Positions 1-64,000 of a stretch of 64,000 bases of DNA are shown here, in pieces; within the stretch, counting starts at the first letter, position 1; each line of letters opens with the position of its first letter. Made by a program: the position numbers and the translations under genes. The stretch spans positions 50,329,647-50,393,646 of the forward strand of contig CM028328.1 of NCBI GenBank assembly GCA_016647705.1, read 5' to 3'. Below the pieces are notes generated by a model that had not been told where the DNA came from, did not search any database, and saw only the letters and a list, made by a program, of their open reading frames with translations. Source of the DNA: Eucommia ulmoides (taxonomy: Eukaryota > Streptophyta > Magnoliopsida > Garryales > Eucommiaceae).

Positions 1-305
1 GCCGCGGCGATGGATCTCACCGCTATAATAGTGGATGTTCAGCAAGAAAAGCACCTCTCTGGATGGCGGTGGTCTGGACGCCACAGCGGTGGGATTTGTT
101 TTCAGAATCCTGCCTCCGTGCTTGTTTTTCCACCGTTCTACGACCGTTTTTGGTCCGAATTGATCGTTTGTGCTCCGATTTCATATATTTTCACCCATAA
201 ACCTATTTTAATACAAAAAGAATAAAAACATATTAAAACGTACTAAAACGTACTCGAAACTAACAATGTTTAGTTTGGAAATAGATAGGTAATTTAAACC
301 TATCA
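1..305 (-). repeat. LTR (partial) of a non-autonomous Ty3/gypsy-type element
   Basis: This is the 5' part of a long terminal repeat read on the minus strand, cut by the window edge. It closes with CCTATCA at 299-305, the complement of the TGATAGG start shared by every LTR of this family here. It is followed by the complement of a polypurine tract (AATACCCC). The same sequence recurs at 3846-4241 and 9925-10305. It carries GC-rich near-palindromes of the type CACCGCCGCGGCGGTG. A 71-codon open frame on the plus strand (10-225) lies inside the LTR and is not taken as a gene. Confidence 0.8.
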
Positions 306-2214
306 AATACCCCTAAATTCAGAATTTTGCTAGTCCTCGAGCAAAACACCCACTCCATACAAGAAAATATAAATACTAATTATGAAATTGATAACTAAAA
401 ATGAAAAAAACACTAAAAACAAAAATTGTGCAAGTTGTGATTATCATCTAGCAGCCAAACGATTTTCCCTCATCGGCCCCCAATCCTATCGAGTTCAAGT
501 ATAAATCACACCATGTGGTGTTCTAGAATTTCAACGTTCAAAAAATAGTAAGCGCCATTCTAGATCCTGTTTAAATGTGTGCATTTTAAAACTCAAATAT
601 ATAACTATCCATTGATTAGATGGGATTACCCCTTAATATAGTTCATGACTAAAACCTTTAAGATATAGGGAATCCATACACCTAACTCGGGATCTATTCT
701 TCATTAATGTACTCTCGGAGGTTCAAAAAGATCAATTGGGCTTGGATCGGTTTTGGGAAAAGGGCCAAGGGTAAATTTGAATAGAAAATGGGTTAACGTC
801 ATTAAATTAACGTTACCCAAGGCACATCGCCAGCACTCTCACACTTAAACCCCCATAGAAAAATTGTAAACAATCCCAAACAATCATTTTAAACTAACGT
901 ATTCACTTGTAAAAAAAAAACGTAATTTTTTTTTTCAAACACACCCCCAAACTCATTTGAATTTCTACAATTTAAGAAGTATGCAAAAAATGATTAAGTA
1001 ACACACCCCCAAACGTATTTGAATTTCTACAGTTTTAGGAGTATGCAAAAATGATTAAGAAAATGATAAGTGAATACAGTAATACCGAACCAATCCGAAG
1101 TTCGTCCTAAATTCAAACGCTCATATTAAGTAGCATATATGAATGCTAACTTGATTAACTCAAATGTGCCTTTAATTCGGCGATATAGGTTTGGACAAAA
1201 ATCAGTTGCCCAGGGAATTTGTTCATATGTTCATAATTGAATTGGTATTTAGGCTTCAATAGGGTAACGAGGGATAATGATATTGCATGGTAGGCTTCAA
1301 AAGGCTCAAGCAATCAAATGAATGCCTAAATCATATCTCCTAAACAACCTCGCCTAGGATTACACCTTGAATTTCACCCAAATCAAGTTCTAGAATCCAT
1401 ATTGTCATGAAATTGAGTGAAGGATAATCGGTTTCAAATCAATTAGATAGTGCTATATTGAGTTTACGTGCTCGTGTATTTAGGATCTACAATAACTTTT
1501 ACTAAGATGATATGTTAAGCACACAGAACACACATGAATGATCTTTATGCTCGACCTCAATAAACAATCAAGGGACAAACTCATCATCGGGTAAAAACCC
1601 TGATGACGTCAAAACATAGCACAAAACAACAACTAAACTAAACAACTAATCCTAAACAAGCATGCATACGATAAAAACAGTAAAACTCAACTAATAACAT
1701 AAACACATACTAAAAACATACTACACATCACCACCAACTTAACACATTCATTGCCCAAAATAACCCGTCAGCGATCCCAATGATAGTATATAGCATGATA
1801 TTGAAGATGGGAGTTTAGAACACATACCTAGGAGGCGAGAGGATCTCGCCTCCGTTTCAAGTCGACGGAAAAGGATTTAAATTATTCTTGCCTTGAGTTG
1901 TCTCCTAAGAAGCACGTGGCTTAATGTCCTTGGCCCAACACATGCCCTCATGACTGGCGAGATGTTACAATGAAATAAACGCAAGTGTACTTGTCGATCT
2001 AACATCTTCAAGCACCCTGCAGGGAAACAAAAACTAAAGTACAAAGAAAAATTATAAACACTAAAAAATGCCTAAATTAAAATCAAGTTATTTACTCACA
2101 ATATCAATAATAACCCAATCAACCCAATCCCTGACAACGTCATCAAAAACTTGGTGACGATTACCGAAAACTGAATTTGACAACAACCAATCCCCGGCAA
2201 CGGCGCCAAAAACT
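306..2214 (-). mobile_element. Non-coding internal region of LARD-like gypsy element, copy 1
   Basis: This is about 1.9 kb between a polypurine tract at 306-325 and a primer binding site at 2191-2208, both read on the minus strand. No gag or pol similarity can be seen, so the element was presumably mobilised by enzymes from elsewhere. The copy at 4242-6098 follows the same order of blocks: a cytosine-rich post-PPT stretch, a GGGTAACGAGGGATAA block, a CCTCGCCTAGGATT block, and a TCTCGCCTCCG block. Fossil, apparently old. The family is probably an Athila-like or related tRNA-Asp-primed gypsy lineage; this is inferred from the primer site and LTR layout only. Confidence 0.7.
2191..2208 (-). other. 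Primer binding site complementary to tRNA-Asp
   Basis: The plus strand reads TCCCCGGCAACGGCGCCA, which is the 3' end of plant tRNA-Asp including CCA. On the minus strand it is therefore the primer site directly downstream of the LTR. Slightly diverged versions lie at 2651-2667, 6075-6092 and 26891-26908. Plant Athila-type and related gypsy elements are known to use this primer. Confidence 0.85.
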
Positions 2215-3035
2215 TGTATGGCGAGCGTTTGTTACATGCTCGCGTATTGACTACTTGCAAGTGTACGAGGTCAAAGTTTTAGTATAATGTGATCTTGAAG
2301 ATCGGGTATCATATCCACAGGGATTGGTTGTCGTTATTATCGAGTACCATAATGGTCATGATCTAACTTTATCTAGGCTAAAAATAAATGTATTTAATTA
2401 ATTAATACTAATATTAATATAACCTAAATTATCTCTACTAACATAATGAGATGTTTTAGGGGAAAGAATTGTCTAGGGATTAACTCGGTTTACAAATACG
2501 TGTTCGATCTCGATTGACTTACGTTTACGGTGTTCGACCTATTTGACAATCTCAGTTCATAAACTCCCCTATATAATAGGGTAGGCTTAAAAAGGATCAA
2601 GCAATAAACTAGGTGGCGATTGCCGGAAACTACATATGACAAACAACCAATCCCCGGCAACAGCGCAAAAAACTTGTACGACGAGCATTTGTTACGCGCT
2701 CGGGTATTGGCTACTTGAAAGTGTACAAAGTTAAAGTTTTAGTATAATATGATCTTGAAAAATCGGGTATCGTATCCACAGGGATTAGTTGTCGTTATTA
2801 TCGAGTACTGTGTTTATCATGACCTAACTTTATCTAGGCTAAAAACAAATGTATTTAATTAATTAATACTAATACTAATATAACCTAAATTAACTATACT
2901 AATATAATGATATGTTTTAGGGGAAAGAATTTCTAGGGATTAACTCAGTTTATAAATAAGTGTTCGATCTCGATTTACCTACGTTTACGGTATTCGACCT
3001 ATTTCATAATCTCAATTCGTAAACTTCCCCGTCAT
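2215..3035 (-). repeat. Partial duplication of LTR end plus primer site
   Basis: The first 365 or so bases of the LTR (2215-2580) are repeated at about 2675-3035. Between them lie a scrap of internal sequence (about 2580-2612) and a second primer-site-like sequence (2651-2667). The order is LTR end, internal scrap, primer site, LTR end. This looks like a rearrangement during reverse transcription or a later recombination between related copies. Confidence 0.7.
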
Positions 3036-4241
3036 CTCTCTCGAGTGTAAGACGAGGGATATAACACGACTTCGTGTCAACGAAGAAGTGTCCCTCAACG
3101 TCTTAACGACCCTAGGTTATATGTGTCTCGCCCCAACGTCATCGATTGGCGCACAATCCAACTCCCGACCGAGTTATTGGATTGTCGCGTTGTGTTTACC
3201 CTATCGCCAATCTTAGTTCTAAAACTCCACCGTCACCTCTCCCGAGTGTAAGACGGAGGAATACATGACTTTGAGTCAACGAATAAGTCCCCCTCAACGT
3301 CATAACAACCCTAAGTCACGTGAGTCTTGCCCCAATGTCATCGATTGGCGTTATGTTTACTTTAATCTGAATCTGGGGTTACCTCTCCTGAGTGTTAAAC
3401 CCCAAATTCTCGATATATCTATCTAAGAATAATAAATATGACAATATGATAAACACAATCAAACTTAGAAGAACAAATATAAACGCAACACCGAAATCAT
3501 TTGAAACACATATTTATAAATATATTGTTAATCCCTATACAATCTATGTTTAACTAACGGCCATAACTGTATTTACAATAAAGCACGAGCTAAACATGCT
3601 CACAAAATCCTAAGTTAAAGAAATAAGGAAAGAAATCGAAGAACTTAGCCTCGTCTGAAGTTTAGCTGCCAAGAACATTCAACGATTGCTTCGCCGTCTT
3701 CCTATCCCTCGGGATATGAGCTCTCCTTCTAAAACTCCTCCATCCATCCTTAGATATGTTCTAAGGGTGGTAGCATGAAAGAGAGATCGGAAATGAGGGG
3801 GGAGGAGAGATTAAATAGGAAAAATATCTAAAAAATATCCAAAAAAATATCTTAAGTCTGTGTAGAGGTCACCGCCACGGCGGTGAGTAAGTCGGTTAGT
3901 TGATCGCATAGGCGGTGAAGACAACAGTGGACTTGGTTGACATCCTACATTTTCACTGCTGCGGTAGTGTACGTTTAGCAAGATAAGTCATTCTCTGCAT
4001 TTTCACCGCCGCGGCGGTGGGCTTCTTTTAGAATATTGTCGCCTTACTCGTTTTTCACCGTTCTTCGACCATTCTTGGTTCGAACTCATCATTTTCGCTC
4101 CAGTTTCCTATCTTTTTGCCCCATACACTTGTTTTTTTCAAAAAGAATAAAAACTAATTAAAACATAATAAAAACGCTATAAACAATACTCCAAAACTAA
4201 CAAAAACAGTTTAGAAATATATAGGTAGATCACACCTATTA
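2215..4241 (-). repeat. LTR shared by two adjacent LARD-like units
   Basis: It runs from TG at 2215-2216, just outside the primer site, to the degenerate terminus CCTATTA at 4235-4241. It is the 5' LTR of the copy to its left and the 3' LTR of the copy to its right. Four GC-rich near-palindromes occur at about 3866-4019, including a perfect CACCGCCGCGGCGGTG at 4004-4019. The left part contains a partial duplication described separately. Confidence 0.75.
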
Positions 4242-6098
4242 AATACCCCCAAACTTAGAATTTTTCTAGTCTTCGAGCAAAACACACACACGAAAATGAA
4301 AAACACAACTAAAGGAAATAACAAACATCCTAAAAACAATCTAAACATAATGATATGCGAGTTTTACATTATTCTAACGACCAAGTCATGTTTTCCCTCA
4401 ACAACCGCCAGTTATATCGAGTTTAGGCGGTAAAACACATCATGTGGTAATCTAGAATTTTGACATGCAATAATGGTAAACGCTATTCTAGATCCTATAA
4501 ACGTGTTAGTGCGAGACTCAATAATATAACTATCCAACGACCGGAATGGATTATCCACCAACGAAATTCATGACTTAGACCATATAGGACTAGGATTTCC
4601 ATATGCCTGATTGGGGTCCACTTTCCACTAATGTAGGTTGAGTAGTTTATAATAATCAGAAGGACTTGGATCGGTTTTGGAATATTTGGCCAAGGGTAAT
4701 TTGGAATAGAAAACAGGTTAATGTTGTTAACTTAACGTTACCCAAGGCTCAACACTTAGCACATTCACTCTCAAACCCCCATAGATAAATTAGAAACAAT
4801 TCTAAACAAGAATTTTAGACCAACGTACTCACTTGTCAAAAGAAACGTAAATTAAATTTATTTATTTTTTTTATACAACCACACCCCAAACTTATTCAAT
4901 TAGTATGATTTCACAGGTGTGGTTAAAGCGAAAGAAAAACAACAAGTGAGTACTCGAATACCAAACCAATCCAAAGTTTGCCCTAAACCCAACTACTCAC
5001 ATCAAGAAGCATTTGCAACTGCTAACTTGATTCATTTAAATGTGTCTTTAATTCAACGATACAGGTTCGGAAAAAGATCAACTGGCCAGGGTATTTGTTC
5101 AGGTGTTCAGAATTGAATTAGTATTAAGGCTTCGACAGGGTAATGAGGGATAAACATATATCATAGTAGGCTTAAAAAAAACTCAAGCGACAAAAATAAT
5201 GCCTAAATCACGTCTCCTGAACTACCTCGCCTAGGATTTTGCCTCAAGCTTCCCTTCAATCAGGTTCTAGAATCCTTAAATTGTCATGAGTTTGGCTAAT
5301 CAATAATCGTCCTCAAATCAATTGAATAACTATACATTGAGTCTATGTGCTCGTGCAAATTAGGATCTACAATAATTTTTATAAAAACGCATTGTCAAGT
5401 ACACAGAACACTCATGCATGGGCATTACCCTTAACCTTGAAAACAACCAGGGGGTAATATCATCATCGGGTAACGGCCCAAATGAACGCAAAACTCTGCA
5501 TACACGCAACAATAACAAATAAACACAAACTGACCTAAACAAACATGCAATATGGTAAAACAGTAAAATATTCAACACACTATACTACACATCACTTTCG
5601 AACTTAAAACGGATAGTGTTCTCAGCGGTCCCAATCATCAATCTCAACATATAAAATTAAAGTATGCTGATGAAAAGGGTTTAGAACACATACCTGGGAG
5701 GTGAGAGAATCTCGCCTCCGAATAAATTTGACTGTGACGAATTTAATTTATTTTTTACCTTGGGTTGCCTCTCAAGAAGCGCGTGATTTAATGTCCTCAG
5801 CCCAACATAAACCCTCAAGCTTGGCCGAATATTGCTCTAGATGGCTCGATCTTTCAATGACATGCCTCATTGGCTTATGTGCGTGGTGCCAAGCACTATA
5901 AACGGCTCGGAATCCCATTGAAAGGAATGCTTCAATACCTGTCGATCTAACATCGGCAAGTACCCTGTATAAGAAACAAAAACAAAACTACAAACAATAA
6001 TTATACACAAAAGAAATGCCTAAAGTAAAATCGGGTCATTTACTCACAATATCAATAATAAACGACAAACACAATCCCCGATAACGGCACCAAAAACT
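4242..6098 (-). mobile_element. Non-coding internal region of LARD-like gypsy element, copy 2
   Basis: It lies between the LTR at 2215-4241 and the LTR starting at 6099. The polypurine tract complement is at 4242-4256, and a diverged tRNA-Asp-type primer site is at 6075-6092. Open frames at 4919-5116, 5360-5578 and 5701-5901 match nothing recognisable, lie on both strands and are not conserved in copy 1, so no gene is called. Fossil; block order matches copy 1. Confidence 0.7.
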
Positions 6099-7273
6099 TG
6101 GTAGCCGCAATTTAAGCGTCGCCACTTTCACCGCAAGCGCACAGGGTCAAGTTATAGTATATGGACCTTTCGATCGAAAATCGTATCCACAGGGATTGGT
6201 TGAGATTACTATCGACTATCACGATTATCATAACCTAATTTTATTTAGGCGCTTAAAAATTAATTTAATTTATACTAATACTAAACTAAAATACTAATTT
6301 AATTAACTATACTATAAATACTAATTTGAGATTGTTTAGGGGAGTAGATTGCCTAGGGATTAACTTTATTTACTTAAATGCGTTTGATTTTATTTTAGCT
6401 TACGTTAACAACGTTCCGCGTATTCGACAATCTCAGTTTGTAAACTACTCCGCCACCTCTCCCGAGTGTAAGATGGGGGAATACGCGACTTCGAGTCAAT
6501 GAAGAAGTGTCCCTCAACATCTTGACAACCCTAGGTCACTTGAGTCTCACCCCAACGACATTGATTACACGCAAAATCTTAGTTCGTAAACTCCCCCGCT
6601 ATATCTCCCGAGTGTAAGACGAGGGAATACACGACTTCGTGTTAACGAAAAAGTCTCCATCAACGTCTTAACAACACTAGGTCATGTGTGTCTTGCCTTA
6701 ACGTCATTGATTTCACACATTGTGTTTACCCTAGTTCAAATCCGGGGTTACCTCCCTAGAGTGTCAAACCCCGTATTCTCAATATATCTAAATTAGTATA
6801 TAATCATTAAAATATGGAACCACAATCGAAATTATAAGGAACAACTATAAACGAAATACAAATTTAACCAAAACTACATTTTTATAAATAATATGTTAAT
6901 CCCCAAAATAATTCATGTTTAACTCATGGTCATAACCAATTATATATTAAAATCGAGCTAAACATGCTCAACATCCTACCAAAGTAAAGAAAATAAAGAG
7001 AGAACCGGGAGAACCGGAAGAACTTAGCCATAATCTGAAGATTCAGAGCTAAAACCGTCCAATGATCGCTTCTCCTTTATTGCAACGCGTTCTTCTCTTT
7101 CTGAATTGGTTGAGCACACCCTGAAACACTCTCAAAATCATAAGAACCCTAAGAGGTCTCCTATGGCCGAGTGAAGAAAGAGGAGAGGAAAAGAGAGATG
7201 ATTAAATAAGCAAAATATCCTAAAAAAATGTCTTTTCTGGTGTAGAGGTTACCGCTACGGCGGTGAGGTATGT

Positions 7274-9919
7274 TGTCACACCCCGTCCTGGGCACCCGTC
7301 ATGTAGGGCTGGCGTGACGTAGACATGAAACTGCCCAACTGACAAGCCAACCCCAATGACGTCATTAACAAAATTGTAAATCTATACAACACATATAATA
7401 GTCCCATCTGATAGGGATACACAGTCCTGAATATAAATACAATCAAACAAATTCCCTGAACCCCACTTAGATTTCATTTCCGATATCTCGTCTCCAAAAT
7501 TTTTCTTAAACTCCTTTGGGTGACTCGCATAACTCTATCTAGCGCTAGTTGGGGACCGATCGACTCCTAGCTATTTTATCTGCGAGTGTACTACCTTCTT
7601 AGTAAAAATATTTTTAAAATAATAATTCATTCTACAACATCTAAATGGATCAAGCGTGAATATAGAAACAACACATAACTAGTAAAATTCTCCATAATAT
7701 AAGCAGTGAGAATAAAGCAATAAATATAAGTTTCATTCCAACCCATCTAGTAAAATAATACCAATCACCATAGTAAAATAATAAATCACCCAATATAAGT
7801 AAAACATCCCATCTCAAACACACATCTCAAACCACCACTCCACCACAACACACACTGGCTAGCCATAGTGATCGTTTTAACCTCACGATCGGGAGTTTGC
7901 AACGGTACCATACCATCCGTAGGATATGCCTTCCTACAAACACACATCACTCCGCCGAAGCGGATAATCACTGCACAGTATAAACGTCTAACATCACTCT
8001 GCCGAAGCAGATAAACATCACTCCGCCGAAGCGGATCACATCACTCTGCCAAAACAAATAAATACTATGGCATCGACCAATCAATAACGTCATCATCAAA
8101 TCACAACTCAATAAATATTGACTACTCAACATCGTCAAATCACCATGTCTATCTCTTTTCCTCAAAACCAACTTTTAAATCTAAAAATTAGATTTCACAC
8201 TTTCTTTTAAAGAAAACGTCTGATTTTATCAAAACCACTTTTTCACCTTTGGTTTTTAGAAAACCAGGCATTTTTAGAAAAATAGATGTTTTCTATTCTC
8301 TTTTAAAAACATCGTTTGATTTTACCAAATCCAACAAAAAATCATTTTCAACTTCATTTCGAAATCCACCGAAATTTTCCGAAAATTCAGTTTACCAACT
8401 CACCCAAATCCTGCTTGATCCATATCATTTATAAATTCATACAGTTTAAGTAAACACGTATTTCGTCATATATATACATAAAAAAATTGTTTAGCAAAAA
8501 GACAGTACACTCACCTTGTTAACTGCTCTCTAAAACCTTCACTGACCACACTCTATCGAGACACCGATACCTGCGAGCCTAATAGTGACAGAGCCTAAAT
8601 TAATTTCTTATCTAAAACATCCGAATCATGCAATGCAGACCCTATATTTCGAATCGTTACTATTTTATGTACCACGTAATTAAAATTAATTAACCGTTAC
8701 GAAATTATTACGATTTTAGGAATTGTAACGCTAAATGAAAATTAATAAACGATTGAAATTTTACATGTTCCGAATCATCCATCGGCCATGAGATGAATTT
8801 TGGATTTTTGTTGGGGCTGTTTGTATATATTTATTTATTTATCCCTTTTTCTTTTGTTCTTCCTTTTTCCTTTTTTTTTTTCTATTTCCTTTTTCTGTTT
8901 GAGTTTCTTGTTCCGCAGATTGGGTTCTCGCCGGCATGCTCACGCCGATCAACAGCCTGCAACTTCACGCCCACACCGCAGCGGCTGACCGACGATACAC
9001 ACACACACACACACACACACTCTTATCGAACGACGGCGACGAATCACGCACCACCAGAGCGAACGACCACACCACCGCCGTCGACGTACACGCATACACC
9101 GAAACCCACCAGCCGACGACATTTTCTCTCTCACTAGTTCTCACTCACTGCCGGCCAAACGATCAACGGCGACACACACACACCAGAAACACGCACACCC
9201 ACAACTGAAACACAGACCCACAACTAAACCCACAAATACCCACGGACGACGTCCTACCGCCGGCAACCGCAACTGATCACGCACACACATACAGCAACGA
9301 CGACAACAGCCGGACGACGGAACAGCCCACTCGCACACGAAAGATCAAAAACATCCACCCGCACAGCCGACAAACCACCCAGCGATGATCACCCTCCGCC
9401 GGCCGACGTCACCACCGTCGATCCTCTCTCCCTCTCTTTCTCTAGATTTTTTTCTCTCATTTTCAGAATTGATTCGAGATCCTTGATCATGAGATTCTTG
9501 ATCCTTACACATGCATGATTTTAGTGGGTTGATTTAATCCGAGCGTGCCACGTCGCTGCTCTCTCTAATTCTTTGTCGGCCAGTTGCTCTTCCGATCGCC
9601 TGTTTATATATATGTATATATATAAAATAAATTTTTTTAATTAATTACTCTGTCCTCCCCCAACTTCCTTTAAACTTTGATTTTAATGCATTTCAACTTT
9701 TAAAAGTTTCTAAGATTTTCAATTTCACTCCCTGTGAGTTTCATTTAAAAGTTAAATGTCAATTTACCTCCCTAAGTTGGGATTTACTGTTTCTATATTT
9801 TCAATTTGACCCCTAGACTTTTTATTTGAATTTTTAATTGTCCTAAATTCACCCAGAATTTTCACAATTACTCTAAAATACAACTGAAATGACGTATATG
9901 CTACGATTGAGGTCTTACA
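7274..9919. mobile_element. Solo LTR of a gypsy-type (chromovirus-like) element
   Basis: It starts TGTCACACCCCG, ends GGTCTTACA, and is flanked by the perfect 5-bp duplication TATGT (7269-7273 and 9920-9924). No internal domain or second LTR is present, so at 2646 bp it reads as a solo LTR. The TGTCACACCC start and a short tandem motif around CCGAAGCGGAT (about 7950-8050) resemble long chromovirus (Tekay/Del-like) LTRs; that lineage is an inference. A CA repeat lies at 8998-9020. Low-complexity open frames at 8793-9338 come from the CA-rich composition and are not genes. Confidence 0.75.
8998..9020. repeat. (CA)n microsatellite
   Basis: A short run of about eleven CA units inside the solo LTR; CA-rich sequence continues interruptedly to about 9300. 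Confidence 0.9.
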
Positions 9920-10305
9920 TATGTCGGTTTGATAGTCACGTAGGCGGTGGAGAAGGTAGTGGATTCGGTGACTTCTCTATATTTTCACCGCCGCAACGGT
10001 AGATCTCACTGCTGCGGTGGTAGATGTTCAGCAAGAAAAACACCTCTCTGCATTTTCACCGCCGCGACGGTTGTCTGGACGCCACGGCGGTGGGTTTCTT
10101 TTTAGAATCTTGCCTCCATGCTTGTTTTTCCATCGTTCTCCGATATGTTTTGGTCCGAATTGATCATTTGCGTTCCGATTTCATACATTTTCACCCATAC
10201 ACCTGTTTTAATACAAAAAGAATAAAAACATATTAAAATGTACTAAACGTACTCGAAAACTAACAATGTTCGGTTGGGAAATAGATAGGTAATTTACACC
10301 TATCA

Positions 10306-10524
10306 GGCGTCAAACTGGTGTGTGCTCTTGGTAGAATACCTGGTTGGTTCTTTTTTCACTCGTTTCTTCACCGTCATCCTACTAACAGGCCTGATTTGCA
10401 TCCGTTTTTGCCCAAAATACCTTATCTGCATAAAAATGAATAAAAATGATTGAAAATACTAATAGAACACTCGAAAACTACCAAATTTGGATTTAAAATA
10501 TATTGATAAAATCAATCTATCAAG
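10306..10524 (-). repeat. LTR end fragment of a related gypsy-type element
   Basis: It closes with AATCTATCA and contains the block ACACTCGAAAACTACCAAAT, found in the U3 ends of the LTR family at 21035-22441. It appears to be a truncated relative lying between the LARD chain and the Tat fossil. No start of this LTR is visible. Confidence 0.5.
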
Positions 10525-10603
10525 CGGCCCACTTACGTGCCATCTCTCAACTCCAAGAACTTAGGGACTAGTTGAAGTAATCATAGAGGGAGGCTCGTGA
10601 GTT

Positions 10604-10774
10604 GTCAGCCACCTGCATTGTAATAAGGAGTATACTAACGTGATGAAGGAGAAGCGGGATAAGCTTCGCGAGAAGAATGAGGAGAAGAAGGCCAAGATCC
10701 GAGAGTTAGTCTGTAAGATGAACCGGCATGAAGAGCATGAGTTCTTCCACTCTAACTTGGACCTGAAGGTTTAA
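10604..10774 (+). other. Short antisense open frame in the Tat 3' region
   Basis: A lysine- and glutamate-rich stretch on the plus strand (KEKRDKLREKNEEKKAKIRE) ends at a stop at 10772-10774 and looks like a coiled coil. It is antisense to the Tat fossil. Antisense frames downstream of pol are known in Tat-clade elements such as Grande and Retand. No start codon context is evident, and it may be only a remnant. No function is proposed. Confidence 0.4.
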
Positions 10775-11439
10775 GTCCCCTTCCTTCTCTTGGGTTAGAT
10801 TGATGTCACCCATTCAGCCCTGGTTTCATAGAAGAAGTTTTAGACTTCTCTTTTTCTTTTTCTTTTTTGAAATGAACAGTTTTTTGTTCTTTAGTCTTTT
10901 TGTTTGTATGACGAGCAATCTTTTGTTCTTTTTTTTTTTTTATTTTTTTTTTTTTAACGATGTACCCTCTTTTTTGTTAATATAAAAATATGGGTTTCGA
11001 TATTTGTGTTGCCGCTGTGTTGTTCTTTGTTCCCCTTCTGCCTGCCCTCCTTCATAACTTGGTTAGTATACAAAGCTAATTATGAACCAACTTAGGCTTT
11101 TGTCTAGAATAAATAAGACATTTGAACACGTACTTAATCACAATAAGCAAGGAAACTAAAAAGTTAAATAAGATTTTACCATCACAGGAATCCTTCCAAT
11201 GAGAAATTTTTTTTGCATCTTGTTCTATAACATCTTTCTCAAGATACTGTTTTTTTTAATTTTTTAGTCTTGAACTTATCACTTCTTATCATGGAGTTAG
11301 CGTAGACTTGAACAAGTGTTCCGGACTTTAATCCTGACTGAATAAGTAATGTTTTGAAGACAATAAGTTCATATTTGATGGAGTCATTGTAGGAGTTTAT
11401 TTGGTGACTAATAAGCTAATAATGTGCATACTTAGTTCT

Positions 11440-12130
11440 GAACACTAAATGTTTCATTTGGTGAACTGATTTGCTCTGCTTTGTGAGTGAGTTGATCTAT
11501 TACGTTGAGTGAGCTGATCTGCTTTGCTTTGTGAGTGAGTTGATCTGCTATGCTCTATGAGTGAGTTGATCTGCTTTGTTCTGTGAGCTGATCTGCTCTG
11601 CTCTGCTCTATGAGTGAGCGGATCTACTCTGCACTATACTCAGTTTAGCATACTAAATGCTTTACAAGTGAGATGATCTACTCTGCTCATTTTTTAATGA
11701 GTGAGCTGGTCTGCTCTATTCTTGTCTAAGCTAATTTGCTCAATTCGTTTATACTTAATACATAAGGTGATTTGCTCTGCTCATTTCCGAATGAGTGAGT
11801 TGATCTATTTTACTCATGTCTGAGCTAACTTGCCCAGTTTATTTATATTTAGTGAATGAGCTGATCTGTTTTTCTCACTTTGGATTCACACTTAGTTTCT
11901 TCATACTAAATGTTTTATGATTGAGCTGATTTGTTCTGCTCATTTTTGAATGAATGAGCTGATTTGCTCTGCTCTTGTCTAAGCTAATCTGCTCATTTAA
12001 CTTACATTAAGTTGTAATACTAAATGTTTCTTGCCTGGGTTTATTGGCTCAGTTAATTTTCACTTGATTTCAATACCAAATGCTTTTATACACTTAGTTT
12101 TTGTATACTAAATATTTTGTACACTTAGTT
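11440..12130. repeat. Minisatellite array in the Tat 3' region
   Basis: Degenerate tandem units are built around GAGTGAGCTGATCTGCTCTG (about 22-50 bp spacing), interleaved with a longer unit carrying ACTTAGTTT and ACTAAATGTTT. The array lies between the antisense frame and the integrase end. Such arrays are known from the hypervariable 3' untranslated regions of plant Tat/Ogre-type elements. Confidence 0.75.
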
Positions 12131-12296
12131 TAAATCAGATTATGAAAAAATAAGTGTTCGCAATGGTTGGAATAAAAAGAAAACTTTGTTTATTTCATTC
12201 AAGTAATGTCTCTCATAGAGATAAAAAGAAATTTTCAAAATTCAAAGAAAAACATGAAATTTAAAAAGACAAAACATCTCACAAGAAATACTTTCG

Positions 12297-13118
12297 CTAG
12301 TGGGAGATGTTCCATAACCTTGGGATTGCCACGCCATCTAGATCTTCTAGCCAATAGGTCCCTAGTCGGTTCACTTTGGTTACTCGATAGGGTCCCTTCC
12401 AGTTAGGGGCTAGTTTTCCCAAAAAAACCTCTAGGCGGTGCAACATCACTTTTCTAAGTACTAACTCCCCTACTACAAAGTGCCTTGGACATACTGCATG
12501 GTTAAACATCCTTGCTACTTTTGACTTATAGGTCGTCATCCTCATGGTTGCCTTGTCATGTCTCTATTTTAGCTGGTTCATATCTTGTCGTATAGATTCT
12601 TCATTCTCCACGAGGTTAATTGTGCCATTGCATTTTGATGGTAGCCCAATCCCTACTGGAACTACAGCTTCAGTTCCATAAGTTATGGAGAATGGTGTTT
12701 CCCCTGTGGTAGATGTTGGTGTGGTCCAGTAAGCCCACAAGACTCTAGGTAGATCTTCCACCCACTTGCTTTTGGTATCATCCAGCTACTTTTTGAGTGT
12801 TTCCTTGATGGAACGGTTGGTCATCTCAACTTGTCCATTGGTTTGCGGATACGCTGGGCTATACGTGCGGTGCTGAATCTTCAGTTCTTCATACATCCTT
12901 GTAATCTTGCCGCTGGTGAATGGTGTCCTGTTATCAAATATTAGTATCCCTGGAATACCGAACCGACAGATCACATTTTTCCAAAGAAATTTCTTCACTT
13001 TATTTTCTCCTACCGTCACAAAGCTCTCAGCTTCAACCCACTTAATGAAGTAATCGATCACTACCAGCAAGTACTTCTTGTTCCTTGGTACTGGGGTAAA
13101 TGGCCCTAGAACGTCCAT
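12297..13118 (-). other. Tat fossil: integrase region
   Basis: Minus-strand pieces show the integrase core (MDVLGPFTPVPRNKKYLLVV, later SPAYPQTNGQVE) and the C-terminal domain (VGELVLRKVM, KLAPNWKGPYRV, GTYWLEDLDG). These are typical of Tat-clade Ty3/gypsy integrases. Fossil, broken. Confidence 0.85.
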
Positions 13119-13779
13119 TTCCCACTAAGAAAAGGGCCATGGGCTGGTTATCGGTGTTTACTCTTGAGCGAGGACTTTGATGTCAATAGAGAACCGTTGG
13201 CACTTATCGCACTTCTTGACATATTCTTGTGTATCGTTGTGCATTATTGGCCAATAGTAACCAATTCTTAGTGCCTTGTGTAACAAGGTTCTTCCTCCTT
13301 AATGATTTTCACAAACTCCTTCATAGATCTCTTGTAGGACATAGGTGGCTTCCTTTGGTCCTAAACAAAACAACAGATGTTGTGAAAAATATCGCCTATA
13401 CAACTTATCATTGGTTAGAACATACCTTAACACTTTGTACAAGATCTTTCTAACTGATTCCTTGTTTTCTGGAAGAGTTCCTTCCTTTAGATATTGAACT
13501 AAAGGGGTTCTCCAGTCTTTTTACTGATTCAGTTCGCCTTTGCATGCCCAAAGGTTGGCTGGTGTTTCTATGGATGGTTGCTCCAAGAATTTCACCACCT
13601 CAGACCACTAATCTAGTCCGAAGAAAGAGGGTAGTATGGATAGTACATCAGTCTTCTCATTTTCAGTTCTTGGAACAACTTCGAACTTGTAGCTTTGGAG
13701 TAAAGTGGTTAAGTCTTTCACTTTTTCCATATAGAGGCGTAACCTTTCTTCATTCATTGTGTACACTCCGTTTATCTAG

Positions 13780-15240
13780 TTGACCACCAGTTGTGAGTCT
13801 GAACTCACCTCCAGATTCTGAGTTCCTAATCCTTTGGCGAAAGTCAGCCCAATGATTACTGCTTCATACTCTGCTTCGTTATTAGAGGTTCAAAAACCAA
13901 GTTGCACAGCTCTTTCAAGCTGATCCCTATCAGGTATTTCTAGGACGATAGCAACACTACATCCATTCATGTTTGAAACTCCATCTACCCACAGTTTCCA
14001 CGGCACAACCAACTGGTCAGGGCATTCTTCATCTTCTATTACTACTTTGCTTGGAAAGGTCAACTTAGTAATAAAATTTGTCAAGACTTACCCTTTAATT
14101 GTAGTTCCATGCTTGTACTTGATGAAGAACTCTCTAAGTTCTACTACCCACTTCATGAGATGTCTGGAAGTCTCGAGTCTGTGCATTACTGCTCTGAGAG
14201 GATAAGAGGTCAGCACATTAATCTCGTGTGCTTGAAAGTACGGCCTGAGCTTCCGAGCTGAAGTAACCAGAGCCAGGGCTAGATTTTCCAATTCAGTATA
14301 GCAAGTCTCAGCTAGGATTAGTGACTTACTTATGTGTAAACTGGTCTTTGCCCTCCTGGGTGATCTTCTACAAGTATTGCACTTATTGCGACTGAGGTCA
14401 CTGCTAAATACAAGTAGAGGTCATCTCCGGGGTTAACCTTAGATAGCGTTTCAACTGAGCCCAAGTAGTCTTCGATCGATTGCAATGCCTTTTCACAGTT
14501 ATCATCCCACTAAAAGTTCTTGCTTCCTTTCAAAAGTTACAAGAAATGGGCACATTTATCAGTAAATTTGGAGATGAATCTGCTAAGGGCTGCCAACCTT
14601 CCTGTCAATAGTTGGACTTTTCTAATGGTTGTAGGGGACTTCATGTTGTGGACAACTTCTATCTGTTCTAAATCCACCATGATTCCGGATTAGTTCACCA
14701 CAAAGCCCAGAAATTTGCCAGATGTCACACCAAAAGCTCATTTTTCAGGGTTCAATTTCATATTCATATTGAACTTCCTCAGTATAGCAAAAACTTCTTC
14801 CAAATGACTTAGCTAATCTTCTTTCTTAGAGATTTTGACCTACATGTCATCTATGTAGACCTCCATAGTTACTCCAATTTGCTCTCGAAACATATGGTTA
14901 ACCAGTCGTTTATAGGCTGCATTTCTCAAACCAAATAGCATTATTTTGTAACAGTAAGTACCTCTTGGAGTGATGAATGTTGTTCCTTCTTCATCCTACT
15001 TGTCCATCTGGATTTGATTGTAGCCAGAGTAAGCATCCATCGTGTTCAATGGTTTGTGCCCTGCTGCTGCATCCACCATATGGTTTATCCTTGGTATTGG
15101 GTAGCAGTCTTTTGAGCATGCTTCATTGAGGTTAGTGAAGTCCACACACATTCTCCAGTTCTCATTCTTCTTCTTGACAAGAATAGGGTTGTTTATCCAT
15201 TTTGGGTATATCGCCTCCCAATTACAAGCAACCTTTACGC
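13780..15240 (-). other. Tat fossil: RNase H and reverse transcriptase region
   Basis: RNase H-like pieces (WKLWVDGVSN and HEINVLTSYPL) lie at 13890-14291. The reverse transcriptase follows to 15240 with DFTNLNEACSKD, MDAYSGYNQI and the catalytic YIDDM. Fossil, broken in many places. Confidence 0.85.
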
Positions 15241-15960
15241 CTCAGATTCGATCACCTCTTCCTTTTCTCACAAGTTTGACATCATCCAACTTCATGTAGG
15301 GCTTAGATTTCTCTATCACCTCAGACATGCTCTTTGGGTTATGCTTGGTGAGAGAGTCTTGGAATCTGGCACAATCCCAAAGTAAATGCATTGATAATGA
15401 GGTTAGTCTCGTAACCCCCAATACACGCCAACTCTTCATTGAAGTAGTTCATGTGCTGGCGCAAGGACTTTCCCTTCTCTTGTTGCAGGGCCAACAAATA
15501 ATTAGGTCCCTTCATCAACCTCTGGCAGGTTATGAAGAGATTGGTGAATATCTTCCCAAAGTCTATGAATAATGAGATAGAGTTAGGCAAAAGCTTGTGT
15601 AACCACTCCAAGGTAGACTCCTTCAGGGTTGTGGTGAATGCTTTGTACAGAGCAGAGTCGCCTGCTCCATACAAGGCCATAACGTGTCTGAATTAGCGGA
15701 TGTGGTCCACAGGGTTTGCTTTCCCATCATACTTTTCGAACTTTGTGGGGTCGAACTTTTCTAAGAGTAGTACAAGCAAGATGTCTGAGGTGAATGGCAT
15801 CTCAGTTCTTTTCAACAGCGTATCCAATTCATCTAGGGATAGATCTCTCACCTTGATGTAAATCAACGATTTCAGTTCTACTAAAAACACTTCTTTTCGG
15901 TGGCTGGTCGCTAGCATATCCCTAAACAGCCCTTTTCCCTTGGGATTGTGGGTTTGAAGA
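15240..15960 (-). other. Tat fossil: gag region
   Basis: Minus-strand pieces at 15242-15917 carry a Retrotrans_gag-like pattern (KFDPTKFEKYDG, KEGTLEWLHKL-like WLHKLLPNSI, and QQEKGKSLRQHMNYF). This matches Tat-type gag polyproteins, in which FEKYDG is a familiar block. Fossil, broken. Confidence 0.8.
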
Positions 15961-16263
15961 CCCTAGAGACTCCACTTCTTCCCCCAATACATTATTAACG
16001 GGAGAGGGTTGTAGTGTGTTCTTGGTGATCTATTGCACCATCCAGTTAATCACGCCCACCATCTCTAATATTTTCCCCGTCAGAGCGTCGATTTTTTAAT
16101 CAGTACTCTGCACCTCTGGTAGAAGGTTAGCACGAACCTCTTCCAAGGCTCCTATAGGAACTTCATTGTTAGCTGGTGGTGGAATGTCACTGCTTTGACT
16201 TAGTATTCGTCCTCTTGCTTATGGTTGCCTCATTGTTATGACGGTAAGCTTTTCTGTAATCGT

Positions 16264-16281
16264 TTCCCACAGACGGCACCA
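16264..16281 (-). other. Primer binding site of the Tat fossil
   Basis: The plus strand reads TTCCCACAGACGGCACCA. Its complement, TGGTGCCGTCTGTGGGAA, is the primer-site sequence familiar from plant Tat-clade elements. It lies just inside the LTR that starts at about 16290. Confidence 0.75.
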
Positions 16282-16289
16282 AATAACGT

Positions 16290-16891
16290 TGCCAAAAATT
16301 CTCAGCACTTGTAATCAGCTTCCTACATGCCAAAAATATTCTCAACTTCTTCTTTTAATCTGCAAAACCGATTAGTTCTTAAGGGGGACACCAACGTGGT
16401 GTCGGCCAAAGAATCTCCAGCGTGAGAATAAGTAAGTTTGTTTATGAAGAAAACTCAAGCACTTGAATCAATTGTAAAAATAATTTGATGATACATTCCC
16501 TTTATATAGACTTAGTAGATCACTGTCGTTTCGTTGATGAGGTTGCCTATTTCGTGATTTACTAATAATGGCATGGGATATGGCCACGATCTTCTCCATT
16601 AAATATAGGAAAGATCACTGTAACGTTCCTCATGTATGGGGACGTGGAAGTTATGGGTTGACCTGTTCTTAGCCTTTTCACTGTGGGTTCTGATCACCCA
16701 TTGTTGGGCCTGCTTGCGAGACCTTTTTTTGCTTGTGTAGTGGACCGCTAAGGTATTTTTTCCGGTGGGCTTGATGCACTCAGCCTAGATCATATATCGG
16801 GTTATGTCTTTTGGGTAGGATTATTGACCTGATCTGACCCACAAAGGCACTCAAGCCTTTAATAGTCATGAGCGGGAGTTTTCCCATATCA
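16290..16891 (-). repeat. 5' LTR of the Tat fossil
   Basis: It is about 600 bp and ends at CATATCA (16885-16891), the complement of the LTR start TGATATGGG. It adjoins the primer site. A TATA-like TTTATATAG lies near 16500. No second copy is seen in the window. Confidence 0.7.
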
Positions 16892-17054
16892 ATATATATG
16901 TTTATCCAAGATTAAATAAACCTAACATTTTTTTATTTTTTTTAAATAACATATAAATAAACTATAATCGTAATAATATAGTACTAATGTAGTACAGAAG
17001 AAACTACCTCCAAAACTTTACAGCTAAAAAGAGATAATAAAAAAAAAGGTATGC
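16892..17054. other. AT-rich spacer
   Basis: A/T-rich sequence between the Tat LTR and the inverted-repeat unit. The block AAGATTAAAT..AACCTAACATTTTTTT here recurs at 18363-18392, outside the other end of that unit. No gene is seen. Confidence 0.6.
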
Positions 17055-17159
17055 ACCATTTACTCCCAAAATGCAAAAGAAATTACCAATTACTCCCATC
17101 ACATTTTTTATGCGCCAATAACTCATTTTATCTTTTTCTGACCAAAATAACCCTCATGT

Positions 17160-17560
17160 GGATATTGAATGTAACATTCAACAATTGTGGGTATTGAATG
17201 TAACATCAATTATTCTTTTCTTTTTTTTTAAATGATGTTATCTTTTTTTCGTACCAAAATACCTCTTATTTGGATATTTAATGTAACATTCAACACCTAT
17301 GGATGTTGAATATAACATCAATTTATTTATTTATTTATTTTTTTACGATGTTACATTCAACACCTGTAAATGTTGAATGTAACATCAATTATTCTCATAT
17401 TTTTATGGATCGTATTATGCGTAAATGTTACATTCAACACCTATGAATATTGAATGTAACATCAATTGTTCTCTTGTTTTATATATTCATAGTTAAAAAC
17501 CATATGATGTTATATTCAACACATGTGGATGTTGAATGTAACATCAACTGTCATAAATAA
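17160..17560. repeat. Cluster of palindromic repeats around TTGAATGTAACATC
   Basis: About five imperfect copies, 70-90 bp apart, of a module in which GATGTTACATTCAACA is followed within a few bases by TGTTGAATGTAACATC. Each module could fold into a hairpin. The spacers are T-rich. A similar but distinct GTTGAATTCAACAC cluster occurs at 47219-47560. Confidence 0.75.
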
Positions 17561-17686
17561 ACTGCAAATTGCAGGGTGCAAAGTGTAAAAAATGCAAAAG
17601 AAGAAAATATCTTGCTAGTTGTCACGCATTATAGCTGAAAACACCTTTTCTTAGTCCAAAACACCATTCCAGCTGAACACACCATC

Positions 17687-18022
17687 TAGTTCTTGTTTTT
17701 TTCCTTTGATTATTTCTTTTGTTAATTCACGAACTCCATCGACAGCGATTCTGAGTTGCTTTTCCGATTTGATTTGGAAAAACCTTTTGACCTTCCATAC
17801 TAGAGGGTGAATCGAACTGATGAACCTGTAGCTGCTGAGATAAACGACATTGTCGAACGCAATCACGAACTTCGCCTGCGGCAGCGCCGGCAATAAGTAC
17901 ATCGGATCGTACCCAAACACGATCTTGCAAATATTATTGAAAGCGAACCTCTGCAAAACGTCTTGTAAATCGAGCACCGATTTTTTACCGGCAGCAACAG
18001 AGATGATGGGAATGAGACGGTC
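17687..18022 (-). pseudogene. Cytochrome P450 fragment, CYP94-like
   Basis: A minus-strand frame, open from 18274 to 17651, contains about 112 residues resembling the middle of a CYP94 fatty-acid hydroxylase. The blocks are DRLIPIIS, VLDLQDVLQRFAFNNICKIV, FGYDP, LPALPQAKF and VWKVKRFFQIKSEKQLRIAV, ending EIIKGKKQEL. CYP94 enzymes hydroxylate fatty acids and jasmonate conjugates at the endoplasmic reticulum. The membrane anchor, the proline-rich hinge, the I-helix, the ExxR motif and the haem-binding cysteine loop are all absent, so it cannot be a working P450. The frame upstream of residue 84 is translated inverted-repeat DNA, not P450. The family call is firm at the P450 level and likely for CYP94. 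Confidence 0.8.
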
Positions 18023-18182
18023 ACACGAATCACGAGAGGGGTATTTCGGTAATCTATTCGCCGGTCGTTTTTGGAAAATGGAGTAAACGGTGCAAGAAAT
18101 TGCTGGCGATAGGAGTAAACAATGCAAGAAAAAGTTGGTGGGAGTAAATGGTAAATAGTAACTTATTTTGGGAGTCAACGGT

Positions 18183-18480
18183 AATTTTCCCATAAAAAAA
18201 TATAAGAGTAGAAAGAAACAAAAAGCTACTAAAAGAAAACAACATAAAGCGAAAGAGGGGCAGCTAAAGAACAAAAAAATCGAGAAAAAAAAATAAAAAA
18301 TAAAATAAAAATAACTAAATATAAATTCTAAGAAGCTTTAAATTTCTTTTTTTTTTTAGACCCAAGATTAAATTAACCTAACAATTTTTTTTTAATAACA
18401 TCTAAATTATAATAATAATATAATAGTATTAATGTTCCACGCTCTAAAGCCCTATACACTAGGAATCTCTTTCAAAGATA
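18183..18480. other. AT-rich spacer
   Basis: A-rich and T-rich sequence with no gene and no clear repeat, other than the block at 18363-18392 shared with 16906-16930. Confidence 0.6.
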
Positions 18481-19763
18481 TCCCAATCCCTACTAAGCAT
18501 ATCCATTATTTTTTTCCTCAATTTTGACCTGGTTATCTTTCAAACTCCATCCTATCAATTTTTCTGCCTCAAGAACTTTCTCAGACTTTCTTAGAAATAA
18601 TCTATTACAATTTTCTATCCGCCTATCTGAGTTAAATTTTCGAAACATTCAATTGGGCCCACCACTAACCCCGAATCTAAATTCTTTAATTTAATCTTTC
18701 TCTTTCCCATTTTAGAATTATTAATGACAACTGGTTTTTTCAAGCTCCTTTTTAACAATTTACGATTACTTAGGACTCTATCTTTCCTACTAGAATTGTT
18801 GAGGAAGGAGTCCTCCGTGACTGAAGATTCAAATCGGTAAGCATCTCCAAGGAGGTCATCCTCAAATGAGAGAAAGTAAATAGGAGTAGCTTCACTTGCC
18901 GAAATTGGAGAGCTTTCCGATTCACCTTTGCCCTGAGCAACGTCCAATTTGTCGCTGCTGAGATTGGCTGGCGATTTCCAACAGCAACCCTCCTTGGAGC
19001 CGACGCTAACCTCGGTCGCGGGGAAGTCTACCTGCAAACCTCGCTGTTCCTCAGGATTTTGCTTTGGGTTGGACTGGCTCTTGCAGATTATCTCTGCCTT
19101 CCACGACATAGCCAACTATCCTACATCTTGAACCCACTTGATTAGATCCAGCTTGAGTCTCTCCAGGGCTTGGGGCCTTCTATATTGATAAGAGATTCAC
19201 TAACCTTAACACTTACAAAACCACCGACCAATTGACCCTCTCAATCTTTAATTAGCTCCATTTCATCCCCCACCTCAAAATGTTTTTCTACCTTAGGCCC
19301 AACGGAATGCCCATTCACTCTCTCCTTATTATCATCTACAAGCCTATCACCCTTAATTACATTCTTCACCTCCTTTCTCCAAAACTGAAATCCCACCTCC
19401 CTTCTCCAAATTTTCTGTTGACTTTTGGCGGCGAGAACCACATCCGCCAGCGAATTTATCTTTACCTCCATCTCTCTAATATTCCCTCCTGGGCACCTAC
19501 CCATTACACTCAAATAGGTTCCACCAATATTTTCACTAAGAATCTGTTATTATTCTCAAATAAACTCATTTCATAATTGATTATTTCTTTCGCAGTTGTG
19601 GAAATCAAACACCTGGCTTTATAATGAGACACCTCTTCCATCTTAGCACCATCTACCATCACCAACTCTCCCCAAAGTTCCCTGGTACCTTTGATTCATA
19701 TAATAGTCATCCAGGTTTGTTTATCTTTACTATCAAATTATTCCTCCCACTCAACCACATATT
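18480..19763 (-). pseudogene. Degenerate coding block, segment 3 (LINE ORF1/DUF4283-like?)
   Basis: Minus-strand open pieces at 18615-19115 (166 codons) and 19241-19513 (90 codons), plus a short stretch to about 19750, read like one decayed protein. A piece reading TRELWGELVMVDGAKMEEVS loosely resembles the region of plant LINE ORF1 (DUF4283-type) proteins where a small domain is followed by a short valine-rich strand. The rest is rich in K, E and S and is not recognised. It ends exactly at the copia target duplication CCAAC (19764-19768). The block appears to continue at 36393-37581 and 40931-41560 beyond two insertions. The LINE assignment is tentative; a host gene remnant is the alternative. 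Confidence 0.4.
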
Positions 19764-19768
19764 CCAAC
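19764..19768. other. Target site duplication of copia element 1 (left)
   Basis: CCAAC here and at 36388-36392 flank the outer ends of the copia LTRs. Confidence 0.85.
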
Positions 19769-19959
19769 AAAAGGATATAGGGTAAGAGGAGAATAACATT
19801 TTGTATATATTAATTCATTCAAAATCAGTTCTATATCCCCAATTATATAGCCGCAAGAGTAGGCTAAATTAGGAAATATATCACCCAAATAATGGGCTAG
19901 TAATGCCTTACAATCAAAATACCATAAATAACAAAATATATAAATAACATATTTCAACA
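19769..19959 (-). repeat. 3' LTR of copia element 1
   Basis: Starts (minus strand) TGTTGAAATATG and ends CTATATCCTTTT. It aligns along its length with 36197-36387. It carries a run ending TATATAATTGGGGATATAG that may hold the TATA element. Confidence 0.85.
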
Positions 19960-19976
19960 CTCCCCCTCAAGCTAGG
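19960..19976 (-). other. Polypurine tract of copia element 1
   Basis: The minus strand reads CCTAGCTTGAGGGGGAG immediately before the LTR start TGTTG, as expected for plus-strand priming in copia elements. Confidence 0.8.
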
Positions 19977-21029
19977 GCGAAAATATTGATGAGTCTTAAC
20001 TTACCAATAGCTGATTGAAGGAAGAGATGGTCCTGTAGACTTAGTGAATATACAGCAGCCTGTTTTAAAAATGGAACGAAAGCAGGTATGATGATTCCTG
20101 ATCGGACTTTCTCACGAATGAAATGGATATCCACCTCGATGTGTTTTATCCTTTCATGAAAAACCGAATTTGAGAATAACATTATGGTAGACTTGTTGTC
20201 ACACAAGAACTTAGATGAGTTTCCCACGGAAAATCCTAACTCGGTCAAAAGGGAACGAAGGCAAAGGAGTTCACACGTTTCTTGAGCCATAGCGCGATAC
20301 TCAGCTTCAACAGAAGATCGGGAGACGACGGATTGCTTCTTACTCTTCCATGAGATTAGGTGTATTCCGTTAAAGGTGCACAGACTAGAGGTCGAACGTT
20401 TATCGTCCTTCGATCCTGAATATTCAGCATCTGTAAAGTAAGAGAGTCCCTCATGTGCCCTTGTCATATAGAAGAGACCTAGACCGGGACATATTTTGAG
20501 GTACCGAAGGATATGGTAGACAGCATCCGGGTGTGATATACGTGGTGAGTACATAAACTGGCTCACAACACTGACAGCATACGTAAGATCTAACCTTGTA
20601 TTAGTCAAATAAATGAGGCGGCCCACAAGTCGCTGATATACTGACGGATCTAATAATAATTCTCCCAAGTCTGCTATTAACTTAAGGTTCAGATCCATGG
20701 GAGTGGAGGCGAATCTATATCCAAGCATCCTAATGTCCTGAAGAAGATCAAGACTACATAAACTGGCTCACAACACTGACAGCATACGTAAGATCTAACC
20801 TTGTATTACTCAAATAAATGAGGCGGCCCACAAGTCGCTGATATACTGACGGATCTGATAATAATTCTCCCAAGTCTGCTATTAACTTAAGGTTCAGATC
20901 CATGGGAGTGGAGGCGAATCTATATCCAAGCATCCTAGTGTCCTGAAGAAGATCAATAGCATATTTTCGCTGGGATAGAGAGATACCTTTCCGAGACCGA
21001 GCAATCTCAATACTGAGAAGGTAGCAAAA
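19967..21029 (-). other. Copia element 1: reverse transcriptase C-terminal part and RNase H
   Basis: Minus-strand pieces read SLSQRKYAIDLLQDT and QRLVGRLIYLTNTRLDL (end of RT), then YFTDAEYSGSKDDKRSTS, SWKSKKQSVVSRSSVEAEYR and HIEVDIHFIREKV (RNase H). A 205-bp segment is tandemly duplicated here. The region is bounded on the right by the gypsy-type insertion at 21030. Fossil. Confidence 0.85.
20549..20958. repeat. 205-bp tandem duplication within copia element 1
   Basis: 20549-20753 and 20754-20958 are consecutive copies starting near ACATAAACTGGCTCACAAC. I count about three differences, so the duplication is recent relative to the element. Confidence 0.9.
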
Positions 21030-21034
21030 ATGAC
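21030..21034. other. Target site duplication of the inverted gypsy-type element (left)
   Basis: ATGAC here and at 32854-32858 flank the outer LTR ends of the 11.8-kb insertion in the copia reverse transcriptase. Confidence 0.85.
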
Positions 21035-22441
21035 TGAACGAGACCAATATTTCACATCTTAAAATACTCTCAAGTATAGGAGGTCAAGTTTTAATATAGG
21101 GGACCTTTTGATCGGATATCGTCCTCTGGGAAATGCATTTGATTAATTGAATACCGCAATTTGTATAGTCTTATATTATCCCGACGGTTCAAGAAATGTT
21201 TTAAGTTAAATATCCAAACTAAGTTAAACTAAAACTATTGGGTTAGTTCTAATTAAGTTGATTACCTAGAGATTGATTTCATTCACTAAATACATGAATG
21301 ACTTCGTTTAATTAACAATAATGGTATTTATTCTATCTGACAATCTCGGTATCTTCAACTCACTCGTCACCTCTCCCGAGTGTAAGATGAGTAAATATGT
21401 GACTTTGCGTCAACGAAGAAGTCCCCCTCGACATCTTAACGACACTAGGTCACATAACCCTTGTCCCAACTTCATGGATTGCACACTTTCTAACTCCTTT
21501 TCGGGTTATTAGATCGTTGCGTTGGGTTTATCTTAGTCCAAATCCGATGTTACCTCTCCTGAGTGTTAAACCCCGTATTTTGAAACTCAACCCTAATACC
21601 TTAACAATCATATTAAAGTTGTAATAGAACGATAACCACAATCGGATTTAGACAAATAACCGATAAAGAAACATATATTCAATCAAACAGGTATTTACAT
21701 GAATTACATCGATCCCTAGATAATATTTATCTAGTCTACCATGATCTTAGCCATTGAAACATTAAAACAAGAGGGATTCATTATCATTCACAATAAAATA
21801 TTAAGTTACAAATATAGAAATAAAGAAAGAAAGATCAAATCTTAAAGTAGAGTGGTCCATTGTCACCAAAGATCGATCCGAAAGTATTCCCTCTTTTCCA
21901 ATATGTGAATCTCCTCTTTGAGCTCTTCAAGAATGGCCCAAGATCAAGTGTCTAATGTTAGGGACGTCCCTCTACAAATTTTGGGGGGGGGGGGGGGGAA
22001 GGTTTAAATAGAAGGCTTCAAAATATCTGAAAAATATATATTCTCTGTACATAAGGACCGCCGCGGTGGTGGTTCACCACTACGGCAATGAACTAGGTCA
22101 GTTAACTTCACCGCTGCGGCGGTGAAGGCAGTATTGAGCTCTCTGGACTTTCACTGTCTCAGCGGTGAATGACCACTGCGGCGGTGCCTTTCTAACAATT
22201 CTCCCTACATCTCCACTGCCTTGGCGGTGGCCTGACCGCCGCGGTGGTGGGACTGTTGTCCTGAAACCTTGCTTCTTTAACCGTTTTTTTACCATTTTTC
22301 CACTACTTCGCTCCTTTATCACTTTGTCACGTCCCTGCACCTGATTTACATAAAAACAAATAAAAACACAATAAAATATTAGTAAAACACTCGAAAATTA
22401 CCAAATTCAGTTTAGAAGTAGATAGGTATTTAAACCTATCA
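21035..22441 (-). repeat. LTR A of the inverted gypsy-type element
   Basis: A 1.4-kb LTR ending CCTATCA at 22435-22441 and followed by the polypurine complement. It carries about seven GC-rich near-palindromes between 22055 and 22255 and a run of 16 G at 21983-21998. Open frames at 21321-21512 and 22098-22340 lie within the LTR and are not genes. Confidence 0.8.
21983..21998 (+). repeat. Poly-G tract (16 G)
   Basis: The equivalent place in the sister LTR copies reads TGGGGGAG (27849 and 32497), so the tract has expanded here or reflects an assembly artefact. Confidence 0.85.
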
Positions 22442-23969
22442 AATATCCCCAAATTTGAAATTTTGCTAGTCCTTGAACAAAACACCATAACACTAAAATA
22501 AACTAATTGTACTAACTAACAAACTAATTAACTACTAAAAATGAATAAACTTTAACAAAGAAGAGGTAAACACATGTGAGTTCCTAGTTCAATCGAGGAA
22601 ACCAAGTTGTTCCTCCCTCAGTAACCCTCAATCAGACCAAGTTCGGGAAATAACAAACACCAAGTGGTGTTCTAGAATTTCAACTCTCAATATCAATAAA
22701 AACCATTATAGATCCATTTAAAATGTATGTGTGAGAATTCAAATGTATAACTATCCGAACACCGGATTGGATTATTCAATAACTAAGCTCATGACTTAAA
22801 CCGTTTAAGGATTAGGAAAACCATATGCTTGACTGGGCTCGACTATCCACTAATGTAGGTTAGAAGTTCAAAGAGATCAATAGGGCTTGTATAGGCATTG
22901 GAGAACAGCCAAGGGTATCTCAGGAATAGAAAACAGGTCATTGTTATAATTACGATAATTCAACGATACCCGAGGCACAAACGCTTATCGCTATATCTTT
23001 CTCGTAACTCCAAATATTTAAAACATAACCCTGAACAAGATTTTAAGAACTTTGTATTCACTTGTCGAAAGAACGTAAATAACAACTATATTCACATAGT
23101 TTTTTTTTTCACCTAACACACCCCAAAACTTATTCGTTTTTGTATAATTTTAGGGGCGTGCAAATAAAATTCATAGATTGACAAGTGAATACACTAATAC
23201 CGAACCAATAAAAATTCGTCCGAAACCCACATGCTCACTTCAAGTAGCATAAAATAATGCTAACTTGATTTCACTCAATTCGTGCTTTTGTCTTAGCGAC
23301 AATGGTTTGGAAAATTTTTAATTGGCTATGGTTTTGATACATGTTCAGAATTGAAACGGTTATCATCTTCGACAGGGTAACGAGGGATAAAATTTTCAAG
23401 GTTAGCTTCAAAGGTTTAAGCGATAAAAATTAAGGCCTAAATCATGCCTCCTGAACTACCTTACCTAGAATTTCGCCTCAAGTTTCCCCCAGTCAAGTTC
23501 TAGATTCCTCAAATTTGTCTTGAATTTATTACTAAATAATTGGTGTCAAATCGTTTGAATGATTATACAATGAGTCTATGCTATCGTCCAATTTTGGATC
23601 AAAATGATTTTTACCTAATCGACATGTCAAGCACACAAAACACACATGAAAAGTATCACCCCCAACCTCGATATACAATAAGGGGATAATTTTCAGCATC
23701 GGGAAATGGCCTAGACGAACTCAATAACTCAACACGAAAATAGTACCTCATACATAAACATCTCTACATTAAATCTAAATATTAACATGCATACACTAAT
23801 CTAAGCATTTCACATGCAAAAACATGAAAATTAAAATATAACTTAATTATATGTTTAGACTCTACAATATACATCTAAACTTCTACAAAGCATAACTACG
23901 CATACATAAAACATCCAAATATAATACATCAAAAATTTTGTTTCAAAAATATTGTTCATCCTTTTCTAC

Positions 23970-24022
23970 AAAAAAAAAAAAAAAAAAAAAAAAGAAAAAA
24001 AAAAGAAAAAAAGAAAAAAAAA
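23970..24022. repeat. A-rich low-complexity tract
   Basis: Runs of A interrupted by single G or C. The inverted copy has only a short T-rich run at the same place (30121-30137), so the tract grew after the copies separated. Confidence 0.85.
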
Positions 24023-24179
24023 ACAAAAATGGATGAACATCCCCCCAAACTTAAACGAGGTAGTGTCCACACTGACTGAGCAGCGAACCCAATTGCAATA
24101 TATAGCATTCATGAGAAAAAATTGGGTTTGAACACATACCTAGAAGATAAGACATAGATGTCTCACCTCCTACTGTCCA

Positions 24180-25360
24180 CCTGGGGGAACGTCATCGCCA
24201 TCACTGTCGCATCTGAAAGGAAATTATGGTGGTTGCAAAAGGTGCGGTGGTAATTGCGACATAGGCGGATAACCGTTCATGTCAATGCCAAGGCGCTCAC
24301 AAATAAACCGGTGGACTTGATCTTGTTGACTCGTATGCTGATCCAGAAAAGCCCCGAGCTTAGTATTTTGAAGATCCGTATTATATTACCCCTGGCGAAT
24401 AACACGATTATCATCCCGGACCTCCTAGAGCTCCTTATAGACCCTCTCCAAAGTGACCTCATCGCTTAGATGGCCCCGCCTCTTCCTCTACAGGCCTTTC
24501 CTCTTCTTTAAATTCTTACTCCCCTGTCTCTTGCACTCTGGCTTTCCACATTCTATTTATCATAGCAAGATCGAGCAGAACGATTGGGGGGTAAGGGTTA
24601 TCCCCAGTTATCGATACACCGGCTCACGGAATAGGTCAGTCAAAAGCGAAGGAAATAGAAGATTGGCCTTTGTTGTATTGACGGCATAAAGAATAGAGGA
24701 GTATATCAAGTAGCTAACATTTATCGACTTACCCGTCTGGATCAAATATAGTGTCATGGCCCTTTCTTTGGATACGTCCAATAAGTGAGATGTCAGGAGA
24801 AGACTTCTGCAAACAAAATGGTGCCATATTTTGGGAATTGGATTGAGGAACTTTCCCAGGAATGTGGCTAGACCCGCCCCTGTGTGTGTCCATTGGACGT
24901 TTCCTGAAGTGATGGCTCAAATTACAATGTCTATACTCGGATCTCTGCCCCTATGTAGTTTGTTAATGAGTGCCGGGGCCGCCAATCCCAAAACTTCATT
25001 TAGGAACTCAGGTTTAAATGAGATAGGGCAAGTTCAGAACCCTTGTCCAGTTGTTATTTTCCTCGGTGATATTTACATAGAACTCCTGTACTAGAGCCAC
25101 CTCACCCCGAGGTGGTGATTTGAAAAAACGTTCCCAACTGTAGCTTCGGATCACATCTTGAAATTTTGGTGGGAGACTATGTAATTGCCCAAATTCCCAT
25201 TGTCAAATACAAGTTAGTTTATTCTCAAAACAGTTGAAATGTTCCTCGGCTTGTTTGGAAACAAAGCGTGCGAAATCATAGTGTACGGCAGGACCCCCAG
25301 TGCGAGAACTTGAACCTTCTCCCCTTGCCCTCTTTGATGTGTCTAGCTTATTCATATCTC
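24180..25360 (-). other. Decayed PF20167-like coding region (minus copy)
   Basis: This region is the counterpart of the plus-strand pieces at 28776-29780, matching them block by block in opposite orientation. The product family is found inside several non-autonomous plant retroelements; its biochemical role is not known. Fossil, broken. Confidence 0.6.
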
Positions 25361-26415
25361 CTATCAATCACAATCACAAAGCACGGCTACCCAATCATAT
25401 ATGAATAATGGAAAATAATCCCCCGAGTCGACACCGTCAAGAACACGTCACAATCTCAATACACACATACCAATCGCAACGGTTTCAACAAAATTTCAAA
25501 AATGTAGCATGCAATTTTGCATCACACAATGAAACAATGCATGGAAATATAGTTCATCACCAAAAATCAAACCAAAATCCCATAGATAAAGAAAATCGCA
25601 AAAATAGGGGTTCAAGGGTTTAGGGCACAATCCAAATTCAATGATTCATGATATGAATCTACAAATAACCAAAGATTTCAACAAATAGATGAAATGTAGG
25701 ATCCAAAGTACTTACTTGTTGAAGAAATTCGGTACAAACAATTAAAAATAGAAGAAATCACTCCTTTCGTTCCTTAAACCTAAGGATTTGAATATGGGGG
25801 GAAATCGATTTTTGGATGATAATTCGTGGTGGAAATCACAAATTTTGTAAATGGAAGGATGAATTTGTTGGTTGGAAACAGTTTGTGAGGATGAAAATGG
25901 AGAGATTTGGGGTTTTAGAAGTGGTTGTGGAGGTTTTAAAAACAAGCGGGGTTGTTTTAATCAAATAGAGGCTTCAGTGCCGCGGCAGTGGAGCGGCTTT
26001 TTTTCTAAACCCAAACTTTCTGTCGTTTCACCGCCTCGGCGGTGAAGTGCCTTTTTAAAATCTTTGCAACCTATTGTTTCACCGCCTCGGCGGTGAAGCG
26101 TTATACTGAAAACTTGACATCCTATATTTTCACCGCCTTGGCGGTGAGCCTCCTACTGGTTTTCCATTATTTCTTCAATTTTTCATAAAAAGACTCCACA
26201 ACATGCGTTTCTACTTTGCTAGTTCAACGATTTTAAGTGCGAAACACATCTTCGAGTATCTACACTCCTCAACTCACCTCCAAACAAGTTTTGACACCAT
26301 TTAGACCTCCAAAAAGTAAGTAGTAGCAAAAGTCGGGCAAGATCATGCCCTCGGTTTCATATAAAAAAAATACGCTTGATTTACCGTCCCCAGCTGGGCT
26401 TAGCAAATTGCAAGG

Positions 26416-26823
26416 TTAGTCGTCAACGAGGGAGATACTCTCCACAACTTGTTTTTCATTTCCAATATAGCACTTGATCCTCTCCTCATCACCTTCTAGT
26501 TTGACTGAACCAAAGGGAAATTTGCTTAATTCGGAACAGTCTGGACCATCCGCAAAAGGTGTGCTGGTTTTAGGTACGACTTTTGGTACATCCTTCAGTA
26601 CAGCTTCCATAGATAGGATGTAGTCCATAACACCTTCCTACGTGGTTAAGCATTTTTCACCAAAATCCCACATAGACAGGGAATTTGGGATAGTATGCTC
26701 AATTGGATCTCGATTCAATGCTTGAATTTGGCTTATTCTTATCATTTTCAGGGTACGCTCAATCTCGGGATCAAAGGTCAAGAATTCCAAACTTCTTTTT
26801 CGTCGCATGCACTGCTTGATCAC
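26416..26823 (-). other. Gag-N-terminus-like remnant
   Basis: Two minus-strand pieces, at 26638-26823 and 26416-26628, lie just downstream of the primer site. The first contains LTFDPEIERTLKMIR, a block I associate with the start of gag-like proteins of plant gypsy elements. Fossil, broken. Confidence 0.55.
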
Positions 26824-26890
26824 AACTAATTAAACAAATAAAAAAATATTCAACCACTTAGTCGCAATATCAACCAAATCAAAATATCGT

Positions 26891-26908
26891 TCCCCGGCAA
26901 CAGTGCCA
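26891..26908 (-). other. Primer binding site (tRNA-Asp type)
   Basis: The plus strand reads TCCCCGGCAACAGTGCCA, the tRNA-Asp 3' end with two substitutions. It adjoins LTR B, which starts TG at 26915. Confidence 0.8.
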
Positions 26909-26914
26909 AAAACT

Positions 26915-27982
26915 TGGACGAGACTAATGTTTCACGTGTTAATATACTCGCAAGTGCACGAAGTCAAGTTTTAATATAGTGGACCTTTTGATTGGATATT
27001 GTCCTTTGGAAAACATGTTTGATTAATTGAATAACGAAATTTGCATAGTCTTATATTATCCCAACGGTTCAAGAAATATTTTAAGTTAAATATCTAAACT
27101 AAGTTAAACTAAAACTATTGGGTTAGTTCTAATTAAGTTGTTTACCTAGGGATTGATTTCATTCACTTAATACATGATTGACTTCGTTTAATTAACAATA
27201 ACGGTATTTATCATATCCGACAATCTCTGTATCTTAAACTCACTCACCACCTCTCTCCGAGTGTAAGATGAGTGAATATGTGACTTCGTGTCAACAAACA
27301 AGTCCCCCTTGACATCTTAACAACACTAGGGCACATGACTCTTGTCCCAACTTCATGGATTGCACACTTTCTAACTCCTTCCTGGGTTATTAGATCGTCA
27401 CGTTGTATTTACCCAAGTCCGAATCCAGGGTTACCTCTCCCAAGTGTTAAATCTCGTATTCTCAAAACCAACTCTAATGCCTTAACAGGCATATTAAAAT
27501 TGTAATAGAACGGTAACCACAATCAGATTCATTAAAGAAACATATATTCAATGAAACATGTATTTACATGAACTACATCGATCCCTAGATAATATTTATC
27601 TAGTCTACCATGATCTTATCCATTGAAACATTAAACCTTGAGGGCTTCAAAATCATTCACAATAAAACGTTAAGTTACAAATATAGAAATAAAGAAAGAA
27701 AGATAAAATCTTAAAGTATAGTAGTCTACTGTCGCCAAAGATTGATCCGAAAGTGTTTTCTCTTCTCTGATATGTGAATCTCCTCTTTGATCTCTTCAAG
27801 AATGACCTAAGATCAAGTGTCTAATGTTAGGGACGTCCCTCTACAAATGGGGGAGAAAAAGATTTAAATAGAAGGCTTCAAAAATATGAAAAATAGATAT
27901 TTTCTGCACAGAGAGACTGCCTCAGCGGTGGTTCACCACTGTGGCAGTGAACTAGGTCAGTTAACTTCACTGCTATGGCAGT
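26915..27982 (-). repeat. LTR B (3' part)
   Basis: It aligns with 21035 onward of LTR A until about 27982. There the sequence passes directly into internal sequence of the opposite orientation, beginning near CGCACAGCCGAGGTGG. Confidence 0.75.
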
Positions 27983-30900
27983 AACGCACAGCCGAGGTGG
28001 TAAAATAACACAGGATGTAAGGTTTTTCAGCAAAACGCCTCACTGCCGAGGCGGTGAAACAACAGGTTGCAATGTTTTTTTAAGGTGCTTCACCGCCGAG
28101 GCGGTGAAATGATAGACTGTTTGGATTTAAAAAAAAAAAAAAAAGGCATTCCACCGCAGCGGCGGTGAAACCTCTGTTCGATTAAAACCATCCCGCTCAT
28201 TTAAACCGCTATAACCACTTCTAAAATCCCAAATCTCTCTATTTTCGTCCTCCCAAATCATTTCCAACCCACAAATTCATCCTTCAATTTACAAAATTTG
28301 TGATTCCCACCACGAATCATCATCCAAAAATCGATTTCCACCCCATTTTCAAATTCTAGGGTTTAAGGAACAAAAAGTGCGATTTCACCATTTCCAATCG
28401 TTTGGACCAAAATTTTTCAACAAGTAAGTATTTTTTATCCGATATTTCATCTATTTGTTGAAATCTTTGGTTGATTTGCATATTTATATCAATAATCATT
28501 GAATTTCGATTGTGCCCTAAACCCTTAAACCCTATTTTTGCGATTTTCTTTATCTACACAATTTTGGTCTGATTTTTGGTAATGAAAAAGATTTCTATGT
28601 ATTGTTATATTGTGTGATACAAAATTACATGTTACATTGTTGATATTTTGTGGAAACCATTGCGATTGGGGTGTGTGTGTGTATTGAGATTGTGACGTGT
28701 TCTTAACGGTGTTGATTCGGGGGATTAATTTCTATTGTTCATACATGACTAGGTTGTCGTGTTTTGTGATTGTGATTGATAGGAGACATGGCTAAGCGTG
28801 CCGCATCAAAGAGGTCTAGGGAAAAAGGTTCAAGTTCTTGTACTATGGGTCCCGCTGCGGACTATGATTTCGCCCGCTTTGTTTCCAAACAAACTGAGGA
28901 ACATTTTAACCATTTTGAGCATAAACGGACGTGCATTCAACAACGGGGATTTGGGCAATTAGACAGTCTACCGCTAGAATTTCAAGATGTGATCCGAAGC
29001 CACGGTCCAAAACGTTTTTGCAAATCACCACCCCGGGGCGTGGTGGCTCTGGTGCGGGAGTTCTATACAAATATCACTGAGGCAAATGACTACTAGACAA
29101 GGGTCCAAACTCACCCCATCTTATTCAATCCCGAGTTCCTTAATGATGTTTTGGGATTGGCGGCCCGAGAACCATCTTACGAACCATATGGGGGTAAAGA
29201 CCCAAGCATGGACACTGTGATCCGAGCTATCACTTCAGGAAATGTCCAGTGGACACACACAGGGCCAGGTCTAGCCACATTCCAAGCTAAGTTCCTCAAT
29301 CCAATCCCCAAAATATGGAACCATTTTGTTTGCGGAAGTCTTCTCCTGACATTTCACTTGTCGGACATCTCTAAAGAAAGGGTCATGACGCTATATTTGG
29401 TCTAAACGGGAAATCCGATAAATGTTGGCTACTTGATCTACTCTTATATTCTTCATGTTGTCAATACAACAAAGGTCAGTCTTCCATTTCCTTCGCTTTT
29501 GACTAACCTATTACGACGAGCCGGTGTATCAGTAACTAGGGAAAGCCCTTACCCCCCAATCGTTCTGCTCGATCTAGCTATGATAAATAGAATGTGGAAA
29601 GCTGGAGCGCAAGGGGTAGGAGAGCAAGAAACTGGCGAAGATGAAGGGCCTATAGAGGAAAAGGCGAGGCCATCTGAGGCCCACGGTGAGGTCACTTTGG
29701 AGAGGGTCTATAAGGAACTCCACCAGGTCCGAGTTGATAATCATGTTCTTCGACAAAGGCAATATAATATAAATTTTTGAATTGCCAAGCTCAGGACGTT
29801 CCTGGATTAGTATACGTTTCAACAAGATCAAGTCAACTGACTCATTTGTAAGCGCCTCAGCATCGACATGAGCGCTTATTCGCCTATGCAGCAATTACCG
29901 TCGCACCTTTTGCAACCACCACAATTTCCTTTCAGACGCGACAATGGTGGCAATGACGTTTTCCCAGGTGGACAGTAGGAGGTGAGACGTCTATGTCTTA
30001 TCTCCTAGGTATGTGTTCAAACCTAATATTTTCTCATGAATTCTATATATTGCGATTGGGTTCGCTGCTCAGTCAGTGTGGACACTACCTCTTTTAAGTT
30101 TGGGGGGATGTTCATCCATTTTTGTTTTTTTGTTTTTTTGAAGAAAATGATGAACAAAAGTTTTGAAACAAAACTTTTGTTGTATTATATTTGAATGTTT
30201 TAAGTATGCGTAGTTACGCTTTGTAAAAGTTTAAATGTATGTTGTAGACTTTAACATTTAGTTATGTTTTGTTTAAATTTTTGTGTTTATGCATGTGAAA
30301 TGCGTAGATTAGTGTATGTATTTTAGTGTTTAGATTTAATGTAGAGATGTTTATGTATGAAGTAGTATTTGCATGTTGAGTTATTGAGTTTATATGGGCC
30401 ATTTTCAGATGATTGAAATTATCCTCTAATTGTATATTGAGGTCGAAAATGATGCTATTCATATGTGTTTTGTGTGCTTAGCATGTTGATTAGGTAAAAA
30501 TCTTTTTTATCCTAAATCGTACGATAGTATAGACTCACTATATAATCATTCGAACAATTTGACGTCAATTATTCAGTAATAAGTTCATGACAAATTTGAG
30601 GAATCTAGAACTTGACCGGAAGAAACTTGAGGCGAAATCTTAGGTGAGGTAGTTCAGGAGACATGATTTAGGCCTTCATTTTTATCGCTTGAACCTTTGA
30701 AGCTAACCTTGAAAATTTTATCCCTCGTTACCCTGTCAAAGCCGATAACTGTTTCAATTCTGAACATATATCAAAACCATAGCCAATTAAAAAAAAAAAA
30801 AAAAATCCAAACCATTGTCGCTAAGCCAAACGCACGAATTGAGTGAAATCAAGTTAGCATTATTTTATGCTACTTGAAGTAAGCAGGCAGGTTTTAGACG

Positions 30901-31672
30901 AATTTTTCTTGGTTCGGTATTAGTGTGTTCACTTGTCAATCTTAGAATTCTATTTGCACGCCTCTAAAATTGTACAAAATCAAATAAGCTTGGGGGAGTG
31001 TTAGTTTGTTGGAAAAAAAAAAAAACTATGTGAATATAGTTGTTATTTACGTTCTTTCGACAAGTGAATACAAAGTTCTTAAAATCTTGTTCAGGGTTAT
31101 GTTTTAAATATTTGGAGTTATGAAAGAGATATAGCGACAAGCGTTTGTGCCTTGGGTATCATTATATTATCGTAATTATAGCGATGACCTATTTTCTATT
31201 CCTGAGATACCCTTGGCCGTTCTCTAATGCCTATCCAAGCTCTATTGATCTCTTTAAACTTCTAAACCTACATTAGTGGATAGTCGAGCCCAGTCAAGCA
31301 TATGGTGTTTCTAATCCTTAAACGGTTCAAGTAATGAGCTTAGTTATTGAATAATCTAATCTGGTGTTCAGATAGTTATACATTTGAATTCTCACACACA
31401 CATTTTAAATGGATCTAGAATGATTTTTATTGATATTGAGTGTTGAAATTCTAGAACACCACTTAGAGTGTGTTATTTCCCGAACTTGATCTGATTGAGG
31501 GCTGTTGAGGGAGAAACAACTTGGTTTCTTCAATAGAACTTGGAACTCGCATGTGTTTACTTCTTCTTTGTTAAAGTTTATTCATTTTTAGTAGTTAGTT
31601 AGTACAGTTAGTTTATTTTAGTGTTAGGGTGTTTTGCTCGAGTACTAGCAAAATTCCAAGTTTTGGGGTATT
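27983..31672 (+). mobile_element. Inverted second copy of the internal region
   Basis: The complement of 22442-26160 is matched here in order: four GC-rich near-palindromes (27985-28165), the noncoding stretch before the coding region, the PF20167-like coding pieces (28776-29780), the TTTGGGGGGATGTTCATCC block (about 30098), and the polypurine tract ending at 31672. It lacks a primer site of its own. Fossil, broken. Confidence 0.75.
28776..29780 (+). other. PF20167-like coding remnant (plus copy)
   Basis: Plus-strand pieces at 28776-29096, 29151-29405 and 29433-29780 carry blocks such as DFARFVSKQTEEHFN, ALVREFYTNITEAND and a C-terminal charged stretch with VTLERVYKELHQVR. The start and the FYTNI block fit the putative plant transposon protein family (PF20167) seen in non-autonomous plant retroelements. 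Fossil, broken a few times; family assigned from memory. Confidence 0.6.
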
Positions 31673-32248
31673 TGATAGGTTTAAAATACCTATCTACTTC
31701 TAAGACGAATTTGGTAGTTTTCGAGTGTTTTAGTAATATTTTATTGCGTTTTTGTTTGTTTTTATGTAAATCAAGTGTAGGGACGTAACAAAGTGATAAA
31801 CGAGCGAAGTGGTGAAAAAACAGTGAAAGTCCAGTGAGCATGCCAGTCTCACCGCCGAGGCGGTGAAAGTCCAAAGAGTTCAATACAGCCTTCACTACCG
31901 TAGCGGTAAGGTTGACTGACCTAGTTCTCCGTCACAGCAGTGAATTACCATCGAGGCGGTCCCTCTATGCAGAAAATATCTATTTTTCAGATATTTTGAA
32001 ACCTTCTATTTAAACCTTTTTCTCCCCCATTTGTAGAGGGATGTCCCTAACATTAGACACTTGATCTTGGGCCATTCTTGAAGAGCTGAAAGAGGAGATT
32101 CACATATCGAATAAGAGGAAACACTTTCAAATCGATCTTTGGCGACAGTGGACCACTCCACTTTAAGATTTAATCTTTCTTTCTCTGCTTCTATTTTTGT
32201 AACTTAACGTTTTATTTTGAATGATGATGAATCCCTCTTTGTTTTAAT
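31673..32248 (+). repeat. LTR part, plus orientation (left arm of LTR palindrome)
   Basis: Starts TGATAGGTTTAAAATACC directly after the polypurine tract TTTTGGGGTATT. It is mirrored by 32249-32853, so the two form a head-to-head LTR palindrome with a short centre at about 32247-32280. Confidence 0.8.
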
Positions 32249-32853
32249 CTAGCCTACCATGATCTTAGCCATTGAAACATTAAAATAGGAGGAATTCATC
32301 ATCATTCGCAATAAAACGTTAAGTTACAAAGATAGAAACAAAGAAAGAAAGATCAAATCTTAAAGTAGAGTGGTCCACTGTCGTTAAAGATCTATCCGAA
32401 AGTGTTTCCTCTTCTCCGATATGTAAATCTCCTCTTTGAGCTCTTCAAGAATGGCCCAAGATCAAGTGTCTAATGTTGCAGACGTCCATCTACAAATGGG
32501 GGAGAAAAGGTTTAAATAGAAGGCTTCAAAATATCTTAAAAACAAATAATTTATGTACAGATAGACTGCCTCAGCGATGGTTCGCCACTACGGCGGTGAA
32601 TGACCGTTGTGGCGGTACCTTTTTCTCAATTCTCCCTGCATCTCCACAGCCTCGGCGGTGGGACTGCTGTCTTAAAACCTTGTTTCTTTGACCATTTTTT
32701 CACCATTTTTCTATCGATTCGCTCATTTATCACTTTGTTACGTCCCTACACCTGATTTACATAAAAACAAACAAAAACGCAATAAAATATTACTAAAACA
32801 CTCGAAAACTACCAAATTCGGTTTAGAAGTAGGTAGGTATTTTAAACCTATCA
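32249..32853 (-). repeat. LTR part, minus orientation (right arm of LTR palindrome)
   Basis: This is the U3 half of the LTR, ending CCTATCA at 32847-32853 followed by the duplication ATGAC (32854-32858). GC-rich near-palindromes lie at about 32565-32665. Confidence 0.8.
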
Positions 32854-32858
32854 ATGAC

Positions 32859-35500
32859 CCAAATCCTTGATGTCAAAAGTCTGTTTGAGATCTTTCTTTA
32901 CCTGTTGAATGTTAGGTGTGTCGTCTCTTGTGATAATAATGTCATCCAAATACACTGAGATAATGATGCACCGTCCCTAGTGTCGGCAACGGATAAAGCA
33001 AGTATGATCTGAGTGACACTGGGTAAAACTCATAGTGCGGATGGCTTCGCTGAATCGACTGAACCATACACGAGGATATTGCTTAAGTCCATAAAGAGAT
33101 TTTTGGAGTCGACAAATTTTGCCAGAATACTCCCTCTGAGTCCGAAATCCTGGTGGAGGCTCCATATAGATAGTCTCAGTCTGGTCACCATTAAGGAATG
33201 CATTCTTAACATCCAACTGGTACGGAGGCCAAGAATGGGATGCAGCCAATGAAATAAGGAGTCGAACAGTAGTCAACTTAGCAACCGGGGCAAAGGTGGC
33301 ACCAAATTCTTTACCCGGGATTTGTGTGTAGCCCTTAGCAACAAGTCATGCTTTGTACCGATTAATTGATCCATCAGCTAGATATTTGACATTGAGGACC
33401 CACTTACAACCAACTGTCCACTCACCAATTAGCAATTCAACCAGGTCCCATGTCTGATTCCGCTATAGGGCATCCATCTCTGCTTGCATAGCGGTAACCC
33501 ACTTTGGATTCTGGAGGGCCTCATGAACGGAGCAAGGAATGACAACCGAATCAATTTGTCCAATGAAGGATATATATTTATCTGAGAGATCCTAAAAAGA
33601 CAAATACTTGGAAATCAGATGAATAGTAGAACATGAAATAAGGTAGCGGGATGGTGGGTGACATTCCTGAGTCAGGTAACGATGGGGAATAGGGTCAGAG
33701 ATAATAAGAGAGAGAGATATACCTGAGTCCGAAGAAGATGTCGGCAAGGGATGTGAGACACGTAGATGACGAGAGTATATTCGTAAGGGAGCTGGTGAAG
33801 GGTCAGGTGGTAGGTGTGATATGGGCGGGAAAGATATATCTAAGACAGGGATAGGACACAGAAGTGGGGTATGATCCTCGGTAGTGGCTGCCTCAATATG
33901 TGGAGAAAGTACAGTACCAAAAACGTAGGGGTACAGTCTCGAGGAACGTAACATCAATAGAGTGGTAAGTACAGTGGGTAATTAGATTGTAGCACCTATA
34001 TCCTTTAGACATGGTGGAATAGCCAAGAAAGATACACCGAATAGATTTATCATCAAACTTGGTTCGGGTGGGGCTTCGATTTTAGACAAAACATGTACAG
34101 CCAAAGACACGATGTAAGATAGGAAACAAAGTGTGAGTAGGGTGTAGTCTATGAAGAGAGGTTTTACCTATAAGAACATGACTCAGGGTGCGATTAATGA
34201 CATAGGCAGCAGTAAGAACTACCATGTGCCAGAAAGATTTGGGAACATTCATCCCCCGTAAAAGACAACGAGCGACAGACATAAAGTGACGGTTACATTC
34301 TGTTTAGGAGTGTAGGGATAGGTAACTTGTTGAAGGATACCTTGCTTACTAAGCTTAGCTCAAAAGTCATCAGATAAGTATTCCCGTCCGTTATCAGACC
34401 AGATATTGCACACGACTGTTTTGTACTGGGTTTTTATCATTTGAAGAAAGTGAGTAAAGTGTGTATAGACCTCTGATTTGTGTTTCATCAGATAAATCCA
34501 AGTACATCGACTATCATCATCTACGAAAATGACATAGTAACGGTGTTTGGAAATAGCGGTGACAGGAGAAGGCCCCCAAATATCAGAGTGGATAAGATCA
34601 AAGGCTTGGGGTGCACGGTGCATGCGAGGAATATAAGAAGCGTGTGTGTGTTTAGACAATTCACAGACCACACGTTGAAATTTAAAGTCATTGTAAGCTT
34701 TTCTAAGAAAGGAAAACAACCAACATAAATACTAAAAATTCGCATGTCCTAGACAGGTATGCCACAAGTTTAATTTTTTTAATGAACATATAGAAGGATA
34801 AAAAAATAGGTAACGTAAAGGCGTGCATAATAGAAGGTGGTACGGTTGGAGATGGAGGATTCCCAAAGCAATAGAGACCACCGTGTTCGTATCTCCTACG
34901 AAGAATCTTCCTCGAAGTCAAGTTCTGCAAGAAGCAACAGTCATGTAAGAAAACAACGGCACAGTTAAGATTCTTAGTAAGGTGACTAACAGATAGAAGG
35001 TTATAAGCAAATTTAGGGATATAGTAAACAGAGTGAATGGTAATATCATAGGATAAACATGCATCGCCTTGACACGAATAGGGATAAAGGTACCATCTGC
35101 GATGCACACAGATTGATTAACAAATGAGACAGGAGAAGTAAAGGTAGAAAGCTCACCCCTCATGTGATTGTTGGCCCCAGAATCCAAAATCCAAGTGGAA
35201 TAACCAGACTTACCATGAAGCGTAGTAGGAGTACCTGAGGTAAGAACAACTGTAGGGCCGGAAGACAATGCCAAATTGGTGAACTGAGCCTAAAGCCAGG
35301 GCAATTTGGGCCTAAACTTGGGAAAGATTCAGGTGAGCAGATGGTGGATCTACCAAACCGAAAACGATATTTTATTTTCTGAATGCCATGGCTATAAGAC
35401 TGTAACAGTGACACAATAGACAAATGTTGCTGAAAAACCAACTTGGTTCTAGAGAAAAGTTCTGCAACTGCAATTGTCGTCAACATTCGAAGAAGTTCTC
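32859..35500 (-). other. Copia element 1: gag/protease, integrase and N-terminal RT
   Basis: Minus-strand pieces: TYWLDV-type RT start with YQLDVKNAFLNGDQTETIYM (32977-33276), an integrase core with FDLIHSDIWGPSPV, and WSDNGREY (34360-34719), a continuation with ARCLLRGMNVPKSFW (34082-34282), and an aspartic-protease region with WILDSGANNHM (34918-35274). This is the order gag-PR-IN-RT of Ty1/copia. Fossil, broken. Confidence 0.85.
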
Positions 35501-36182
35501 TGATTGAATAGACTTATTGATGGGGCGACTGTCTTGCAAATTAGAGAGATAGAGCATAAAGAAGCACAGAGAGAGTTATGCTGACTTTATCATGGTCAAT
35601 ACATACCCACGATCGAGCTATTCCCCCGAAACGAAGGAACAGAAGATAGAGAAAGACACTTCCGTCGCCGAAGGAAGAGATGAGGACTAGCATTGAAGGA
35701 ATTCAACTAGTGCAAGAGCAAAATCATCCCCGTATTATTCTTCTGCAAATTGGAAAAACCTACAACAAACTTCTTGGTGGCCGATTGAAGCCTGGCGAAA
35801 ATGAAGTTGAGGGTTTGAAGAGAAAACTATCCAGCAAACTGGTAGTTCGAGGATGTACGATTTTTAATTCTTGGTTCGCGATGGGGTAACGGCGGCGACT
35901 AGGGTTTCGCAGGTGAGGGTCGTCATCGACAACGGCAACGGTTAGGGTTCGCGATCTCGGTTCGCAATCGGACAGTAGCGTCGGTGTGGTGGTTCGTGAC
36001 TTTGTTGGTGGATCACGACGGCTATGGTTAGGGTTTGCAATTTTGGGTTCGCGGCTGTGTGGTGGTTCGCGATGGCTAGGGTTAGGATTAGGGTACAATT
36101 TGCGACGGCTAGGGTTTCGGTCGTTTGGTGGTGGTCTGGTGATGGTTAAGCTTGGAGGCAGCGGTGGGTTTGGAAAACAGTT

Positions 36183-36196
36183 GGCTCTCGATACCA
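36183..36196 (-). other. Primer binding site of copia element 1
   Basis: The minus strand reads TGGTATCGAGAGCC, one base from the usual plant copia site TGGTATCAGAGC(C) that pairs with initiator tRNA-Met. Confidence 0.8.
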
Positions 36197-36387
36197 TAAA
36201 GGATATAGGGTAAGAGAAGAATAATATTTTGTATATATTGATTCATTCAAAATGAGTTCTATATCCCCAATTATATAGCCACAGGAGTAGGCTAAATTAG
36301 CAAATATATCATCCGAATAATGGGCTAATAATATCTTGCAATCAAGATACCATAAATAACAAAATATATAAATAACGTATTTGAACA
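36197..36387 (-). repeat. 5' LTR of copia element 1
   Basis: Aligns end to end with 19769-19959. It is followed by the target duplication CCAAC at 36388-36392. Confidence 0.85.
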
Positions 36388-36392
36388 CCAAC

Positions 36393-37581
36393 CAATTTTC
36401 CAACTTTTCCAATTCATTAGTTCCTCATTTGTCTCTTCTGAGTCAAAAATTAGTAGGACTAGATTCCCACCATTTGCTTTCGCTTTTGTAGGAAAAAAAA
36501 TTTCTTGAGCAAAGGCAGCATTTAATTCTATCATGGTCATATACACGTGTAATTTTCCAATTGCAACTCTATCTACTTCAATATTTAAGGATCTAAGCAT
36601 GTCCCCCTTCTCGACTTTTTCCTGCCTCAATTTCCAAACTCGAAGGTTATTTTCCTTCAAAGCCGATACCCCTCACCAATTCTTCTCCCAGCCTCCACCT
36701 GATTTGATAATTCCCCCTCTAACCTGACTTCTCGAATGTTTTTAGTTTATGTGATTTTGTTATTTTTTCATTGCCATTTTGAAAGTTAAACTTGTTTTCG
36801 CTTTATAGGTCCCAAACGATCCTAGTCAGTTAACTTCACCCAAATTGGCCTTCCTCCAATTTCGCTCCATTTGAAGTTTCCAACACCTTTAAGGCTATAC
36901 TTCGCGATGCAAACCTAACCAAACCGAAGGTGGAGGCTCTACCCTTCATCTTGGATTACATACCCCTATTTGAGGAATTCCTCCCCTAGCCAAGAATTGT
37001 ACATTTGTGCAGGAAAGTTATCTACAAATGGCATTGTTGTTTTTTCCCTACCCTCATTTCTTACTAAAGCCCTTTGTTCTCTGCCTTCTACCGAAAACTA
37101 TTGTATAAAATGGTTCCTACAACATCTATCTCCTAAACCAATTCTTTTAAGAGCCTCCTCCATTCTCATTCCTTTATTCGTGAGGTCCCTTGGTATCAAA
37201 CTATTCACCTCGTAGAATTTTTCACATTTGATGCAACAAGAGAAATGCATCCAGTTGTTTGGGATTTTTCTGCTTACCACTCTACCTTCCGTCACTCTTT
37301 CCCATTCCATCCTCATGTTGTCTCTGCAAAATTTTTGTGCAATTCCCAGCACCAGTAGGACTTCTATTTCATACTTGCTATTCAACAAATCATTGAACTC
37401 CCTTATTCTAATCGTAGACTTCGCTCGACATTTTACACAAGCTGTAAGGATATAATCTTCATCAATTAACTCATTTCTATGATGCGCCCCCACATTCGTT
37501 CTGGTTGTTTTCCTTGACTCGACTCCTCTAAGATCTTCCTGTTCAGAAACTAGAACTCTCTTTCTTCTCTTTCGAAAATTG
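36393..37581 (-). pseudogene. Degenerate coding block, segment 2 (LINE ORF1/DUF4283-like?)
   Basis: The minus strand has a 168-codon open piece at 37098-37604 (its last bases enter the copia LTR) and another running through 36325-36660. They are rich in K, R and E. Features include CVKCRAKSTIRIREFNDLL, a paired-cysteine stretch (FSCCIKCEKFYEVN), and a later piece with AIGKLHVYMTMIELNAAFAQ followed by NGGNLVLLIFDSEETNEE, which resembles the beta-strand/EE pattern of DUF4283-type proteins. Reading is interrupted several times. It is bounded by copia 1 on the left and copia 2 on the right. Identity is uncertain. Confidence 0.4.
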
Positions 37582-37586
37582 ATCTC
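37582..37586. other. Target site duplication of copia element 2 (left)
   Basis: ATCTC here and at 40926-40930. Both copies are followed by TATT, so the exact length could be longer. Confidence 0.65.
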
Positions 37587-37763
37587 TATTAGAATTAGGA
37601 ACATTTCCTATAGAACATTTGATACCTTCTATTGTTAGTTGTTGAGATGTTTGTTATGTTTGGTTTTATGAGTTTGTTGAGAACATCCATGTGCGTATAT
37701 ATATTGTACTCATTCTACTTTGAATATCAATGAAAAGCAATCATTTATTCTCAAATTCTAATA
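37587..37763 (-). repeat. LTR of copia element 2 (left)
   Basis: Bounded by the inverted terminal sequence TATTAGAATT and AATTCTAATA. The stretch TTTGAATATCAATGAAAAG is shared with the right LTR at 40878-40900. Confidence 0.65.
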
Positions 37764-40700
37764 TGGCATATTTGCATTGGCAAATTGAGATTCGTGTCGC
37801 AGAACGTGCTACCTCAAGACCCAAAAAATACTTGAGAGGACCCAAGTTTTTCATTTTGAATCTCTTGCCAAGGGTTGATTTAAGAGTCTCCACAGCTGTT
37901 GAATCATTACTCGCAATAATAATATCGTCGACATATAACAATAGTGCCAAAAATAAATTACCAACAGCCTTGATAAATAAGGAATGATCACAAGCAGATT
38001 GAGTAAAGCCTTTGGAAAGTAAGACAGTAGAGAACTTACGGAACCGCTATCTAGAAGTTTGTCGTAAGCTGTATATAGATTTGTGAAGTTTACAAACAAC
38101 ATTTGGAGGTAAAGTCTCCCCCTATCGATAAGAGTAACCCGAGGGTATGTCATATAAATTTCTTCAGCGAGATCACCATGAAGAAATGCATTGGTGACAT
38201 CCAACTGGGTAAGAACCCACCCTCAAATAGAAGCTAGTGGGAGTAAAACTTTGACAGTAACCAGTTTGGCGACGGGAGCAAAGGTGTCAAGAAAATCAAT
38301 GCCCTCTTGTTGTGTAAACCCCTTGGCCATGAGACGTACCTTATAGCATTCAGCAGTACTATCTGCAAGAAATATGGTCTTGTACACCCATTTACAACCC
38401 ACCAAATGTTTTCCAGGAGGTAATGAAAAAATGGACCAAGTTATATTGTTTTCCAAAGCACGCAATTCATGTTCATGGCATCACGCCAAACCTGGTGCTC
38501 AATGGCATCGAAAAATGATTCAGGGTCGGTATGTGAAGAAATAGTTAATATGAAATGGCCATACGAGAGAGAAATTCGATGGTAACTAATAGAAAAAGAC
38601 AATGGATATGGACTGGATTTGGAGGGGATGACCACAAGCGTAAGAGAAGAATGAGTTACAAGATAACAGTGATAATCTGATAAGTGGGATGGGTGCTTAG
38701 TGACATGATAAGGACAAGAAGGATTAGTGGAAGATGGGGATGAGGATGACGGGTTCAGAGAAGCAATAGGAATTACGGCTGGAGAAGTAGAAAGGTTTGG
38801 GTCAAGAGAGACAGGAAGAGGAAGAACTCGATCATGAAAGAAGTCATGAAGAAGAGATTTGGACTGTCAATCAGCAAATGGAAATATGGTTTCATGGAAG
38901 TGAACATTACGAGAAATGTAAACCATATTGCCCTCTGGATCAAAGATTTTGTTTCATTTGTAACCGAAAGGATAACTAAGGAATACAAAACTGCGAGCAC
39001 GAGAAGAAAACTTGGTACGATGGCTGGGAAGAGTGGAACCATAACAAAGACACCCAAAAATACGTAAATGGGTGTAAGTAGGCTTGGTACCATGTAACAG
39101 CTCAAATGGAGTTTTGTTTGTCAATAGTGGTGATGGTGTGCGATTAATCAAATAAACGGCAGTGAGAATACAATCACCCCAATAGCAAAGGGGAACATAA
39201 GATAGAAAGATGAGTGCCTGAGCTACATTAAGGATATGTTGGTGTTTTCGCTCAACAACGAAATTTTGTTCTAGTGTGTCAACACCAGAATTATAAGAGA
39301 TAATGCCTTTAGAGCAAAAAAAAATCAATAAAGGCCAATTTAGGGGATAAACCCAAGTAGCTCAGTAAAAGCCAATTACGAACATCAGATTTGGCCCGTA
39401 AAAGATAAACCCAAGTAGGTCGAGTGCAGTCATCAACAACAGTGAGAAAATATTGGTGTCCAACGGTAGTGGCAACATGAAAGGTCCCCAAATGTCAATA
39501 TAGATTAGATCAAAAGGTTGGGAGGACATGTGATTATGAGAAATAAATAGGAGACGTTTTTGTTTAGCCAAATGATAGATGTGACAATGGGAAGAAAAAT
39601 GGGACGAAGAATTGGGAAGTTGTAATTCATTATGAACTATTTGAACTTTTACATGAGATGGATGTCCAAGGCGAAAGTGAAAGATATCACATTTAAACAT
39701 TACAGAACAAGAAAAAACTCAATTACAATTTGGACCTCTCAAGTTTAGAAAATAAAGATTGTGGTGACATCTACCATTCCCAATCGTCAAGCCTTGAGTA
39801 AGGTCCTAAATAACACATGTAGAAGAAGAAAAATTAACACAGAAAGAATGACTAAGAGTGAGAGAACTTACACTAAGAATATTAAAATAAAACATAGGAA
39901 CAAACAGCACATTGTGTAAGATTAAGGAATTGGATAAAGGCACAGTATCAATGCGAGTGATAGCAACATTCTGACCATTAGGTAGCGTAACAGTGGAGTT
40001 GTGTATCATTTTGGAATGAGAAAATAGAGAAATAGAACAACAAATGTCATGTGTTGCACCAATATCAATAACACAAGTATTTGGAGGAACTAAAGAATGG
40101 GAAAAGAGAAAGGGGAGTACAAGGATCAATCATCAGAATTTGGTCGTGAATACCAGCATAAGATTCGTTGAGGCCCATGAGGAATTGCATGACTTATTCC
40201 TGTTGTTTATGATCGTTCCACAATTTTATACCCCCATATTGACAAAGAGAAACGAGTTGAAAATTCTTGAGTTCATCTCAAAGGGTTTTTCAGGCGAGTG
40301 AAGTAAGTGTTGATGTCGAGAGATCCTTGAGAAAGACCATGAAGTCGCTACTTGATCTGGAATATATGAGGGGCATAGCTCTAATGAAATCATTCATTAA
40401 GATCAGACCAGACAGCGTGAGCACTATCGAGGTAGAGGATACTATCAGCGATGTTTTTGGAGATAGCATTAAGAAGCCAAGAGGTGACCATACTATTGCA
40501 ACGAGACCATATACCAGCAAAAAGATCATCGAAAGAAGGTTGTCGAAGAGTGTCATCAACAAAGTCGTGCTTGTTCTTGGCATTGAGGGCCAACGTTATC
40601 GCGCGAGTCCAGATATTGTAATTAAGACCAATAAGTATGTGAGAAACGAGGGCTAGACCCGGATGATCTCCACTGTGTAGGAAGAAAGGACTATGGATAT

Positions 40701-40804
40701 TATCCATGGAAGTGGGTTCCGATTGAGATTGATCAATGCTGGAAGAAGAATGAGGAGTCAGGGGTTGGAATCGATTGTTGGTAGTGGAAGGCTGTTGATT
40801 ACCA

Positions 40805-40925
40805 CCGGCACAAGCGATAGTGGCTCAACTAGAGATATGCTATGTGTAGAGAAGAGAAATATATATTGTATTCTTTTTACTTTGAATATCAATGAAAAGT
40901 AATCTTTCATTCTTAAATTCTAATA
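40805..40925 (-). repeat. LTR of copia element 2 (right, inner limit unclear)
   Basis: Ends AAATTCTAATA at 40925 and shares about 100 bp with the left LTR. Its inner limit merges with the gag leader and cannot be placed. Confidence 0.55.
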
Positions 40926-40930
40926 ATCTC

Positions 40931-41560
40931 TATTGTGTTTTGCAGCAGGCTTTAGCGATTCCTAGGGTGTTGAAGTTTTGTGATCATCTTTTTCTACCTG
41001 TCATCAATCTGCATTGCTTTCAAACTCACCTTTCCTATGAATTCACAAGATCCATACCTTTCTACCATATCCCCACTGCTAGAAACCTTAACACCATTGC
41101 TTTTAGGTTTCTTAGTATCCACTTAGTTGGGTTAACTATGGGTATTTCTTTTCCTTTGATGAATCTTCTCTACACGAATCTTCTACAATAGGGATTCAAA
41201 ATTTCTAAAACCTCTGTTATTTCGGTTTCATCCTATTTGTCTCCACAATTTCTACATATTTTGCCCACTAGTTACTCAACTCCATTTCATATTCTCCGTA
41301 CCAAAGTACTCTAATCTTTATCTCTCTAGAGTCTATTTTCTCCAGCTTAATCTTCTCGGCGATATTTTTTAAACGATGAGGAAAATCTGGTTACCCAACT
41401 CTGACCACCAATGACAACCTTCGCCGAAATCTAACCCCTAGAAGAAGTGATTTAGGTTCAATTCAAATTCGGACTGCCACACTACCCAATAGCTAGATTC
41501 TCTCTCTAATTTCTCTTGTTGCACTCAATAAGATCCCAATATTTGTTCTTGCCTTGGTGA
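40931..41560 (-). pseudogene. Degenerate coding block, segment 1 (5' part)
   Basis: Minus-strand reading gives interrupted protein-like stretches such as LEKIDSREIKIRVLWYGEYE and GKEIPIVNPTKWILRNLKAM, in the right order and orientation to precede the segment at 36393-37581 across copia element 2. No family is recognised. The 99-codon plus-strand frame at 40892-41191 is taken as a shadow. Confidence 0.35.
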
Positions 41561-42212
41561 CGAACAATAGAGTTAGCTTATTAGGGTTACATTTGAAAAT
41601 AAAATTTTACTTTCGTAACCAAAATACCAAATTAGAGTTAAAAAATAAAATATGGATTTTTAGAATTTGTAAAATGAAACATAGATGTGCAAAGTGTAAT
41701 TAACCCATATAGGTTGAACAAAGAACACTGATTTTGGATGACAAATTACCAAAATACCCTTAAAATAATGATTGACTGTCAGCTTGACTAACACCGCCAC
41801 CAATTGGACCAAATTAAAACAAAATTTAATTGTAAGGGACCAAATATGTCAAACCCTAAATAGTTAGGGGGGGCAATTAAACATCGACCTCAATTATAAG
41901 AGACCGAAAAAGTCATTAACCCAAAAACTTTGCAAAGAAAAAATCATATGATACTCTTCTTGTGTATTACTTTTTCTCATTTGCGTATTTACCAAATGTT
42001 AAAGAACTTGAATGATTAAGATATTGAATTGTCGCATCCCATTTTGATAAACCTAATTAAAAAAAAAAAAAAAAAAACAATTTTATTGGCAACACTTTTA
42101 TAAACAGATATGTGAGATTATCATTTGACCTTATATGTTGAATATAAAAATCATCATTCTTCTAGAGTTCATGTGTATAAAAGACTTTTGGCGAAATATA
42201 TTTTGTTCTATC
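41561..42212. other. Non-coding AT-rich stretch
   Basis: No open frame of note and no recognisable repeat. The sequence contains poly-A at 42058-42077. Confidence 0.6.
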
Positions 42213-42442
42213 CATTACAAGAAAAAGGCTTTTTATCACGGTTAAAAACCCTGATAAAAAAAAAAAAAAAAAAAAATTATCCCAATTTTTTGTCTCAAAA
42301 CTGACCGTGATAGATAGATGTGTGATTAAAAGTAGGCCTTTTATCACAATTAAAAACTGAGATGATAGACTTTTTATCACATTTAAAAATCGAGAATGTT
42401 AGTTCATCTAATATCTCGATTTTCAAATATGATTAAAAGAGT

Positions 42443-42445
<3 letters not shown>
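42213..42445 (+). mobile_element. CACTA-like transposon end
   Basis: CATTACAAGAAAAAGGC at 42213 is close to the canonical CACTACAAGAAAAA terminus. It is followed by repeated subterminal motifs of the type TTTTTATCACGGTTAAAAAC (42228, about 42337 and about 42370), as in plant En/Spm elements. No transposase and no opposite terminus were found, so it is a relic or a small non-autonomous derivative. Confidence 0.5.

Positions 42446-42480
<35 letters not shown>
42446..42480. repeat. (TG)n microsatellite
   Basis: About 17 TG units. Confidence 0.9.
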
Positions 42481-42481
<1 letters not shown>

Positions 42482-43713
42482 TCAAAGTAACATATGAAGA
42501 CAATGTTACACGCATTTTGTCCTACTCATTTAAGTTTTCAAAAATATTAGGTCTAAAGTGCAAATAAGAATAAACTTTAAACTAAGGTTTAAAATGAACA
42601 AATTTCTGCCTTAGATTACATTTGATACTACAAAAGAACAAAAAACATAAAATCGTCAATTTGATTGAAATTTTGTATAAACAAAAGTTTCAAGTCAATT
42701 TCGAAATTCTTAAAATTTAATAGGGACTAAAATGACCATATTAGAAGTAGATTTTCTATGAATATCACTTCTAATATGTGTGTTGCTACCATTTAATTTA
42801 ACCAAATTTCAACAATTACATTACTTTCCATTTTGACCTCTATAATTTTCGTTTCCACTGGTTTTGTCTAATTGATAACAAAAAATATTAGTTTAATTTT
42901 CTTGTTTGAAGTATTAATTTCCTAAATCAAGCAATAAATTCTTGATTAGAAAAATAGATGCCCAAGACACCAAGAGTACTAAAGACACACCCTTCTAAGT
43001 TTAATAAAAATATAGATTCTTTCACTGTTGTGCCCTTAGCAAAGTTGGTATTAAATTCAAGTATTTAGTGAGTATCCTATAGAAAGATATCATCCATAAG
43101 AATACCATCATAATTCATTAAATGTAGCATTAAATGAAGTCATAAATGGTATTTAATGAAGCAATCTTATGGGCGAGTTGGTGCATAAACCATCCCATGA
43201 TGATAAAATATCATCATTCCATAGGTATTTAGTGTCTAAACTTAGTCTAAACAAGACTTCATCATGGATAAACATGTAACAGCATTAAATGTCATTAAAT
43301 AAAACAATAAATGCATGCTTTAAATGGGCAATATCTTGGCAAGATTTTTAAGCAAAATCTCATGATGAAACCTTGGGTAATTAGTGCCTACAAACCTAAC
43401 TAAACTAGCTTCCATCATAACAAAGTATTAAATACCCACTAAATCATGCATTAAATTATACATTAAATGGCATTGATGGGGCATTATAGGGCATTTAATA
43501 TCAAGATTTGGCAAGATTTTGTTCATCATGACAAAATCATCATGACTACCTACATGTGCCTAGGTGAATCTTGATCATTGCCTAAGGATTCTAGCCATAA
43601 ATGGCATTAAATGGCCTTAAATGGTATTAAATAGCTAAATAAAACAGGTTGGCTATGCATGCGCACTCCCCAATGCACAGGCATGCCTTTGCCTATAAAA
43701 AATAGTCTGTTTT
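42481..43713. other. Non-coding stretch rich in CATTAAATG motifs
   Basis: From about 43080 to 43640 the words ATTAAATG and GGCATTAAATGGC recur irregularly with CATCATGA. No gene is seen. A TATA-like CCTATAAAAAATAG lies at about 43691-43704, just before the tandem duplication, so this may be the U3 of an old LTR. Confidence 0.5.
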
Positions 43714-44213
43714 CATTTGAAACAAACCTTTTCCAGAAGACTTCTCTCTCTAGGCTCGAATTTCTCTCTCAGGTCCTTTGATTTCTTATGCTTTCTACCT
43801 CTCAAACATACTCAAATCCTTCCAAAAATGCTCTTAAAAGATGTTCTTGATACTCTTATAACAAGAGTTTAAGATCTTCAAGAATAACCAAGCAAAAGGA
43901 AGAAGATGTTAAAGTAGGAGAAGTAGGAAAAACACTTAGAGAAAAACTACTCCCCTAAGTTCATTTGAAACAAACCTTTTCTAGAAGACTTCTCTCTCTA
44001 GGCTCGAATTTCTCTCTCGGGTCCTTTTATTTCTTATGCTTTCTACCTCTCAAACACACTCAAATTCTTCCAAAAAAGGCTCCTAAAAGATATTATTGAC
44101 ACTCTTATAACAATACTTCAAGAAGATCTTCAAGAACAACCAAGCAAAAGGAAGAAGATACTAAAGTAGGAGAAGTAGGAAAGCCACTTAGGGAAAGACT
44201 ACTCCCCTAAGTT
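43714..44213. repeat. 247-bp tandem duplication
   Basis: Copy 1 begins at 43714 (CATTTGAAACAAACC) and copy 2 at 43961. Both end with CTACTCCCCTAAGTT. The copies differ at scattered positions. Each carries CTTCTCTCTCTAGGCTCG and a purine-rich AAGGAAGAAGAT block. The position just downstream of a TATA-like box would suit a transcribed leader. Confidence 0.85.
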
Positions 44214-45858
44214 AGAATTTTTTTTTCTTAAACTCCGCTTTAAGTTTTGTTTGTTTAATATCATTTCTTTGTTTATACATAATATTCTTTGGTTGTTCTT
44301 AGTGTCTTAGGTCTTGTATATAGTGTTTATATAACTTGTTTGTGTGAAGAACAACAAGAATACTATGGTATATGTATAACATCTTTGGCCTTTGCCAAGA
44401 ACACATGAAATCGAACTCAATGAACTTAAAATAAATCACCGATGAAGGATTACTAACGATGAACAACTAACATTTACTTTTCTCGCTCTGCGTCTTTCCA
44501 CGCTAGCCTAGATCTACATCTCAGGTTTGTGGACGGGCATCTTTATATATATAAGCCTAAATCATGGACTGACCCTACATTTCAGATCATGGACTGGCAC
44601 TCTTTTATGTATTATTATGTCTAGACCCTTGTGGCTAAAAGTTGGAATAAATAGAGGACCTTTATTCCTTTGAGGATAAGTGTTCGCCTTCTTCAGAAAC
44701 ATTTCCTTCTTCTTAGTTACGCGTAGGACTGACACTATATTCTATGTTTTCGTTTAGTTTAGACTAACGAAATAAACCTTAACACAAAACTTGCCTAAGC
44801 AAGTAAGTTTGGCTGGAATATTCTTAACAAAATCAAACGTACATATCGTTTACTATTTGTGTCATGTTTGTTCTTACTTTCTTAAATAATACTAATAAAA
44901 ATAAATAAATAAACAATTCACAAGAGTTTTTTCAACATAAAAACACCTTGTGTTTACTCTAAAAAATAAATCTTTGTCTACGTATAATATTTTCATAATT
45001 AAAATATATTTTATATGCCTTGTCTTAATTAAATGTTTCTATAAAACTTTTTGCTATATTTAAAACAGGTTTTCCACATTCCTATAAAAAAACGAGTTTT
45101 CAAATGTTTTACTCTTTTTTTTCTCTTCAAAAATAAATAAACTGGTTTTGTTAAGTGTCCAAATAAAACTCCCCCACCCCCTCCCCGGCGGACTAAATTT
45201 GTCGATTCTTCGATAATCAATAGTCGGTCTAAAGGGGAACGTTTGTTCTTTGTTTTCAATGTGTTTTATCTGTTGCTGCTTTTTATAAAATAATTTTTTC
45301 TTACTATCTTACATATAAATTAGATAAACATCCAAGGGAATTAGTGTATTAACCAAAACCGAAGAAAATTTCTTGGACTAGTTTAAATGTAAAGATCTAT
45401 TTAAACTTAGGTACTATCTTCGAAAGGGTGTCTTGAGGTGCCTAACACCTTCCCTGAATATAACCAACCCCCAACTTTAAAGGAATCTCTTATAAAGAAC
45501 TATTGCTTTCGAGTCAAAATTTGGGCCATTTTTAAAACAAAATGATTTTTTAAAGTTCTAGTGACCTAGCACGCCATTTAACTCAATGCTATGTGGCGAT
45601 TCCATTTTTCAAATAAATCCCGGCTCAAATAACGTTTTCTAAACCGGCACCTAGAAAATCCCCTAAAACTTTATTTTCTAAAATGACTGATTTTTTAGGA
45701 TTTCGGGATGGAAGAAACCAAACCGTGTTTTCCTCTTTTCTCACTTTCTTTTCTCTCTTTTCCAAAATCTGGGGTGCGTTAGTCATCTCTCATTGAAGTT
45801 TGAAGCCAAAGATTACCAATAAGCTTAAAGAAGATCTTCAAGTACTTTGTCTGATTCT
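44214..45858. other. Probable old LTR/leader remnant, non-coding
   Basis: No gene. The stretch 45420-45780, with GGTGCCTAACACCTTCCCTG, GTGACCTAGCACGCC, TCAAATAAATCCCGGCTCA and GGGTGCGTTAG, resembles leader and LTR-end sequence of plant gypsy elements as I remember them. No domain confirms it. Open frames at 45029-45259 and 45779-45967 are unsupported. Confidence 0.35.
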
Positions 45859-46388
45859 GATGACATACGTATATTGATGCAAAAACACAGTATCGCTTGC
45901 ACAAACCCAACAAATTTTTCAAAGTTAAAATTGGATGAAAATTTTGATTTGGAAAGTTAGAGCGCATACAGTGTCAGAAAAATCCCTTCGAATGTCTAGA
46001 TGATTTTTGGGACAGAAGGCTATGCATTGGGATGGTCTAACCAACCATTTAGACGCCTAGTCTGATGCCTCAAATTGTTTAAATAATCATTTAGAACGTC
46101 CAAACAGTAGCACATACAGTGTTGATGAGATACATATATTAATGCAAAAACACTGTATCACTTGCACAAACCCAACACATTTTTCAAAGTTAAAATTGGA
46201 TGAAAAATTTGATTTGGAAAGTTAAAGCGCGTACAGTGTCTAAAGCATCCCTTCAGATATCTAGATGATTTTTGGACAGAGGGCTATGCGTTGGGATGGT
46301 CGAACCAACCATTTCGACGCCTAGTCTGATGCCTCAAATTGTTCAAATAATCATTTGGAGCGTCCAAACGGTAGCACACCACCTTGAT
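45859..46388. repeat. 265-bp tandem duplication
   Basis: Copy 1 begins at 45859 (GATGACATACGTATATTGAT) and copy 2 at 46124 (GATGAGATACATATATTAAT). Common blocks include GCTATGC[A/G]TTGGGATGGTC, GACGCCTAGTCTGATGCC and GTCCAAAC[A/G]GTAGCAC. The copies differ at many positions, so the event is not recent. Confidence 0.9.
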
Positions 46389-47218
46389 GAAAAAAAGTAG
46401 AATTCCTCCGTTAATTTTCTTTCTTCTAGGGAGATTTAGGATTATGTAAAGGTAGGGTTTTAGGGCTTTTACTTTTCTATACAAGCAAACTCTAGCCTTC
46501 TAGATCCCGTGTGATTTAGAGAGTTTGTGCATAAAGTATTTATCATCTACTTAAGTAGCAAAACCTATCTCCCTTTGATTCATAACCTAATATTGTGTTT
46601 AATGCCTAATTGAATCAAGGAGAAATTTTATCAAAACTCACCACCAGTCCAATCGGGGAGATTAGTCACCTGCAGTAACTATGAAGTCTAGCAAGTGAGG
46701 AGTTTGGAAAGACGTCACTGACATAACCGAAGTGATGAGTTCTTCAAGGTTCGAGGAAGCGGATAGCTACCCAGACAAAAATAAAGCTGTGCATGTGAGA
46801 CTTCAAGGGAAATAGTAAAGAGTAAATCTATAAGTTAATAGTTGTTGTATTGTACTAACCTTTGGCAATATTAGTAGAATGCTTGTGTCCCGAAGCGGCG
46901 CCATGGTTTTAAAGTTTTGGGAGTTTTCCAAGTAATAATTTGTGTCACACTTTACTAGATGATTTAAATACTTTTATGTGAGTGACTTTATTTTAATTTT
47001 GAATGTTTAATTGAATATCTTTAAATAAGATAAAAATAAGAGATTATTGGATTGGTTTTATTTTTCTACTACAGGCTATACATTTCAATTGTCTATTCAG
47101 CCCTTCTAGGTTATTTATAGCTGGTGTCCATTTTTCACTAAAAACATAATCTAATTTTTTATTTAATTATATACAACATTTTTTTTACAATAAACTTATA
47201 ATTTTTTTAAGAACCGTG
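46389..47218. other. Non-coding stretch, possible copia-type LTR end
   Basis: No gene is supported; the frame at 46284-46484 overlaps the tandem repeat. The segment 46690-46960, with GAAAGACGTCACTGACATAACC and GGGAGTTTTCCAAGTAATAA, has the feel of a plant copia (SIRE-like) LTR end, but the other parts are missing. Confidence 0.3.
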
Positions 47219-47710
47219 TTGAATTCAACACGAATCTGAAACCAATACAAATATGCAAGTATTATGTTGAATTTAACACGAATATGAAAACTATGCAGAT
47301 TTGTAAGTGCGTTGAATTCAAAACGAATGTCAAAACTAATGAAAAAATGGTAAAGACGATATCAGTTTGAAAATTTTATTTAGACGAATCTAGATTTATA
47401 ATTGACCCATGAAAAAAAATATGCAAAACATTAGCTATTTTCAATTTAATAACACAATTTTGAAACTACGTAGATTTGCAGATACCATGTTGAATTCAAC
47501 ATGAATATGAAAACTCTGCAAATTTACAAGTATCATGTTGAATTCAACACGAATGTAAAAATTGATAAAAAAAAAATAGTGAAGATGAGATCGTTCAAAT
47601 ATCTCATTCAGAAGAATCTGGATTTATAACTGAATCATAAAAATAAAATAAAAAAAATAAAAAAAAAATGTGAAAAAATTAGTTACTTTCGACTTAATGA
47701 CACAATTTTA
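47219..47710. repeat. Repeat cluster around the palindrome GTGTTGAATTCAACAC
   Basis: Five copies of GTTGAATTCAACAC-like palindromes followed by GAAT occur at about 47219, 47263, 47311, 47489 and 47535. The last three sit in two longer units (from about 47285 and 47515), each continuing through a GAATCT-GATTTATAA block, so a roughly 230-bp higher-order duplication is likely. Confidence 0.75.
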
Positions 47711-47808
47711 ATTTAATTTATTTTGATAATTGTCCTTATTTTTTTTTAAAAAAAATAAATAAATTATATATCAAATTTTAAGAACTCCATAGCTGTTACA
47801 AATTTAAT

Positions 47809-49277
47809 TCACTTGCTTTGGTTAACATCCATAATATCTGGATAACTATCAATGCTATCGGCCCATGGGCCTATTTGGGCCTCACCCACCATGGGCCTAA
47901 CACATTCCCAGACCAAACTATTACATTTGGGCCCACTTCCCATCCCGAGTTGCCACACTCTCTCTCCTTGCTTCACTCTCTGCTTCGCCTCCAAATACGC
48001 CAACTCATACCACACCGCCGACGACGACTGGTTCCCGAACCTATGCAGGGTCGCCGTCGCCGGCTCCATCTCCCTCTCTCCTATCCCCAGCCCCTTCCCT
48101 ATCTCCCTTATCACCGGCTTTCCGGACACCGGCAAGCAAAAGTGCTGCACCGCGGATTTGAAATCCGGCGCGCGAATCTCTGTTGACTTATGGATGAATT
48201 TCTTCCGGATCATCGACATTCCGTACTTCAATTTCTCCTTAGTTGGAAGGATAGAGGATCCGAGGATCTCGATGTTGGAGCGGAGAGTTTGGCCGGCCAC
48301 CTGAAGAAGATCTTTCCGGAGATTCACGCCGGTGAGTCCTTTGGAGTCCTCCTCGCGAATCGCAGACAAATATGCCCGGTCGTCGAAGGCCCTCTGAGTC
48401 CTTAAGCTCCGGATGAGCTTGTATTTGGATCTGATTCCAGCGTCTCTCCTGTTCGTCACCAAAATCGCCGTCGCGCCCATCCTGAAAAGACAATTCAGAA
48501 CAATCATCGGTTTGTATTTACCTGAATACCACCCCGTCGACAAACTCTCCGTGCTCAAAACAACGGCGTAAGAATTCCGGTGCGTCTTCATTAAATTATA
48601 TGCCAAATCAATTGATAAAGCACTTGCACTGCACCCCATACCACTTATATTAAAGCTTTTTACATCTTCCCTCATTGAAAATCTGTTGACAACAATGGAG
48701 GAGAGAGAAGGGGATGGGCAAAAGCCACTGCAATTGACGATTAATATGTCAATATCAATTGGGGATAGATTGGTTTTGGACAATAGGTCTTGAAATACAG
48801 GAAAAAGAACCATTTCTGCTTCATTGATTTTGCCTCTTCGTGTGATGATTTTGGTGGAATATGGTGTATTGCTGGAGGCAAATATGTCCTTTGACCCTGC
48901 CCTGATTTGGTCAAGACCTTGGACATGAAATCTATGGTTTCTTTATCCAAGAAGTCAATTTTTCGGGCATGTTCAAAGAATTTGGAGAAGGGGACTGAGC
49001 AAGAGTCTGGTGGGTTGAAGCAAGAGAAGTCTACTAGGTAGAATGGTGGAGGAGAGAGGAGTGATTTGTAGAGGAGGATTAGGAGGAGAGAGAGGGAGTA
49101 GAGAGGGAGAAGAGAGTAGAAGGGTTCTGAAGATTGGAGTATGAAGAAGATTTGAATGGTGAAGAAGGCAATGAGAATTGAGAGTTTGAGGAGGTGGAAG
49201 AGGGTTGATTTGAGGTGGTCTGAGAGGAGTTTGGGGATGGGGTGATTGTGGAGGTTAGATGGTTTTTTCTTCTCCAT
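47809..49277 (-). pseudogene. 3-ketoacyl-CoA synthase (FAE1/KCS family), one frame break
   Basis: KCS enzymes condense malonyl-CoA with acyl-CoA in the ER, the first step of very-long-chain fatty acid elongation for waxes, cutin-related lipids and sphingolipids. The N-terminal frame (49277 to about 48820, about 153 residues) has two hydrophobic segments (residues about 28-48 and 56-76), then YLVDFSCFNPPDSCSVP and TYLPPAIHHIPP. The remainder (48813-47809, 334 residues) has the catalytic cysteine in NISGMGCSA (codon 48631-48633) and LHRFGN with its conserved His and Asn. Total length about 488 residues is normal for the family. A net one-base frame change lies near 48819-48830; no intron signature is seen there. 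The usual HFCIH motif reads HFCLP. Closest in feel to the KCS3/KCS12-type clade, from memory. The frame break may be a pseudogene mutation or a sequence error. Confidence 0.9.
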
Positions 49278-49280
49278 CTA

Positions 49281-49299
49281 GAGAGAGAGAGAGAGAGAA
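49281..49299 (+). repeat. (GA)n run in the KCS 5' leader
   Basis: A GA run directly upstream of the start codon at 49275-49277, read as CT-rich leader on the gene strand. A pyrimidine-rich leader is common in plant genes. Confidence 0.85.
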
Positions 49300-49380
49300 G
49301 ACTACAGAGAGAGAATGAAGGCCGGAGTAGGTTGAGAGAGTCTGAAGCAGGTTATGTAGCAGGTCAGTTGTGTGCATGGG

Positions 49381-49390
49381 GTATTTAAAG
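49381..49390 (-). promoter_or_regulatory. Candidate TATA box of the KCS gene
   Basis: The gene strand reads CTTTAAATAC about 105 bp upstream of the ATG, leaving room for a leader of 70-80 bases. Position and sequence fit; no other evidence. Confidence 0.4.
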
Positions 49391-49399
49391 AAGTCTGCA

Positions 49400-49780
49400 T
49401 GGCAGTATGGGGTATTGTGAGCATTGATTTTTTCGATGGGGTGAATGCATCATCAACTAGGCAGCATCTTTATGCCCAAAAAGAACCGCATTTTCCAAAA
49501 TTTAAAATAATATTTATTAAGAGTTTTATTTCAAAAGTTATTTTTTTTTAAATCAAACAACTGTTAAACAACTATCCAAATAAAATAATCTTTATGGTCT
49601 TATTATGAAAAAAATTGTGTACCAACTCTTTTTTAAAAAAAAATATTAATGACAAAATTACTCTTAATAAAAAAAAAAATCTAAATAACTAATTTCTATT
49701 TTTTTTTAATAAAAATAAAATTTAAGTGGAATTTGAAAAATTAAGTAAAATTTTAAAATATGTTTTTATAGTTTTAGAAG

Positions 49781-49831
<51 letters not shown>

Positions 49832-50038
49832 TAAAATTACAATTCTTGTAAATTCTGCAATTATAGAAGGGTAATCTAGGAAAAACATATTTGTTGGTAA
49901 TTTTGGGCTGGGTCAAAAAAATCTAATCCTTAAAAAGCTATTTTTTGATAAAATGGGAGCCCACAAAAAATTTCTCTATTTTTTTTATCAATAAAACGAA
50001 TAATACACTATAACATTTTTCGCTTTTTATTTTATATA
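49400..50038. other. AT-rich non-coding stretch with a long poly-A tract
   Basis: No gene. It contains an A run of about 45 at 49784-49826, which produces a spurious poly-F frame on the minus strand. Confidence 0.7.
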
Positions 50039-50106
50039 GACTCATTCTTCTTGGGTCATGCAGACTCATTCTTCTTGGGTCATGCAGACTCATTCTTCTT
50101 GGGTCA
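50039..50106. repeat. 24-bp tandem repeat, nearly three copies
   Basis: The unit GACTCATTCTTCTTGGGTCA plus TGCA is repeated exactly at 50039, 50063 and 50087, the last copy cut after 20 bases. Perfect identity implies a recent expansion. Confidence 0.95.
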
Positions 50107-51080
50107 CCTCATCCTGGAGCTATCTATCTCTGATAAGCTTTTCGCTGTCGTTCGCCGCTCACCGCCATTCAATTGTCTTTCCCTCTCTCTCTCTCTAACA
50201 TGAGAAATCCAAGATCTGGAATTTTCCAGATCTTGTCTGCATTACCGTTGTTTTGTTTCGCCTGTCGGTCATCGTTCTGCTTCGCCTATCGCCGATCACC
50301 GATTGATGTCTGCTGTCTTTCGCTGTTCGCAGTCATTCGCTGATATTTTCTATCGTTCGTCATTGTCTTTCTTCCGCCGGTTGGCCACCGCCTTCATCCT
50401 CAACCTAGAGTTTGTCGCTGTGCTCTTTCTCTCTCTTTCTCTCTCTCTCTCTCTCCATTTCTAAATCTAGAATTTTCTAGATTTTCATGTAAAATATCCA
50501 GATCTAAATGTTTATTCCCAATGTGTGGTTTGATAGATGTTCATTTGCGATTTGGTGAATATTCATGTCTATTTTTTAGATCTGTTTTAATTTTGTTGAT
50601 TTTTGTGAGAAAATAAAATTATTTATTCAAGTGAATGTTCTTTTCGTTGATCTTAGGTTTCTTTCACATTTCTTGATTTGTTTTTCGTGAATGTTCACAC
50701 GGGGTTTCAAATGTGTTTGATTTAGTTTTCGGGGGTGAATATGTCATTTGTGGTGAGTGAATGTTTATGCTAGTTTTGTTTTTATTGATCTTAAGGGATT
50801 TTTGATGTCTAGATTTGTTGGTCATGGTGTTTTGGGTGAACATTCATTTTGTTTGATAAAATGTTCACACCAATTTGTTTTTCGCTGATCTTAGTTTGTT
50901 TGTTTTTTTTGTTTTTTTTTAAAAAATATTTTGGGTGGTTTTGGTAAAGGTACATATCGGGATTGTGTTTTGTTTATTTGTTCAAGTAAAAAACAATGAA
51001 CATTTACAACAATAGAATCACAGTTAAAATGTATTATAATATTTAAAAATAGCAAAATAAAAATGTGAATGTTCACGTCT
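50107..51080. repeat. Degenerate repeats with AGATCT/TCTAGA palindromes and GTGAATGTTCAC motifs
   Basis: Two hairpin-forming palindromes with arms around a TT centre lie at 50211-50234 (AAGATCTGGAA arms) and 50463-50484 (AAATCTAGAA arms). After 50500 the words TGAATGTTCAC, GTTGATCTTAGG and TTGATTTG recur irregularly. CT-rich runs flank the palindromes (50180-50198, 50425-50458). No gene. It may be the promoter/leader of a decayed element. Confidence 0.6.
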
Positions 51081-51378
51081 TGATTTTTTAACAGAATGAC
51101 TTTGTACGTAAATAATGAGAAAAAATATGATAAAAAAAGTAAAGGACTATTTTCTAAGAATATCTAAAGACTAAAAGTTTTATTATGGTAGTTGGGGGTC
51201 CATTTTTTTATTTATATATCTCTTAAGGACTATATAATAAATTTTTTTATAAAAATTACTAAAAACAATTAATAATAAATATTCAATATCTAGTTTATTA
51301 TAGGGGTCCTCCCCCCTTCAGTACCCAGTTTGGCTAATCTTTGTTTAGGGTACTTGAGGACTCATTTCCCCAAATGCC
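51081..51378. other. AT-rich non-coding stretch
   Basis: No gene or repeat recognised. Confidence 0.6.
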
Positions 51379-52943
51379 ACACTTGCAGAAAATGTTATTT
51401 AAGTAGCATCTTTTGCATTAAAGCACTACTAGTTTTAGCCCGAGCAATATGCAAGTTTAGACAAAAATAAAGAAAAATTATATTAGGTTTGTTTATAATA
51501 ATACGAAATAGTTATTTACTATTTGAATGTTAAACTAATAGAAATTGTATTTTCTTTCACATGATATTTGCATTTGATACTCTTAATAAAATTGATCCAA
51601 TACCCTTTTTTTTTTTTTTTTTTGTAGCAAGACTCATTTTGAAAAAATATAACAGAAGTTAGAAGTCATAAAATATAAATAAGCAAAATAAAAATCACAA
51701 AATTATAGAATGACAAAATTGATTTCTAACCTCGGAGCCAAAAAAATCACAAAAATATCAATATATCGCATGTTTTTCAAGTTTTGTAAAATTATTATGA
51801 GCTAGTAGATTGTGTGGACATAAATGTTATTTATTTATTTATTTATTTTGTGAATAGTATACTAACTTAAAATTTTAGTCATGCATTCCACGTTGGAACA
51901 ATAATTTGTTTTATAAATCCAAAATTATTATACTGGTTTAAAATAACTGTAATTTTCATATAAAAAATTGAATTATTTTTGCAGCATACAATTACTTTTA
52001 ACTTTTGAACGAATTATTGTTTTTCTTAAAAAATCAGTGCACAACGTGAATTAGCTAAATAGTTAATCGTAAAATTTTGACTTAAAAAAATTATTTTTAA
52101 TTTATGAAATGCTGATCAATAACCTTTTTTATTTCCAATTATGGAAAAAAAATGCATTAATTTAGGATAAGATTAACACTAAAATAGATTATTGCAGAAA
52201 AGAATGTCTTTAAGGAACTATCATTTTCAACCCACATGATTAATCCATTTTTTGAATAAAAATTAATTTAATTATTTAAAAAAAAAATCAATATTATGAA
52301 TATTTGTTTTGTAAAAAATGTATGAAAATTCGAATTGATAATAATAACGAAACAAAAATAAAAAACAAATAAAATTATTAAATAAAAATAATTTTATTTG
52401 AATGAAATTTTTTTTTTTTTTTTAAATCCAATATAATGAATATATTTTTATTTTTTAAAAAAAACAATGAAAAATTGAATTGATAATAAAAAACAAAACC
52501 AAAAATATATAAATATAATTATTAATTAAAAAATAATTTATTTTATAATGAAAATATAGAATTGAAATTGGAAGCAATTTTCTATTCACTTCCAATGTTA
52601 TTAATTTTAATTTAAAATAATTTTTGATTCATTTAATGTTATTGGTAATAGGAAGAGTATAGAGATTGGAGAGATTAACAATATTTCATTCTAATAGTTT
52701 GTCTTCCATTTTTAAGTATTATGATAAGATTCTAAATAGCTCCTTCAATGAAGAAGACACTATTTAAGATGGTGTTTCTATCTATTCGAAAAATACAAAA
52801 TCTTAAAATTCGTTAAGTGTGTTCAAGATGAAAACATTATTTAAAATAACATCTTTAGTAGAAGACGTTATTTTAAATAGCATCTTCAATAAAGTGAAGA
52901 CACTAGTGGTAATAACATTTTCTACATCTTATAACCAGTAGTG
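51379..52943. mobile_element. Possible non-autonomous CACTA-type element
   Basis: The right end read inward on the minus strand starts CACTACTGGTTATAAG (52943 leftward) and continues TAGAAAATGTTATT. At the left, GCAGAAAATGTTATT lies at about 51388 and CACTACTAGTTTTAG at 51424. Inside the right end, inverted words such as GATGCTATTTAAAATAAC and GACGTTATTTTAAATAGC repeat as subterminal motifs. No transposase frame. The exact left end and the target duplication are unclear. Confidence 0.45.
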
Positions 52944-54250
52944 AGAAGCCCTTGAAGTCACTTCCAACTCTAACTGTTTCTTCTTCTTCTTCCTAAGTTG
53001 AACCTCTTGCTCTTCGATGTGCTCATCAACCACGACTGAGATCTTTCTCGTCTCTGCATCTTTTCTTTGATTTTAGTATATTTAAAATATCCTAGGTTAT
53101 TTTTTTTTTGAAATTTTTTCTATTTATTTCATTTCTGTTACAATTGAACGATTTAAATCCTAGGTTAGTCTGCGATTTTGATGATATTATATGCATATGT
53201 TGTGAAATCGCCTTGAATTGTGTTGAATTTTGTCAAATGGAGGATTTAGGGTTTATGTCTATTTTTTGGGGGGAAATTTGGAATTTATATGAAATTTTAT
53301 ATTTTTCTTTTATTGTTAATCATGTGTATATACAAGTAGTTGTAAGGTGGATGTTTTGCCAATTGTGTGTAATTTGATAAAATTACCAAATTATTGTGTG
53401 AAGTTTATTGTTTTTTGAAAATTTAGGGATTATTATGAATTTGTGATTTTTTCTTGTACTTAATGGTTAGGAATGCATTTTATTAGCTGTAGAATTCATT
53501 AATTTAGTTGAGAAAATTTTTCCGTTACGCTATTTCAATGTTTGGCAATAAAAGTTGATTTGGGCTTTAGACATTGGGTTTCGTTATGGTTGTTTCTTGT
53601 TTTAGGTGTGGGAGTGATTCCTTGAATGCATGTGGTAGTAAATATTTGGGATTGCTTTAGAAATATAAATATTGTTAGTAGTTGGATTTATGATTTAAAA
53701 GAAAAAATGTCGATTTTACATTGTAAGTTGATTTTATAATTTTGTATATTTGATTTGATATTTTAAAAAATGTCAACTTAATTTAATACTTTATTGTGAT
53801 TACTTTGGTACTTTTAAAAATAAATTTATATTTTTTCATACTCAATTTGGTAATTTTAAAAAAGTTGAAAATATTTTTATTGGAGAAAATAAACTTTATA
53901 TTTTATCATACACTTTATACTTAGATTTTAATTTGAAAGAGAGATAAATGAAGAACGGAAGAGAGGAATGAGGAGAGACGCATGAGGGATAACAATAAAT
54001 CAAGTTTATTAGTAGGACTGAGAGTATCCAAGGTATTGAAATAAAAATAAAGTGATATACTTAAAATTTTGTGAAAATAGTCAAATCTTGTTGATTGCTT
54101 ATTGTTCAAAAGTTGCAATGAGTTGCTTGTTTATAACATTTTTGTAGTTATTTAGACCTTAATTTTAAATTAAGAGATATAAGAACTCTATCTTAGTAAT
54201 AAATATTTAATTTATATAAGTAGAAGAAAATTAAGTTAATTTATTAGGGG
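52944..54250. other. AT-rich non-coding stretch
   Basis: Small open frames at 53108-53377 and 53921-54118 are of biased composition and unsupported. A CTTCTTCTTCTTCC run lies at about 52980. Confidence 0.55.
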
Positions 54251-54439
54251 TATATATTAGCATGCACTGTCGAATTAATACCTAATACTCAGCGAACACA
54301 TTTCAGAATATTGGGTGCCTGAACGTCATCTATTTAGGTAGTGATCCAAGCATTGCCATACCCGTCCTTGAGGCCAATCCTATTGGTAATTGGTTTCGAC
54401 AACATTTCTCAGATATGCCACCTCCAACTAGACAATGCC

Positions 54440-54972
54440 CTTATCAAGTAAGTTAGTAGAGAGCAGTAAGGAAAGGAGACACACACATTCCACCTTCCAA
54501 TTAGCGAGGTGACGATCACATAAGAGAACGTTTAGGTTCTCCTGGGTCTGCTAATCGATAACCAGCCTTTGATGATCACGGGCGACCTTGGGCAGCACAA
54601 CTATAGGCAGTTGTGTTGTGATTACCTTAGTGTTGCCCTTGGGGCTGGCAATCTACAGGACTTCTCCGATGAAGCTGACATGGCTCAATAGGCGGTTTAG
54701 GGAGCATAATTCACTCCCTGATGATGTTGTAGTGGAAGTAGATGAGTAGTACCCGCATGGGTCCATGCTTCAGTTCGTTGGCGGCATTTTGTTTTTCGAT
54801 CTTTCAGGAAACAAGATCAAGTTTGTGCACCTATGATTCTTGAGCAATCTGAAACGTGTTGCGACATATAGTTAGGGGTCAACTTGCCTTGCGTTTCTGT
54901 ACCTGCTCTGCCACGGTATCCAAATTATTACGGCTGACGTAGGTGGTTCCCGTATATTGCTCCAACCAATTA
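54440..54972 (+). pseudogene. Plant mobile domain (PMD, MAIN-like) remnant
   Basis: One plus-strand frame gives ETHTFHLPISEVTIT (about 54477-54521), then VLLGLLIDNQPLMITGD, then FVGGILFFDLSGNKIKFVHL (about 54776-54835), and GSTCLAFLYLLCHGI followed by GGSRILLQ. These are the ordered hallmarks of the PMD family (PF10536): the HTFHLP.GE.TIT start, the VLLGL.IDG turn, the LFxDxSGxxV strand and the AYLYR..C helix. PMD occurs in MAIN-like host proteins and in Mutator-type and retroelement fusions. The frame has several in-frame stops and no good start, so it is a decayed copy. Neither a MULE transposase nor a phosphatase domain is seen next to it. Confidence 0.75.
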
Positions 54973-55430
54973 ATCTATTATTTTTTTGTAATTGTGATGT
55001 CAATTTATACTATTACTCGTTTTTATATTTGTTCATTATTTATTTCCTAATAATACTTTTTTTTTTGGTTGCTTTGGGCATGAAAGAGATTCACCTTCAT
55101 CCGACCTCAATGTCTACCCTTGCATGTGTCCAATGTCGATGACCCCATGGATTTTAAGGCCATTGGGAACAGGTCATTGTCATGGGTGCCCCTACATATG
55201 GTGGAAGGGTAGCGGAGGCCCCGACCGATGGTATTGAGGTTGCCATGCATAGGGGAAAAAATGGGATGACAAAGGAACCTAATGATGTTGTAAGGTTGCC
55301 TCAATAGAAGGTGTCGGTGTTGTATCGATAAGGCTGACAATTTTTCCCGAGCGAAAGGGGAGCCATATGCTTGGGGGAAGTCGTAGCATCAGTCTAGCTA
55401 CCAAGACCACTATATAGTATGAAGGAAAAC
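54973..55430. other. Non-coding stretch downstream of the PMD remnant
   Basis: The segment 55080-55400 has a higher GC content than its surroundings and may be more of the decayed PMD element. No domain was recognised in any frame. Confidence 0.4.
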
Positions 55431-55623
55431 TGTAATACCAAAAAATTTATATTTTGGAAATATTATTAATATTTTTGGGTTGTTTCCTATGTTATAAATA
55501 TATATTTGATAATTTTTGGGATTATGAATGTAATTTTGGGTATAATAATAATATTATATAAATTATGGGATATTGATATAATTTTAGTAATAATTAAATT
55601 TTAATAATTATTATAATTATACT

Positions 55624-55688
<65 letters not shown>

Positions 55689-55788
55689 ATAGAAGGGAAA
55701 TGAGAAGGGGAAGATCACATGACACGAAGGAGACAAAGAAGAGGAAAAGAAGGAAAAGAAAAAAATATTATAGTGGTGGTCTCACTTA

Positions 55789-55822
<34 letters not shown>

Positions 55823-56575
55823 AAAGAGAGGTGTATGTGTGTGTTTGGTATTCACACGCAAAAGAAGAAATGGCAGACGAAACAAAAGGAAGAGAAAGAG
55901 AAAGAAGAAAATCATATCTCACCAATTATAAATTTAGGTAGAATTCTTAACATTTTTTAAATATATGTATTTAATCTATGTTATGAGGTTTATGCTAATA
56001 CCATTATAATTGTGGATATCCATGAATTATTTATAAACATATATTATGTGCCAATTATGTGGAATATATGTCTATGTGCTATTTGTGATTTAATTGGATA
56101 CATGCATAAAATGGGTTAAAATTTTACTGAGTATTAGCTTATCTCCCAACAGTATTTGATGTAGGATCTACAAAAATGTAGTTATGCGAGAAAATGTATT
56201 TAAACTGTATTTCATTCTCTAAAAATCAAATTTATTATTAACGATTGTAAAATTAGTTCAATTATTTGGTATTAACTATATTCTGGAAATATGTTACAAA
56301 ATTATTAAATTCATGCTATGTGGAAATATTAATAGTATGTGTACAGTGTTTGTGAATAGGATCATAGACCGTATTTGTGAATAGTATTGTACGTATAAAT
56401 AGTGTCGTGCATATAATAGTGATTTCATAAATAGTGTCATTTTTGTAATATTCCTAAATGTTGTAATGATAATGATCGGTATTAAAGGGGGGCGGGATTG
56501 GTTCATATTTTACCTTTACTTCTCTGAAATAAAGGGAGAAACCTAGTGATAGTCCTGAGAGACTGGGTCGTTACA
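55431..56575 (+). repeat. LTR of chromovirus-like gypsy element
   Basis: Starts TGTAATACCAAAA and ends GGGTCGTTACA, the TGTAAT..TTACA form common in chromovirus LTRs. It contains an (AT)n run (about 55628-55686) and GT/GA runs near 55790-55830. The flanking pentamers (AAAAC, AGTAG) do not match, so this is not a clean solo LTR. Open frames at 55685-55960 are low-complexity shadows. Fossil. Confidence 0.6.
55628..55686. repeat. (AT)n microsatellite
   Basis: Nearly 30 AT units. Confidence 0.95.
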
Positions 56576-57164
56576 AGTAGGGATGGTCATGGGCCGGGCC
56601 GGGCCGGGTTCAAGTCAGGCTTAGACTAAAGTATTACAAAAAATACTAGGCCTGAGCCCGACCCGGCCCTATGTTCGGGCCTTAATTTCATGCCCAAGCC
56701 CGGCCCTATAAAAAATACCTAAGCCCAAAGCCCGGCCCTAGCTCTATAAGAACATAACAAAATGAACAAAACAAACAGATCAAATCTGATCTGAAGCAAC
56801 AAGAACAGAAACGACCACAAAATGAACACAACAATATGCATCACTTGAAATGTTATTTCTTAGTACAAGTATGAAAAAAAAAAAAAAAAATACATCATCA
56901 CTAACACAATAATTATAGGAAAACATTTGAAGTTCAATTTCGGATTAGAAAAACCAAAAACAATAGATCACATGCATAAATCAATTACCTTAAATCCGTA
57001 GCGGCGGCGTTCAATGATAAGTCGGAAACGAAGGTCAGATTTCTCTCTATCTCACCAGCGGCAGCGGCGAATGGAGAAAACAAAGGTTGGATTTACTGAT
57101 TTAGGGTTAGGGTTGTGTTCAGCGGCAGTGGCAGCGAGAAAATGAGGGTCGAATTTCTCTCCCT
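56576..57164. mobile_element. hAT-like element end (GGGCCGGGCC type)
   Basis: TAGGGATGGTCATGGGCCGG at 56579 followed by alternating GGGCC and GGCCC words is characteristic of the ends of many plant hAT elements. Further in, a poly-A tract (56875-56889) and GGCAGCGGCGA-type words resemble a 5' leader. No transposase is visible. It lies between a complete and a partial copy of the same LTR. Confidence 0.45.
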
Positions 57165-57567
57165 AACAGTATTTGACACAGGATCTACAAAAATAGAGTT
57201 ATGCCAGAAAACGTATTTAAATTGTATTTCGTTCTCTAAAAATTATATTTATTATTAATTGTTATAAAATTAGTTCAATTATTTGGTATTAACTATATTT
57301 TGGAAATATGTTGTAAAAATTATTAAATTCATGTTATATGAAAATATTAATAGTACATGTACAGTATTTGTGAATAATATTGTACGTATGAATAGTGTCG
57401 TAAGTATAAATAGTGATTTCGTGAATAGTGTCAGTTTTGTAATATTCCTAAATATTGTAATGATAATGATCGATATTAAAGGGGAGCTGGATTGGTTGAT
57501 ATTTTACCTTTACTTCTCTGTAATGAAGTGAGAAATCTAATGACGGTCTTGGGAGATCGAAATGTTA
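57165..57567 (+). repeat. Partial second copy of the chromovirus-like LTR
   Basis: Aligns with 56150-56575 over about 400 bp (for example GGTATTAACTATATT and AATGATAATGATCG in both). The 82-codon frame at 57283-57531 is within this repeat and not called. Confidence 0.8.
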
Positions 57568-58300
57568 TTATTTTTTATTCTTATTTTATTCTCTAATTAC
57601 AATTTTTATTGACGTATTTTAGATAACAAATGCAGGTGAACTGACTTTGAGGCATTTCGAGAGATAATGAGTCACGTCTTCACCCTCTATAGGTTTCACT
57701 AGAGTAATTTAGCAACTCTACGAAGCTAATAATTCAATTTCTTCTTCTATCGCTAATAAATCCTCCAATTCCGCTGACATACCTAAATACATTAAGGTAT
57801 TTAAGTTCACCAAGATATAACCTGAAAAAAAATAACCGTCAGTTAAGAAATAAAAATAAAAACAAAATATTACAAATCATTAACAACAACTATTCACCAT
57901 AGTCATTGTTGTAGATTATCTTACTCATTTTGTTCGGGTACAAAGTGAAAATTGTAGACTACTAGAGGCTATTTAATGTTAGGAAATGCTAAAGACTGAT
58001 AATTATAAACTTAAGTGACAAATAAAAATGTTACACCCTACCCATATAACGGGAACTTAGGGTAAAAATTGGGGAGAAAAATGATAGAAACATTGTTGGC
58101 TAGAAAGGAAAATAAAAAATAGATCTTTGACTAGTCACGTAAATATGTCTAAAATACAAAAAATAAATGATGGAATGGCTATGTTGGTGCTACTGCACGA
58201 ATCAATCAATAACTCTAAACACAATTAAATTCCACTACGTTACAGACTTAGTTTGAAGCCGATTGGGCCAGAGATCGCACCGACAAACGTTCAACCACTA
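57568..58300. other. Non-coding stretch
   Basis: No gene recognised. The sequence TGTTACACCCTACCCATA at 58031 could be another LTR start, but no end was found. Confidence 0.5.
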
Positions 58301-58936
58301 GTTATTATTTTTTCTTGGGCAACTCTCTCATTTCCTAGCGCAGTAAGAAATAAACTGTGGTTTCCCTCTCCAACACTGAAGCTAAGTGCTGTACTATTAT
58401 TGATGTAACATAAGAACTATTTTGGCGTCGATGGCTTCTCGTTGACATGGGAGTCTACTCCCCCACTGTCATTGTTCTAACCTGTGACAATAAGAGTTTT
58501 ATTTAGATCGCTTATAATGACGTTTTCAACGAGCTTACAAAAACACATCGAAACTAATTTATACTTTTTCTGTTGCCATATTCTTTAGAATATTGTTCGT
58601 ATTTAATCCTTCAGTTTAGCTAATCAGACAACAAAATTTTTTGCCAAGGTTCATTCACCTGGATGCTTTCACACTCTAGTTTCCAAACTCAAGTTCATGT
58701 CTTATTTATCGTCTTGAGTTTGAGTGAGATATTAATATATATATATATAGGTCTTAAACCATTATGTTAAACCCTAGTCTCACTAGAAAAATCAAACCCT
58801 AACTACCAGGGTTAGCCTAATCACCTTCTATATATATATATATACTTCTTGTATATCTCTGTAAATGTACATTTCTCATATATCAATACAATAACTCTAT
58901 GTTCTCGCAGTAGTTTGTTTTTCAATTATTCTAACA
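58300..58936 (+). mobile_element. Ty1/copia 3' end: RNase H remnant and LTR
   Basis: Plus-strand pieces read TVVSLSNTEAK and LTCDNKSF, with AYNDVFNELTK, all from the copia RNase H domain. They are followed by an LTR (58765-58936) beginning TGTTAAACCCTAG and ending TTCTAACA. No 5' half is in the window. Fossil, broken. Confidence 0.75.
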
Positions 58937-58970
58937 TAACATAAATCAAATGAAGTTCCAAATAAGAGGT

Positions 58971-58972
<2 letters not shown>

Positions 58973-59017
<45 letters not shown>

Positions 59018-59033
59018 GAGAGAGAGAGAGAGA
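58973..59033. repeat. (CA)n followed by (GA)n microsatellite
   Basis: About 20 CA units then about 8 GA units. They generate the low-complexity minus-strand frame at 58926-59174. Confidence 0.95.
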
Positions 59034-59329
59034 AAGAAGAAGAATAAGAAAAGGAGGCGATAGACAGGGGGTGGGAGCTGTAAGGGTGGGCGGTGGTGTT
59101 ACCGGTAGGGTAGGGTTGGGGTTGGGGGTTGGGGAGTTAGTTAGAAGATGACATAGAGAGAGAGAATCCGGCACCAGTTGCTAGCATTGGATTCTCGTAG
59201 AAGATGGTGTAGAAAGAAAGAAGAAAATGAGAGGAAAGTGTAAAAATCGAAAACAAATTATATATTTGTTAGAAATTCAAAAAGTAAAATAGTAATTTAA
59301 TTAAATTTTATTCACATTCCAATATTTGA

Positions 59330-59565
59330 TTAGTGTTTGGTCGCATGTTTTGATCAACGAAGGATTAAAATCTAATCTCATGTAGTTAGGATTAACTAAT
59401 ACCAAGTTTATCGTGGGATTAGTTAATCCTAATTTTTTACAGAATTAGAAAATCTTTGGTAATGGAAATGAAATTTAATCTCATATATTAAACATAGGAA
59501 TGGAATGATCATTTCCATAACCATTTTAATCGTTTGCCAAATTCTATGTACCAAACATGCCGTAA
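59330..59565. mobile_element. MITE-like unit (PIF/Harbinger-type candidate)
   Basis: The ends carry GTGTTTGGT at 59333 and ACCAAACATGCCG near 59549-59562 in inverted orientation. ATTAAAAT-type words next to them are also mirrored. TGTTTGGT ends are typical of Tourist-like MITEs. About 235 bp, no coding. The target duplication is not clean. Confidence 0.4.
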
Positions 59566-61085
59566 GAGTATAATATTAAAAATAAGTGATGTGAGAGATT
59601 AAGTATTGCGTTACAGACCAACAGTGTGATAAATATTTGAACTAATTGCACTTTGATTTTAAAATTTTAGAGTAAAATATAATTAAGTAATATTGGATGT
59701 TTGGTTTTAAGAATTAAAAATGTGTGTTTCCCCCTCTCTTTTTGTGTCTCCTTTTTTCTGGCCACCCAATGACCTAGATCACAAGCACCACAAAATACTA
59801 CCACCCAACCAACACTGTCTAGAGGGAACTAATTTAATATTTTTCTTCAGACACTCAAATACATAGGATTAGACCTAACATCACCACCGACACCTCCATC
59901 TTTACCACTCCCCCCAACCCCCCAACCCCCCTAATATTATCCACATTTCTTCCACCGTAACCACTAGCCCCATTCTCTACCATTTTTAAGAGAAAAATTA
60001 TTTTATTCTAAAATTGGAAGGACTTTGATTGCTAGCTCTTGTGGGTTTGAATGCTATATCTGTGGCTTTTGTTTCAATTGCTTGATTTCTATCCAATTTA
60101 AATGTCAGAGAAAGTAACCTAATTTTTTGGATACGGTAAGGCAACCCAATGCTTTAAAACTCTCATTATATACATGGTTCGTTTGGATCTATTGTATGCA
60201 ATCATACCTTATTTTGCAAGAAATTGTTTTTACGATTCGAACCCTTGTCTCCTGTGCAACAACTTCTAATGATAGTATTTAAATGATATGTTATAGTTTA
60301 GTTATTTTTATGTTTATTATTTAATTATTTAGTTAATTGTTTTGGAATGGCTACTATACTTCAAAATATTAATTTAGAATCCAACTTATTCAATGGAGTT
60401 CTTTACCGTTTAATTGCTATTTAAATCAAAAAATTCTGAAAACTACTATATATAAACATATATATGAAACAATGATAAAACAAAGATTGGAAATGCGTTT
60501 TTTGAGAAAGGCATTTCCAATCTGCGTTTCTAAAAAAAAGGTTTAAGCAAATACTTTTGAATTAGGTTAAAACAGTCAACCGCCTTCCATAAAATAGTCG
60601 ACGAAGTTTTTCAAAAAAGTTGAAATGTTTGAACTGGTGATGAATGACTTTCTCAGGAACTAACAAATTTTGACAACCAAAACTTTTGTGTCAACCAATT
60701 AAGGAAACCAGTCAATCGGTTTGCGCAAATATAATAAGGATAATAGATCTATTATGAAGAAGAACCAATTATAAAATTCCTCTTGTATAAACTCCTATTC
60801 GGGGAGAACGAATAAAAATGGTAAAGTTCAATGGAGATGTACTCAATTAACAACTACAATTCAAAGCCAAGAACATCAAAGTCAGCCCTAGGTTTAGGCC
60901 ACCAAAGTGGTCGCCTAGGGCCCCATAAAGGATCTTGATGTCAAATACCTAGGTTTACTTAGCAGAATAAAAAAAATTCAAATCAATTTTAATAATCCAT
61001 AATTCATAAATTGGGAATCAATTTATATTAACCTGTACAAAACAAATATAAATATAATCTCATATATTGAAAAGATTTGTTACCT
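59566..61085. other. Non-coding stretch with a strong short hairpin
   Basis: A perfect 13-bp inverted repeat AGATTGGAAATGC / GCATTTCCAATCT lies at 60484-60496 and 60511-60523 with a 14-base loop. A second palindromic word, CCCTAGG..CCTAGGG, occurs at 60886-60921. No gene. Confidence 0.6.
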
Positions 61086-62636
61086 TATATGCGTGCTTCA
61101 GACTCTTAGACGGTTGATCCTGAAGTGTGATTTGATTTGGCTCTCCGAAAAAGGGCACAAATAACAAATGTCTCATCTCTAATAGTATCCACATGAAGAA
61201 CTCCATTTAAATAGTGTTTTACAGATTATCTAAGAATCTAATTCTAAATCTATAGAACTAGGATCGCTCAATAGTGATTTTAGGTAGTAGTCAAAATCAA
61301 AATTGAAAGAGCAATAAGGGAACAAGGAGGACACCGAATTGCGTTGGTATGGGCGACCATTGTGTTTGTGTCACTTTTTATAGACTGTTTAGGGTTAAAG
61401 CTTTCATTTTTCTATATTAAGTCTCGAACTTCTAAATTGTTCAACATTATTACTCATTCCTTTTAAAGGATTATTCAAACTTTCATTCTCCATGTGTATG
61501 TGACCCATTAGATTTATATTGATCAAAGGGTGGAGAGTATAATTAATTAACTAAAATGTAAACAATTTTAATTTTACCCTATAGAGAAACAATTTATTCA
61601 CTGCATTGGTGCGAACTATGAGTGACGTGTACCAACATTTCATAATTATGTCCAATTGAGAGGAAATTCACCAAGAGAACCTTCTCTGTTGCAATTTTCG
61701 TGCTATTTGATTTTTTTATATTTGTATTCCCGAAAGAATCAATAGGGTATGGATTAAAGTCAAAAAATGATATTTTATTCTCTATGTATTCGATTAATAA
61801 TATAATTCAACTTGTGACACCAATTGGAATATCATCCCAATTATCGGATTACCCTGGCCACAGTCTTTCTTGAAATTATATTAAATCTAATAACATAGAA
61901 TATTTCTCTCTTTACTGAGAGTGATAGATTCTTTAGTACATACTCGAATAGTTACATATATACTTTATTATACCTAATAAATACCTTTGAAGTTTTGTGG
62001 GTAGAAAATAACACTTAGAATTCTCAAATTATAGAAACGCATCTATGTGATTACAAAGTATCTCAAGTTTAAAGATCACAAGTAGTATCACAATTTCAAT
62101 ATTTCATTTTGACATTAAGAAAAACTATCATGTTGTGACTTAATCCCTATAAATCGAAATCTATAACACCTAAATCAACATGTCAAATCATCAAGAGTTC
62201 TAATATACACGTAAATTGCGTACCTGGATTCATTTTGATCAATCAACTATCGATATGAAAATCTGGGACAATTGATCACAAGGACATGGATTGAGCGGGT
62301 ACATGATCTTCCTCAACCAAATCTCCTGAGTTCCTCAGTGGGATTATCAATTCTCTTCCAGATAGGGGAGAAGGGAACCGTCAAGTGACTTAGTATCTTG
62401 GGGACCATAACCCTAAAAAATTTCTTTATATGTGGTGTAATTAGGGCTCTCATAATCCTCTAATAACCGCAATAGTTTCTGGTATCTACACATTTAACCC
62501 ACATTATTTCGAGCAGTTTACAGGCTTATCCAAATTAATTAGATCACTTAATTTTAGCCCATTAATTTAAATAAAAAATATTATTGAGTTAATAATATGT
62601 TACCCAAAATAGATTAGGAAATAAAATTTCATAACA
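61086..62636 (-). repeat. Probable LTR of a Ty1/copia element, minus orientation
   Basis: On the minus strand, TGTTATGAAATTTTATTTCC starts at 62636, immediately after a copia-type polypurine tract (CCTAAGTGGGAGAT, 62637-62650). The inner limit is a guess. A second LTR and coding parts are not in the window. Fossil. Confidence 0.5.
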
Positions 62637-62650
62637 ATCTCCCACTTAGG
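62637..62650 (-). other. Polypurine tract of the copia-type element
   Basis: The minus strand reads CCTAAGTGGGAGAT directly before the LTR start TGTTATG. The phrase AAGTGGGAGATTGTT is very common at this spot in plant copia elements. Confidence 0.7.
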
Positions 62651-62944
62651 CTACATATTATTCCTGAAACAATTATATCACAAAATTTCTTAGGCGCGCA
62701 TTCGTATACTATTTATCCTTAGACTTCTCCTCAACCAATATGGTCCATCTCATATACTAACAATGGAATTATCGTAATTTTTATTACAATACAGTCATGA
62801 CTAAAGCACGATGATCACCATATAAATACACTAAATGAAATAGATCAAATGTAGATGAGTAGCATAGAAATTACATGCAATGTGATCTCAGACATGCCTA
62901 TTTCCAACTGGTCCAATTTTAGTCTTTAGTGAGGTCAATCTAAT
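62651..62944. other. Short internal remnant of the copia-type element
   Basis: Non-coding; probably the 3' untranslated part next to the polypurine tract, truncated where the next LTR begins. Confidence 0.4.
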
Positions 62945-64000
62945 GAGTGATCTATTTACCAACAAATCAAGCACTTTTAAGTTTAAATATTTGTGTGTTT
63001 TCAAGCATTTTTATAAGTTTAAAGTGTTTTTGTTGTGTTTTGTAGGAGTACAAATAAATGGGAGAAAATGTGCAAATTCCGTGCATATGTTGTAACTTCA
63101 AGGTCCATTTTTGCTATGATTCAATCCAATTTTGGAAAAACGGAAAACTTGAAAATTGTATATCTACTTCTTAGCTTTCCATAACTTTTTGAATCACCAT
63201 AATTGAAATTTGGACACGAAAGATACAGCCAAAATACAAAGTGGGTGCAGGCACTGTCCAACACGCGCTGCAGCGCAATTTTACGTGTTGTAGCGTGTAA
63301 TGCTCAGTGTGTTTAGTGATAGCACGCTGCAGCGTGCTTGGTTAGATCTGACACGTTAAATGAGTAATTAGGGCTCATTTTGGAAGAGAGAAAAATGGGG
63401 ACAAAAAGGGAACGAAAAGAGACAATTTTTAGGAGCGATTGGAGACGATTTTGGGCGCGAAAACACCGGGTGATTTTATTTTGATGCGAGATCAAGGAAG
63501 AAAATATCAATGGTGGCATATGGAGTTAAAGATCCAGAGCCCAAACCCACAACAAGTTTTTTTCTACCTTTTTCTTCTCCCTAATTTTTTGTTTTAAATT
63601 CGTATTTGTAATATTGTGTTAAACTACTTATATTTATGAATTTATTGAGAATATTAGCTATGAATTTTTCTATGTTGTGTTCATAATCTAAGTCTAGGAC
63701 TTGACGTAGTCTCGTTTGAACCGTGTTATGAATATTTTGTCAATTCTTAGATTTAATTCCATTTTATACATTTCTTAGGCCTAATGTGTTTGATTTTTGT
63801 GGCCAATGATATCGATAATATTAGGTTGCAAATTTCATACTCATGAGAGGTTGAATTCGTAACTAGAATTGAGTGCACATAACGTAAGTTGTTGTGAGTC
63901 CGGGAGGAAATCAAAACCTAGGTATTCGAGTTGAGAATTTATGATCTCGTGAGACCTGGAGGTAATCGAGTTCTAAATTGATCAATTAGAATCTCCATTC
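62945..64000 (+). repeat. LTR of a gypsy-type element, running off the window
   Basis: It is laid out like the LTRs at 21035-32853 in plus orientation: TGAGTGATC start, a GTTTTTGTTGTGTTTTGTAGG stretch, then a block with GC-rich palindromes (GCGCTGCAGCGC at 63265-63276 and GCACGCTGCAGCGTGC at 63322-63337). No sequence identity with those LTRs is claimed. The frame at 63313-63519 is a shadow. Fossil; family inferred. Confidence 0.45.

Follow-up and report, generated by a model that had tools for sequence, protein, structure and literature searches.

How a long terminal repeat (LTR) retrotransposon comes to carry a large inverted stretch of its own family within one of its LTRs, all inside one target-site duplication, is the question raised by an 11.8 kb insertion in Eucommia ulmoides (contig CM028328.1). 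The insertion occupies positions 21035-32853 of the window, the 64,000-nt stretch of DNA that was analysed, with its sense strand being the minus strand. Its parts, and those of the Copia element that it interrupts, are:

19967..21029, minus strand: host Copia element, downstream half (end of the reverse transcriptase and an RNase H-like frame, the latter recognized by eye)
21030..21034, no strand: target-site duplication ATGAC, left copy, abutting the LTR terminus at 21035
21035..22441, minus strand: LTR A, complete 3′ LTR, ~1,407 bp, TG...CA (boundary set by eye from the polypurine-tract side and the target-site duplication)
22442..22457, minus strand: polypurine-tract-like (PPT-like) sequence, by resemblance; the minus strand reads CAAATTTGGGGATATT
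22442..26914, minus strand: main internal region (M), ~4.47 kb; its PF20167 (Transposase_32) reading frames are degraded
26890..26908, minus strand: primer-binding-site-like (PBS-like) sequence TGGCACTGTTGCCGGGGAA, by eye and by resemblance
26915..27984, minus strand: LTR B, inner part of the split 5′ LTR, LTR positions ~317-1407
27983..27987, no strand: junction J1, where LTR B passes into the inverted internal arm; palindromic units lie on either side at 27968-27983 and 27987-28002
27987..31672, plus strand: inverted internal arm (IC), homologous to M from internal position ~769 to the PPT
31673..32248, plus strand: inverted LTR piece, LTR positions 1 to ~681
32247..32250, no strand: junction J2, head-to-head LTR fold-back with a 2-nt microhomology (AT)
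32249..32853, minus strand: LTR C, outer part of the split 5′ LTR, LTR positions 1 to ~712
32854..32858, no strand: target-site duplication ATGAC, right copy, abutting the LTR terminus at 32853
32859..33957, minus strand: host Copia element, upstream half of the interrupted reverse transcriptase (RVT_2 match at 32980-33276)

The 11.8 kb entered the Copia element in a single insertion event. The original prediction held that the outer ends are LTR termini flanked by ATGAC and that the whole behaves as one insertion, and TG...CA termini with a matching 5-bp duplication are indeed found at 21035 and 32853. Entry as one insertion follows because excision together with one ATGAC rebuilds an empty site in which the Copia reverse-transcriptase frame closes, with 132 codons open across the join: 39 lie before it, and the joining codon begins the other 93 (KDL-G-HFCYLLSIE). 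The two pieces tried from the downstream half of the Copia element gave no Pfam match, and scanning the window for Rfam families and tRNAs yielded nothing.

Because the PBS-like sequence adjoins LTR B and the PPT-like sequence adjoins LTR A, as read by eye, the main element is oriented on the minus strand, LTR A is the 3′ LTR, and LTR C, the inverted block and LTR B together make up the 5′ LTR. The PBS-like sequence may resemble the 3′ end of tRNA-Asp. The 3′ LTR is whole, while the 5′ LTR is split in the order outer part C, inverted block, inner part B, and ~396 bp of LTR (positions 317-712) are present on both sides of the block. Seven internal frames (three from the inverted arm and four from M) were compared with Pfam; PF20167 was matched by four of them at E 3.4e-4 or better (including E 1.7e-17 at 24611-24916) and weakly by one (0.052), two had no match, and a Gypsy-type reverse transcriptase or integrase was not matched among these seven, which are part of all frames. 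PF20167 is linked to an additional open reading frame of Athila elements (PMC11728184), and the present element is probably a non-autonomous, Athila-like LTR retrotransposon.

The inverted block (27987-32248) consists of an LTR piece and ~3.7 kb of internal region. The main inverted match extends over 3,902 aligned columns at 84.4% identity (E = 0, beyond chance), or 86.4% over 3,649 ungapped sites, and the pieces of the insertion differ by 12-17%. A large inverted copy of the element "of itself" had been proposed; the inverted copy is real, but it is partial, with LTR positions 1-~681 of 1,407 (576 bases left) and ~3.69 of the 4.47 kb internal region, and its internal arm, at least on the J1 side, looks like another family member. 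The passage of LTR B into opposite-strand internal sequence, placed by the original prediction at ~27982, lies at 27984-27987, where LTR position 317 is joined to internal position 769 between two CACCGCC-NN-GGCGGTG palindromes. The head-to-head meeting of the LTR, expected near 32250, falls at 32248/32249 and joins LTR 712 to LTR 681 across a loop of ~31 nt in a hand alignment (37 nt between ungapped arms); at the corresponding site LTR A can form a hairpin of 19 nt (21716-21734), whose 8-bp arms match perfectly. Inverted repeats thus lie at both joins, the switch points can be read to within a few bases, and the CACCGCC palindromes and the CTAGATAA hairpin may be candidate hot spots for switching. 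Among 40 scored candidates in each of two genome scans, this locus was the only one to span J1 or J2.

The four LTR pieces (A, B, C and the inverted piece) appear to share one source. In a tree with 20 other LTRs, drawn like all comparison copies from the same 947 Mb genome and each with at least 900 matched LTR bases, the four form a clade (support 91/88, not starred), with end branches of.077 for A,.073 for B,.066 for C and.070 for the inverted piece. None of 400 random foreign quartets had as few shared family transversion polymorphisms as the four pieces. Quartet site patterns resemble a star, with 2, 6 and 6 informative sites and 15-23 private ones, and A and C are 87.2% identical over 609 sites. 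On a 350-bp core the clade was recovered in 28 of 200 FastTree bootstrap replicates, whereas ultrafast bootstrap gave 88 for that core. Over the stretch that the four pieces have in common, A-B does not stand out in the pairwise transversion test by itself, run with thresholds of 2 and 3 for "polymorphic" (at threshold 2, 79 of 190 foreign pairs are as low), and one three-way count found more private changes in the inverted LTR piece (50, versus 32 and 29).

The foreign LTRs had been chosen by their likeness to A, B and C or the inverted piece, a choice that works against recovering a clade of the four.

With regard to the internal arm, at least the first 1.3 kb on the J1 side probably has a different source from M, from which it differs as a random family member would. 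In the tree of this part, M groups with two foreign copies (L028 and L045; 93/86) and IC with three others (L069, L036 and L030; 92/70). Polymorphic transversions between M and IC number 22 here, where a pair drawn at random from the family would be expected to show 24.0 and a pair of one source 6.0-11.5. This side stays near random pairs at both thresholds for "polymorphic" (3 and 5). The same-source expectation uses a ratio of 0.25-0.48 derived from LTR pairs, three of the six pairs being at 0 at threshold 3 and the ratio reaching up to 0.51 at threshold 2. The remainder of the arm is intermediate (13 seen, versus 19.8 for random and 4.9-9.5 for same-source pairs). AU tests with M and IC as sisters gave p values of.057,.086,.162 and.075 for four J1-side ranges, none rejected at 0.05, and.46 and.38 for two other ranges. 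M and some stretches of the arm may nevertheless have a common source, because M-IC is among the closest pairs in three of ten windows (columns 1400, 2800 and 3150; ranks 0 to 4 of 28-30), a ranking for which 16 of 46 foreign loci were removed as duplicates, leaving 30, and loci with fewer than 2,000 matched bases were left out.

The kilobase on the PPT side shows low M-IC divergence. Gene conversion does not seem to be needed to account for it, as other copies are equally close to M: M-IC identity is 89.1%, and the two foreign copies spanning the whole kilobase stand at 89.8% and 88.0%, while genome-wide matches to M are at 86-90% among the 40 scored of 8,853 candidates, the inverted arm being absent from those 40. 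The M-IC rank of 0 to 4 of 28-30 in columns 2800-3369 leaves room for gene conversion there.

The original prediction placed the event before or at integration and proposed comparing the divergence of the inverted arms with that between the LTRs. The context-standardised ratio of arm divergence to LTR A-B divergence is 1.04 (95% range 0.87-1.25), and together with the similar LTR end branches it supports formation before or near integration. Among the genomic copies listed, identity to LTR A is 87-90%, versus 89% for LTR B; because these copies are as close to LTR A as LTR B is, the family is star-like and ages are coarse. Divergence by itself was for this reason dropped as proof of simultaneity, and an event up to ~13% of the element's life after integration would roughly fit the timing.

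The most probable origin of the locus is that the element's RNA and the RNA of a related family member were reverse-transcribed together, and that the finished chimeric DNA integrated once into the Copia element. We infer the following order of template switches. Plus-strand strong-stop DNA would start normally at the PPT and copy U3 to about LTR position 712, at the short LTR hairpin, where it would fold back with a loop of ~31 nt and copy its own U3 in reverse as far as the PPT. The strand end, now complementary to U3-PPT, could transfer to the second RNA, on which ~3.7 kb of internal region would be copied as minus strand. At the palindromic repeat the strand would switch back, with the LTR as template again from near position 317, and the remaining LTR and the PBS would be copied before an ordinary second strand transfer completes the DNA. 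Template switching, which the original prediction listed among its explanations, is supported by the structure, as is a fold-back start at one join, J2. Self-priming alone, a further suggestion, is not supported, and simple copying of the main arm is likewise disfavoured, since the inverted arm beside J1 does not look like M.

The geometry that supports template switching between two RNAs (an inverted copy, an upstream return, ~396 bp on both sides, microhomology and palindromes) is also expected from FoSTeS/MMBIR-like replication switching in the 5′ LTR early after integration, in which an inverted stretch was copied from another copy before a return to the LTR. The timing permits this up to ~13% of the element's age, and the AU test is compatible with M as the template. 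With the element's own 3′ half as template, however, the arm should equal M, which the J1 side does not appear to do, whereas with an ectopic template the inverted LTR piece should not match the source of A, B and C, yet it does. An extra switch and an early date are required as well, and we consider this origin unlikely. A tandem dimer (LTR-internal-LTR-internal-LTR) could have come first and had its middle inverted afterwards, sequence being deleted at one break and duplicated at the other; in its favour, the block, when turned round, gives a damaged head-to-tail dimer, and three-LTR complexes are known (PMC1950507). This course is improbable: two or three template switches would do the work of a dimer, an inversion, the loss of ~1.46 kb and the gain of ~0.36 kb, and the copies are without a clear age difference. 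Only slightly less credence is given to a mis-assembly that put unrelated copies together at 27984 or 32249, which would be favoured by a repeat family with thousands of first-look candidate places and by palindromes at the joins; pieces 12-17% apart make overlap mis-joins unlikely, however, the joined flanks yield an empty site with a target duplication and an open frame, and the LTR pieces on either side of the joins have one source.

Insertion of a second family element in opposite orientation into the 5′ LTR, later trimmed by deletions, accords with the orientation of the block and the different internal sequence beside J1, and recombination with a nested copy had been part of the original prediction. 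A second target duplication was sought at the inner joins and not found there (AGTAA versus CTAGC, with no 5-mer in common near the joins), and neither end of the block is an LTR terminus. The left join demands a site at or beyond LTR position ~707 and the right one at or before ~317, which is impossible for one insertion, and LTR positions 317-712 on both sides contradict the nesting; the inverted LTR piece, moreover, shares the source of A, B and C, and such nesting is very improbable. Autointegration is known for retroelement cDNA and results in inverted products. Integrase would, however, attach an LTR terminus (CA-3′) to an internal target, and the sequences of J1 and J2 contain no such terminus, so that this further suggestion of the original prediction has almost no likelihood left.

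Complex LTR elements attributed to template switching have been described from Triticeae, rice and maize (Sabot and Schulman 2007, PMC1950507), and an origin from two co-packaged RNAs was proposed for them. Like those complexes, the present insertion has one pair of target duplications around more than one element's worth of sequence, and its outer LTRs are of one source, as from one reverse-transcription cycle. It is the older, because its LTRs A and C are 87.2% identical whereas the published LTRs are "highly homologous". The published complexes have three LTRs and two complete cores, with no inverted unit in the text, whereas here the second unit is partial, inverted and inside the 5′ LTR. 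In Arabidopsis, recombinant Onsen insertions indicate that the paired RNAs of a plant element can recombine (Sanchez et al. 2017, PMC5668417); unlike the present arm, those mosaics are not inverted so far as their main text goes, in which "inverted" and "inversion" occur 0 times. Integrated yet rearranged HIV-1 proviruses offer a likeness in their internal inversions (genomic inversions 1.3%, n = 1; inversions plus deletion 1.3%, n = 1) and in asymmetric LTRs ascribed to two packaged RNAs (PMC9278108), but these are of a retrovirus, and the available part of the description does not include a head-to-head LTR with a second-RNA arm. HIV-1 minus-strand strong-stop DNA also primes on itself in connection with a stem-loop (PMC4668388); there the minus strand does so at TAR, whereas here plus-strand strong-stop DNA would have done so and the product was integrated. 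Judged by title or abstract start, the literature matches listed, largely outside subscription journals, include no plant LTR element with a second-RNA inverted arm inside one LTR. The locus looks like a variant of template-switched complex LTR elements and not a new kind of element.

The insertion would thus preserve, in integrated form, an inverted switch of template from one co-packaged retrotransposon RNA to another, a reading of moderate weight in that it concerns a single old locus. As a tentative extension, plus-strand strong-stop DNA might exit by fold-back, prime a minus strand on a second packaged RNA, return to its own LTR and finish a normal second strand transfer, and such excursions at LTR palindromes might regularly generate, through retrotransposition, kilobase inverted-repeat loci able to silence the family. 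Recurrence of such loci would link errors of reverse transcription with silencing by inverted repeats. Two loci among the 67 foreign ones, of which at least 16 repeat a place already counted, carry family matches on both strands; the opposite-strand matches are at 73-76% and beside an ordinary LTR, and these two were rejected as chimeras of the same kind. Inverted repeats that produce siRNA, such as Muk-like loci, would give small RNAs from both arms. The original prediction proposed that a transcript of the present insertion would form kilobase-long double-stranded RNA and be a source of siRNA, which it may be. The arms could pair, though imperfectly, with 24 perfect runs of at least 21 nt, the longest of 105.

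The 11.8 kb LTR-retrotransposon insertion at 21035-32853 carries ATGAC at both outer termini, and when its flanks are joined with one ATGAC a Copia reverse-transcriptase frame of 132 codons is open across the site (39 codons before, 93 from the joining codon on, with other stops further out). Pfam assigns RVT_2 to one piece from the upstream half of the interrupted Copia (E 1.4e-25), and the two pieces of the downstream half given to Pfam had no match. The ATGAC pair and the frame that opens at the empty site thus agree with the original prediction that the whole 11.8 kb behaves as one insertion, and indicate that it entered as one piece or that any later rearrangement was strictly internal. 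The host Copia beside the insertion also holds an abutting tandem duplication (20547-20751 and 20752-20956, 205 bp, 98% identical) that, judged by divergence, is much younger than the insertion.

When the window is compared with itself, two direct LTR copies (21035-22123 versus 26915-27982, 86.0%) stand out, along with an inverted match of 3.9 kb (22287-26146 versus 27987-31828, 84.4%) and, at 31657-32869, a head-to-head palindrome. These matches bear out both the predicted passage of LTR B into opposite-strand internal region and the meeting of the LTR with itself near 32250. At the ends, PBS-like sequence, which we take to be tRNA-Asp-like, adjoins LTR B and PPT-like sequence adjoins LTR A, which puts the element's sense on the minus strand. 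Read in that direction, the parts are:

32249-32853, minus strand: LTR C, outer part of the split 5′ LTR, LTR positions 1 to ~712
31673-32248, inverted: LTR piece, positions ~681 back to 1
27987-31672, inverted: PPT and internal region, running backwards from the PPT as far as internal position ~769
26915 to the join at 27984-27987, minus strand: LTR B, inner part of the 5′ LTR, positions ~317-1407
21035-26914, minus strand: PBS, whole internal region, PPT and whole LTR A (the 3′ LTR)

The split is confined to the 5′ LTR, and LTR positions ~317-712 (some 396 bp) occur in B as well as in C. The PBS type and a link between PF20167 and Athila suggest a candidate assignment of the element as a non-autonomous Athila-derived Gypsy. 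Broken frames in the internal region match PF20167 (best piece E 1.7e-17, Pfam), which one study ties to an additional ORF of Athila (PMC11728184); Pfam searches of 7 internal frames showed neither RT nor integrase.

A single source is most likely for the four LTR pieces, as judged from a tree and from quartet and pairwise transversion tests taken together. Against 20 other LTR copies they form one clade (91/88, support not starred) with end branches of.066-.077; on a shorter LTR core the clade appears in 28 of 200 FastTree bootstraps versus 88 by ultrafast bootstrap. At sites where the four disagree and both states are present in several other copies, their mean is.0027 transversions per site versus a median of.0134 for 400 random foreign quartets, none of them as low (threshold 2), with the same outcome at threshold 3 (.0012 versus.0089). 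The pairwise version of the test is less sharp: 0 to 7 of 190 foreign pairs reach values as low across the full LTR (threshold 2), but A-B is ordinary in the stretch common to all four pieces (79 of 190 foreign pairs as low).

The inverted internal arm ranks twentieth among the best 39 other genomic matches of the main internal region over 1.2 kb. In the first 1,400 alignment columns, scored with 30 foreign copies, the two differ by 22 polymorphic transversions, with 24.0 expected for a random pair and 6.0-11.5 for a same-source pair by a ratio of our own (Poisson 4e-7 to 0.004 against the latter). In trees the main region groups with two family copies from the same genome (L028 and L045; 93/86) and the inverted block with three others (L069, L036 and L030; 92/70). 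Forcing the two together costs 22-25 log-likelihood units, with AU p-values of.057 to.162 over four ranges, so there is good evidence, short of formal rejection by AU, for separate sources near J1, the join of LTR B to the inverted arm. Columns 1400-3369 are intermediate (13 polymorphic transversions versus 19.8 random and 4.9-9.5 same-source; AU p.46 and.38), and the two regions are among the nearest pairs in windows 1400, 2800 and 3150. From the counts, trees, AU tests and windows, a second element is the most likely origin of the arm's J1 side, and either element may have supplied its PPT side. The final ~1 kb of the arms before the PPT (~22443-23450, 30650-31672) shows, once corrected for context, ~0.63 times the divergence found elsewhere in the arms, an effect matched in strength by 0 of 300 simulations; other family copies are likewise similar there, so this stretch may represent a module that is conserved or was shared more recently.

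J2, the join of the inverted LTR piece to LTR C at 32248/32249, is a fold-back with 235-nt arms (88%) and 37 nt between them; by hand alignment the loop is ~31 nt, with 2 bases (AT) common to both templates. On the LTR this site corresponds to a hairpin of 19 nt whose 8-bp arms pair perfectly (21716-21734 in LTR A). J1 is flanked by two units of the palindromic repeat CACCGCC-NN-GGCGGTG, units of which (up to 4 mismatches) make up 3.7% of the element and cluster in U3 and the 5′ end of the internal region (22056-22249, 25975-26146, 27915-28167, 31850-31961, 32564-32660). LTR A, LTR C and the inverted piece differ by losses between units, and the units may therefore be hot spots of deletion and switching.

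Autointegration, one of the originally proposed origins, fares poorly: no LTR terminus lies at either join, and a search for an inner nested target duplication found no 5-mer common to the flanks of J1 or J2, which together disfavour integrase-made products. Had the minus strand strayed as synthesis of the 5′ LTR was finishing and copied the element's own minus strand, the inverted arm would be expected to resemble the main region; its J1 side does not, so this reading would need a second minus strand. Strand passes between two packaged RNAs would instead give same-source LTRs and an internal arm at least partly foreign, by a route, the order of whose steps we infer, that would leave an intact 3′ LTR and outer termini that are both proper for integrase, as observed. 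Triticeae, rice and maize are known to have template-switched complexes bounded by a single TSD pair (PMC1950507). Further reports describe pairwise recombination of co-packaged family members in Onsen (PMC5668417), a small fraction of HIV-1 proviruses with inversions (PMC9278108) and self-priming of HIV-1 minus-strand strong-stop DNA involving a stem-loop (PMC4668388). The present locus unites features of all four in one inverted form.

In the 947 Mb genome, where the window is C4:50329647-50393646, probes over J2 (261 bp) and J1 (271 bp) gave at least 3,822 and at least 1,166 first-look candidates. Among the 40 candidates scored for each, only this locus matches at full length, and the remaining listed matches extend at most ~22 nt past the join.

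Arm and LTR-LTR divergence, a comparison proposed with the original prediction, do not clearly differ: 13.6% (3,649 sites) versus 12.3% for LTR A-B (1,069 sites; Fisher p 0.28), a ratio of 1.04 (0.87-1.25) standardised by CG/CHG/CHH context. The four LTR pieces are star-like (among 342 columns common to all four, two-against-two patterns number 2, 6 and 6, and private sites 15-23). Among the matches listed, other genomic copies resemble LTR A at 87-90%, as closely as LTR B does (89%), so divergence and star pattern alone are weak evidence on timing.

At 86% identity, and with 24 uninterrupted matching stretches of 21 nt or more (up to 105), the arms could pair into an imperfect duplex. Transcripts through them are conceivable, since LTR A has a TATA-like motif at position ~433 that recurs in B, in C and in the inverted piece; silencing by such a duplex is a guess.

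Elsewhere in the window, 1-10305 holds diverged stretches akin to the element (~68-79% identity) and direct repeats (79-1958/4007-5825 and 2147-2569/2606-3029), and is perhaps an older nest. Further direct repeats, unrelated to the inverted structure, lie at 43712-44213 (~91%), 45858-46378 (~90%) and 56139-57556 (~83%).
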